DNA of 64,000 nt from positions 186,001-250,000 of the forward strand of contig JAQSEB010000092.1 in NCBI GenBank assembly GCA_030063045.1, written 5' to 3'. The translations under genes and the position numbers were made by a program. Every line of letters starts with the position of its first letter. Within the stretch, counting starts at the first letter, position 1. The notes under the pieces were generated by a model that saw nothing but the letters and a program-made list of their open reading frames with translations, was not told the DNA's origin and ran no database searches. Below, one piece after another: positions 1 through 64,000 of the stretch. Source of the stretch: Pratylenchus scribneri (Eukaryota > Nematoda > Chromadorea > Rhabditida > Pratylenchidae).

Positions 1-218
1 GGACAAATTCTTGTGGTACCACAAAATTCCCTCAAACTTTCTTTTTAATTCCCTTAAAGCTTCATGATATGTTGGGCCTTCAAAATGGTGAAAAAGCTCC
101 ACCGAAATTTGTGAAGAATTTTCTGCATGGAAAAGGATCAATTCAAGCGGCATTGGTTGAATATGTTTTGGAAGTCCGTCAAAGGAAATTCCCCGCCCCA
201 GAGCACAGTTATAATTAA
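1..218 (+). CDS. panB: PanB (3-methyl-2-oxobutanoate hydroxymethyltransferase), 3' end only
   Basis: Bacterial-type enzyme that makes ketopantoate, the first committed step of pantothenate (vitamin B5) synthesis; animals normally lack it. Only the end is in the window. Bases 1-15 encode GQILV, a GT-AG intron covers 16-59, and 60-218 encode the last 52 residues and stop. The tail carries the PanB C-terminal signature: LHDMLGL, then PKFVKNFLHGKGSI, then EVRQRKFPAPEHSYN. The reading frame joins cleanly across the intron, so this is a eukaryotic-style gene and not bacterial contamination. It lies directly upstream of panC on the same strand, about 790 bp away, as in bacterial pan operons. The rest of the gene and its start lie outside the window. 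Recognition is by eye from conserved motifs. Confidence 0.85.
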   Translation, partial: TNSCGTTKFPQTFFLIPLKLHDMLGLQNGEKAPPKFVKNFLHGKGSIQAALVEYVLEVRQRKFPAPEHSYN

Positions 219-1005
219 ATGAGGGAAGAATGCGAGGGAATCTCCACATTATAAGAGCAACACAAAGTATTCATCAATGATCAAAATATTTATTTATTAT
301 CATTTTTTGTAATAAAATTATCAACAATTGAATTATTTCTTTCGTATAAATTTGTCCATTTCCATGAGGAAAATATTTTCATTATTTCTTTTTTCCACCT
401 TCCATCACAATTTTTTAGGCAAAATTTAAGAAAAAGAACGACTGAATCCCATCATTTGAGTTCATAATTCATAAACCATACTTTTGGCCATAGATCAGCA
501 GGGAAGTAATCAATTCAGAAAGGCGATATGCCATTTTAATTATCATTTTTTAATAAATTTATTAACGATTATTTTCTCATTATTTAACCATTTCAAATGC
601 AAAAATATTTTTATTAGCATTTCTTTTACGCCTTTCACATTTTTAAAGCTAGAAGAAATTAGTACGGCCGATTGAGTACCTGAGTCATTCTTTTTGAAAC
701 AGCTCAATAGGGAAGTAACAAATTCGGAAGCTAATTTTCAATTTGAAAGCCCTAAATGTCCTCTAAAAATTGTTTCTTATTTTTTAAAACTTAACAGCTT
801 TTACTCAGAAAATTTGTATTTATTAAATTCAATGGCATATAAAATTTTTGTAATCTGAATTTCAAAAATTTTAAAAAGGTTAAATTGTAGAGGACACTCT
901 GGGTTGAATGGTAAACGCCTTCCCAAATTAGTTATCGCCTTAAAACTATGGCCAAAAGAATGACTATAAAGGAATCAAAAGTCGGCAAATATCGCCAATT
1001 TTAGA
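219..1005. other. panB-panC intergenic spacer with MITE-like sequence
   Basis: No gene seen. AT-rich DNA. It holds one full inverted-repeat element (about 676-965) and a lone half copy near 478-540 of the same family; see the repeat entries. Short reading frames here have no recognisable content. Confidence 0.6.
676..965. repeat. MITE-like long-inverted-repeat element, family 1, copy A
   Basis: The left arm (about 676-775) and right arm (about 885-965) are imperfect reverse complements. The left arm reads roughly 'cattcttttt' then 'aacagctcaatagggaagta' then 'ttgaaagccctaaatgtcct'. The right arm reads 'gaggacactctgggttgaat' to 'tatggccaaaagaatg'. The same arms recur at 2962-3345, 48230-48575, 51695-52012 and 53530-53905, so this is a dispersed non-coding family. 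Confidence 0.65.
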
Positions 1006-2079
1006 ATGTCCTCCTCATCCACCCTACATCTAATTCGAACCATTACTGAATTGCGTGAATTTATTAGGGAAAAGAGGCGAGAAGATGCGAATATTCGGTC
1101 AGTTGAATTTTATGATTTTATGATTTTTATCCAAATTAAAGCATTTCATTTGTCCCAACAATGGGTGCCCTCCATTCTGGCCATTTGGAATTGGTTCGAC
1201 GGGCACGGCACCACACCGTCGAACATCAGCAGGGCAATTTCCTGGTTTTGGTCGCCATTTTTGTTAATCCACTCCAATTTGGGCCCAACGAAGATTTTGA
1301 TCGGTATCCCCGTGCATTGGCCGAGGATATGGCCAAATTGGAGGGATTGGCTGATTGCATTTTTGCCCCAAATTATGAGGAAATGTACAATGAAGGGAAA
1401 GGAGGGCAAATTCTAGTGAATGCAGGAAGAATTGGCCAAATTATTGAGGGCAAAAGTCGGCCAAATTACTTTGATGGGATGCTCACAATTGTGGCAAAAT
1501 TGTTCAATTGCGTTTGCCCTGATTTGGCATTGTTTGGCAAAAAAGATGCCCAACAGGTGTTCAATGGGGTGCAAATTTAAAAATAAAAAAGTTTTTAACC
1601 AAATTAACCAAAAGTAATTAATCCAAATGTCGAATGATTTTTAGCTTTTCGCTGTCCAACAAATGGTCCGCGATTTGAATTTCCCCGTCCAAATTTTGGG
1701 CATCGAAACTCAAAGAGAGCCGGATGGATTGGCCATGTCCAGTCGAAATGTCTATTTGAATGGAGAGGAAAGGAAGGCGGCAACCTGCCTTTGGAAGGCA
1801 TTAAATGGGGCCAAAATTGGAGCAGAAAATGAAGGAATGAATTTGCCGGAGGCAATGAAAAAGGCAATGGAAATATTCGAGAGGGAGAAAATGGCCAAAT
1901 TGGACTATTTAATTGCGGTCGAAAAGAACACATTTATGGAATTGGATGGGCAAAATGAGCGAATGGAATTCAATGGAGAGGCAATTTTGCTGATTGCCGC
2001 CTTCGTCGGCACAACACGGCTAATTGACAATATTGAGCTGAATATTGGTACCGGAAGGAGCATTTTAGATGAATATTAA
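1006..2079 (+). CDS. panC: PanC (pantothenate synthetase), complete, bacterial type
   Basis: Joins pantoate and beta-alanine using ATP to give pantothenate. Three exons are read: 1006-1097, 1142-1556 and 1645-2079. All have GT-AG introns and an unbroken frame, giving 313 residues, slightly longer than typical bacterial PanC (about 280). The hallmarks are in order: [12 protein letters not shown] (HIGH-type motif, residues 35-46); [18 protein letters not shown]; a [19 protein letters not shown] block; FGKKDAQQ spliced to [14 protein letters not shown]; and DGLAMSSRN (the KMSKS-like loop, about residues 196-204). No key motif is missing, so it looks functional. The start ATG at 1006 is the first in frame and gives a plausible N-terminal helix. 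It follows panB on the same strand and converges on the P450 gene, with only 77 bp between the two stop codons. Its origin is most simply explained by transfer from bacteria; introns were gained later. Confidence 0.95.
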
Positions 2080-2155
2080 TGGGAAATTGTCCAAAATATA
2101 TGATGCCTTTTTTATTTTTATTCGAAATAAAAACAATTGGAATGTTTGTTTTGTT

Positions 2156-5100
2156 TCAATCCACCAAACGTTGTTCCAATTTCACTGTCACCGAATTTGG
2201 ATTGAGTACAACTTGGCCAGTGAAATTCAATTCAATCTGTAAATAATTAGTCAATTTTCCCCATTCCCTCTCCTTTTAATTCTTGCCTCCGTTTCAGGAC
2301 ATTTGTTCAGTCTGAATCGCCGCAACAAATGGACCAATGCCATTTTCTCCTCCATCAATGCCATTCGCATTCCTATACAAATCCGTGGGCCACCCCCAAA
2401 TGGATAATAGGCGCTGGGCTGCACAAATGATGGGTCAAGCCATCTGCAAATAAATAATTTAAAAATTTTGGCTGGAATTTTTTGGACATTTTTATGATTT
2501 TTAACTGGCAGTTTAAATTCCAAATATGTTATAATGATCGAAATGGCCCATGGTATTTGTGAATTGGAATTTGGAAGCCTAAAGTTTCCCAATTAAGGAC
2601 TTTTGCCTCGTCAAATAATGCCAATTTGGTACTTCATTTTTCCCATACTTTCTATTGCCCATCCACCTCCCCCCATTATGCCCACCTTTCCGGTTTGAAT
2701 TCCTCCGCATCAGGGCCCCAAATGGTCTTATCCCTATGCAATGTCAACAAATCTGGCTTCACGCCCGTTCCCTTCTCCAATTTGATGTTGCCAAGTGTGA
2801 CCGTCTCCGCCGCAATTCGATTGACCACACTAATAAAATAATAAATGTAATTAACATTTCGGAAGAATCAGAATTAAAATTTTCCCATATTGCCCAAATT
2901 TTTCTAAGGATTACAACAAAACTTGAATATGTCTTATAATATAAATGAGAAGAAGAAAACTTACGGTATCCCTTTTGATTGAAATGGAAGGAAAACAAAT
3001 CTTAATTTGCCTATAGCTATGAAATGAAATACCTCTCATTGTCAGCTTTTTTAATATCTTACTCTTACCGTAATTCAACAAGGAAATGATTAATTTAGGT
3101 AAGGGATATACCATTCGAAAGCACTAAAAGTTCTCTAAAAATTGATTTTATTAGTTTTATAAATTAAAATTACCAAAATAAGCGGCCTTTATTAATATTT
3201 TAAACTCAAAGATATGTAATTATTTAGAAAGGTGAATGAATACCACCACAATTTTATGGGGTCACTTTTATAGGACTTTTAGGGCTCGATTGGTATATTA
3301 TCTTCCTTAAGCCGGCTATTTTCTTATTGAGTTATGATATTTTTCGACTCACGATGAAGCAATTGGGCAAAGGCGAAGTGTCTCTTTGATGACGGCATCC
3401 GCATATTTCAGCTGTCCCAATTGATCATAGTTGAGGGCCTCATCCTCTCCTACACCTCCACAAATTGCATCAATTTCTTCCCACAACTTTTGCTGCACTT
3501 CTGGATGCATTACCAAATTGTGCGAAATTATACTCAATGAATTGGCGGTGGTGTCGAATCCGGCCAAAAGGAAGACGAAACAATGCATCACAATTTCCTC
3601 GGTTGTATTCTTCCGTTCAAACTGCGCAAAAAAATAGAAAATTTTGGATAAATTGAATGATTAATTCCGCCGGTTTTGTGTTTTTGCTTAGAATAATTCC
3701 GCCGGTTTTGTGTATTCGCTTAGAATAATTCCACCTGTTTTGTGTTTTCGCTTAGAATAATCCGCCTGTTTTGTGTTTTCGCTTAGAATAATTCCGCCTG
3801 TTTTGTGTATTCGCTTAGAATAATTCCACCTGTTTTGTGTTTTCACTTAGAATAATTCCGCCTCTTTGTGTTTTCGCTTAGAATAATTCCGCCTATTTTG
3901 TGTATTCGCTTAGAATAATTCCACCTGTTTTGTGTTTTCACTTAGAATAATTCCGCCTGTTTGTGTTTTCGCTTAGAATAATTCCGCCTGTTTTGTGTTT
4001 TCGCTTAGAATAATTCGGCCTGTTTTGTGTTTTCACTTAGAATAATTCCGCCTGTTTGTGTTTTCGCTTAGAATAATTCCGCCTGTTTTGTGTTTTCGCT
4101 TAGAATAATCCGCCTGTTTTGTGTTTTCGCTTAGAATAATTCCACCTGTTTTGTGTTTTCGCTTAGAATAATCCGCCTGTTTTGTGTTTTCGCTTAGAAT
4201 AATTCGGCCTGTTTTGTGTTTTCACTTAGAATAATTCCGCCTGTTTGTGTTTTCGCTTAGAATAATTCCGCCTGTTTGTGTTTTCGCTTAGAATAATTCC
4301 GCCTATTTTGTGTTTTCGCTTAGAATAATTCGGCCTGTTTTGTGTTTTCACTTAGAATAATTCCGCCTGTTTGTGTTTTCGCTTAGAATAATTCCGTTTT
4401 GTGTTTTCGCTTAGAATAATTCCGCCTATTTTGTGTTTTCGCTTAGAATAATTCCGCCTATTTTGTGTTTTCGCTTAGAATAATTCTGCCTATTTTGTTT
4501 TTTCGCTTAGAATAATTCCGCCTGTTTGTTTTAATCAAATAAATCGGCCGCTGATTATTTTTTAAAATTATCTTTTTATATGACATTTAGAGCTTTGCAT
4601 AGCCAATTGCTTTTCTGAATTGGTTACTTTCTTATTGAACGGCTAAAAAAACGGACTAAGATAAGTCAATAGGCACATTTTAAAAATTCTGTTTCGAAAA
4701 ATCGCAACTAATTTATTTACCTTTTCTGCTTTATTGTATGCCCTGTTCTCGTCAGTCAATTTCACGTCGGATTCCACCTCCAGAAACAAGTCAATAAAAT
4801 CGACAAATTTTCGTCCATTTTCCTCATTTTTGCCAACATTTCCTTCCACTTTTTGTCGTTTCCTTTCCTCCACTGCATTTCTGCATTGTTGCAACATTTC
4901 AGAGACAGGATCGCCCAATAAAGGGCCAACAACCCGCAGAAATGGGGACAAAAAATTTCGGCCAAACCAGGGGAAAATTTGCGCATAATAGTCCCAAAAA
5001 TGATTGTTGAATTGGTTGAAACATTTTTGTGCCAATTTTAAATAAGGCGATCGAAATTGGAGTGTACCCTTTTGACCCATTGCCACACGAGAAATTACGT

Positions 5101-6122
5101 CGAAGGTCATTTCCGTGAAAAAGCTGCAAACAAAATTATTATGTCAAATGAATGCCCAGAAATTTGTTTATGAAACGCCCAACTTATTGCCATTTATAAT
5201 AAATAATTCATCAAAGACTGACTGAACCAATTTTAATGTTTTTGTTATTAAATTAAAGAATGAACTTTTGACTATCAAATGCATAAAATTTATTTAAATT
5301 GGTTCAAAAATGATGAAGTTGTGCTCAAAAAACTTTTAAAACAACTTCGGATGGTTTAGCGAAATATTGAGTGATTTTTTGGGCACAATTTCATCATTTC
5401 TGTACCAATTTAATTCAAATTATTTCCATGGATAGCCAAGAATGTTCTCTTTAATTTGTTAACAAATAATTCAAAATTACTTCAGTTTTTGATGAATTAT
5501 TTTAGATGGTGTAAAGTTGGCCTCTGGCTAAAAGTTGGGCTGATTAATGTTATATTTACGTATGCATGTTGATCGGTTTCCCCTGCAGGCGTGCCTCATC
5601 CAAAAAATTCATTGTCACTCGAATGGAGTCATCCAAAATTGGCATCACTCTTTTCAGATTGGCCAAAGAAAATGCGGGATTAGCTATGGTGCGCAGCCTT
5701 TTCCACCGCTTTCCTTGGGCCGCCACCAAATGGATCAATTCCGACTTGTCCACATCGCCAATCAAAGGATTAGTCTATGATGGGTAATAAATTATTAAAT
5801 TAAATTGATTTGGGACCATTCTGCCGTGAAAATATTCAAATTTGTCGATCAACAATTGACGGATCATTTCCGGATCACTTATCACCAATACTTTTTGCCA
5901 GCAACCTTCTTGGATGCCGTAGACTTTTCCAAATTGTTTTGTCCATTTTTGAAGTTGAAAAACTGCCGGTTTTTCGCCGAAAACATTGTCCAAATTTCCC
6001 TTCAACAAAACACCATCGGGCCCAGGGATTCCTCGGTTTTGCCAAAATTTTTGTTGACGAAGAGTAAACCAATAGAAAGCGAAAATTGCGGCAAAAATAA
6101 AAAGGAGGATTTGAAGGAACAT
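2156..6122 (-). CDS. Cytochrome P450 (CYP3-clan-like)
   Basis: Microsomal haem monooxygenase. The start ATG at 6122 gives an N-terminal membrane anchor (FLQILLFIFAAIFAFYWF) followed by the proline hinge GIPGPDG. Exons then run down the minus strand: membrane/N-terminal domain (6122 to about 5820), 5774-5554, 5125 to about 4721, 3622 to about 3349, about 2832 to 2665, about 2443 to 2293, and a last exon ending 2156. P450 signatures are all present: I-helix AGFDTTA, K-helix KETLRL (ExxR), FKPER, and haem loop YPFGGGPRICIG with the cysteine ligand. Length is about 500 residues, normal for the family. The intron before the final exon appears to be GC-AG (GAG|GCAAG). A 1.1-kb intron is filled with the 32-bp minisatellite. 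Sequence resembles nematode CYP13/CYP25-type enzymes, but family placement is by impression. Confidence 0.92.
2962..3345. repeat. MITE-like family 1, copy B (in P450 intron)
   Basis: Left arm has 'cttaccgtaattcaacaagg', then 'aagggatataccattcgaaa' and 'gcactaaaagttctct'. Right arm has 'ttttataggacttttagggc' and 'tattgagttatgatattttt'. It shares an outer stretch 'ttgcctatagctatgaaat' with copy E at 53530. It lies wholly in a P450 intron. Confidence 0.55.
3660..4533 (+). repeat. Minisatellite array 1 (31-32-bp unit, about 27 copies)
   Basis: Tandem repeat of a unit reading 'ttccgcctgttttgtg' then 'ttttcgcttagaataa' (32 bp). Many units lose one T (31 bp), and some carry 'cggcctg', 'ccacctg' or 'ttcact' variants. 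It occupies almost all of a P450 intron (about 3623-4720). The same unit in the same orientation recurs at 49131-49576 and 56537-57080. Confidence 0.97.
5160..5525. repeat. MITE-like family 2, copy 1 (in P450 intron)
   Basis: Long imperfect palindrome. The left arm contains 'gttattaaattaaagaatga', then 'cttttgactatcaaatgc' and 'atttaaattggttcaaaa'. The right arm contains the reverse complements ('gtaccaatttaattcaaa', 'ggatagccaagaatgttctc' and 'tttaatttgttaacaaat'). Both arms are also found at 50460-50790 in a Toll intron. Confidence 0.6.
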
Positions 6123-7473
6123 TTCTGAAGGAATTTGAGCTTTTTTGACTAATGAGAGATTATAGTTTCCAAACAAAAATATTTGCTGATATTTATAATA
6201 AAAGTACAGTCAGGTAAAAAGTTTAGAATTAGTTCAAATTTTGTGCCCAAAATGCGCCCAATGTAGTCAATGTAGTCTAATCTCCCTTCGAATTACCCAC
6301 CCAATTTGTTTTAATTTCACAGACTACGCGTAAATCACGATAATGAAAAAACCTCCATATCAATTTTAATTTATCTTAATTTGAATTAGGAAGGATGCGC
6401 AGAATCATTTTCAAACTATTTGATAGTTTAAATATGGATCATTCTAAGATAAAAAAATGAGCAAATTTCATTTATTATATAGGGTAAATATATTTGTTAT
6501 TCAATATCAATATGCGGTGGAAAATGTTATCAAAAAGGAAAATGAGTTGTTTATATTTTGGACATATTTGATAATAATTTTGTTCACTCTGAGAAAAATG
6601 ATAAGAAAAAGAAGGAATATTCTGGGAAATGAATTGAATATATTTTTGATTAGATGAAATTGAAATGATAAATAATTTGGGCAAGGAAACATGTATTAAC
6701 AATGTTCGATATTCGATATAAATTAATTGAACCAATATGAACCAATTGATGTGGCCAAATATAAGGACTGTGGCCACTGTGAATAAAGTAGAATTCGGCA
6801 AAAAGGATTTTGAGAAGAATTTTCTCTGAGAATATGAAAAATCACCTAGGGTGATTATTGAAAAAATAATAAGTGATTTTTTATATCCTCGGCCAATTAT
6901 ATATTTGTTAATGAGAATTAGTTGTACCATTCATATAAAATGAAAGAAGGAGGAAAATTCCTTCCCTTACAGTACAAATTGCCCTCAGGCATCAATCACC
7001 TGCCACCTCTTTCTCAAATGATGGCGCTACCGTATGCCCGCAATAGCATAAAAAGTGGCTTTTTTGATGGCCGATGAAAACAAAAATGAAATTTCTTCAA
7101 ATATTTGAAAATTTTCAAGTAAATTTAATCCGACATTATCCAATTTATGCAACAATTGATTATTATTTTCGAGCAATATAAAAAAGAATATTTTCCATTC
7201 ACATTTATGCTCCAATCATAGAATCCACCAAATTCGATACTATTATTTTCCCATATTTTCCATCATTTTGCCCTTTCTTTAAGGGGCATATCCATTCAAT
7301 TTACCCATCAGCTGCCTTTTTTGGCCCAAATCGATTTGGCCCATTTTGGCCAAATCCAGCAATGCCCGCATAACCCCACCTCTTTTTTTGGCCCTATACA
7401 ATGCGATGGCTTCACCCAAATTGGCTCATTTCTCAAATCCAAATTCATTTCCCTTAATAAAATTCCATTGAAA
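6123..7473. other. Intergenic region between P450 and the acidic-protein gene
   Basis: The divergent 5' ends of two genes face each other here. I see AT-rich DNA with no convincing exon. A 151-codon minus-strand frame at 6475-6930 is made of AT-rich hydrophobic codons and is not supported. Any promoters of the P450 and acidic-protein genes must lie here, but I can point to no specific element. Confidence 0.5.
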
Positions 7474-10431
7474 ATGCCTCCTCCATTTTTATTAGTGTTT
7501 TCCACTTTCTTCTGCTGTTTTGGCCTCTTTTTTGTTGCGGTTTCCTCCGTTGAATTGCCACCATTCCAACGAATTCCCGGTAATTTTATATGGATATTAA
7601 TATTTAATTTGTCGAAAAATGTATTGAATTTTTAAGAAAGGTCTAAAAAATATGTATAGAATGTCAAAATAATTAATTTTAATGGTTTAAGAGTTTGTCC
7701 TACATCCTTAAGCCATATACCCAATTGGATGAAGCTGGTCAAAATGCATTGTGGTATATAATTTGTTATGGCTTTTTGCTCAAAATTAAAGGGTATTAAA
7801 TGGTTTAAACCAATTTTGGTTTAATGGTTCAAAACTAAATTAGAATTGGTTAAGCTAAGCTAAAACTCAATCAAAATGAATAATGTGTATTGGCGAAATT
7901 TATCAATTAAAATAAGATTTATATGGCTAGAATTAAATTTTTGAAATATTTTCGGTAATTTCAATGTTTTTTTCGGCAAATTAAACAATTTCCTTATTTA
8001 AATTGTATTTCATTTATTAAATTGGGAAGATGCCGAAGTGGAAGAGGACATGAAAGCCGTGGAACGTGCAATCCAATCCCCTTGGGTGGAACAATTCCCT
8101 TCGGGCGTTAAAAGATTGGCCACAAAGAGGGAAAGTTTTTCGCTTACGGACGCACAGAAGGCACTATTTAGTTGGCATTGGGAATTGGAAACAATTCAAA
8201 GGGAGAAGCCAACGAGGCCAAAACAATTCGATTTGGAAATGTTCGCGGATGCCCTGAAAATAATGCTGGAAATGGATAAGGAAAAGAAGGAAGTCCTCAT
8301 TTGGCCACATAAATTGAGGGAATGGATGGAGGCGCAAAGGATGAAGGGAGGGGAGGAGAAGAAAATGCCAATGGCAGAAGAAGAGGCCAAAAAATCGGCA
8401 CAATTGACCAATTTGGTTGGCAATAAAGAGGGAGAAGAAGGGGCAGCTGATGAAGCAGAAGAAGAAGGACAATGTTCGGAGGCGGATAAACCAGCTGAAA
8501 TTGTTTTGGCCGAACAGCAGGCCAAAATGGACAATGCCATTGCATCCAATCAAACAATGGTGGCACAACAAATGCCAATGCCATCGATGGCAACAATTGT
8601 TGATCAACAGCCACCATCGATGGCTCCATCACCAATTCAATCGGCAATTCAGCAGGGAAATTATGTGGTGAATGGAGTGGATGATTTTGGGCGGCCAGTG
8701 GTACTAATTTTGCCAAACAATTTTGGGGGAAATGGATTGGAAGCGGCTAAATTGGGTGAAACAATCCAAATCCAAGGAGAAGAATTGCCGCAGAATGTTG
8801 CCCAAACCCAACAAAAACAGCCAATTATGTTGAATGATGGGTCGAAAATTTATGTAGTGGATGAGGGACAGGAAATGGCCGGAAATAATGGAAAAGAGGG
8901 AAATGAAGTTGGCCAGCAGGAAAAAGTGGCTGACCGTGAGGAATGTAATGAAGCTGATGAGACTAAAAATGAGGAGAAAAAGGACGAAGAAGAAGAAGAA
9001 ATTGGAAAGGACGAAGAAGAAGAAGAAATTGATGGAAATAAAGAAGGAAAGGAAGGCAATTTGGATGATGAAAATGAAAAAGAAGAAGGGAAAAAGGAGG
9101 GAAAATTGAATGAAGGAGAGGAAGAAGCAAAGAAGGAAGGGAAGGATGATGAAGAAGAAGAAGGAAAGAAGGGGGATGATGAAGAAGAGAAAACGGAGGA
9201 GGATGAAAAAGCGATGAAGAATGAAAAAAGTTCGGAAGAAGGAGGAAATGAGAGAACAATCTTTGAAGCGATCCGTGGCCAAAAGAAGAATGAGGACAAT
9301 GTAAAGGAAAAGGAAAATAGAAATGATGAAGGACAAATTTTGATCATTGATTGGGCAAAAGGAAGAGATAAACAGGAAGATGATGAAGACGATGGAGATA
9401 ATCTGGCGGCTATTGGCAAAAGATTGGGTGCAATGAAAATGATCAAAGTTGGCGAGGAGGCGAATTCAACGGAAGAAGAAGAGGAAGAAAAAGTGCCAAA
9501 ATCGAATAGTGCCAATGCCACTGTGGTGGAAGTGGAAGTGATCAAACCGGATGAAATGAAGGAGAAACCGGGTTTTCTGACCATTTTGTCCGATATGCTA
9601 TTTGCTCGCAAAAAACGTGATGTCATTGTGATGGAGGCTGAATCTGGTGCCGAATCGCCGCCATCAATGCCATCGTCTCCAATTCCTACCATAATTTTGG
9701 AAGGCACAAAATTGGAGGAACAAAAACAATTGCCTTCAAATGAGCCATTCAAAATGCCAATTGCCCCAGCGGGTGTGTTTGCAAATGAAACAATTTCGGC
9801 AAATGATGGGGAAAATGAGGAAGCGGAGGAGAAAGAGGAGTGCTGCGAAGAAGTGGAAAAGAAAAATGTTGAAAATGATGGTAAAACCATAAAAATGGTA
9901 CGAAGCTTCAAAGGACAGATGGATTTAGGGAAAGGTCAATTTGGGATTGAGGCCAAATGGGAAATGACGATGAATGCGCCATCCAAACAGCAGAAACATG
10001 TGGAAGAGGTGAAGGAAGAAACCGGTGAAGAAGGGATTCAGGAAAAGGAAACTAATCAGCTAAATCAGAAGGAGGAGGAGGATGAGAATGAAGAGGATGA
10101 ATCGCGAAAAGTGGAGGAAAAACAACCAAAAAATGAGGAAAAAGTCATCGAAGTAAAAGTTGGCGATGAAAAGGCACAATTAATTGAATATTTGGAATGG
10201 TATTTAGTCAAAACTGGTGGTCGAAAACGAGACGAAAAGTTGGCCTATGTTCTCTATTCAGAGCTGCAATATTGGCTGGCAAAACAAATTGAGAAAAAAT
10301 GTATTGCTTGCAACGGAAATGGCATGAACAAAATTTTGGGTGAGGCATATTTGCAGGCAAAATGGTCGAAAACAATTGAAAAATTGGCAATATTGACAGA
10401 ATGGATTGGAAAGGATTTCCGAAAGAAATGA
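7474..10431 (+). CDS. Secreted Glu-rich acidic protein with dibasic sites, function unknown
   Basis: Two exons, 7474-7579 and 8030-10431, joined in frame (phase 1), give about 835 residues. Exon 1 encodes a clear signal peptide (MPPPFLLVFSTFFCCFGLFF, then VAVSSVE), so the product should enter the secretory route. The N-terminal third has a non-repetitive block (SLTDAQKALFSWHWELE; WPHKLREWMEAQR). A Q/P-rich segment follows, then a very long Glu/Lys/Asp low-complexity tract (about residues 330-460), and last a compact C-terminal block of about 90 residues (LIEYLEWYLVKTGGRKRDEK ... YVLYSELQYWLAKQIEKK, with a CIAC pair). Dibasic runs ARKKRD and GGRKRD look like prohormone-convertase sites. I do not recognise a family. 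A granin-like secretory-granule protein, a cuticle or gland secretion, or a parasitism protein are all possible. Confidence 0.8.
7735..7870. repeat. Dispersed repeat, family 3, copy 1 (in intron of the acidic-protein gene)
   Basis: Contains 'tggtatataatttgttatgg', then 'aaattaaagggtattaaa', 'ccaattttggtttaatgg' and 'ttcaaaactaaattagaatt'. The same series of blocks occurs at 63375-63500, about 55 kb away in the same orientation. Non-coding. Confidence 0.65.
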
Positions 10432-10636
10432 GAGGAAATCACCGGAGGAAATTTTAACGCGGAACATTTTTATCATATTCTATATTTTCGGTGGATTATC
10501 ATTTATTAATCACATTCCTATTACTATTCTATTTTATTTTTAATTTTTTTTAAATTTATTTTTTATTATGAACAAAAAATTTGTACAATCAAATATTAAA
10601 AAAATTTATAAATGTTTTTAAATTATTCGGTAGCAA

Positions 10637-13600
10637 TTATGGCCCTGGTGGCATCATTCCCATACTGCCCATTCCCGGTGGATGTTGTTGTTGTTGTTGC
10701 TGTTGAGCTTGTTTATCTGAATTGCAAGAGAAATTAAATAATTTTTTCCCAATTTTTTCCTCACTTTTCAATCTTGCATTTAATTGCTTCTTTAAATCGC
10801 TCATTTGTTGTGGTTGTTGTGTGCCAATTCCGGCGGCCATTGATTGTCCTCCAGGGCCCATCATTCCCATTTGCATTTGTGGAGGCATTTGATGTTGTTG
10901 ACCACCGAATTGTGGCGCTGATGGCCGACCGGGGACGGGTTGATGTTGTTGTGGTGGTTGATATTGTGGTGGGGGTTGAGGTTGTTGGCGAAATTGTTGC
11001 GGTGCTGGTTGTGGCTGATTGAACATCATTGAAGGTGCCCTTCTATAATTTAATTAATTTGAGTTTGGATTTATATTTTTTAAAATATTTTTCATGCGCA
11101 ATTACAAATTATATTGGATCAAAAAGTATTATCGAAGAAATTCTTTTTTAGCATCATTTTTGGCATTATTTTTAATATTTTGGACTTTAAATAAATAAAA
11201 AAAATTTGTCGATATTTTAAGAAATTTTCCAAAATTTCAGAAGAAAAATTTGAGGAAAAATTGAGGAATAAGAAAAAATTAATTTGAAAAGGTTTTTGGG
11301 AGATAAATATTTTTCATGTGAAAAAATTTCAAAATTTCAACTTACCCCATTGTCATTGGTTGTTGTGCGGTTCCCTGCTGCTGTCTTTGCATTTGTTGTT
11401 GTTGTTGCTGCCATTGCAGTTGTGCTTGCATTTGCTGTTGCATCATTGTTTGATGGCCCATTGACATTTGTTGGGATGGTTGACCGCCCGCTAATTGTCC
11501 AACTCCTCCCATCATTCCCGTCGTTTTCCCATTGCCATTTGGATTTGTGGCAGAAAACATTTCCATTCCACCGGTATTACCGCCCATCATTTGAGAAGCT
11601 TTGGCCGCCTCTTTCTTTCGCTTTTGCCCCCTTTTAAAATATTATTTTATATAAATTTATATGATAAATTAATCAAAGGAAAAATTAATTGGTGCTTAGC
11701 GGATTCGAACCCACGACCTCAGCATATGTAATCAAATCTTTAATCCATTTGACCAAATAAAACCACCCTATCCCACGATTCATTTGAATCCAAAAATTAA
11801 CAGTTTTAACCGTTTTTTTTTGTCTATATTTCGAAAACAAGTGGTTTAAAATTTGAATAAATTTCCCACCTTCCGGCTCCAGTCGTAGTTCCAGCGGTTT
11901 GATTTGAGCCCGCCTGACTCTTCCTTCTTCCTCCCCGTCCCACACCCTGTGGACGGACTGGCGAGTCGGTGGCAGCCGGCGTTGAAGATCCGGAACCATG
12001 TGGGCCCAGATTCAAGAAGGAAGGCGGAGCGGAAAATTGTGGTGGCGGAATTTGCCCTCCTCCAAGCCCAGCAGATGAAGAGGGAATTGGTTCTCCTGCC
12101 ATTCCGGTGGTAATTGGATGGCCGCCGGCTGTCATCATTTGTTGTTGATGTTGGAGCATTTGTTGGAATTGATGATGCTGTGATTGTTGTGGGGTCGGAA
12201 TGCCTTGTTGCTGCTGAGGTGGTTGTTGATGATGAAAAGCTCTCATTTGTTGGGCATTTTGTTGTTGTTCCAAAATTGAATGTTGCGGTGGCATTTGTTG
12301 CCGTGGTTGTGATTGATGTTGATATTTCTGCTAAAAATTAATTTTATTATTCCAATTTAAAAAGGATTAATTAAAAGTGGTTTCCTCCCCATAAAATATC
12401 TTTTCTACCTCTTATACATTCAAAAAAAATTATTTGGACGTGGATGGATTCGAACCCATGACCTATCTCCTTTCTGTCTATCTGTCTTCTTTCCAACCAA
12501 CATCATTCACCATTCGACCAAAAAATCGAAAATGCAAAATTCGTTGCCTTTTTCGGACCAAAAAACCATGGATTTCGAAAATCGACCAACAAATCTATGT
12601 ATCATTTTATAGCTAAGTAGCTAAGATACTTATTTACAATTTTTGTAATATATAGGAAAAATCACAGGAAAAGTTTTGTGCCAACAGAAACCGAAAATTT
12701 AATTTTTTATTTTATTATTGAATTTTAATTTTTTACCTCTTGTTTGTCCATTTCTTGTGTCATTTTCTGTTCCTCCCCAATTTCTTGAATGATTGGCACT
12801 TGTTCCATTTCAGGCGGCGACAAGAATGGATCCGAACGAATTTTGTCTTCACCCGGCAATCCGGGCCGTTCAATAAATGACAAAGATATTTTCCCATTCA
12901 AATCCGTGTTCTTCTGTATCCAATGGTCATGTTTTAACATTCGAAGTACCTTAAAAAATATAAATAAATAAAATAAAAATAATATAAAAACCTTTTTCTC
13001 CACTGATTCAAATTGTTTATCCACAATAATGCCCGGAATTAGTCCTTTTGGAGGAGATTTTGTCATTTGCAAATTTGATTGATTTTGTGGTTGGTTTTGT
13101 TGAGAATTGGCTGTCGATGAAGAGCCTTTTCCGCCAACATTTACTTGTGGTGGAGCACTTTTGCCGGTAGAATTGAAAAAGTAATCCCATGCGGTCAACT
13201 CTGCCTGTGATTTTGGTATAGGAAGGAGTTGTTGAAGGCAATAGAGATCATCCGGAATTCGGAGGTTCTGCAATTAAAAAAAAAATAATTATTAAAAAAT
13301 AATTAGGTAGATAATACTAATTATTTTCAATAATGTGTATAAAAATGTCTAATAATCCCGAGAAAAAAAAATAATTTCCTTTGAGCGGATTCGAACCCGT
13401 GACGTTAATTTTGCAAAAATCTCCCCATTTGAGTTGAAATAATTTTTTATTTGAATTTTTTAAAAAATCAATATTTTATATTATTCTAATCATTTTTGTA
13501 TTTTTCATTAAAAAATTATGAATATTCATAAATTTTTACTTTGAATTTGCTGGCAAATGTAGTGTAAGTCCGATGAGGATACATTTTATGGCAAAGGATG

Positions 13601-16600
13601 GTCAACATGTCCAAACATGTATCAAAATAATCCGTGTCATTCTCACTGGTCAATACTTCAAAAAAGAGTAATTGATAAAGAACGGAGGCCCATGATTCGG
13701 CATTGGCATTTGTGGCCAAATGATCGAAAAGGCCAGTAAGCAAATTTAACCGTAAAATTAGTCCTTCGCGTTCCGGTAAAAATGCAGTTTGATGTGGAAT
13801 AATTGGATTCTAAAAAATAATCAATTAAAAATGAACCAAATATTTGTTTTACCTTTCGGACCCGGGTAACAATGTCATCAACAAAATCCAGTAAAGTATC
13901 TAATAATTGTTTTACATTCTCTCCTTCCGTGCAAGCCATGACCAAATTCAAAAATGGTTGATAGGCAAATAATTGTTCATATTTTAATTGTTCATTTTTG
14001 GATGTTTGTGACTCTAAAAATACAAATATTATTAATTATATTAATAAAAATATTTACTATTTTTGCTTTCTTTATTGATTTCTGGCGCAGTTTTTAGGTT
14101 TTCGCAAACAATTTTGAGGAAATATGCCTTCATTGCGGATGTTTGCCAAGAACAACAAAATGGATAATTAGTTTGGATTAAATTTGGTGGTGGTGATGGC
14201 GGAGTTGGCATTGCATTGACCAACGGGGCAATTAGCCAAAAGCAATTTATTGAGGATGGGCGGAAATTTTTGGCAGAAATATTTTCTTTTTCATCAAAAC
14301 ATTCCTTGCTGCTGATGGTGGTCAGCCGTGAGAGAAACAATTGATGGAAGGCATTTGCTATATTGTTGAAGAAATACATTGTTTCATGGTAATATGTATT
14401 TATGAAGTTTCCGGGGCTCTCGGGAAAACTTTGATTGATTTTTAATTTGAAATCAAAATATGTGGCCCGCATATTCCAAATGTTCAGAGTGGACAGCAAT
14501 TTATCAAATATTGTTTTATCCGTGCATTCCATCAATTCCTGTTTGACTAGTCTTTCACTAAAATTAAGTTATTTAATTTTAATTCCAAATTTATCTTTTA
14601 CCTTTTTCTTCGAAGTGATATCCTCAACAATTGTTCGCCCAAATTATATTTATTTAATCTCGCAGAATTGATAAAATTGTCCATTTCTTGGTCAGCCAAT
14701 TCGAACATTTGTTGAATGACCCATTCCTGTTCACACATACTCAACAGTGCGCATCGGGCAATTGACATTTGTTGGGAAAAACTTCGCATAGTTTTCTGAA
14801 TATTTGGAAAAAATTGTTAAATAAGATATAGGAAGTGAATTTTTAGTTTTTAGGCTTTTATTTTTGGAAGTATCATATTTGATGAGAAAATATAAAGATT
14901 ATTTTTGAATTTTATTTATTTTTTTGATTTATTTTTAATTATTTTGCCAGTTTTTCGAGGAAAATTTCATTAGAAATATGCAAAAAACCACCTATTTTGA
15001 GGTTCTCGAGATTTTTTTTGGCAATTTTATTTAAAAAAAATAAATTTGTATTTATTTAAAACGTACAGGATGATCTTTTTTGCTTGCATCCACTTTCCTC
15101 TTCAATTCATCCACAAATTGCAAAATGACAGTGAGTAATGGGAAAATAATTGTTCCCAATTCGGCAATATGCCCAATTCTGATCGCATTTTGATTACAAT
15201 CTTTCCGTCGATTAGCATCGCCTTTTGGGGTTATTTCAGTGCCTAAAATTGAATTTAAATTAAAAAATAAATAAATATTGGAACAAACAATTGAATGGAA
15301 TATCCGTTCCACAAATCAGCGAAGCACAAATGTAAATGGCCAAACAAATTCCATGTTCAAAATTATCATTGCACAATCCGCCTTCTTCTCGAATAACCGC
15401 ATTGAAAACATTGGAAATGAGGCGATCAATTAATGCATTTGAGGAAATTGCATATTTGGAGCAAAGCAGCAATACAAAAGTGGACAATGGATAATGGGTT
15501 GAGAAATTGTTGCTGTCCACATCCAAAAGCATTTCATTCCAATTACTATTATTGCTTGAAACATTTGAGCAGCACAATTCTTGAATGGCATTGCACCATT
15601 CCGTCTCCATTCTGAGCTGGCATGACACGTGGGCACAGAAATTGGCCAATTCCACCAGTCGTTCATAGTCATGGCCACATCGACAAGCGGCCTTGAAAGC
15701 TTCTTGCACAAAACTAAAATAAATAATAATTATAAAGGAGTAAAATCATAATTAAACCCAAAAAAACTCGAGGCTCAGACCTCAGTAGAAGTTTTACTAA
15801 ATCTAACTTAACCTAAGCCAAAAATATAGTAGATCTTTTGAGTTTAAATATTTAGGATGCAGTTCTTTAAATTTCATCCCAAATCCCTTTATAAATTTTC
15901 TTTATCAAACCTGTATTTTGCATGTTCATTTTGCATTAATTGTAAGCAAATTTTCATTTTATCATATGGGAAGAAACGGCTAAATTAAATAAATTCGTAT
16001 TCCAAATTATATTAAAAACATACAGATGGTGTAAATTGGGTTGGTGTGGATTGAATTGATCAACTAATGGGTAACTTTTGTACTGCAAATTTGGAGATAT
16101 TGAACCAATGCCATTGGCTGGTAACAACGCTAATAATTCATCAAATGCATCAAAAATTGGTATAAAATTTCCTCCTTCTCGAATATTCAATTCTGCACTC
16201 AAAAGTTTGTCTCTTCCATGCAATAGGAACATTGCAATTCCACGGGTCCATCCAGTTAATATTAGTGGTTCGGTTGATTCCATCGATGTGGTTTGTAATT
16301 CATGTTTGATCAGCAAATAAAGATTGTTGAAAATTGAACAAGCCTCCGGTGAATATAGAAAATAATTGAAATGCACTGACAATTGGGAAATGAGGACATG
16401 TGCCAACTTAAATATTTAAAAAAAGATTATTATTATAATTTACATTTATTAATTAATATTTATTTATTAATTTTTCATCATTAAAAATCATTTGACTCAG
16501 CCGGGAATCGAACCTTCGATGTTCGACCAGTGCCATAACCCACTAAGCTAAACATAATTTTCACTAAAATTTCTCCGATTTAAACCTATCTCCCAAACCC

Positions 16601-19600
16601 TTTGACTAAACCCCAATAAAAATAAACCATATATCATTTTAAAGCATAAATTATCCGCTATCGATTAATACCAAATTTAGCATATTTTTATAATTTTCAA
16701 AAGCAAAAACCTGTGCAGTAAGTGATCCTGGGATGCAATTTATATAAAAATCTTGCTGGCTTCTTTGATGTAAAATTTCTTCAATTTCAATTAAAAATGG
16801 AAGCAATTCAGCAGTGAATGTAACAAGCGAATGAATATTCATACATAAATTCATCATTTCACAAAGAATGTCCAAGCATTCATATGTGGGAAATGGTGGC
16901 AAAATTTGTGATGATTTTTCATTTGTTTGAATTCGAAGACATCGAAGGAATTCTTCAATTAAATCAATGAAACTTTCGGCACACCATCCAATAATGATAA
17001 GTTGATCATAGTAAGTTTGGGCTTGGAATCGATTCATCACATCAGCAATTTGTTCATTTGTGCATCGATGACGGAAGCGAAGTTCTCGAACCGGCGAATT
17101 CGGTGATTGATTCAAAATTTCAACACTCATTTTTTTCTAAAAAATTAGGATAAATTATTCAATTTTAAATTAAAATGTACCCAAATTTTGCATATTTCTC
17201 TGGCCAATTTTCGCAATTCTTGCTTTGCTTGTTCCCTCAATTCGGATATTCCATAAAGCATTATGGACCGTTGATTACAAATGTCCCTATTTGTTTCGCG
17301 TTGTTCAATTGGCAAATGGAGAAGAAAACGTTCATGGAAGCTAATTAAATTAAAATTAATTAAAAATAATTTTTATTATTACCTTAATTCAATTGAACTG
17401 TCCATAAATGCGTGATTATCCGGAAAATTTTCGTCCATTAATTTTGCAAAATCTTCCGGTTTTTGTTGTTGTAAATTTGAATGTACAGCGGAGGAAATTG
17501 ATGGAGTAGTTGGGATAAAAGAGATAATCATTTGAGATTCCTTAAATTCTGCATAAATTTCGAATTAAACCAAATTTTACCGGCTGTTTTGTGGGCATTT
17601 GTTCTTGCACTTTTGTGGATTTTTGTAATAATTGTTCAATTGGATTTTGAATTTTCATTAATTTTAATCGTTCATACAGCGATTGTTGATAAAATGCGCC
17701 ATTTATTGTGCGAACATATTGGTCATGATTGAACAAATTGAACCGTTGTAATTCATAGAAGAGAAGCATCAAATTGGCAAATTCCATATTTGCAGAAGAA
17801 TTCTTTTTATTATTCATATTTTTGAACAAATTTGACCAATCCATATTCAAGCAAGTCACCAATAATTCATGAATTGTTTTTTGGCCTAGTCCAAATCGTT
17901 CATTGTTTTCAGAGAGCATTTTCAACAATTTTGTGACAATCAATGCTCGATGAGTTCCCTCACGTTCGGATGTAACCGCCCAATTAATTAGCATTCGAAC
18001 ACGGATATCAATGCTCATTTGTGATAAATTTGTGCCGATTGATTCATTAGTCTAAAAAATTAATTTTAATAAATTTAATTTGGTAGGAAAATTAAGGTTT
18101 TTAGTTAATAAAATTTAAATAATTATTTAAAAGAAAAATTAACCTCATTAGGAAATATATTATCAAATAATATTTTAATCGCTTTTGGCTGATCCAATGG
18201 AATTGTGTCCAGCATTGACAAAATATCCAGACAATTTTCCACAATTGATTCTAAAATTTCGCTTAAATAATTATAAATAATTAATAAAATACCAATGCCA
18301 GATTGGTCATTTGATGGATTTATATAGGCCCAATGGCTTTCAATAAATGAACTTCTCTCCGTAATTTCCCTAATTCTTTCTTCTAATATTTTATTGATTT
18401 TATCTTTGACCGGCATTGCCAAATGCGTTGTCGTTAATTCAATCGAACAGGGCAAATGATCAAGCGGAGAACCGCAAAGCCATGCAACACTTTGGATGGC
18501 ATTTTCCTTTTCTACGGCTCTCATTTGTTTTGAACTCTTCTGACTTCCTTCAAGTAATTCGGCCGGTTCAAATGGAGTCCATATTAGCGCGGAGGGACAA
18601 TCCACAATTATTGAATGTAAAAAACCGAAAATAATCAGCAAAGTTGGCCTATGATGTTGGCAATTGATTAAATCCTCAATAAAGCAGGAATTAGTTGTTG
18701 CATTGGTGGAATTTGACGAAATTTGAGCAGTACTAAAATTAAAATAAAGATAATTAATTTATTTAGGATTAAACCTTCTCATTTTCTCATAATCTCGTTT
18801 ATATTGAGCCAATCGATTGCAAAGAATATAGGCAGCCCTTCGAGCGATAAACACATTTTGAGTGATTAAATCCGTAAACTGGGTCATTAAAATGATGAGA
18901 ATTCGAAATGTTTGCGGTTGTTCGATTGGAAAATTAGAAAATTCTGCCAATAATTCGCACATATCCAGCAAAAATTCATGTCTATCCAACATTCCATCCT
19001 ATGGAAAATAATGAGGTTTATTATCAATTTATTAATTTAATTTAACCTCAAATGAATGTTTAATCAATGCAGCAATATAAGGCCAACGTTGGTAATAGGG
19101 ATTTTGTTCAAGTTGACCTGGTATTGCCTTGTCCTTAAGTTTCAAAAGTATATTTATATTAAAATTTGTTAAATTTACATATTCTTTAAGTAAACAACGC
19201 AAATAACGAATGAAGAATTGTCGCATATCTGTGAATTATTTTTAATTATTTCTTTTGAATATTTTTTGTAAACCGCTTGAATAATCATCATTTGAAACGT
19301 TGGTCCCTTTCTTTTGTTTATTATTAGTAACCAAAATTGGATGAGCTATTTGATTCTGCAATAAATTAAATGTAAATGAATAATAATTAAATTGTTACCA
19401 TTTTAAGGAACCAAATCGCTTTTTGAATTGGAACCCCCTTATCATATAGCAAGTTTATTGCTTCACACAATGGCACTGATTTTTGCTGTGCCAGTGAAGT
19501 AAGTTGATCATAGTTTGTGCTGCGCAAAAAACGTGGAAAACATGTGGCCAGTGAATGTCGTTTGTTATCTTTTTGTATTCGTCGTCCAGAAATGAGACTT

Positions 19601-20075
19601 TCGGAAAATTCCACACGAAAACCATCAGAAAAATTACGCACTGTATTTTCTTTTATCCAATTTTTGTCCAACCAAATTGCATTTAAATCATTTTTCTTTT
19701 GCATAAGTTGCTTAATCCATCGAGCTGTTCGATAAAGTTGGTCTTCGTTCATGAAAATACGACTGCTCTAAATAATTTACCTTTAGTTTTTTATGTTATT
19801 TCTTTGATTACCTTGATTAATGAATCGTATTCATGTCGAACCAGCGAACTGTGCACCACTTCAATTTGGTAACCTCTATTCAATCTTTCTGGTTGTAAAT
19901 TATCTTCTTCTTGTTTTTCATGCTGAGGATAAACATCCGGAAATAATACAGTGCTGAGAATGTTTTTATCTGTGCCACCACTTTGACGCGACTCGCCTCG
20001 TCGTTGCTGCGACCTTTTTAAAGGGCGAGTATCCGGACTCATCTGGCACCGATTCTGCATTTTTTGGAGTTGCAT
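10637..20075 (-). CDS. MED12: Mediator complex subunit 12 (MED12; dpy-22/let-19 class)
   Basis: Large subunit of the CDK8 kinase module of Mediator, acting in the nucleus. Many exons run down the minus strand, starting 20075-19812 and 19767-19399. The N-terminus shows the family hallmarks RPLKRSQ, then VLFPDVYPQHEKQEEDNL and PIQKAIWFLKM (Med12 domain). A later exon (about 18053-17545) has LINWAVTSEREGTHRALIVT, the MED12 LCEWAL region. Middle exons (17130-13516) are helical and leucine-rich. The last exons (about 12300-10637) encode Gln/Pro/Met/Gly-rich sequence such as QQQQQQQHPPGMGSMGMMPP, matching the C-terminal opposite-paired low-complexity domain of MED12. Length is roughly 2,000 residues by estimate, normal for MED12. 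Several introns carry tRNA-like sequences. It is divergent from RPN8 across about 610 bp. I am very sure of the family; individual exon ends are approximate. Confidence 0.95.
11693..11765 (-). repeat. tRNA-like relic in MED12 intron (1)
   Basis: On the minus strand, an A-box-like 'tggtcaaatggattaaaga' is followed by a perfect B-box within 'ggtcgtgggttcgaatccgc'. Spacing is tRNA-like, but arms do not pair convincingly, so this is a pseudogene or SINE relic and not a working tRNA. Confidence 0.5.
12436..12520 (-). repeat. tRNA-like relic in MED12 intron (2)
   Basis: The minus strand carries 'ggtcgaatggtgaatg' (weak A-box) and 'ggtcatgggttcgaatccat' (perfect B-box), about 35 nt further apart than in a normal tRNA. 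No clear cloverleaf. Confidence 0.45.
13378..13435 (-). repeat. tRNA-like B-box fragment in MED12 intron (3)
   Basis: The minus strand carries 'cgtcacgggttcgaatccgc', the B-box/T-arm part of the same tRNA-like family. Upstream 'ctcaaatggggaga' could be a decayed A-box. Intronic. Confidence 0.4.
16494..16555 (-). repeat. tRNA-like relic in MED12 intron (4)
   Basis: The minus strand reads 'tttagcttagtgggttatgg' (good A-box) then 'cgaaggttcgattcccggct' (good B-box). The two boxes are several bases too close for a complete anticodon arm and the T-stem pairs poorly, so it is probably a degenerate tRNA. Confidence 0.5.
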
Positions 20076-20688
20076 TATTTTTTTTTAGAATTATTTTAAC
20101 GGATATTTCGTTTTGGTCAATCTTAAAATTAATTTTACAACAAAGAAATAAATGTATTGGTGGCACAAAGGTATATGGTTTTTCGATCAATAAAGTAATA
20201 TGTATTGTATTTTGTATATCCTTCCCTTCTCTGATTTTTATTTTTACAAATATAAAATATTTTAAAATTTTTGAGCGAAAAAATTTTATGCTTTTATAAA
20301 TACAAATTAATTTAAATTATATTATGAGATCGAATTTGTTTAAGGCAAAAAAAAAAAAACAATTTGATATCAAATGAATTTAATCATGATCAATGATCAT
20401 TATATCATTCATCAGATCATCAATAAAACATTTAATAAATCTAAAACTAGCAAAAACATAATTTTTAACGATGAAAACCAAACAAACATGAAGAAAGGGA
20501 AAAAATAAACCACTTTGCTTTGGATAAAACATCTTCGGTTCAGTGGCTGTGGCAGTGGTCGTGTTTGAAAATATAATTCTCATCATTTTTAGTCGACCTT
20601 AAAATTGAAATACACTTTTGTTTTTCAAAAACTTCAAAGCATAAAATTTAGATTAGAAATTAAATTAAAGTGCAATTTTTAATCTAAT
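20076..20688. other. Divergent MED12/RPN8 intergenic region
   Basis: No exon seen. About 610 bp of AT-rich DNA separates two divergent housekeeping genes and must contain both promoters. A poly-A run lies near 20347. Confidence 0.5.
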
Positions 20689-22041
20689 ATGGCTCCCGCA
20701 CCTGAAAATGACCAACAAAAGCCTAAAGATGGTCAACAAAATAGCAAAAAGGAGAGCGACCATGCTCATTGTCTAAGCAATGTTCAGCCAAATCTTCCAT
20801 TCAACAAGGTGAATATTTTCAAAGATAATTGAATAAAATTTTTTATTAAAGGTCACTGTTCACCCTCTCGTTTTGTTGAGCGTTGTTGACCATTTCAATC
20901 GCATAAATAAGAATAAGAAGGTCAAGCGAGTCGTTGGCATACTTTTGGGCAGTATGAAATTCGACAAGTCAATTGATATCGCCAATTCTTTTGCAGGTTC
21001 TTTACATCAAAAAATTATATTTAATATTATTTTTTTCAGTTCCATATGACGAAGACCCCGAGGATCCTAACATTTTCTTCTTGGATGCAGATTATTTGGA
21101 GGAAATGTTCGGTATGTTTTACAAGGTGGCCGCAAGAGAAAAGATCATCGGTTGGTATCATACTGGCCCAAAACTTTGCAAGGTTTATTATTTCAATATT
21201 TTCAATTGCAATAATTTTAGAATGACATTCTAATCAATGAAATGATCAAACGTTTCACTCCAAATCCGGTGCTTGTGATCATTCAGGCGGCTCAAGGCCA
21301 ACATGACATGACTCTGCCCACCGATGCATATGTTGAAGTTCAAGAAGTCCATGATGTTGGTTTTTAAATATAATTTATTGAAATGAAAATAATTTTAGGA
21401 TGGAACACCGCCAGTTAAAACATTTGAACATGTGGCAAGTGATATTGGTGCCGAAGAGGCAGAAGAAGTTGGAGTTGAACATCTTTTAAGGTATTTTTAA
21501 ATATTAAAATCATTAAAATGATCAATAAATCATTTGTAGAGATATCAAAAATCAAACGGCCGGGACTCTCTCCCAACGGATTACTGACCAATTGAACGGA
21601 TTACGCGGATTCGAAAGTCATTTGGCTGGTGTTTCCAGCTATTTGCACCGAGTGGCAAACCGGGAATTGCCCATCAATCATGCAATTGTCGTTCAAATTC
21701 AGGTAAATTAATAAAAATTAATAAATTATAAATAATTTAATTGAAGGAAATGTTGAATTTACTGCCCGATGTTCTTGCTCCGGAACTTGTTGATGCCCAC
21801 AATATCATGACCAATGACCATCATATGTGCATTTATTTGGGCAATTTGGCACGCACCGTAATTGCTTTGCACAATCTCATCAACAATAAAGTTCGCCGTT
21901 TAAACACAATTTTTATATCCATTTGTATTTAATTTTAAGTTGACTTTGCAAAAGGAGGCCGAAAAGAATGCAAAGAAGAAGAAATTGTCGGAAGAAAAGA
22001 AAGAAGGCGAGAAGCCAAAAGAAGAGGAGGTAAAATCTTAA
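20689..22041 (+). CDS. rpn-8: 26S proteasome lid subunit RPN8 (PSMD7)
   Basis: Non-catalytic MPN-domain partner of the RPN11 deubiquitinase in the proteasome lid. Exons include 20689-20808, 20852-20996, 21040-21182 and from 21221 onward; the frame is continuous. The protein is about 330 residues. The MPN domain begins [17 protein letters not shown] and continues [20 protein letters not shown]. The conserved blocks [18 protein letters not shown] and [16 protein letters not shown] follow, then the helical region [16 protein letters not shown]. The zinc-binding histidine pair of active JAMM enzymes is absent, as expected for RPN8. The C-terminus is a Lys/Glu-rich tail ([19 protein letters not shown]), again typical. 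It is divergent from MED12. Confidence 0.97.
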
Positions 22042-23148
22042 AATGGATTCTTCAAACGCCAAATTATATTTATGGCTTGTTTTTTGAATTGTTTTTTACG
22101 ACAATTATATTATTCAATATTTCTTGATAATAAATCTAAATTTGGAAAGAAAAATCATGCATCAGTCAAACTTATCAATCCGAGAAGATCTTTGATGAAT
22201 TCTCTAGGGAAAATTGGAGTATTCTCCAGTTCCATTTGAAAGTTCAAATTCAGACTTTCTAAAGCCAATTCCCTCCAATCGAACATTTATTTGTTTGCCC
22301 CAATCTGAATTTTTTTCCTCCATTCCTTCCATCATTTCCCCCATTAATCCGTACTTAGTTAGGTTGTTTGTTTTATGCATTTCAATTCCAATTAAATTGG
22401 CAGTCTTTTTTGTTTATAAACTTAAAAAGAAGTCATTTTCATTCAATCGGATCAAAAATAAATTCCAACAAATTATTTGGCTTTCAAAGTTCAAAGTCAT
22501 TCCCTTTCCTTCATTTCCAGACAAAAGGAAAGACAAATGTCTTTAAAAAACCCTCACTTTTGTTTTTGTTTTTGAAAAAAAATGGGAAGAATATCTCGAC
22601 AAATTTTTCAAAGAGTAACAGAACAGCGATTGTATTAAAATTCCAAATTTTTGTTAGGCCAAATTATTTATTAATTAATATTTTTTCTGTTTTTATCCTT
22701 GCATCATCCTGACCAATTTCCCTTCCATTTCCCTCTTTCCCTTGGCCATCCAATTTAATGTCTCTCCGCAATATTTGTCCGCCATCTCATTCTCCTTAAA
22801 ATTCTCTCACTTTCGGCTTTCTCACATCCATCCCATGTTCATCCACTTCTCCCCTCCAGCGTATTTTGGTTAGCCAAATGGCAATGGCATCGACCACAGC
22901 TTGCCTCTTCCCTTCCGGGGCTTTTTGCTTGCCAGCCGGCTTCTTCTTCTTTCTACATTCCCCGACATTCCACCAGCCGTCGTCGTTCCCTTTTGGCCAG
23001 ATGGCAGAGGAGGAGGATGAGATAGGTGATCCTAATTTCAAAGTTTTCTTTCGAGGAGTTTAATGGTGGTGGTGAATGATACGCCAAATGGCTCTTCATC
23101 ACAATTTCCTTGCAAAAGTCCCAACCTTACAGGCTTCAAAGCACATTC
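22042..23148. other. Intergenic region between RPN8 and the hAT element
   Basis: No supported gene. Short frames at 22214-22712 and 22796-23063 are low-complexity and overlap one another on both strands. The 3' part ends at the 8-bp target duplication of the transposon. Confidence 0.5.
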
Positions 23149-23156
23149 ATTTCAAA
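23149..23156. repeat. Left 8-bp target-site duplication of hAT element
   Basis: Reads ATTTCAAA immediately before the left terminal repeat. The identical octamer follows the right terminal repeat at 26068-26075. Confidence 0.93.
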
Positions 23157-23275
23157 TAGGGTTAATTCCCCGCGGGCGGGGAATGAAAAAGCGGGGAACG
23201 GGGAGAGCGGGGAATCAGGGTGCGGGGAGCGGGGCGGGGAGGCTCCTCTCAGCGGGGCGCCCCCGCCCCGCTGTC
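23157..23275. repeat. hAT left terminal inverted repeat and GC-rich subterminal motifs
   Basis: Terminal 16 bp at 23157-23172, followed by repeated 'gcggggaa', 'cggggaga' and 'gcggggagcgggg' motifs. Such subterminal repeats are usually transposase-binding sites in hAT elements; that role is inferred here. Confidence 0.8.
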
Positions 23276-23367
23276 CTTAAGGCATTTTTTTGTAATTCGT
23301 TTAATAAAATTTTAAAATCGCCAAAATAAAATATCATAATAAAAATAAATAAATCAGTTTATTCTTT

Positions 23368-25670
23368 TATTCTTCATCTTCGAATTCTTCTTCACTCAAA
23401 TCCGATTCTTCTGGTTCAGTGGAAGGACCCAGCTTCAATTTCTTTTTCAAGTGTGCTTTTATGATCAGAATTCTTTCGGCCATTTTTCCAGAAAGACTAA
23501 ATAAAATTAAATTTTTAAAAATTATAAAATAATTTTACCGATTTCTCAGAGTATTTGCATAAAGTAGGCCAGTTTTAGAGAAGAGCCTCTCTGACGCAAT
23601 CGAGGTTGCAGGAACTGACAAAAATATTTGGGCCAGCTCTCCAAGTTCAGGGAATTTGGGCGCATTTAGTCGCCACCAATCAAATATATTGTCATTCTTA
23701 GGTGGTCGTTTGATAGATGCATAAATGGCAAGTTGAGACTTGATTTTGGCATCCAATTCTGCATCAAGCTCGCCGGATATTGCTGTTGGATTAGAAATTG
23801 GCGATTTTGGATCAGCATAGATGTCATCTAAAAAATCGATTTATTTTTAAATTGAAAATTTTAAACAATGCTGTAGGCTTTCATCGCTTGAAATGAAGTT
23901 TTCGAAATTCATTTCGACATTGAATTCTGAATTTTCTGGGATTTCTCATTCAATTCAATTGTTGATTCATCAACATTTTTGAGAGCTAAAAATCTTATAA
24001 ATTTTTAAATAATTGTTGAAATTAACCTATTTTCTTTGCAAATTCTATCAATTCTTTTTCAATTATCTCCCAGTTTCTTTTGAACCAAATTGTTTCATCA
24101 TAAGCCCATCGGGGATCAAGTAATGTCGCCATGTGTAAAATTTCATTGTTGGCCAAACTTGACACACGATCATTGATTGATTTGGTCAAAGATTCAGCAA
24201 TGAATTGAACAGATGGATCTGGTCTCAATGCGACCAGAAAATCTCTGATTTTTTTCAATGTTGGAATTATTGTAGAAGCAGTGGAAATTTCATTTGAAAA
24301 CTAAAATATATTTATTAAAGCATTGTAAAAATTATTTTACCTTTTTGGTTTCATCATCGAATATTTGCAAAATGGAGCAAATATGCGCCATGAAGGTAAA
24401 ATCAGCCCCAGAAATTTTTGGCAAATCCGCGGACAGTTGCTCAATTTTTTGTTTTTTGGCTCGTGGTGGCCACTCTTCTTGTTGCCGATCAAATTCAAGT
24501 GCCAATATAACTTTCCTTTGCTTCCAAAAAGTGTTCATCATGGCAAAAGTCGAGTTCCATCGCGTAGGAACTGACTGTTTTTGAAAATATTTTAAACAAT
24601 TTTTTTATAATTCCTTACCAATATAAGTTTTGTAACTTTGAACCCGAGCTTTTCTTGTTTTTGTGAAAAGATTGCTTTGCCATTTTTGGTCCGGCACTCC
24701 TTGACCCAATGTCGGATTTTTTTTATTAATTCATCCAGTCTTGGATCCTTCAATAAATCGCAAATTACCAGGTGAAGAAAATGATTGACACATTGAAAAC
24801 TTTAAAATATAAATTCATTCTTTTATTAAAAAAAACCTTTCAATCTCCAACAACTTGGCGCTTTTGGCTATATTGGCGGCATTGTCGCGAACAAGGCAGA
24901 TTAAATTCTCAATTTTAAATGAATTGTCTACTAAATTTTCTTCAATTTTGTTCGCAATATTTTCGGCCGTATGCTTGCATTCTAATGGAGAAGCCGCCAA
25001 AACAAAGTCAAAACGTTTGTATTTTTTATTGCAACAATGAATTGTTACACTAAAATTTTAAAATATTAATTTAAATTTATTTTTAAAAACCTTTGAAAGG
25101 AAGGAGTCGTTGATGGGTCGCTCCAACCATCGCTAGTAATTGCATAATGGCATTCGCCAATTTGTGCTTTGATATTTTCTTGTATTTTCTTGGCCATTCT
25201 CGGCACAACAATTTTGGCAAAATAATCACCATTATGAGACTGCATACAAAATTATAATGATATAAAAATTTAATCAAAACCTTTAAATTTGGATTAGCCT
25301 TGCTAAAAAGCCTTTTCACGTCTTCATTGTTGAAAAAGGAGAAAGCACAATTTTGTTTTATCATTATCCGACAGAGCGATTCTTCTTCTTTCATTTGCTC
25401 TTCTTTTTTCTTGATAATAAATGGATCCAAACACTAAATAAATCAAATAGAATTTCTTTAATTTTGTATCTATTTTACTTCATTTTTTGGTTTTCCTTTT
25501 TCATCTTGTTTCAGCAATTTGTATTGTTCTTCATGTTTATATTCCAAATGACTCCACATTGTTTTCGTGGTTTTGTCTTTTCTCTTCAATCTCTGTGTGC
25601 ATATTTGGCAGATAACATCGTGAGAATTTTCTATTTCTTCAAAATAAGTCCACACTTTACTTTTAGACAT
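23368..25670 (-). CDS. hAT transposase (BED zinc finger, hATC dimerisation domain)
   Basis: DNA-cutting enzyme of the surrounding element. Exons read on the minus strand include 25670-25479, 25433-25281, 25239-25091, about 25051-24840 and further exons down to the stop at 23368. The first four join in frame without any stop, and the later ones keep the expected domain order. Exon 1 holds a BED finger (VICQICTQRLKRK ... MWSHLEYKH, giving C-x2-C and H-x-H type ligands). Then come the catalytic-core blocks TSDGWSDPST and LAASPLECKHTAENIA. LVRDNAANIAKSA, CVNHFLHLVICDLL and VPTRWNSTFAMM follow. The C-terminal hATC domain is WWRLNAPKFPELGELAQIFL and SVPATSIASERLFSKTG. The product is about 640 residues. 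All diagnostic hAT motifs are retained, so the gene could be active. Confidence 0.92.
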
Positions 25671-25925
25671 TATTCTTCTTCTGGAAAATTATCTTTTTAA
25701 TTTCTTCTAATTCTAAATGAACATATTGGGTAATGATTTGAATAAAATTAAAATTTAAGAATTAATATAAAATGAGAAAAAAAATTTGGAGATTGGAAAT
25801 TGATGATTTAGATAAATTATGTGCAAAAAAAGAAATAATAACAAAATGCCACACAAATTCCGAAATGTATATCAGAATTCCTCATAAAAAATAAAATTTT
25901 TGTTCCCTAAATGTTGCCTTTTAAA

Positions 25926-26067
25926 AAGGTTGCGGGGCGGGGAGTCGAAGTGCGGGGAACGGGGAATGCGGGGAATCAAGGTGCGGGGAGCAGGGCGGGG
26001 AATTTGCCCAAAATTCATGGATTCCCCGCCCCGCGTCCCCGCCCCGCGGAACGGGGAATTAACCCTA
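25926..26067. repeat. hAT right terminal inverted repeat and GC-rich subterminal motifs
   Basis: Terminal 16 bp at 26052-26067 (reverse complement of the left end), preceded by GC-rich motifs in both orientations ('gcggggaacggggaatgc' and 'ccccgccccgcg'). Confidence 0.8.
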
Positions 26068-26075
26068 ATTTCAAA
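26068..26075. repeat. Right 8-bp target-site duplication of hAT element
   Basis: ATTTCAAA, identical to 23149-23156. Confidence 0.93.
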
Positions 26076-26577
26076 CATCACCTCAAGGCGAACACTTCGC
26101 TCATTGGGAAAAGCACTTTATCCTCTGCCTACCGCCACTTTCTTTCAGCCAAATCCCATTTATTATTTCTACCAGAAACAAATGTTCACAATTTGGTGGA
26201 TACGGAGGGGGGATGTCCTCCTCATTGCCTTGACTCAATGCCAATTCCCTTTAATCTGCTGATTATTCTTTTTTTTGAGTCCCTTAAAATTATTTTGCCG
26301 AATTCATTTTTGTCTAATCCATTAAATTGCGCTTTTTATTGCGCCATTTCCCTTCCGAGAGGAGACCTTTGGCCTTTTATAGTGCCTCTAAATTCTAAAA
26401 GTGGCATTGAATAGAACAAATTAAGCCCCATTCTTTCAATTAATTAAAATATTCCCAATTTATTTGTATTTATTATAAATTTATGTAATTTTTCGGATAC
26501 TAATTACACCCCTTGGATAATTTAATTCGCCATCCAAACATCCATAATAGATCCAATATTAGTTTTAAGCTGATTGA
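26076..26577. other. Intergenic region upstream of the amino-acid transporter
   Basis: No gene seen. This sequence was contiguous with 22042-23148 before the transposon inserted. Frames are short and overlapping. Confidence 0.5.
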
Positions 26578-29500
26578 ATGCTCCTTGAGGAAGTTCTTTC
26601 GTCCAATTGCCCTCCACCTTCCCCAACTCCACTTTTGGCTTTCAATGGCGACTTGCCATCATGCAGCAGTCGGCCAAGTAGCCCTCAATCAAGCCAAGAC
26701 CAACCTCAATCCAACAATCAAAAGTCTTATAAAATGGGCTATTTCGGCGCAACCAGGTAATTTTGTGCCAATTTGGCAGGGCCAAACCCATCCATAATCT
26801 CATCAGTTATGTGATTGGAAACATTATCGGCTCCGGCATATTCATTTCGCCCTCAACTATTATTCGATACACGGATTCGGCAGGACTTTCGCTGATAATT
26901 TGGGTTTTGGGTGCTTTGATTGCATTCCTCGGCTCACTTTGCTACATTGAACTGGGAACTAGCATTCGGGAAGGTGAAGCACTCATCATTTTTGGCCTTC
27001 ATTTTGTTATTTTAAAGCTGGCTGCGATTTTGCATACATTTGCTACGTAAAATGGTACAATTTCCTTGTAAATTCATAATTTGTGGAAAAATTTAAGGTA
27101 TTCGGTTGCCTTTTCTTTCATGTGGGTTTCAGGTGAAAAACAATGGTGTTTTTTTTTTCTAATTTTCCAATATCAATCTTTAGTCCTAATGACTTATCCG
27201 GCAACAATTGCCATCATTGCTGAAACTTTTGGACAATATTTGCTTGAAGGCAAGTCAAAATATTCTCTTTTGTCTTTCGAATTAAAATGTTGCGTTTCCT
27301 AAATGTAATTGAACAAAACTTAACTAAAATTTTTGGACAACTTAGTCTTTAATTAAATCTTCAGGAATTTACTCCTCTCTCTCATAAAAAATAATCCCCC
27401 TCGAATTAAAATATTATTTTCATCTTCTAAGGACTTCGACAAACATACGCCATCGATCCACAATGGGCTCCGGTGGCACAAAAATTTTTCGGAATTGTGC
27501 TTTTATGTGAGTTTAATAAAGAACCTTTTTTATTCAAAATAATTAAAAAAAAAAGAAAATGAATTAGGAAAATGTGGGGGGAAAAGAAAAAAAAGGCACA
27601 AATAATGATTAATAATAAGCAGAAAACCACATATTTTAAATTCCAATAATATCATTTATATTTGTTGCTCTTCATCCTCATAATTCTTCTAATTTATTAT
27701 GCAAATTCCACAATTTAATTTTCCTCATCAATTTTGAATCCCTTTGCTCGCATCCAATCATCATCCAAGAATTTCGTCCTGAAAATTCAACGCATTGAGA
27801 ATATCCCTTTTCCCATCACTTACATATAATTTCGAATACTGTCCGGTGCCACCACAACCACACGTTTGCATTTCTCTCCTCCCAATTCCTTGGCCACTTG
27901 AATTGCTGCCCAAACATTTGCACCGGTGGATCCGCCGCAAAGAAGGCCCTCTTCTCGGATTAATTGGCGGGCAATTTTGAATGAATTTTGATCGTTGGTT
28001 TTGACCCATTTATCCACGAGGGAACGATCCAGAACGGCGGGAACAAAATCTGTTAAATGATTTAAATATGTGAAAATATTAATTGATGAAAGGACCAACC
28101 GTAGCCAACTCCTTCGACTTCATATGCGGCCGTCTCCTTACAGCTTGGATTTGCCAAAATTGAGCCCTCCGGATCAGTGGCGATAATCTGAAAAGGAAAT
28201 GAATATGAAAAATGTTCAAATTGAATTCACCTTGCAGCCGGGCACTTTTTCCCGCAATTTCTTTGCAATTCCACTGACAGTACCGCCGGTGCCCGCACCA
28301 ATGACCACTGCGTCCAATTGTCCATCACAGGCCCAGATTATTTCCTCTGCTGTTCCTTCATAATGCGCCAGCGGATTTCCATCATTTCGATACTAAAAAA
28401 TTGCAATCATTACTCCTTTTGAGGCCAAACTAAAATGCCTATCCCAAAACCACTATAGAGAAAAATTTAGGATAACGTTTAGGCTTTTACGTGCTCGAAT
28501 CATGGGTCTTAATTAGTACTAAGTTTAGAAGGTTTCGCTCAATTTCCATTCCCTTTTCTTCGTTGCGATTTTGGGTAAAGATATTTTGGGCCAATTTCCC
28601 AACCTGGTCAAGAATAATTGCACCGGGAATTTCGCGTTGGAGTCGAAGTGCAACACCTTTAAAAAAATAACATTAAATCTAAACCAAAATTCCTAAAAAA
28701 ACTAACCAATATGTGAGTCCGGGTCATTGTGCGCCTTTTCCGTTGGAGTTCGAACAATTTGGGCGCCCAATGAACGTAGGACAAATTCCTTCTCTTTGCT
28801 CATTTTTTCGGGCATCACAATTATGCAGCGGTAGCCTCGGATTGCGGCCATCATTGCCAGTCCAATGCCCGTATTTCCCGAGGTCGGCTCAATAATTGTG
28901 CTTTCGCCCACTTTCAGCAATCCTTTTGCTTCGGCCATTTCCACCATTTTTCGGGCAATTCGATCTTTGACCGATCCGCCAGCATTCAGGAATTCACATT
29001 TGACCAGTATTTCAGCCTCCACGCCGTATTTCTTTGGCAGCTTTCGAAGACGGACCAGCGGTGTGTTGCCAATTGCTTCGGAAATGTCCTTCAGAATTCG
29101 GCATCGTTTTGGTGGGCAATACGGTGCATTGGGCCAAGGAGTGGGCGCAATTTGAAAATCTTGTTCCGGTTTATTCTCAGGATTGTAGACGTCGGCGATT
29201 GAAAATGTCTTCTCTGGGCGAATTTGTTTTTCTGCCGGTGGAGGTTCCATGAATTTGTTTGAAAGCTGAAAAAATCAGTGTGAAATAATTTTCAAAACCA
29301 AAAAACCAACCATCCATTTGTCGTCGATGAATTTTGTGAGATAATTGCGCACTCCATCCGGCAATATGAACACACAATTTTCGCCCTTTTTCAATTGTTT
29401 TGCTGCCCGAAGTGCGCCAGTGAGAATTGCGCCCGATGAACCGCCACTCAAAATGCCCTCCTTCAAATGGAGTTTTCGGGCCATTTGGAATGTGTCCGTG

Positions 29501-32500
29501 TCGCTCGTCTTTTGCCAAAAATCAATATCGTTCATGTCCAACACGGATGGCACAAAATCGTAGCCAATTCCCTCGACCAAATAATGTCCATGTTCTCCTT
29601 TGCTTCCTTCATTTTCATTGCCTCCGGCCGACAAAACTGAGCCAAATGGATCAACGCCAACAATCTACAAATGAATGTAAATGAATAGAAAGTCCAATTT
29701 TTGGGTACCTTGCATCCTGGACAACGTTTGTGAATTTTGCGTGAAATTCCCGTAATTGAACCTCCCGTTCCGACGCCAACGACCACCATTTGAACATTCC
29801 CATCCAATGCATCCAAAATTTCCTCTGCTGTTCCCTCATAATGCGCAAGTGGATTGGCACAATTTTTGTACTAAAAAACAAAAGTTTAAAAATCAAAATA
29901 AAATTTACCTGATCTAAAACGACTGAATTTGGAATTTCCTTCCTCATCTTGAACGCTTTTCCCACGTGCGATTGATCACTGTCGTAGGGGGCATCATCCT
30001 TGGTACGCACAATTTTGGCACCCAATGCTTTCAGTGTGACTTCCTTCTCTTTGCTCATTTTTTCGGGCATCACAATGATACACGGATAACCTAAAAAATG
30101 GATTTTAAATTATTCAAAAATTTGGAACAAAAATTGTGACCTTTAACAGCGCAAGTCAATGCCAATCCAATGCCCGTATTCCCAGATGTTGGTTCGATCA
30201 CTGTCATCCCAGGTTTCAGTCGACCAGTTTGTTCTGCTGCTTCCACCATTCGCAATGCAATCCTGTCCTTTACTGAACCACCGGAATTCAAAAATTCGCA
30301 TTTGCCATCTAAAAAAGCAATTGAAATATGAATTTATTGAGAAAAACAAACAAATGTTGCATTCAATCCCATATTCGGCTGGAATTTTGTTTAATTTGAC
30401 CTGAAGAATTGTTTTTGTTTAAATTGGTTTATTCAAAAATAATTACGAGAGGTGTTGATCCAATTCCTTCGAGAATGTTGTCAAAAATTTTCGGCTTTTC
30501 TTTACTGAAAAATTCATAATAATTAATCAATATTTTTAATGTATAAAACTCACGGATATTTGGCAAATGGATAACGCCCAAAAGAATCTTCAATCGAATC
30601 CTCGTGCCAATGAACGCGTTTTTTTGCTTCTGGATCCCAGGGACGAACATCATCGGCCAATTCCTCCTTTTGCTGTGCTGTCGATGACATTTTTATTTTC
30701 TTTAAACTCTTAAAAAATAATTTGTTAACGCTTTTTTTGTGTTGGTCATTCATCGAAAAATAAATAGGAAAAAAAATAAATTTTTATCATTATTTTTATC
30801 TTGCTGAACTCACTGTTCAATTTTACTATTTAATCGTTACATTATCTATTCTATTCTTGAATTCCGACCTAATTCAACACAAAATGATTAAAAGAATGAA
30901 TGGAGAAGAAAGCGCCCCGAACTCTGCTCGATATAAGTTTGGAATGGAAATGGAAACTTTGATTGATGAGCTGCAGGGGTAAATGGGAATAAAACCAGTA
31001 ATAAAATGGGAAAGGAAGTGATCAACCCAAAAGAAATTAATTGGAAAGTATAGGGAATTGATCTAGTCCAAGGAGTTCTAGATGAATAAATTGGTGAATT
31101 CGAATTCATAAATCAAAAATACAGAAATAATTTAATTTCTTAGAGAACAAAGATTGTAAAAGAATGATGAAATTAAAATTGCAAATTGCAAATAATTTTT
31201 TTTAATTGTTGGGTTGGGTCCTAGATCCGTTCCGAATGATTACGAAATGAGAAGCAACAAGCAAAGCAAATCGCAATCCAATATCCAATTCGCAAATCAA
31301 TAAATTTAGGGAAATAGGATGAATTGTCATTTATGCGAATAAAAATGGGAATTATCAAAATGCCAATCTTCCCAGTACCATATACCGAACATCAATTTTA
31401 GGGCTAATCACATGGATGAATTTCTTCGCTTTAGGCAAATTTGCCGCTCGTTTCCAAATTGCTGCTACAATCGCAAAATTGGTTATTAATTAATTATTAA
31501 TTTTTTGTAATTTTAATATTTTTTCAGTTGGCTTGTTCATTAATAATTTTAACTGGATTCTATTATTGGTTCTTCTTGGATTGGAATGAAGGATTGCGCG
31601 AACCAATGGCAAAATCAAGGTAGATTAATTTTAAACAAAAATTACTAAAAAAATTATATCATTAGGTGGAATGCTGGCGATTTGATGATGGGCCTTTATG
31701 GAGGCTTATATGCTGTTGGTCTTTAACATTTTTTTAAAATTCAAAACCAAATTTTAGTACAGCGGTTGGGACATTTTGAACTATGGAACTGATGAAATTC
31801 AAAGGCCGAAAAGAAATGCACCATTGGCTTTATTGAGTGGAATTTTAATTGTTTTCTTGGTATTTTCGAGTTTTTTAATCAACTAAACTTTAATTTAAGG
31901 TTTATTTTTGCATCAATATTGCCTATTTTGCTGTGCTTGACGTGGAAACAATGAAAACGAGCAATGCGGTGGCAGCGGTGAGTCAAAAAATGAAATGGAA
32001 ATATAAAAATTGTTTATTTTAGTTATTCAGCCAACGCACGCTGGGCAGATTCAGCGAAGCAATTCCATTTCTCATTGGAGTTCTACTCATTGGTTCATTA
32101 AATTCAAATTTATTTTGTGGCTCTCGCTATATGTATGCGGCAGCAAAACAAGGTAAATTAAATAAATGATCCATCAATTCACATTTCTCATCTTAATCGA
32201 ATATTTTCCCTCAGGACATTTGCCAACTTGCTTCAGTTGCGTCAATTCCCCCAATGAAAGTCCACGGGTTGCCGTTTTTGCTCAATCCGCGTTGGCAGTT
32301 GCCATTTCATTTGTTGGCGATTTGGATGGTAATTGATTTTAATTAAAAAAATGTGGAATAACAATAGCGCATTAGTGGGATAAAAATAATTAACCCGAAG
32401 AGGATTAGAACCCATGACCTAAATACAGGAAAATTGAAGAGTTCGCCCTCTAGGCTAAAGAATTCTTTCTGGGAAGTATTAATTTTTTTTATTTTCAGCT

Positions 32501-33233
32501 CTCATCGGATATGTAATGTTCGGATTCTGGGCTCAACGGGTGTTCACACTTTGTGCATTGTTGACAATTCGATACAGGAAAATCCCAGTTCACATTGATG
32601 CCATCCGAATGCCATTACCTTGGTTGGTCCATTAACATTAATTAATTAATATTAATCACTTTTTTAATTTAGCATTTATCTTTTCCTTGCAATCAATTTG
32701 GTGCTCGTTGCCATTCCAATTTGGCAGGAATTTGCCGTAAATATTCATTAATTCCTTCCTTCCACTTAAATTGTTTTTTCAAGGTCACTTCTCTGGGAAT
32801 TTCAATTTGTTTTCTTGGCCTTGGCTTCTATTTTGTTTTCGTTAACAACCCACAAAACCGACCCGCAATTTTCTCTACAATTAATGGTCAGTAAAATTAA
32901 TTAATAAATCGATACAATTATATTTTAAATTTCAGAAAAGGCCACTTTTCTTGCCCAAATCATTTTCGACGCCGTCCCGGATGTGAAGCAGCCATTTGCG
33001 GGTGGGAAAAAGCAGCCATCATTTTTATTGCCTTGCGATTCTCAACGAGAATTACTCCTCCAAACTAATTCCGGAATGGACATCGTGGATGATGATCAAG
33101 CTGCTGGTCAGTCTCAATTAAAAAATAAATAAATTGACTAATTTATTCAATTTAAGTTTTGGATTTGCATTCGGACGAAAAGAATATTATGATCCGAAAT
33201 GGAAGTGGAAATACACTGAGAAAATTGTGGTAA
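26578..33233 (+). CDS. SLC7-family amino-acid transporter (LAT/AAT type)
   Basis: Plasma-membrane amino-acid exchanger of the APC superfamily, probably a light chain of a heteromeric transporter. Exon 1 (26578-26756) ends GYFGATS, spliced through a 50-nt intron to [18 protein letters not shown], the classic first-helix GSGIF motif. Later exons give [17 protein letters not shown], then [17 protein letters not shown], then (after a GC-AG intron with donor AAG|GCAAGT) [20 protein letters not shown] 3,895-bp intron (27507-31401) follows and contains the entire CBS gene in antisense. Downstream exons continue [38 protein letters not shown] and [20 protein letters not shown], and end NTLRKLW. About 12 hydrophobic segments are expected. 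It resembles C. elegans AAT transporters; orthology is not assigned. Confidence 0.93.
27715..30690 (-). CDS. cbs-1: Cystathionine beta-synthase with two tandem catalytic modules
   Basis: PLP enzyme joining homocysteine and serine in transsulfuration. The start at 30690 (MSSTAQQ) has an A-rich context; an in-frame extension to 30753 is less likely. Module 1 (about 30505-29290) shows [11 protein letters not shown] (PLP lysine), [27 protein letters not shown] and LSGGSSGA. A linker ([15 protein letters not shown]) leads to module 2 (about 29250-27715) with [43 protein letters not shown] and [10 protein letters not shown]. The end is [20 protein letters not shown]. There is no C-terminal regulatory CBS-pair domain. 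The N-terminal haem cysteine of vertebrate CBS seems absent (KRVHWHE where a Cys would align). A tandem, haem-free form is known from C. elegans CBS-1. The whole gene lies inside a transporter intron on the opposite strand. Confidence 0.95.
32394..32466 (-). repeat. tRNA-like relic in transporter intron (5)
   Basis: The minus strand reads 'tttagcctagagggcgaact' (A-box-like) and 'ggtcatgggttctaatcctc' (B-box with one change). Same family as the MED12 intron relics but antisense to its host gene. Confidence 0.45.
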
Positions 33234-33413
33234 CCGGAAAAAGGCCTATATTTGATGAAAAAAACGGGCAAAATCACTTTGAAATCTCGATGGACAAACA
33301 AAATTATGCAATCATCACAAATTTTTGTATATTTTGAATCCATTCCCTCCTTCCCAATCCATTGTGAAAATAATATTTTAATCAAAATATGAAAGAATAA
33401 AACTTGTTACTGT

Positions 33414-33677
33414 TTATGAAAATTTCCTTCCCCAAAATTGAAAGGGGACAATTTTTCTGCTGCAAACTTTATTTGGAATCGGAGGCAAGAAGGACGGAGG
33501 AATTTGGTTTGTTGAATCATTGAATGGTGCCTCTAGCAAATTCGGGATTTGCATGTCAAAATGATGATGACGATTCCAGGCGAAATAATGGTTTAATAAA
33601 GAGGAAGAGCATTTGGAGGAAGAAAAAAGGGCGAAAATGGTTAATATCAGAAGCTTTCCTACATTAAAAATTATCAT
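33414..33677 (-). CDS. Possible small secreted protein (hypothetical)
   Basis: Single-exon frame of 87 residues with a signal-peptide-like start (MIIFNVGKLLILTIFALFSS, then SKC). A His-rich stretch NRHHHFDMQ follows, then Pro-rich sequence and a second Cys. A good splice-acceptor-like 'ctttag' lies about 15 nt upstream and could serve trans-splicing or an upstream exon. A neighbouring frame at 33790-34032 on the same strand also has a hydrophobic segment but lacks an ATG. I recognise no family and the frame could be chance. Confidence 0.25.
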   Translation of the reverse strand: MIIFNVGKLLILTIFALFSSSKCSSSLLNHYFAWNRHHHFDMQIPNLLEAPFNDSTNQIPPSFLPPIPNKVCSRKIVPFQFWGRKFS

Positions 33678-34069
33678 TTTTTGGACCAAACTAAAGTCTA
33701 GACTTGACTAAAATAGCAAAAATAAATCATCTGTTGGCAATCTCTGAGGAAGAATTGAACTACAAAGATCTAAGTTTCCCTTTCGTAGACTAGTTCCACT
33801 TTCCAGTTCCTTCCACCCTCTTATCAAAAGCAATTCCCCTTCCATAATATTCATCTAACAAAGGAGGACACTTTTCATCATTCCTTTCATTTGATGATGC
33901 AAATCGCCCGACTCCAATTATTGAAAGGAAAAGTAGTGTCAAAAGGAAGAATGAATAGAGGAGAAATCGACGGAACAGAAAAATTATCAATTTTACGGAA
34001 AATTCACGCTTCCAATCCAATAAAAGTTTCAATATTTAAATAGATTTGAACATTTAATTCCAAGAAAAA

Positions 34070-34776
34070 ATGAAAATTGGAATGAAAATTCGTCTGATTT
34101 GGGCTGGAATCGGAATTTCGGCTGGATTAATGGCAGGCACCGTTTTTTGGATCAGTTATCAGGTAAAAGTGGGAGAAATTAAATAAATAAATTGAATTAA
34201 CTTATAAAGAATTATTTGGCTGTTCTTCTGGCCTATTTCAGTTCCATTTGTGCCATCTACCTTTTTTATACCCATTGGGCATATCACAAATCGTGGATGT
34301 TTGATTGGTCTCAAAGGAGGATTCAGATGGCTTGGATTACCAGTAAATTTATAGAAAATAGTGGAAATTGAAATTGTTTCTCTAGATATGATAATTTCTG
34401 TCCTTGGGACAATTGGAATGGCAATTAGCCTGATTTTAGCCGGAATTAAGGGCCAAACATTGACCCATGAAGGATTGATGGGGACAAATTTGTGGATTGT
34501 CGCAGTTTGGTTCTGGTAAATATCGTCAAAATTATTATTAAATTCCTCTGTATGTTTTTTTCAGGATGACAGCAAAGGTGGGGGTTTTGTAAATTTTATT
34601 TAATTTATTAATTAAATTAAAAGTGGGCCCTTGCTTCCTGCATCTACACCCGCCATTACAGCAAAGAGGTAACAATGCCATTATTATTGCCTAAATTGGG
34701 TGCAAATTTTGCAAATTCCCGCCGGAAATTTTTTCCTATGATTGATGCCAGCACCCAAACAGATTCACAAAAATAG
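34070..34776 (+). CDS. HRG-1-like haem transporter
   Basis: Small four-helix membrane protein likely moving haem across endolysosomal or plasma membranes; nematodes cannot make haem and depend on these carriers. Exons 34070-34162, 34210-34342, 34386-34515, 34565-34577 and 34624-34776 join in frame to give 173 residues. Four hydrophobic segments are visible: [75 protein letters not shown]. Histidines lie at the end of segment 2 ([10 protein letters not shown]) and in the following loop (LTHEGL). The tail YTRHYSKE resembles the aromatic/basic haem-binding motif of HRG proteins, and EVTMPLLLP resembles an acidic dileucine sorting signal. The family call is from this pattern; I am fairly sure. 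An alternative last splice would replace the tail. Confidence 0.75.
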
Positions 34777-35048
34777 AAATGCAGCAGCAATACTAATCAA
34801 CACATTGGCCAATTATCGCTTTCCTTTATTTATTTCCAATTTTTTGCTTAGCTTTTGCTAATTTTATATTTTTGTACTTATAAATTTGACTAATTTTGTA
34901 CATAAAAATTTGCAGATAATTAAACAAAGTGTTGATTTGGCAAAGAATTGAGAAAAAATGTGGAAGATTATTTATTTTTAATAAATGATGTCTTTATTTT
35001 CAAATTATTTTCAAAAATAACAATGAAATTTAAAAATGATTGAATTAA

Positions 35049-36902
35049 TTAATAACGTTTTAAAGTTTTTGCATAATCAACAACGAATGATTGAATTAAT
35101 TGATCGGTGGTGTCCAAATCCTGCGGGTAATCTCCCAATGTGTCCGAAATCAATTGAATAATTCGTCTCTTCTCATTCCGATGATCTTGAACTGCTTGAA
35201 ATCTGTGTTCTTTCATTTGCTCGATTCTCTCCTCTTTGCTTTTTCTTCGATAGCTGAAAATGAAGGGAATTATTTTTTCAATAAATTTGAATTCAAATTT
35301 ACTCTGGTATATTTTTCTCTATAGCCGTGCCCCAATCGCCTCCATTATTGGCAACATCCTGTAATATTTTGATGATATTCACAAAAGGCACATAAACTGG
35401 ACCAGTAACCCATCTGAAATTTATTTGAATTAAAGCTGTAATTTTTTTTAAAAATACTCACTTCATATATCGCTTCAATGGGAGGCACATTGTTTGGTAA
35501 CCTTTTCGTCTAACTGCTCCAATTGATTCCTAAAAAGATTGAATGTAAAAGATTGTTGGTAATATTTTTGATTATTAAAATTTAAAATATTTAACCAGCC
35601 TTTTGTTTATCAAATGTAAGCGGAACAACATAAGCCTTGTGAATGAGCGGACCATCGAGCATTTTATCGGCAAACCTTTGATGTGAAAATAATTAATTAA
35701 TTAATTTAAATATTTTAAACTAACTTTGATATATAAATGACTTGTTTTCTTGGGTCCCTCTCTTTTGGATCATGGAATGGATCATTGCTATACAAATTGC
35801 CTTCCGAACAGTTTTTCCCCAATTCAGTATTCAAAATAAAACTGAAAATTTTATTTTTTAATTAAGCTAAAAAATTGGCAATAACTTTTTAAATAAATTC
35901 CTTGTATGTTCATCTTTGGGTTTTACGTTAATATATGCAGTTGGCATTACGGCACGAGATTCCATATTTGTCTAAAAATATTTTAAAATTAATGAGAATT
36001 ATTTTTAAATTTACAAAAAGGACATGTTCCGTGTTTCGTTTGACTTTGTTGTATTCCACTGGTATCATATTGGGTAAAAATTGACAATCGAAAAGTATTT
36101 TTGGCATATCCAAAGCAACCGCCGAGTGGTAATACCACATCAAATATGAATTGAACCCTAAAAAATTGAATCAGCCTTGGAAAAAAATTATAAAAATTTA
36201 CTTGTGATATCTGTTCTTCTCATTGGATTATAAATAACATTGTACCCAGCTTGGCCATAACCCATTCCACCAGCTTCTAGTTTGGCTTTCTAAATTTGTT
36301 AAAATTTTATGTAAAAATTATTAAATTTTCTAAACCATTTCAGCAACACGTTCGTCATAAATTTTTCTGTAATGTTGTTTATTTCTTATATCATTCGCTT
36401 CTCTCTGCTCTGTTATGCCCATATACCACAAATAATGAACGCGATCTTCCATTTTATTTCTTTTGAGTAAGCTAAAATATTCCAATTAGAAAATTAGATT
36501 ATGTTAATCATACTTAAGCCAATGTTTATCCTGAAATACTGTCGGGACACGAGTGGAAAAATATTCATAAATCTGTTTAATGGGAAATAATTACATCAAA
36601 ACAATGTAAAAAAATTTGAAAACCTCAAATTCTTTTTGGATTCTTTTCACTTTTTCTTCAATTGCTTTATTTTCTTTAATCATTGCCGCCAAATTCTCAG
36701 TTGGTTCACATTTTGCATGGATATTATTCATATCTTCTTGATTAGCAAAATCTTGATTTGATGAACTTTCATCAATTGATTCATTCTGATTTGAAGAAGT
36801 AAATGGTTGTTCGACTGTTGATTGATGGCGTAGAATTTGAAAATTTAGACGATTGTTGAAATTTTTCACTGAAAAAGCTCCGCGGAAGAAGGAAGTAAGC
36901 AT
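35049..36902 (-). CDS. TRMT10C-like tRNA methyltransferase / mitochondrial RNase P subunit 1
   Basis: SPOUT-fold m1R9 methyltransferase that in animals also forms part of the protein-only mitochondrial RNase P. Exon 1 (36902 to about 36620) begins with a basic, acid-poor leader (MLTSFFRGAFSVKNFNNRLN, then FQILRHQS) consistent with a mitochondrial presequence, followed by a Ser/Gln/Asn-rich linker and a helical stretch (IKENKAIEEKVKRIQKEFE). Downstream exons give GMGYGQAGYNVIYNPM and VALDMPKILFDCQFLPNM. The SPOUT core is KQVIYISKFADKMLDG, HKAYVVPLTFDKQKAGS and CLPLKRYMKWVTG. The protein ends DYAKTLKRY. Length (about 480) fits mitochondrial TRMT10C better than the shorter cytosolic TRMT10A. It converges on the HRG gene. 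Confidence 0.8.
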
Positions 36903-37474
36903 CTGGAAATATTTTCCTTAAAATTTTCAGTTTTTTTAAGGATTTTCGATTTTGGGTTTTATAAAATTTACGAAAAAAGAAAAATGGATGGTTTGGATAA
37001 AAAGTCTTTTAAAGATTTTCTTCTTTTTCGGGGTGCTGCAGATTGCGTTTTGTTGCTGCATTTTGCAAAGTTTTTATCCAAACCGGTTTTCGCCTATTAA
37101 AAAAAACTCTAGATAAGATAAAATAAAAATGGTTTTTTTGAAGCCAAAAACGGAGATAGAAACCGGTTAAACTACTAAGTAAATCTAATGGGCAGAATGC
37201 CATAACTGAAAAATTTTGCGAAACGAGGCCAACCGCGAACCGCCAAGGCCACCCGCAGTCGCAGTCCCGCACCTCACACCTCGTTTTCGGTGAAAACTGA
37301 AACGTGAATGTTAATTTAACAGCTTAATACCCTACGATCCATATCATTTCAGTAGGCAGATTTTTTATTTACAAATTAATTGATGATAAATAATACCTAG
37401 ATTTCCATTTTTAGATATCTTTCAGTGATCGATCATTAATAATTAAATAGACAATAAATAACAACAGAAGAACA
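36903..37474. other. Divergent TRMT10C/eIF3j intergenic region
   Basis: About 570 bp with no exon seen. A 'gcgaaccgccaaggccacc' GC-richer patch lies near 37237-37275. Contains the promoters of both flanking genes by position. Confidence 0.45.
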
Positions 37475-38497
37475 ATGAGCGACAATTGGGGTAGCAAATT
37501 GATTAATTATTCTAAGAATTCAATCCTCAAATTTAGATGATGATGATTATGATCCAACGGCGCAGATCACAGCACAGGCTTCTGATAAATTAGCGACACT
37601 CGGATTGGATGAAGTCATTCGGCAGAATAAGCCTACGTCGTCAATAACTCAGGCGGAAGAGACCAATAGTGGAGCTAACAAAAAAGCGGATGGAGAACGA
37701 TCAATGGTAAATATACTAACAATAATTTTCTATATTTTCGCATTTAAAGTCAATGACAAGGACCGATTATGAACTCACTGAAAAGGAGAAACGAGAAGCG
37801 CAACTTCGTCAGGATGCTGCAGCTGCCATGGATCTTTTTGGTTAATCCAATTATTTAATCAAATTAATTAACTTAAATTGTTAGGAATAACCGCTGAACG
37901 CAAAGAACCAACATTTAACGACCTTCGAACCAAATCGGACTTCCAGGCTTTTGCTGACAAACTCGGTGAACAAATCGCATTCAGGCACTCAGATACAAAT
38001 TATCTATTCTTTGTCAACACACTCGTGGATCACATCACCAAGCCAAGTAAATAATAATTTTTGTATATTAAAATTTTTTATTTTTTAGTGACAAAAATAC
38101 AACTCCAAAGTGTCAAAGATACTGTGCAGGTAAATTTTCTAAATGTATTAAAAAAACGGGCAAATTGAGTTGGTATTTTTGCAAAATTATTTAAAAAATG
38201 CCAAATTATTTGCTCAAAATCAAAATTCCAATTCGTTAAAAGATCACCAAAAAATGAATTCAAAGAATTTTTTGGTGTAAAAAAACGACACAATTTGTAA
38301 TAAAATGTTTCAATTCTCATTTCACTATTTTTAAGGCGCATTTGAATGTTCATACGAAAGAAGAAGAACAAAAAATGAAGCAAGATCAAAAGGATAAAAC
38401 CCAAAAGGATATGAAGAAAGCGAAGAAAAAGCAAATCAAAGAGGACTATGTGGACGATGAATATGACGATTTTGATGAGAAATTCAACCGATATTGA
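37475..38497 (+). CDS. eif-3.J: Translation initiation factor eIF3 subunit J
   Basis: Loosely bound eIF3 subunit acting at the 40S decoding centre. The first exon (MSDNWG) is short; the next encodes DDDDYDPTAQITAQASDKL. Then come DYELTEKEKREAQLRQDAAA, FNDLRTKSDFQAFADKLGEQ, and TNYLFFVNTLVDHITKP spliced to MTKIQLQSVKDTVQAHLN. The tail is KKAKKKQIKEDYVDDEYDDF and ends FDEKFNRY. The order acidic N-terminus, central helices, Lys-rich then acidic C-terminus is that of eIF3j. Length is about 230 residues, normal. It stands first in a same-strand run with TPK and LSD1 at very short spacing. Confidence 0.93.
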
Positions 38498-38717
38498 AAG
38501 AATCGAAATATGGGATGAAAGATATAAAAGCCTTGCTTTGATTAAAAATGTATTTGTTGTTTTTGATGACTGCTCAAAAATGCAGTTGAATTTACGCTTC
38601 CAATTATGAATAAACGGATATGCTTTTTTCATTCTTAATTCAAATATAATCTTTTTAACATGACATTATTTATTTAGTAAATTAGTAATTAAAATAATTT
38701 TGATTTTATCCAGTAAA

Positions 38718-39690
38718 ATGTGTTTTCGTTTGCATAAACCATTTGAACTTATACAAAAATATTCGGACGGATTGGCAGTTATAATCATCAATAGTCCGAG
38801 GACGGGTTTTTCCACTCCTCTGCGAACAATTTGGAACAATGCAAAAATCCGTCTCTGCACTGATGGGGCAGCAAATTTGCTTGTCGAATTATGTCGGTTT
38901 GTCAGAATATTTTATTAAACCAAAATGACTAAATAATTTAAGGTCAAAAATAATGGAATATCCGGGAATAATTGTTGGCGATTTTGATTCAATTACGGAA
39001 GAGACAAAGACATTTTTCACTGGACGATTACGACATGAGCCCGATCAGGATAGCACGGATTTATCAAAAACATTGAAAGTTCTAATGGAAATGGTAAAAA
39101 TAAATTAAATAATTTAATTGAAAATTTATTTAGTTTCACAATCCACAAACTGAAATTGAGGGAATTCTTTTATTTGGTGGTCTCAATGGTCGTTTCGATC
39201 ATGTTCTCGCAACATTGAATTCAATGCTTTTACAAGTAATATTTCAGTTGCCTAATTTATTTTTAATATTTTTATTCAGATTCAATCCCATCCGGATATC
39301 CCAATTTACGGATTGGATGATCAGAATTTTATTACAATTTTACCGCAGGTTAATAAATAATTGTTTATTATAAAATAATTTCTCCTTTTAGGGTGAATCA
39401 CATTTCGAACTTTCAAAAGAATATTTGACCGGCAATTGCGGTTTACTCCCAATTGTGCAGAAACGAACCATTGTGAGCACAAAAGGACTGAAATGGGAAC
39501 TAAGTAGGTTTAAATAATTTTTAATGCATCATAAAATCCCAATTTTTATTTTCTAGATGAAACGGAACTCGAATATGGGAAGTTGGTGAGCACTTCAAAT
39601 TATATAATTCGGCCAGTACAATTACAAATCAAATCCAATGAACCGGTGGTCTTCACATTTGAACTGAAAGAACCAAATGGAATGCTTTGA
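38718..39690 (+). CDS. tpk-1: Thiamine pyrophosphokinase
   Basis: Converts thiamine and ATP to thiamine pyrophosphate in the cytosol. The start ATG at 38718 lies a few bases after an acceptor-like 'ttttatccag', suggesting trans-splicing. Motifs in order: LAVIIINSP; RLCTDGAANLL; IIVGDFDSITEET; HEPDQDSTDLSKTLKVL (substrate/Mg site with the Asp pair); EGILLFGGLNGRFDHVLATL (GRxDH motif). The C-terminal beta domain contains CGLLPI, VSTKGLKWELNETELEYGKL and VSTSNYI. The product is about 245 residues, normal for animal TPK. It is 220 bp after eIF3j and 184 bp before LSD1. Confidence 0.95.
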
Positions 39691-39873
39691 ACAAAAATGA
39701 TCTCATTTTATATTTTTATTTTTCAATGTGCCATTTTCGAATTATAATTGCCTTAAATTCTAATAAAAAATTTATTAAATTTATCGATTAAATTTATAAA
39801 AATAATTCAATTATTTTTATTATATTTATTATTAATTTAAATATAAATTCATTTTAATTAATTTTTGTTAGAG

Positions 39874-42800
39874 ATGTCATCTGCTTCAAGTTTAAGCCTT
39901 TCACCTCCACCAGAAGAACGTGGAAATAATAATTATTATGGGCGATCAAGGCGGCAAAATGTCGATTACGGAGTGCGAAATCAATTAATTTCACAATTGA
40001 ATCGGCGTGAATTGTATGGATTGGATGTTTACCGATGGGAGGACGATGATTTATGTAAATTTATTTAATAAATTAAAATGAATAAATTAAATAAACAAAT
40101 TAAATATAAATAAATAAATAATTCAAATAAATAAACTTAAATAAATAATTTAAAATTTAATTAATTAAATTTACTAAATTAATTTAATGCTATTTTTAGC
40201 CCTACGCCATGCAGCTTCAAATGCCCGATTACCCTATGATCGAATGACATTAAAAGAATTGGAAATATTCGTTGAAATGGCTCGTTCCCAGGCCAGCATC
40301 AATCTCTTCCTCTATTTACGAAATCGCATTTTGGTGCTTTGGCAATTGGATCCATTAATTGAATTAACCGTTGAAGCAATTCAAAAGGAAATTCCAGAAC
40401 CATATAATAGTAAAATTAAATTATTTAAAATTAATTATTAATTTAATATTATTTTAAGGCGATTATGAATTGGTCAGGGGCGTACACAATTATTTACAAC
40501 GATATGGGTATATCAATTTTGGAGTATTTTTGCGATTATCAAGTTAGTTAGACGGAAATATTTAATGGGAAATATTTAATGTTCGGACTTCCAAATTCAA
40601 TGTTTGTGTAGTATTAAATTTTTCAATTAAATCCATTAGTATTTATAAAGAAGATTTTAACATTTAATTGAAAATGACATTTTTAGCTTAATGGGTTAGT
40701 GCTTTTTTGTAAAAATTAAGTCGCAGGTTCGAACCCTCGCCGAGGCAAATATTTTTTTTTGGACTTGTTTTCACTTTTATCCATTTTATACATTATACTA
40801 TGCAAGGCTAGGCCAAAAACATTAATTTAGACAAAAAAATTCATATAATTTTTTATTATTATTTAGATAATATATTGGATAAACCGTACAAAATTGTGGT
40901 TATTGGGGCCGGGGCATCCGGTTTGGCTGCGGCACGTCAACTCAAATTCTTCGGCTTTGATGTGACCATTTTGGAAGGAAGGGTAAATTAATAATTTATT
41001 CATTTTATTGTTTAAAATATTTTTAAGCCAAGAATTGGTGGCAGAGTTTACACAATTCGCCAACATGGATATCCGGCGGCTGATTCCGGAGGAATGATCA
41101 TAAATGGAATCAGTAAATTTATTTTAAATTTATTAAATTTGAAAACAAAATTTTTTATTAAATTATTATTTTTATTAAAAAATTAATGGTCTTAATTTCC
41201 TTGGAATTTTTTTTATTTCAGTTGGCAACCCTATTATCACTTTGGTGCAACAAAATCTCTGCAATATTGTCAGGTAGGAATTTAACCATCTTCAGCAATT
41301 TTCTTAGGAATCTAATCTGCTGATTAACTCTTCTAAAAACACAATTGGCTTAAATTAAATTCATAATATTTAACTTCGCCACCAATATTTAATTCTAGTC
41401 TTAATCTAAGTTTTATTGTTAGCCTTAATTAAATATAAAAATTCAGCATAAGTCAGTCTGGTTGATTTCCTATTTTTTGGTTATTATTATTATTATTATT
41501 ATTATAAATTATTATTTTTAAATTAAAATTTATTTTACAAATTAATTCCAATTTCCTCAATTTATCAAGGATGAACAACAAATGTGCAATTTATGATGTG
41601 CAAGAAAAATATCAAGGACAAGGAAAAATGGTGGAAGCCCGAAAAGATGATATGATGTAAATTAATTTAATAATTATTAATTAATATTTAAATTTACAGC
41701 CAAAAATCATTTAATCGAGTTTTGAGCACAATTTCCTATATTGTCCATGGATTGGGAATCACCGAAATTGGAGGCGATGAAAATGGGAAAGGAGCCAGAA
41801 AAATTAGTTTGGGCGAAGCATTTCAACTCATTTTGGAGTAAAATTTCAATAAAATATTTATATATTAATTATTCATCATTTTTAGCCAACATGAATTGAG
41901 GGTTCAAACGAGAAGATTTAATTATTGGAAAAAATATGAATTATTATGCAATAAATTGAAGGCAGCAATTGATAGGGTAAAAGCAAAGGGGGAAATATTA
42001 AATTTTATTTTTTTTAGACAAAATTTTGCCGAAGGGCAATTGATGATTGTTTGGAACAAATTCGCAAAAATGGAATCCCGAATTTGGCAGAGGCAACGCC
42101 AGAAATGGTACGGGAATTTTTGTGAAAATAATTTAATTTTATTCAGCTTTCGATCAATTTTGACAATTCTGTGCCCAAAGAGGAATTCAATCAAAAACTT
42201 GCAATTCGGTGCCTTCGGAAATGTTTACAAATTGCCTTAAAGGTGGGTGGATTTTTTCACATAAATTTAATTTATTTCGCGAAAAAGTTTTAAAATTTAA
42301 GCCAATTTGGCTAAATTATTAGGCTTTAAATAATCCAATTTTATATGAAAATTTATTAATATAATTTTGCTGTTAAATTAATTAATATATCCTTTAATTC
42401 AAATTTAATTCAGGAATTCGAGGAAGCGGACCAAGAAAGGAAGGACATTGAAAACATTTTGAGTGAATACAAAAATATGGAACCAAGGTGGGATATCCAA
42501 TATCCTCCTGCATCTTTTAAATGTGAATTCCTCTCATTTAGCCATGTTTTCATGAACAATGTTGACAAAAGAATTTTGGATTTCCATTTAGTAAATTTTA
42601 TTAATTTTTAATTAATTATCCAATTTTTATTTATTTTTAATTAAAATTTATTTTTCAGGCCAATCTTGAATACGCTATTGGTGGACCACTTAGCTCAGTG
42701 GCACTGAAGGATTGGGACCAGGATGATCCATTCGGATTCGCCGGCTCTCATTTGACAGGTGGGAAAAATTAGAATTTGAATTTTTTAAAAATTTTATTCA

Positions 42801-45800
42801 AAAAAATTTAATTAAATTTGAAGAATCGATCGAAATATATTTTTGTTTAAAAATTGAATCGAAAAATATTTGGTCCATTAATTGAAATAATGTTTTGTGA
42901 TTTTGATGAATGCGTACAATTTGAATATGTAAATGTGTGTTTGTGGCATGAATATACCCGTCTTTGGTTGATTTTGATGGTTTTAAATTGGGCAACAATT
43001 TGATTTTTTTTGTGTTAAAAGTCTGTGGAGTTTACAAAATGAGTAGGGAGCGGATTTTTAAAATTTATCAGATTTAATGAGATTTGAGCATTTATTCAAT
43101 TTTCTGACGTAATTGCAATTTTTGCGATCTGAAAATCCGCTCCCAAAAAATGAGAATACAATTTTACCACGTTTTATATTGAGTGACTGACTGGCATGGA
43201 AGTGTTTGGAAATGAGAGAAAAAATTGCAAAATGAGAATTGGGATGGAAAAGGCAAAATAGAAAATGTGAAAAATGTTGCTTAAGAGCACTTCATGATTT
43301 ATTGGGGCCTATTTTGGGGTTAGACAAAATCACTTGGAGCCGGCGGAATTTGTCCATATTCCGAATAAATATGCGATTGTGATGTTTCACTGCTGGGTGA
43401 CGGATATCTGATTGGTGGGATGTCGCGTAGAAGCCTCTTCAAATCCTCCCAAAATTGGGGGCTATCCCTTCGTAAATATCCATCCCTGAGGATGATTGAC
43501 CCAATTTCAATTGGCAAATTGGCCAAATCCGTTTCATCCATGTCGTAGCCAACAATGAAGAGGATTCGCCTCGATTCATTCTGCTTTTTGTCAAGCTTGA
43601 TGCTGCTCGTCAATTGGGGTCTGTTCCAATCCAATCGCATGAATTCTCTGGACAAATACACAACCAGCATTCGGCTCTCTCCAATCAGCTTGATCAGCTC
43701 ATTACTGATATAGACTGGGTCCTCTCGATAATATCCGCATTGATGGAGGTAGCAAAGAATGTAGCCGTAATTGAATTCCAAAGATCTGAAAATATAAAAT
43801 TAAAATAATAAAATGGATAGAAATTAATTTCACTAACTTTTCATGTCGAAAAATCAAAATTTTTCGGCGGCCTTAAATTTGGCCAAATTTGGCTCATTTT
43901 AAGCCCTCTCCTACCTTAAGATTAACCCCAATCAAAAATGGCCAAATAATATGGGCCAAGCAAAATGTTTATTTTTCGAAAATTCAACGATTTTTACCAG
44001 TAAATTTCTCTACTAAAAATGAATGCACCTGCAAAACTCCATGATAGCTTTCTCGTCATTCTTCGTATAGCATATGAAAATGTCGCATTCATTCGGCAGA
44101 ACATGTTGACTGCTTAATTCCGTCGGAATTGGACTTCCTCCATTCACTGTCGGTGAATGAGTTGATGAGAGGGAATTGTTGTTGGTTGGAAGCAGTAATC
44201 CATTTTTCTCCTCTTGATTTCGGCCTTTTTCCTTCACATTTGTGAACCATTGTGGTCGAAATGCGAACATCAACAAAATTGGGATGATCAGCAGGAGAAT
44301 GGCCATAAGGAATGCGAACATCAATGTGTCATAGGGACCACCGAATCCAAAAATTCCATTGGTTTGAGCAACACAAATTGTTCTATAAATATTCGATAAA
44401 TTCACTAATTAGGCACAAATGCCAACCTATTTTCGTCACTCAAAAATTCCAACATTAGCATTGTGAAAAGGTCATCGCCCTCATTTGGCAATCGCAATGA
44501 GAGCACAGTTGTATCATTGGTTTTTTGTGCCCGAGTCACATTCTCCACACATTTTAGCCATTCCGAATCCAATACACGCCATCGATTCCGGGCCAACCAA
44601 TGTGGAATATCAAAACGTCCATTTGGGTAGCAATCGCATCGAAACGGGTTTCCTGCCAATGTTATTTTCCGTAATTGATCACCCGAAGCATTCTTTAAAT
44701 TTAATTTAAAAAAAATAAATTTGAAATAAAATGTACCCTCAAATATATTGGCAATTCCTCGAGCGAATTACCTTCCAAATGTAATTCCTCCAAACGAGGT
44801 ATCATTTCAAGGAGGTTGACATTTTTATTCCGAATTCGATTGTTGGCCAAATTCAGACGCCTAATATTTTGGATTGAGAAGCCTTCATCCCCATTGATTT
44901 GTTCCAATTGATTATTTGCCAAATGAAGAGACTAAAAAAATATAAAATTAATTTTAAAATTAAATCAAAAACTAATTATAAATTATTTTAAATATTTTTT
45001 CAGTGAAAGAAGGAATGAGTTCAGTAATGGAACGACTCTCAAATGAATTGAAGATTGAATTGAATTCAGTGGTCAATTCCATCGAATACAGCAATAAAGG
45101 AATCTCTGTAAAATACATAAAACAAGAAACTCATCAAGAAACAACTAAAACTGAAATCCACACGTTAAAGGTGACAAAAACTATTAATCAAAATAATTTG
45201 TATTAATTAAATTTAGGCCGATGCCGTCCTTTGCACAGTTCCTTTGGGTGTTCTAAAAAAGTCGCCATTTTTATCCGAAGCTGATGAACCAGATTCCGGT
45301 GCAATTCGCTTTCAACCATCATTGCCTGGTCCAACATAATTATTTATTAATAACAAAATTATTTCAGCCTGGAAACGGGAGGCAATCGCCAGACTTGGCT
45401 TCGGCAATCTCAATAAACTAATCCTATTCTTCGAAAAACCCTTTTGGGACGTCAACAAATCCTCTTTTGGACGGCTCAATGATACATCGTGAGTTTTTTT
45501 ATTGTTAGGAAAATTGTAAGGGATTGTGGGAATTTTCTTTAATTTATCATTAAAATTCCAATAAATATTTTAGCACTGCACGAGGTGAATTGTTTCTTTT
45601 CTTCACAAACGGTGATTTGCCAATTCTGATTGGATTATTTGCCGGTGAAGCCGCAGCCGTCACAAGTCAACTTGAAGAGGAAATAATTGTGCAGCGAGGA
45701 ATGAAGGCATTGTATTCCATTTTTGGCAATATTTGTCCCGCAAAGGTGAAGCATAACAAATTTTAATTCATTTTGATTCCATTTTTTCAGCCAAAACATC

Positions 45801-46333
45801 ACATAATAACCCGCTGGCATATGGACCGATTTTCACGTGGATGCTACAGTTATATGAGTGCAAATTCCGTTGGTATGTTTAGAAAAGGAATAAAACAGTT
45901 CATCAATTTATTTTACATTTTCAGCCGAAGACTATGATCTCCTAGCCAAGCCAATTCACCCAAATGAAAATGCATCGACCATTCCGCGTGTCTTCTTTGC
46001 CGGCGAACACACAAATCGCCAATATCCCTCATCCGTTCATGGCGCATTCCTTTCCGGTCTTCGAGAAGCTGCTCGAATTGCCGAGTATGTGATTTCAGCC
46101 TCATTTGAATACATTCCCGCATTCTTTTCAGCACATTTATTGGCAAATTGTCTTTTTCTGGCCAAGAAATATGTCAAGAAGAGGTCGAATTGGCCATGAA
46201 TTACAATGAACATTTGAATATTAGGGAAATGGCCGCCGGATCAAGTCGAAATCATCATCAACAAAATGGACAAAAATTTAATGCAGAAGAAACGAATTCA
46301 TCGGACAATGATGATATTGAGATGTTGGAATGA
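39874..46333 (+). CDS. lsd-1: LSD1-type lysine-specific histone demethylase (SWIRM + amine oxidase)
   Basis: FAD-dependent eraser of H3K4 mono/dimethylation in nuclear repressor complexes. The ATG at 39874 follows an acceptor-like 'tttttgttag'. Exons read: SWIRM domain ([20 protein letters not shown] ... [20 protein letters not shown]), FAD Rossmann motif [17 protein letters not shown] and [10 protein letters not shown] helical insert ([20 protein letters not shown] ... [11 protein letters not shown]) matches the LSD1 tower that holds CoREST. Then come [11 protein letters not shown] and, after a 2.2-kb intron (42759-45003), [13 protein letters not shown]. The catalytic lysine is in [13 protein letters not shown]. 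The FAD C-terminal signature is [20 protein letters not shown]. The end is an acidic tail to MLE. The big intron houses the 3' exons of Toll in antisense. All key motifs are intact. Confidence 0.95.
40683..40750 (+). repeat. tRNA-like relic in LSD1 intron (6)
   Basis: The plus strand reads 'tttttagcttaatgggttag' (A-box) then 'gtcgcaggttcgaaccctcg' (B-box) at near-normal tRNA spacing. The acceptor stem does not pair and the T-stem has mismatches, so it is likely non-functional. Confidence 0.5.
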
Positions 46334-49300
46334 AGTGGATGGAGGAGAAATCAAAACAAATTTTTGGATTTTACTTTTGCATTTTTTACTTTTTTATTTG
46401 TATAAAGATTAAAAATAAATATTCTTTCTCCCATTTTCTACATCAAATTCTCCTTTTTATGCCTGAGAGGCAATTGGAGATGGATAAGAAAGAAAAGGGC
46501 TCCCTTTCCCTTCTATTGGTACAGTAATCATCACTCTTTGGAAAAGAAAAGGCTCCCTTCTATTGGTACAGTAATCATCACTCTTTGGAAAAGAAAAGGC
46601 TCCCTTCTATTGGTACAGTAATCATCACTCTTTGGAAAAGAAAAGGCTCCCTTCTATTGGTACAGTAATCATCACTCTTTGGAAAAGAAAAGGCTCCCTT
46701 CTATTGGTACAGTAATCACCACTCTTTGGAAAAGATAAGGCCCCCTTTTCCTATGCGACAAAAGAGGCCGCCATTCCTATTACAGTATTCAATTTCCCCT
46801 TTCAATCACTGCATTCCATGGGATATTTATTTTAAGTTTTAACAATAATTTAATTGATTTAATTTAACAATAATTTAAATGAAATTTCCCCACCTTTAAA
46901 TTAATCAATGTGTTGAATGCTTTTGGCTGAATTTTCTTGACTTTGGACGAATTGATGTGCAATTCAATGAGGCGATCTCTGCCCGCAAAAACATTTTCCC
47001 TTAGCAAAGGCAAATTCAAGTCGGAAAGGAGAATATGTGAAGCCATCATTGGCAACAATTCAAGCTGATCATTGCTGCTACCGTCATTTTCTCCACCGCC
47101 AATCCGTCCCTTGCATTTGACCACATTTGTGATGGAATGCAAATCGCGGAAACATTCACAGCCTTTTGGGCATTTTGATTTGCAATCGCAGTCACGGAAG
47201 AAGCAACAAACGCATCCGGCCTCACAAAATTGGGTGTAAGGGCAAAGGAAATCGGTGACCTTAAAAAGATGAAATTAGAGAGTTATTTTGTTATTTCGGG
47301 AGACCTCCGTTTCGATTATTGCCTTCCGTTTTCCATTCAATGGGGTCAAACAATCCACTTCAAGAATGTCTTGAACACCACCACCTCCGCCAGTTGTTGT
47401 TGTTGAATTCGCCACTCTCCAGGGAATGCTCGCATTCAGCAGCCATCCCATTTCACAATTGCATTCTAGCGAATTCCCTGAAAATTAATAATTAAATGTA
47501 TCAAAAATTCTCATTCAGAATTAAATTATTGAGAATAATGGAAATAATTCTTGTTTTCGGATAAATGTAATTTTTCAGTAAAATTATAAATATTACTTAT
47601 TTAATTCAAAAATTTTTTTGAGTTTTTCTATAGGACATTTATTGCTTTCAAATGATATATCGCTTTCCCTAAATTGGTTATTGTCTCGTTGAGCTATGGC
47701 CAAAAGTAAAAGACCAGAGATCCGAATCGGATGTATAGAATTCCCATTCAACTCACCGGCAATCCACATTCGCCCAAATGGGGCATTTGCCTCGATTGCC
47801 ACTTCATATAATTCCCTTGGAATTGTGCGCAATCGATTCGAACGAAGATTGACCGATTTGAGTTGGCCCATTCCATGGAAAGTGTTATTGGCCAATGTGG
47901 CCAATTCATTTTCACTCACATCCAATTCCTCTAATCCAAGTGGCAGCGAATCAGCCGAAAGACGTCCAATTCGATTTCCTTTCAACTGAAAATGACTTTA
48001 TTTTTTATAATTAAGGGAAAATTTGCCTCAAGTTTTCTCAATTTTCTTGCGCCAATTCCTTCCTCTCCATCATCCAATCCATCCTCCAAAGTGCCAATTC
48101 GTTCAATTCGATTCCAATTTGCAGAAATTTCCAACAATTCTGGCGGAAATTTTGTCCAATTCAACTGTAAAAATTTCAATCATTTTAATTTATTTCGCCG
48201 AAAAAGAGAACATTCGGTTCGGCTATTTCAGTAACCTGGGCCATTCTTTTGGCCTAAACTCAACAAGAAAGTAATCAATTTAGGAAGGCGAAATACCATT
48301 CGAAAGCCATAAAAGTTTTCTTAAAAGTGGCTTAATTAAATTTTTGAAAATTTAAATCAACTTCTAAAATAATCGGTTTTTCCTCGAAAAATCCTGGTTT
48401 ATTAAACTTAAAGGCATAAATTTTTATATTTGTTAGATTTCATGAAATTAAACAAAGCCAAAATATTGAGGACACTTTAGGATTTCGAATGGTCTATCCC
48501 CTTCCTTACTTGGCTATTGCCTCTCTGAGCTATAGCCAAAAGAATGGCTCAAGTACAGAATGGAATACTGTAACAGTAACCCTGCATCATTTTCTCACCT
48601 CTTCCAATGCATTGCCCGTCAAATTCACAGTCCTCAATGTTTTCAAAAGAGTCAAAGATGGGCCAAGATTGGTGAGTTGATTTTGTGCCAAATCGATCCT
48701 CTTTAATTTTGGGCATTTCTCAAATGCGTCCGGACTGATTGTTTGAATTCGATTGGCCCTGAGGCTCAATTCTTGCAAATGATCGCATTCCATGAACACA
48801 AAACTTTCCACTGATTCCAGCGAATTTTGGCTAAGATCCAATCTGGCCAAATGTGGCAATTTGTTCAGTACAAATTTGTAGGCTTTTCTATGAAGTTGAA
48901 AAAATATAATTAATTTTTAAAGTTAATTTACGAAATTTTATTGCCCGAAAGATCCATTCGCCGCACTCGAGTCAATCGGCCAACGGCCATTGGTAATTCA
49001 GTCAATTCATTTTGATTCTGAAAAAAATATAAAATTAAAAATAGGAAATATTTCATTTGTGTAAAAAAAGATTGTAGGGGTTGGAAATTTATCTTACTTA
49101 GACTCGCAAACCTTAAATTCAATGTAGATTATTTCCTCCTATTTTGTGTTTTCGCTTAAAATAATTCCGCCTGTTTTGTGTTTTCGCTTAGAATAATTCC
49201 GCCTATTTTGTATTTTCGCTTAGAATAATTCCTCCTGTTTTGTGTTTTCGCTTAGAATAATTCCGCCTGTTTTGTGTTTCGCTTAGAATAATTCCGCCTA

Positions 49301-52300
49301 TTTTGTGTTTTCGCTTAGAATAATTCCGCCTGCTTTGTGTTTTCGCTTAGAATAATTCCGCCTGTTTTGTGTTTTCGCTTAGAATAATTCCGCCTGTTTT
49401 GTGTTTTCGCTTAGAATAATTCCGCCTGTTTTGTGTTTTCGCTTAGAATAATTCCGCCTGTTTGTGTTTTCGCTAAGAATAATTCCGCCTGTTTTGTGTT
49501 TTCGCTAAGAATAATTCCGCCTGTTTTGTGTTTTCGCTAAGAATAATTCCGCCTGTTTTGTGTTTTCGCTTAGAAAACCATTTTAATTATTTTGGTATTA
49601 TTATTCTTTTTTTTTTCTCTATTTCCATATTTTTTTGGCAAATTAAATATCGGTCCATTTAAAAATATTATATTTACCATAATAAGTGTATGCAAATTTG
49701 AGGCCAATGGTTGGAAGGCTTCCGCATCAATTTTTCCAATGGAATTGTTGGCCAAATTGAGCAAAGCCAAATTGGAAAGGCCTTCGAATGCGTTGAATTC
49801 CAAGTTGGATAGGCGACTTGAGGAAATATCCAACTGCAAATTAAATTGATTAATTCAATTTGTCCCGATATGGATTTGCCTCTTGCAAGGAAGTTAAATT
49901 CTGAAGGCTTCCAGCCTCAATTCGGTCAATTTTATTCCCAGCCAATTTCAATATTTTCAATGAATTTGCCGATTCGGTTAAAATTTCAAATGGCATTTGT
50001 TCAAATAAATTCCAGGACAAATCCAATTGTTCAATGGCGGAACTTTGCAAAATCTAAACAATAATGGAAAATAATTCATTTTTTTTTCAAAATTATTCTA
50101 CAATTTTTGTTTGTCCAATTTCATTTCCACTCAAATTTAGTCGTGTCAATCCGGCCAATTGGGAAATGGAATCAGGAATTTGTCGGAATTGATTGGAGGC
50201 AGCATCCAAATGGATGAGTCCTTCGGGAATGGAGGGCACATCCGAAAGACGATTGGAGGAAATGTCCAAATGTTGGAGCAGAGGGACTGGGCCAGAACGG
50301 AAAGCATCCGGTTGAATCTCAAAATGGATGAAAGGTGGATGAATTGTTAAATTTTGGGACATTGTTTGGGTGGCATAGCTTATAAACTTCCAACCCATCT
50401 TAATGGCCTAATTTAATTCAAAAAATAAGTTATATTCCAAAATTTGATTAAAAACAATTCTTGGAGTGCCAACTTGTCGCCGTTTATAATAATTGATCCA
50501 GGAATAAATTAATTTTAATTATTTTATTATCAAATTAAAGAGCAGACTTTTGGCAATTAAATAATATTAATTTTATTTAAATTGATTCAGAATTGATAGA
50601 GTTGTGCCAAAAAAATAATAATGGAAAATTTCGCTAATCCATAGTAAAGGTCATTTTAAATTGTTTTTTGAGTAAAAGTTCATCAATTCTGAACCAAATA
50701 TATAAAATTTCTATCATTGGATAGCCATAAGTCTGCTCTTTAATTTAATAGAAAAATCATCAAAATTGGTTAAACCTTTATACATGCTCTTATCTCTTTT
50801 ACAAATAAGGTCCCAAATTTTGTAAATGAATCAAATTTAAGCTCACCTCGACCATTCCATTTGAGGCAAAATTCAATTGAGCAAGTACGGGGAATGGGCG
50901 AAGATCTTGTTCAGCCAAAATATGAATGGAATTCGCCGAAATGTCCAAAATGATTAATTGATTAAATTGGCATGGCTGATCGGCTGGCCTGGGCATGAAA
51001 ATGCCAAGTCGCGCGGATTGGAGAGAATTGCCCGACAAATTCAGAACCTAAATGGTCGAAAGGAAGAAAACTTAATTAGCTTAAAAATGAAATTGACTTG
51101 AAGCTGTTGAAGATGGCAAATTCCATCGCCCGGCAATTCCCTCAGCCCATTTTCAGACAAATTCAACATTTCTAATTTGGCCAAAGGCGCAAAGAAATTT
51201 GGTTCAATCCGTTGGAGTGATGGCATTTTGGTGAGGGACAATGAACGAAGATGGGGGACAGAATTGAGGAATAAGTCACCGGCCAAATAGTCAGTTTGGC
51301 ATCCCTAAAAGTGAAAATATTTCCACTGAATTTTTTGGCTTTTTCGCTGACCACAATTTTTAATTCCCTCAACTCGTCGAATCCTTGGAATGTTCCGGCT
51401 TTGGTCAATGGATTTTCTTCTCTTTCAGTCGAATTTGGCATTTTTGTGCATTGAATTGCCAATGATTTTGTCCCATTTTTGGGAAAATCATCAAAGGAAT
51501 TTGGTCCTAGTAAATTCCATTGGCACGAAACAATCATCAATTCAATAGAAGATGGGTCCGGCACACAACGGCATCTGTCAATGAAGCCGAAAATGTTTTT
51601 ATGAAATTCTTCCTAATTAGGCAAATTTCCCCTCAAAATTTTTCCATTTAAATTCTTTCTCAATAAAGACGCTTCAATACCGCTTATGGCTAGAACATGC
51701 ATTAAATTTTTGGCCATAACTCAGCGAGGCATTAGCCAATTTTGGAAGGCGATAAGCCATTTGAAAGCCCAAACATCCCTTTATAATGTGGCCTTTTTGA
51801 ATTTTATGAATTACAAATTTTAAAAAATTTACCGACCTTTGAGTGTGATAAACTCGAATTTTGAAGGAAAAGCCACTTAATCCAAAAATTTTTAAATTTT
51901 TAAAAATCAAGAAAGGCCACCTTTTATAGGACATTTAAGGCTTTTTAATGGCATATTGCCTTCCAAAATTTGTTATCGCCTTGCTGATGAGCTATGGCCA
52001 AAAGAATGGAACAGGTAATGAAGGTATTACAAAGAAACTTCTCATTTTGCCAAATTCAATTGAAATTTCGCACGAATTTTCCCTCTATTAATTTTTTTCA
52101 TGCCCCGAATTAATTTTTGGTTCAATTTCATTCCCTACAGAATATTTTCCATTGAATTTCCATATTATATTAAATTTCCGCTCAATTTGCCCCTCACAAT
52201 TTCCAATTTCCATCCATCAATGAATTCAATTCGAAAGGGGAGAATGGACAATTTTGGTTGGGTGAAGTGGACAACAACCAACCAAATGAATGAATGAATG

Positions 52301-54204
52301 GCACTTTAGGGGAGATTAAAACACGAAATGACACTTTCCCCCTCCCCTATTCCCCCTCATCAATTCGTCGTTCAATTTTGCCAAATGGCCCGTCGAACAA
52401 ATAAAAATTGGGGAAGGGAAGGGAGGAGAAGGGCCAAATATGGGGAATATTTCCTTCAATTTTAATGGAATAAATTTTTGAGAAAATCGGCAAAATGGGG
52501 GAATATTGCGTTTAATGAAGCGGAAAAATTGGCAATTTTCTTTTACAAAATGGCACAAATCAATGTTCAATTCCCTCATAAAAAATCGTCTTTTTGAGGT
52601 ATTTTCCCATGTTTTACCCAAAAATGGTGCCCTCCATTCATTCATTTTCCATTCTCCACCGAATACATTAATCGCCCTCCTTTCCCCCAATCAGCAGCAG
52701 GGGAGGGCAAGGAGGCATTCAGCCGTGCGCATAAATCGGCCTTTTCAAAAAGGGGGAATGTTAAATGGTTGTGGATGGGGGGAAAGGCAAGGTGGTCGCG
52801 TCAAAGACAAGAGAAAAGTGGCGAAAATGGCGGCGAGAATTGTGCCGAAATATGGGACGATTGGAATGGAAGGGGAAATTAGGGGGAAAATATTGAATAT
52901 TTGACAATATTTGAAAGGAATTTAGGAGGGAATTTAATTGGGAAATTATTTCAAATTTTCTTAAATAAAATTACAATTTCCCTTTCAAATTATTACAATT
53001 TTGGCAATTTTTGTTCATTGACATTTCCCCCATTTTTCTTTGTGTAAAATTGGTGCCCCCATTTGTGAATCCATAATAATAACTTTTTTCCCATTCCCCT
53101 CCACTTTTTATGAGAGATTCCACTCCAAAAATGTTTGAATGATGATGAGAAGGCGGAAAGTCCTCTTTGAAATGTGCCCAGGGAGAATGATGACCCTTTG
53201 GGGGCGCATAAATCCAGAACAGAGAGGGAGGGCAAAAGGGTGTGGGCATTGCCCTGGGGGGATGATTTTATGATGGGGAGGGGGGATGAGGATAATGGCT
53301 AATGAGAGCTAAAATGGGACAAAGAAGGAATAATGGATGAAGTGGATTTGGCTTTTAAGGTTGAAGAATTTAGGCCAGAATATGCTAGGAAAATAAAGGC
53401 ATTTTTTTAAATGGGATATTTTTGCCCGTTATTAATTAGTCCTACAAAAATGGCACTAAATTTATCTAATTGGTTTCTAAATTTACACTGCTTTTTCTTT
53501 TTTACTAGAAATGAGAAGAAAGAGAGAATACGGTATCGGCATCGGCACTTAATTGACACAAAATGATTTTGCCTATAGCTATGAAATTAAAAAACAAGCA
53601 CCATTGTCGTTCCTTCTACCATAACTCAACAAAAAAATAACCAATTTGAGAAGGGGATATGTCATTAAAAAGCTCTGAAATTCCTCTAAAAAGTGGCTTA
53701 ATAATTATTGGAAATTAAAACTTTTAAATAAAAGGCGCTTTTCTTTCAAAATTCGAGTCTATTATACATATTTAACTTTTTTAAAAGTTGAGTAAATATA
53801 TAAAATTAAAGCCACTTTGTAGAGGACAATTTTGGCTTCCAAATGATATATCGCCTTTCCCATATTAGTTATTGCCTCGCTGAGCTATGGGCCAAAAACT
53901 ATTACCCATTTTATCCCTTCCCACTCTCCCTATTCATATTAATTTGCCACCCATTTTGCTTTCCATTTTTCCCGTCAAATTTAAATAATAAATATAAATA
54001 TAATTAATCGCACCCTTGTGGGCATTGATATCGAAAAAGAATGTTGCTGCCACTGCCTTTCCCTTGTTGATGTGCCAATTCCGCAATTTGTCGCCTTCGA
54101 TGATGTGATGGCCTTTGTGGATTTGAGGTGGCCAATAAATGAACAATTTGGGAGGAAATGAGCAGGAAAAGGAATAAATAGTAATGTGGCCGATATGAGG
54201 GCAT
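43320..54204 (-). CDS. tol-1: Toll receptor (LRR ectodomain, TM, TIR)
   Basis: Single-pass receptor of the Toll family. Exon 1 (54204-54014) has a signal peptide (YLFLFLLISSQIVHLLA) and ends CPQG; after a 2.4-kb intron exon 2 (from 51574) continues CRCVPDPSS, restoring the N-terminal cysteine cap. Many LRR exons follow (e.g. MLNLSENGLRELP, LDISSNRLSDVP, LDLSQNSLESVESF). A cysteine flank is CNCEMGWLL. Next is the Toll-specific cluster CPYTQFCEAGCVCCFF and CDCKSKCPKGCECF, then more LRRs and a second cap ([11 protein letters not shown]). A TM segment ([20 protein letters not shown]) leads to the TIR domain ([41 protein letters not shown]), ending at 43320. The intron 46893-44932 contains the last LSD1 exons on the other strand. 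It looks complete. Confidence 0.93.
46515..46745 (+). repeat. Tandem repeat, 47-bp unit, about 5 copies
   Basis: Unit begins 'ttctattggtacagtaatca', then 'tcactctttggaaaagaaaa' and 'ggctccc'. Copies are nearly identical, so expansion is recent. It lies just 3' of LSD1 and inside a Toll intron. Confidence 0.95.
47615..47706. repeat. MITE-like family 1, single arm (in Toll intron)
   Basis: Right-arm-like sequence: 'tctataggacatttattgct', 'ttcaaatgatatatcgcttt', 'ttggttattgtctcgttgag' and 'ctatggccaaaag'. I see no matching left arm beside it. Confidence 0.5.
48230..48575. repeat. MITE-like family 1, copy C (in Toll intron)
   Basis: Left arm 'ccattcttttggcctaaact', then 'caacaagaaagtaatcaatt' and 'cgaaataccattcgaaagcc'. 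Right arm 'atttcgaatggtctatcccc', then 'ttggctattgcctctctgag' and 'ctatagccaaaagaatgg'. The clearest palindrome of the family. Confidence 0.7.
49131..49576 (+). repeat. Minisatellite array 2 (31-32-bp unit, about 14 copies)
   Basis: Same unit and orientation as the P450 intron array, here inside a Toll intron. Copies are more homogeneous; three successive units share a 'cgctaaga' variant. Confidence 0.97.
50460..50790. repeat. MITE-like family 2, copy 2 (in Toll intron)
   Basis: Left arm 'tattatcaaattaaagagca', then 'gacttttggcaattaaat' and 'atttaaattgattcagaa'. Right arm 'gttcatcaattctgaacc', then 'attggatagccataagtctg' and 'ctctttaatttaatag'. Same family as 5160-5525. Confidence 0.6.
51695..52012. 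repeat. MITE-like family 1, copy D (in Toll intron 1)
   Basis: Left arm 'ttggccataactcagcgagg', then 'aattttggaaggcgataagc' and 'catttgaaagcccaaaca'. Right arm 'tttataggacatttaaggct', then 'tggcatattgccttccaaaa' and 'gagctatggccaaaagaatg'. Confidence 0.7.
53530..53905. repeat. MITE-like family 1, copy E (in Toll intron 1)
   Basis: Left arm 'taccataactcaacaaaaaa', then 'ataaccaatttgagaagggg'. Right arm 'ttccaaatgatatatcgcct', then 'attgcctcgctgagctatgg'. It shares an extra outer block 'tttgcctatagctatgaaat' with copy B. Confidence 0.65.
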
Positions 54205-56025
54205 GGAAAAACGAGGGAAATGGCTGAAAATTTAAATTAATAATTTTTTAAATATTAAATTAATTATTATTAAATTAATTTAAGAATCTTTAATATATTA
54301 TTTAAATATACCAAATGCGCCACTTTGCGCTGGAGGATGGCCTCCTCCTCATTATTTTGGTCATTTTAATGGTTGTTTTGCTCAAATCGCCATCCATTAT
54401 TTCCATTTCCATTGTTATCCTCTCATCATCATCGGCTGCCCTCCTCCTCGATTTTGTCCCACAAATCGCCATTTCCGTGCAGAGGAATTTGGGTCAAAAT
54501 TTGGGCATTCACAATTGAGGGAATGGGTTTTGGGCAAGAATTAGGCGCAGAAGAATGAAGATGGCCTTTTTTGTTGTATTTATGGCCAATCCCGGGGAGG
54601 ATGGAAAAATGTTCGGAAAAATAATAAAGGAAAAATCAAAAAATTTGAAGTGTTTCGCTGAAATTTAATTAATAATTATTAAAAATTTTTGAAAAATATA
54701 TTATCAATAAATGGTTTTTTCTTTTTATAATGAGGATTTTTTGTTTGCATTTGCATTGGAAAGGAAGTGAGAATTGGATGAATAAGTAATATTTAAATAA
54801 TTTTGATAGGCTGGCAATAATAATTTGCCTAAGGCAGAAATGCCACATTGAAATTAAAAAGGGAAAGGAGGGGTGCCATTTTGCAATTTATTAAAAATGA
54901 AAAGAAAGGCAGAATTATTTAGGAAATTAATACTGGTAAATTTAAAAAACAATAGAAAAAAGCTCGAAAAATATTTTTTAATGGATTTTGATCAAATGCG
55001 CAAGAAAAAATTGCGGCGTCAAAAATGGATGTGGGCAAGGAATTTGGGGAAAGGGATGAACTGGTTGTGAAAAGGCACCCAAAAAGGGGAGAGGAAATGC
55101 TGGAGGGGTTATTTTGGATGGTGGATAATTGGTCGGGGTCCTCGCCACCCCTTGGTCCGCCCTTTTAGAGTGCGCAGAGAGGGAGCTTCCCCTCCATAAT
55201 GTGCCTTTGCCTTCATTCATTCAAAATGTCCATTTCCGTCGTCAATACCCTACCCCTTTTTGCGCGATTGCACCCTTTTTACCCAAATTTGGTGGACCAG
55301 CCGAATGAATAGTGGCACCAGCCAGGCAATCAGCCAACAATCAAAAATTAGGTGAAATATCCGGGTGGCGTGATTATTTTTTGGATTAAAGGAAGAATTT
55401 TGGAGGATTGGAGGAAAATGGCAAATTTATTTGTCCCAATAATTTTGAAAATATCAAATAATTCATCTTGACCAAAGGGTTTTGATTTTTGAATAAGGCC
55501 AATGAACCAAAATTTAGTCGTGAATGGACCATTAAAATGAGTGGGGATGTGGACTTTGTGACCAATCGAGATGCTGATTAATAATTTCCCGTATGGTCGA
55601 TTCCTTCCCGAATTCATCCATTCCATTCCAATGTCCAAAACAAATAAAAATCGGAGGGAATGGCCGGAAAAGGCAAAAAGCGGTCAAGATTCACAGGGAG
55701 GATGATGATTAGGTGAAGGAAGATGAGGACGATAAAAATGGAATTGAATGGAAGGATAGTGGGGAAATGGGCTAATATTATTTAAAAATTGATAAAGAAT
55801 CAGCAGGGAAATTGGTCGAGAACCACCAAAGTCCTATGGCCATGTCGCCCGCGTTTTTCGATAAATGGACTAATATTTTAATTGATAAGAAGAAGCTGAT
55901 GAGGGAAATGGTCGAAAAGGATCCTCGATCAGATGGAAGAAAGGAGAGGAAAACATCCGTTTCGGATTGGCCTCCCCCGCTTGAAATTGGACAAATTTTG
56001 GGCAAATGGGAGGAAATGAACGAAT

Positions 56026-56041
56026 GGGGGGGGGGGGGGGG
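56026..56041 (+). repeat. Poly-G tract (16 G)
   Basis: Uninterrupted run of 16 guanines on the plus strand. Confidence 0.9.
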
Positions 56042-56536
56042 ATATATTGGATGTTGAAGGACATTTTGGCAAGAGGGGCGGAACACAACCCTGGAATAAG
56101 GGATTAGCGATTCTCGGGGCCGAATTTAAGGGTAGGGGGGCAACAAACCATTCACACAGGCAATGTTGCCAATGGATTTTGGAAAGGGGGGCACTTGTAA
56201 ACTAGAATAAATGCGCATTTTAGGGGGGATCAGCCCCAAGGGGAAATATCCAGGCAAAATTGTGAATGGATGAATGGAAAGGAATTGGGAGGATTTGTTT
56301 GCCTTCCCCCTCTCGCCTTTTCCCATTCTCGGTCCATTCCAGGAGAATGCTGGAGGGGCGAATATTCCTAGGGATCAAATATTCTTAAGGGCAAGTTGAC
56401 CCCTTATTATTTATTATTTTATTTGTGTTGTTTTCTATGAATGGAATGGTGAAAACATTTTTTGCTTTTTCGAGGGAGAACAATTTCCTCATTATTCTTT
56501 AAATATCGACTTAATTAGCAAATTTTTTATAATTTA

Positions 56537-57080
56537 ATTCCGCCTTTTAACTTAGAATAATTCCGCCTGTTTTGTGTTTTCGCTTAGAATAATTCCGCCT
56601 GTTTTGTGTTTTCGCTTAGAATAATTCCGCCTGTTTGTGTTTTCGCTTAGAATAATTCCGCCTGTTTGTGTTTTCGCTTAGAATAATTCCGCCTGTTTGT
56701 GTTTTCGCTTAGAATAATTCCGACTGTTTTGTGTTTTCGCTTAGAATAATTCCGCTTGTTTGTGTTTTCGCTTAGAATAATTCCGCCTGTTTTGTGTTTT
56801 CGCTTAGAATAATTCCGCTTGTTTGTGTTTTCGATTAGAATAATTCCGCCTGTTTGTGTTTTCGCTTAGAATAATTCCGCCTGTTTGTGTTTTCGCTTAG
56901 AATAATTCCGCCTGTTTTGTGTTTTCGCTTAGAATAATTCCGCTTGTTTGTGTTTTCGCTTAGAATAATTCCGCCTGTTTTGTGTTTTCGCTTAGAATAA
57001 TTCCGCTTGTTTGTGTTTTCGCTTAGAATAATTCCGCCTGTTTTGTGTTTTCGCTTAGAATAATTCCGTCTATTTGTGTT
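56537..57080 (+). repeat. Minisatellite array 3 (31-32-bp unit, about 17 copies)
   Basis: Same unit and orientation as arrays 1 and 2, in the gene-poor region. In the 3' half, 31-bp units with 'ccgcttgtttgtg' alternate with 32-bp units with 'ccgcctgttttgtg', giving a two-unit higher-order period. Confidence 0.97.
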
Positions 57081-60000
57081 TCACACCTAAAGAACATAAA
57101 AATTTTTTAAAAGAATTCGTAAAATTATAAAAACAAAATTATAAAGGATTTTTGAACTTTCTTATCATTTTCATAGATTGGTTATTGCCCACTGAGCTAT
57201 TGTAAAAAGAAAGCTTAAATACTGTAATGGCAATTGTGAATACCCAAGGGAAAATCTAAAAAATTTATCGTTTAAACAAATAAATTTAAGGAGTTAGTGC
57301 AAATTATCCATCGGAATAAATAAGGTTGAATGTAAAGGGTTGACTAATAAAATTGATGGCCAATCTTTTGGTCGGAATATTTCTATTTCTAGGCCAATTC
57401 TAAAATTATTTGGTGGGTTATGGGAAATTGTCCAGCAAAACCTCCCCTCAATTCGGACAACATATGTTCCCGTCAGGCTTAATCCTTTATCGCCTCTAGG
57501 CTTTGTGGTGGAAATCCCTCCAAAAGTAATTCATCTTCACTTACCAAGAATGAGTTCTCAAATTGTTAAATGGAAGAAATCCACAAATTGTTTTACGAAA
57601 TGCAATAGTTCCCTAACAAATGTTTAACCCCAAAATCTGAATAAAACTTTGGTCAAAAAATATACAAAAAAAAAATGTTTAATGCCTAATGATGAATGGA
57701 ATGGAGTATTTATATGTGTAATTTTGACCGCTAGTCGAAAGAGGGATGGGAATGGGACAGCCGAAATCCATCCCAGAATTTATAGGAGTTGGACATTTGT
57801 TTATTTCCAATATTTTATGCTGCTAAATAGAATTGTGTAAATGGCGAATGAATGATGAGCTTATTATCGAGAAAATGAAGAATGGGACGCTGGCGATTGG
57901 ATGGAACTTGATTGATGTGGAAATTGGAAAGTTGGAAAATTGGAATGAATGGCTATAAGATGACATTTTCAGAGGATTTTTTATAGATTTGCTTGATTTA
58001 AAATTGATTGTTTGGTGGTCATTGGGATTAAAAATAATTTTTTAATTCCAGTAAATTCTCAAAATCAATGGCATTGGATTCTTCAAAGGAGATCGAAGGG
58101 AAATGGCCATCAAAAATCCCGGATAAAGTGAAGGCTAACTTGGTTTTATGGCCCATTGGATTGGCCTTTCCCATTGCCACCAACTTGGAGAATGTCTCCT
58201 CTCAGCCATTCATCCATCCATCCATTTGGCCATCAATTGTTGTCGCCATTTTCCTCCAATTTTTGTCCTCTCCTCCTCCCTTTCAATTGACCCTTTGCCC
58301 CCAGGGGCCATTCCAAGGAAGAGGCTAAAAAGACCGACACAAAGAGAGGAGAAGGCACAAATCCGCTTGGATAAAATTTATTGCCCTTGGATATTTTTTC
58401 GTATCAAAAAAGTTGGATGGATTTTGAGGGAACATCTGCCGTGCGGCTGGCACCAAAATTAATTTTTTTATATTTTTGGCTGATCCTAATAGTAAGAGAA
58501 TTCAAACAAAGGTCAATTTTATTAGTTTCTGGAATCGAAAAATGCTGGGAATATTTTTAGCATTTTTGCGATGGTCATTCCACCCGCATTTTTTTGTTTG
58601 GTTTGGCCGCAGTCGCCGCAGACCACTCATTGTTGGTTGGAAAAGGCGGCGAAAAATTGAGTGAATTGAATATGCATTTGCATTTTGAAGGGAGGAGGCA
58701 GCATTTTTGGTCTCGACTTATTGAAAGGGAATTGGCCACAGCAGTTTTGGTAAGGGAAAAATGACCAATTCGAAAATATGTCCATTTTTAGGGAAGTAGG
58801 TGATATTTGATGGAAATTTTAAAAATTAATTGAAGAAATTTCAAAAAATTATAAAAATTTGGATAAAAAAATTTTGAGGAAATTTCAAAAATTAGAAAAT
58901 TTTAAAAAATTTAGAGAAAATTTTTAAAAATTAGAAAATTTAATAAACTATTTGAAAGAAAATTTTAAAAATGGACATCTGTCCCTTCAAATTTGGCCTG
59001 CGATTTTTTGCAATTTTGAGAAGAAGAAGATTTGAATGAATGGGTCGAGAATGGGAATGGGTGGTATGGGAAAAGGGGTCGAGAGGTGAAAAGTGAGGGT
59101 GGATGGAAGGGGGTGAGGAGCATTTGGCCGGTATAATTTATGCATGGGCCTCGGCCATTCACACAATCCCCCCTTCAATTCCACCTGCTGCCCCCTCCCA
59201 AACCTCTTATAAAATATATTCGCCATTGACCTTTTGAGATTGTGGTGGGTGAGCTGGAAATGGAAATGGAAGGGAGGGAAATGGCCAAACCCAAAAATGG
59301 TGACTCCCACACTTGAATGCCCTCAAAAATGGTAGAAATGGCCAATAAAACAAATAAAAATAAGCAAAATTATTAAAAATATTTTTTTAATGAATTGTAA
59401 AATGAATGACAGTAGAATATTGAAGAGGATGGAAGGTAATAAATCATTCAACAAATTTGTGTGTGAGGCCCTTTCTTTGAGGCCATCTTTTTTTTTTGTT
59501 CAAGTTCTGGCGAATGCCAATGAAATGAAGATGAAGAATTAGGGCAAATGAGGAGGACCAGAAGTCATTTTTAGAGTGGAAGGATTAGAATTGGAAATGA
59601 ATGGAAGGGAAAGGTGGACTTCTGGTGGTGCCGAATGCCTTGAATGCCGAAAATGATGATAAGGAGGGCAAAAAAGGGATTAATTTTAAATTTGCAATGA
59701 TAAAATTGGGGAGAAGGAATATTCAAATCTGAATGATGGCGGCATTTTGCCATTTTGAAAGAAAGATTGAATTTGGGTTCGGAAGGCAAAAAAAGTGGGC
59801 GCCTTCTGCTACTGAAGGGAATGCCGAAAAAGATGATAAGGTAGGGAAGAGGGATTAATTTTAAAAGTTGCATTGATAAAATTGAAAGTGGTAGAATATT
59901 TCGGCATTTTGCCCTTTGCCATTTTTATGAGAAAGGCGAAGGGACACTTCCCTTTTAAATTAAGGGAAAAAGGCAAAAAGTTGGTTGATTGAATCCGAAA

Positions 60001-60583
60001 TTTAGCCGACCATGAGCAATCTTCAATCGCCGCCAAAAATGGAAATTGTGAGAAGACATAAAAAGTGGTCAGTAAAAAAGTCAAGATTCATTCAAATGGC
60101 AGTGGATATTAAATTGGGAAGTGATGGATGGTGTGAAAACGGTGTGCTTTTTTAGAGAGGATAATTGGCGGCATTTGAAAAAGAGGATTCATCCGCGTCG
60201 AAAATGTGGCCAACACAAAATGGCCATTTTGCCCTCACTCTCAGGGGAATATTTCAATAATATTTGTAATATATAATTGGGTGGAGGCAACCATAATTAT
60301 TTATTATTATTGCGGATTGGCCGCCGGCTGATGTGAGTTTTGTGCGCGGTCATTTTGATGGAGTAGAGGATGAGATTGGGTGGTGGATTATATGTCCGGT
60401 CAGTCGCAATAATGAGGTGGGAGGGATGGGAGGGGGGATGTTAATAATTAGCCGGGCACCGGAGGGGATGAGCCCCCCAATAGCCGACGATGGCAAAAAG
60501 GGAGGGGAAGCATCGGATGAAGGGGGAATTGTGCCATTTCATGGAAATGCGGACATTGGATACCTCTGGGGCCTTGGGGTCGA

Positions 60584-60600
60584 GGGGGGGGGGGGGGGGG
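60584..60600 (+). repeat. Poly-G tract (17 G)
   Basis: Uninterrupted run of 17 guanines. A shorter run of 10 lies at 60895-60904. Confidence 0.9.
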
Positions 60601-61543
60601 ATATTTGATTTTGCATATTTATTTTCCCCTCCATCACAATCCATTAGAATAATTGGCATTGGCAACATTGTGAAAGGGTTTGTTGGGGTCATCCTCCATC
60701 TCATTGAATGGCAGGGCCAAATCAGTCCTCGCATTGAATTCATTCCAATTCCAACCATTCTTCGTTTTTCTTGACTTCTTCCTTTTCCATTCATTTCCAA
60801 TTGACCATCCGTTGACCACCACCACCAAAATTGACAATGCCATGCCATGACCCTCAAAATGGCCTTTCTTTTCACATTTTGGTGTGGAATGGGAGGGGGG
60901 GGGGTAGATTGAGCGTGCCAATGCCCAATGTGGTGGCCTTTCCAAACAATTGGATGGGCCCTTAATTCTAAATGAATGAAGAGGGGAAAATGGACACGCA
61001 AAACATGAAGACAAGATGGGAATTGAAGGGAAACAGCGGGAAATGGAAGGGAATCGAATGAATGAATGGGGGTTTGGTTCCCGGTGCGCGAGAATATTTT
61101 TTGGCCCTGAATGTTTTGATGCGCACAATTTCAATCAAAAAAAGATAGTCATGGGTTTGGCGAGACAATTTTTTGAGGGGAGGGGAAATTGATGAATGGA
61201 CGAAAAGAGTCAATTTATTTATTAAAATTTTTAGTCAATCTTTCTAAAGAAAATTCGGACAATTTATAATTTGTTTATTTTGATTTCCCCCGTGGGGGAA
61301 ATTGGCAAATTTTGAATTTGAATCCGAAAGGGGGAGGGCGCATAAATTATGTGGAAAAATGTGCGCGCGATTTTCCCGTCGTCTCGACTAATTTTGAGAA
61401 GGGGAAAATGCGGGAAATGGATAGTTTGTCGGGCATTCAGTCCACTTCCACTTCACTCATTTTGCTGATTCTGAGGAAGAAGAAATTTTGGCGAGAGGGC
61501 CAAAACCGGTTATTGAGGGAATTGATTGCGCAAACCAAAGAAA

Positions 61544-61560
61544 GGGGGGGGGGGGGGGGG
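61544..61560 (+). repeat. Poly-G tract (17 G)
   Basis: 17 guanines preceded by 'attgattgcgcaaaccaaag' and followed by 'aacaaaccattgg'. Confidence 0.9.
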
Positions 61561-62098
61561 AACAAACCATTGGATGGGTACAACTTAATTATGGGGGACA
61601 ACAAAACAATTAGCGATAATGGCGCAAAAAGGGGATCAATTAGGGGCTATTTAATCGGCCTGGAACAGAGGGAGGATTCAAGGGGAAAATATTTTGAATG
61701 GATTATTTAAAAATAAAATTTCTATTCATTTATTCATATTCAAAAATGTTCAAAGTAGTCAATATTTTGCATTATTCAAAAAATTAAGTTTTAATGAATT
61801 AATTTATTTATAATTAATAGATTAGAAATCCTGATTTATTAAATCCATGTAAAATTATTTAAAATGGAACGATTAAAATGCACAAATTCCTACGTTATTC
61901 ATTAGAAACCCCACAAAATCATATTTGAACGGATTTGAGTGCTTCTCTTAATTTCTCTTAATTTTCTGTATCAAATCCCTTATAATTCGATTGCCTTCAT
62001 TTGCTTCTCCTCATCAATTCCTCCTAAAATTGATCACATTTCGATTGACGACCCGCCAATTTGTTCGCGCGGCCCGTTGATTGCGCAAAAGTGGGGGA

Positions 62099-62113
62099 GG
62101 GGGGGGGGGGGGG
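62099..62113 (+). repeat. Poly-G tract (15 G)
   Basis: 15 guanines just after 'gtgggggag', preceded by 'gttgattgcgcaaaa', similar to the flank of the tract at 61544. Confidence 0.9.
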
Positions 62114-63374
62114 TCGAATGAATGAACCATTAAACCGCAAACAAACAAACCACCAAAAGGGGGAGGGAAAAATGTGGAAACATGCATGGGATTTTGTGGG
62201 TCACGGTCAATCCCATCCAATCCAAATCCATTTCCCCCAAATTCACATTAATGCATTTAATGAAGGATGAAAAGGTGACACATATTTTTGTGGACAAATT
62301 TGCTCGAAAGCGGAGAAAAATTAACGCCCCAAAAAAATGCCTCAGGGCAAATTTGTACAATATTAGTAAAACCCTTGGAAATGTACAAAATTGGGAATGG
62401 ATTTGGAAGATGGCACAGAAATAAATGTGCGCAAATTGAGGCGATAAAAAATGTAAGGATGGGATTTGGGGTAGAGGATTTGGGGATTGAGTGCCCCGGG
62501 GGCATCCTTTCCAATCCTTGGGGGTCAGTCATCATCGACCAATTTGCACTCTGCTGCTATATTTGGCGGATTAAAACCGAAATATTATTTTTGGGATGTA
62601 AATTGGTTGGATTATATTCAATTTTTGGAATTGTTATGATTTTAAATATTTTGGGTAATTTATTAAAAAAAGGCAAAGGAAAAGAATGGACAAAAATTCG
62701 TATTAGATTAATTTTGGCTGAAAACATTGAAAGGGGATTTTGATTTTTATTGAAAAATATTTTTTTCCACATATTTAAATATTATATTATAAAATTGGCC
62801 ACATTTTATAGCCATAAAAATGCCGTTTAAATATTTATGAGCAAAAAAAATAGTAAACGAGATTTTGGAGGAGGTTGGCAGATGCGCACCATCGCATTAA
62901 ATTGGCGAAAGGATGGAATTGAATTTTGGTGCGCAAAATGGACAAAAAGTGGCTGGTCCCAAGGGAAGGGTTAAGGGGGCGGTTGATTGATGAAATCGAA
63001 AAGAAGAAATGAAGAAAATTGGGGAATTGGGGAATTGTTTGGGAGGACAAAATGGACAATTTAGAGTGCATTTTGGGGGAAGGCGCCACCTATATAATGA
63101 GGCCGATAATTTTTGGGGAGGAATTGTGGGAGGAAAGAAATAAAGGGCATCGGCAGGCAATAAAAGTGGGCAAAAAGGTGGATTTGATTTATGTTTATGC
63201 ATTTCACCTTGCGCCCCAAAAGTAGCCGCCCCTTTTTGGGGTGCGCAGGAAAAAGGAGGAAATTGGAGGGCAAATTCCCAAAAGAATTCATTTTAAAGAA
63301 ATTGAACATTTCTTAATTTGCCGAAAAAACATTGAAATTGTCTATAAAGAATACTTATTGGATAGAGCTGCGTC

Positions 63375-63500
63375 AAGACGCATTGAATGGTATATAATTT
63401 GTTATGGTTTGGACAAAATTAAAGGATATTAAACGGTTTAAGTCCATTTTGGTTTAATGATTCAAAACTAAATTAGAATTGATTATTAAACTAAACCAAA
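63375..63500. repeat. Dispersed repeat, family 3, copy 2
   Basis: Contains 'tggtatataatttgttatgg', then 'aaattaaaggatattaaacg', 'ccattttggtttaatgat' and 'tcaaaactaaattagaattg', matching 7735-7870 block for block. Confidence 0.65.
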
Positions 63501-64000
63501 ATATAATTAAAGGATGCTACTTGATGAGATCTATGAATTGAAATAAGGCTTCTGCCTCTAGGTTTTGTACCGATAAAGAAATGGAACATTTTATGTTTAA
63601 GAGAGGACTTAATTTTTTTCGGATTTTCGTTTTTTTCTTGGTTGCGTGCAAAAATGGCAAAAAATGGGCATATTTGGGGACAGAAATAGCCAATAAAAGA
63701 GGAATGGGAAAAGAAGATGCCAAGGAAAAATGGGCCATCCTTCTTCCTTTTTTTGGCCTTTAGGCAATTCCACATTACTTCTAAGTAATTATTAAAAATG
63801 GGCCATCATTTTTGCAGCCAACTTTTTATGGTCATTGGAATATTGAATGAAAAATATTCCAAAAAAATTAAAATTATAGCCATAGAACGAAGGCCTCTTA
63901 ATTTGGCAAATAATTTAAAGCCTAAATTGGCAAACAAAAATACTAATCCAATATTCCGTTCAATTTAAGAGAAGAATAAAAGGAGGATGGGATTTAGGGC

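Follow-up and report, generated by a model that had tools for sequence, protein, structure and literature searches.

The locus described here raises the question of how a nematode, Pratylenchus scribneri, came to carry two bacterial-type genes of vitamin B5 synthesis, panB and panC, side by side, on one strand and in the order in which bacteria keep them. The pair lies at the left edge of the window, by which we mean the whole stretch of 64,000 nucleotides that was analysed (contig JAQSEB010000092.1, positions 186,001 to 250,000; the contig is called C92 below). A sequence-only reading of the window had described a linked pair separated by about 0.8 kb and interrupted by short GT-AG introns, and had proposed that a single operon fragment brought in both genes. 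The first base of the window falls within panB, and the rest of this gene was taken from the sequence to the left (L009, corresponding to C92:182001-190500; a window position equals the L009 position minus 4000). The features of the locus are as follows, with window positions unless L009 is given.

L009 2799-2978, 3025-3192, 3568-3760 and 3810-4015, + strand: panB exons 1-4, of which exons 1-3 and most of exon 4 lie left of the window
1..15, + strand: end of panB exon 4 (spliced protein matches Pfam Pantoate_transf, E 4.8e-99)
16..59, + strand: panB intron 4, 44 bp, GT..AG, as in the copies on contigs C7 and C32
60..218, + strand: panB exon 5 with stop codon
219..1005, strand not applicable: spacer between panB and panC, 787 bp
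293..957, both orientations among copies: dispersed repeat occupying most of the spacer
1006..1097, + strand: panC exon 1 with start codon
1098..1141, + strand: panC intron 1, 44 bp, GT..AG
1142..1556, + strand: panC exon 2
1557..1644, + strand: panC intron 2, 88 bp, GT..AG
1645..2079, + strand: panC exon 3 with stop codon (spliced protein matches Pfam Pantoate_ligase, E 1.1e-91)
2251..3660, - strand: exon pieces of a cytochrome P450 gene, three open frames matching PF00067; context, outside the pair

The left-hand sequence completed panB as a gene of five exons with a spliced protein of 301 aa, while panC, downstream on the + strand, has three exons and a spliced protein of 313 aa. PanB matched the Pantoate_transf profile (PF02548) over positions 1-258 of 259 and PanC the Pantoate_ligase profile (PF02569) over positions 2-267 of 268. 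As both matches are nearly full-length and their E values tiny, the identity of the two proteins is far beyond chance. All six introns of the pair are GT..AG and the measured spacer is 787 bp, so that the pair, its spacing and its introns proved to be as first described. For joint transcription with a spliced leader, as in nematode operons, the sequence offers only possible acceptor sites ahead of the two start codons.

The pair has pieces of eukaryotic genes around it. A GFO_IDH_MocA exon lies upstream and the P450 exons downstream (Pfam match in 4 of 7 open frames), and of another 20 open frames scanned in the window four had a match, namely Med12, TIR and two PALP pieces. The TIR match is weak (E 5.4e-05; open frame 43323-43799, - strand), and one of the two pieces of the PALP family of pyridoxal-phosphate enzymes (28705-30109, - strand) falls under the Pfam cut-off. 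The window further contains a partly repetitive open frame of 809 aa (8002-10428, + strand) that is free of Pfam matches, and, in the region of the P450 gene, a 32-bp minisatellite with 27.5 repeat units (3662-4527), whose motif recurs near 57 kb.

A search of the worm's own assembly (227,248,964 bases in 276 contigs; published as 276 contigs and 227.24 Mb, with 65.4% BUSCO completeness and 41.4% duplicated BUSCOs, PMC10138993) showed that the pair is present three times. Genome-wide, the PF02548 profile had 12 matches to exons, four each on C92, C7 and C32, and panC adjoins the 3' side of panB on the same strand at all three loci, with spacers of 787 bp (C92), 795 bp (C7) and 764 bp (C32). 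When exon boundaries were projected from C92 onto C7 and C32 by alignment, 12/12 introns were GT..AG, making 18/18 over the three copies; several introns differ in length between copies, and exon lengths agree save for one 15-base in-frame difference in the C7 panC. C32 aligns over 4.5 kb (93.6%) with a stretch that runs from the last panB exon through the P450 region, and C7 over 4.7 kb (89.9%) with one that starts at panB exon 3 and likewise runs through this region, which bears out the contiguity of the pan locus with the P450 gene. The alignment of C32 (L011) to C92 ends about 1.3 kb upstream of panB; C7 retains the GFO_IDH_MocA flank.

The copies are diverged (dS 0.15-0.26) and were therefore not produced by assembly. 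Reading is open in panB at all three loci, with dN/dS of 0.080, 0.090 and 0.101 between pairs, and in panC at two, C92 and C32 (dN/dS 0.163; 0.198 and 0.211 for the pairs that include C7). The C7 panC (L010, reverse complement 5581-6681) has two premature stops beside an open panB, which marks this one copy of panC as a gene in decay. Overall, the pair is real and subject to purifying selection, and two of the three loci have both genes fully open.

The origin of each gene was approached through bacterial homologues drawn from plasmid records and from a genome-contig scan with the PanB alignment, of whose 595 matches the best 80 were used, complemented by even samples of 299 Bacillota genomes, 249 Pseudomonadota genomes and 61 genomes from the order that includes Dyella, which we take to be the Xanthomonadales. 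The best PanB match was 61% identical in the Xanthomonadales sample and 52% in the Bacillota sample. For PanC, the best Bacillota match was 52% identical, the best-scoring Pseudomonadota match 47%, and the actinobacterium Nonomuraea 46% (tblastn), so that by raw score the top matches were Bacillota rather than Actinobacteria. Among 158 loci with both genes (blastp), the maxima were 59.5% for PanB and 42.4% for PanC in Xanthomonadales, and 50.7% and 50.0% in Bacillota.

Trees were built at two levels of care from bacterial rows together with the P. scribneri proteins. Quick trees took lengths of 220-420 aa and kept one sequence per set alike at 72% (PanB) or 66% (PanC); careful trees took lengths of 230-360, kept one per set alike at 75% (PanB) or 80% (PanC), and applied group quotas. 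In the quick PanB tree (94 rows), the nematode PanB grouped with Dyella, Arenimonas and two more proteobacterial rows (SH-aLRT 97). The careful tree (59 rows) placed it inside the beta/gammaproteobacteria (100/97) and, within these, with the Xanthomonadales (84/80, unstarred, in a bootstrap that had not fully settled). Forcing PanB together with the 20 non-proteobacterial rows was rejected by the AU test (p value 0.0184), and forcing it with the PanB of M. tuberculosis gave a p value of 0.019. On these placements, the origin of PanB is firm at the beta/gamma level.

PanC went elsewhere. It grouped with three actinobacteria in the quick tree (101 rows; SH-aLRT 95), with five in a careful tree of 53 rows (91/85), and with six in a careful tree of 66 rows (97/94), from which L106 and L108 were left out and in which Xanthomonadales were limited to 22 rows. 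The sampled Xanthomonadales PanCs formed one group apart from the nematode PanC (100/99 with 8 rows; 86/73 with 22 rows). The actinobacterial rows number six only (five from plasmid-collection records and one from the PDB), long branches (0.77-0.99) lead to the nematode sequences, and the amino-acid composition of the C92 PanC is unusual in the 66-row data set. The placement of PanC with the Actinobacteria is supported, less firmly than the PanB side. A joint donor among the Bacillota, of which L082 had a fair score on both proteins, was rejected, since in the trees PanB leaves the Bacillota side and PanC falls with the Actinobacteria.

A comparison free of trees gave a further view of the two genes. 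Where a bacterium has both genes, the closeness of its PanB to a given query goes hand in hand with that of its PanC, and we therefore ranked 119 loci, picked by PanB alone, by the similarity of each protein to the nematode pair. The rank correlation was -0.23, compared to a median of 0.66 and a minimum of 0.29 for bacterial queries, none of which (0/119) was as low. The ten loci closest to the nematode PanB held PanC ranks of 26 to 117 out of 119. With control queries on the same list, the corresponding PanC ranks were 1-33 of 118 for a Xanthomonadales locus (L202) and 1-26 for a Bacillota locus (L142); a gammaproteobacterial control (L036) was less clean, with ranks of 1-102. An earlier version with 158 loci had given rho -0.42 (0/158 as low), a value that is biased because many of its loci had been picked by their score to the nematode PanB or PanC, which is why the comparison was repeated with 119 loci.

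We consider two separate acquisitions, joined later, to be the best reading of the whole locus, with a probability of roughly 0.7. In this scenario, there were likely two transfers, with a xanthomonad-like gammaproteobacterium as the donor of panB and an actinobacterium as that of panC, the tree placements identifying the donors to group level. The two genes were probably joined inside the nematode genome after transfer, and a dispersed repeat possibly helped. Besides the repeat in the spacer, a related copy lies directly upstream of panB (L009 2453-2762), 36 bases before its start codon, and the repeat flanks panB at all three loci; it occupies seven merged places in the window. This suggests a route by which the two genes may have come together. 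The other copies in the window are found at 3075-3295, 4550-4674, 47625-47735, 48151-48561, 51708-52022 and 53597-53908. The linked pair would then have been copied to three places in the genome, where purifying selection has since kept panB open at every one and panC at two.

The original proposal, that one pan operon fragment brought both genes and was intronised later, now appears unlikely, also in a form modelled on the whitefly Bemisia tabaci in which a single donor is assumed and the conflict between trees is put down to long branches. It would account for the strand and order of the pair, which are those of 166/173 bacterial loci (panB first, same strand), an arrangement that chance would give to one adjacent pair in four, and it has a reported precedent in Bemisia (PMC5157087). 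The donor trees on which the proposal had been staked did come out with unrelated clades for the two genes, although two constraints on PanC withstood the AU test, one that tied it to all 23 beta/gamma rows (p value 0.321) and one that tied it to 8 Xanthomonadales rows in the smaller set (p value 0.0627). Against a single donor, a position with the 22 Xanthomonadales rows of the larger set was rejected for PanC (p value 0.0303), a position outside the proteobacteria was rejected for PanB (p value 0.018), and the similarity profiles of the two proteins disagree, as described above. Moreover, panC follows immediately after panB in 28/30 Xanthomonadales loci (the 30 best by PanB), and an operon fragment of that source should therefore have delivered a xanthomonad panC. 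Joint arrival was thus not upheld, with PanB among the beta/gammaproteobacteria, nearest to the Xanthomonadales, and PanC among the Actinobacteria.

A single donor bacterium that itself held a mosaic pair, a xanthomonad-like panB beside an actinobacterial-like panC, would explain the linkage as well as both tree positions, but it seems improbable to us because the PanCs of those 28 of 30 loci are only 36-42% identical to the nematode PanC, and because the Xanthomonadales PanCs, sampled from 61 genomes, group apart from it. Bacterial contamination, a frequent source of bacterial-type genes in animal assemblies, or misassembly can be dismissed for practical purposes, because the three diverged copies share their intron sites and lie on contigs of 0.71, 1.97 and 4.11 Mb, because the GC of the coding sequences is 43-48%, and because P450, Med12, TIR and GFO_IDH_MocA pieces surround the pair.

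All nine checked nucleotide- and substrate-binding residues of PanC are kept in C92 and C32, in line with the claim that its catalytic motifs are intact. Of six residues checked in PanB, five that never vary among 191 bacterial sequences are present in each of the three copies; the metal-binding and active-site roles of these residues we take to be those known from E. coli PanB, and the roles of the PanC residues are likewise assumed. At the sixth, the conserved KLE glutamate, however, all three copies carry a four-residue insertion (around residues 143-146; exon L009 3568-3760) that occurs in 0/191 bacterial sequences, so that PanB activity is not certain. As predicted from their sequences, PanB would make ketopantoate from alpha-ketoisovalerate and PanC would join pantoate to beta-alanine, and the pair would cover the first and the last step of vitamin B5 synthesis without the middle one.

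The middle step, the reduction of ketopantoate to pantoate, likely depends on an unrelated nematode reductase or on supply by the plant host. DUF2520 proteins can reduce ketopantoate, and in bacterial loci L014, L199 and L201 DUF2520 adjoins panB or panC; beta-alanine could be obtained from pyrimidine breakdown. The P. scribneri genome gave no match to ApbA (PF02558) or ApbA_C (PF08546) (controls positive in 14/14 and 8/14 genomes), to KARI_C (PF01450) or DUF2520 (PF10728) (14/14 and 2/14), or to Asp_decarbox for panD (8/14). These absences weigh little because the assembly is only 65.4% BUSCO-complete. The vitamin self-sufficiency read into the window is nevertheless not borne out in this assembly, where the searches for panD and for a reductase of the panE, ilvC or DUF2520 type came back empty.

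That nematodes carry panC genes acquired from bacteria is well established (PMC9582021, PMC4901422, PMC3511272, PMC5664137). In clade 12, the reported genes of Heterodera schachtii (Hs-panc; PMC9582021), Globodera (PMC4901422) and Meloidogyne (PMC3511272) are likewise bacterial-type, intron-bearing and of actinobacterial affinity, a trait that the P. scribneri PanC shares in both careful trees. Hs-panc1 of H. schachtii complements an E. coli panC mutant, and the vitamin B5 route is described there as split, with the precursors made by the plant and only the last step by the worm (PMC9582021). H. schachtii is reported with the PANC step only, in two adjacent panC copies (PMC9582021), whereas P. 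scribneri has panC beside panB. Longidorus elongatus (clade 2) also has a nematode PanC-type pantoate ligase from bacteria, as P. scribneri does, but that protein is Burkholderia-like and was therefore reported as an independent acquisition; the table lines available from that report list no PanB domain (PMC5664137).

Both genes together are known from arthropods. In Bemisia tabaci, both genes are bacterial, have introns and are reported without panE, for which the ilvC of the symbiont was proposed to fill in (PMC5157087). The Bemisia genes are described as Pseudomonas-allied, co-transferred and fused (PMC5157087), while those of P. scribneri are separate, with a 787-bp spacer and trees that lead to two bacterial groups, although they share with a co-transferred pair of the Bemisia type that they are adjacent, on the same strand and with panB first at all three loci. 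Plant-feeding mites (Aculops lycopersici and tetranychid spider mites) likewise acquired panB and panC, and Aculops reportedly had another panB donor than the spider mites (PMC7738191). The Aculops genes, which belong to an arthropod lineage, are described beside different host genes and not as a linked pair (PMC7738191). For a nematode panB, or for a linked pair from two donors, we found no earlier report in the open-licence literature, as far as its available text goes, and the words 'pantothenate' and 'horizontal' are absent from the available text of the P. scribneri genome paper (PMC10138993).

On balance, we lean towards seeing the locus as a two-gene vitamin B5 cluster built by the animal from parts of two bacterial phyla, in which a xanthomonad panB would have been set beside an older actinobacterial panC, restoring the operon order, with an unrelated nematode reductase or the plant in place of the middle enzyme. 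Nematodes thereby join mites and the whitefly among the plant feeders that gained panB. In a nematode that has panB too, the split between plant and worm would move to a single reduction step, and the plant gene depended on would be another one. If the two-donor reading is true, functionally linked genes from different bacteria became neighbours in an animal genome, and their clustering would have come about after transfer rather than by it.
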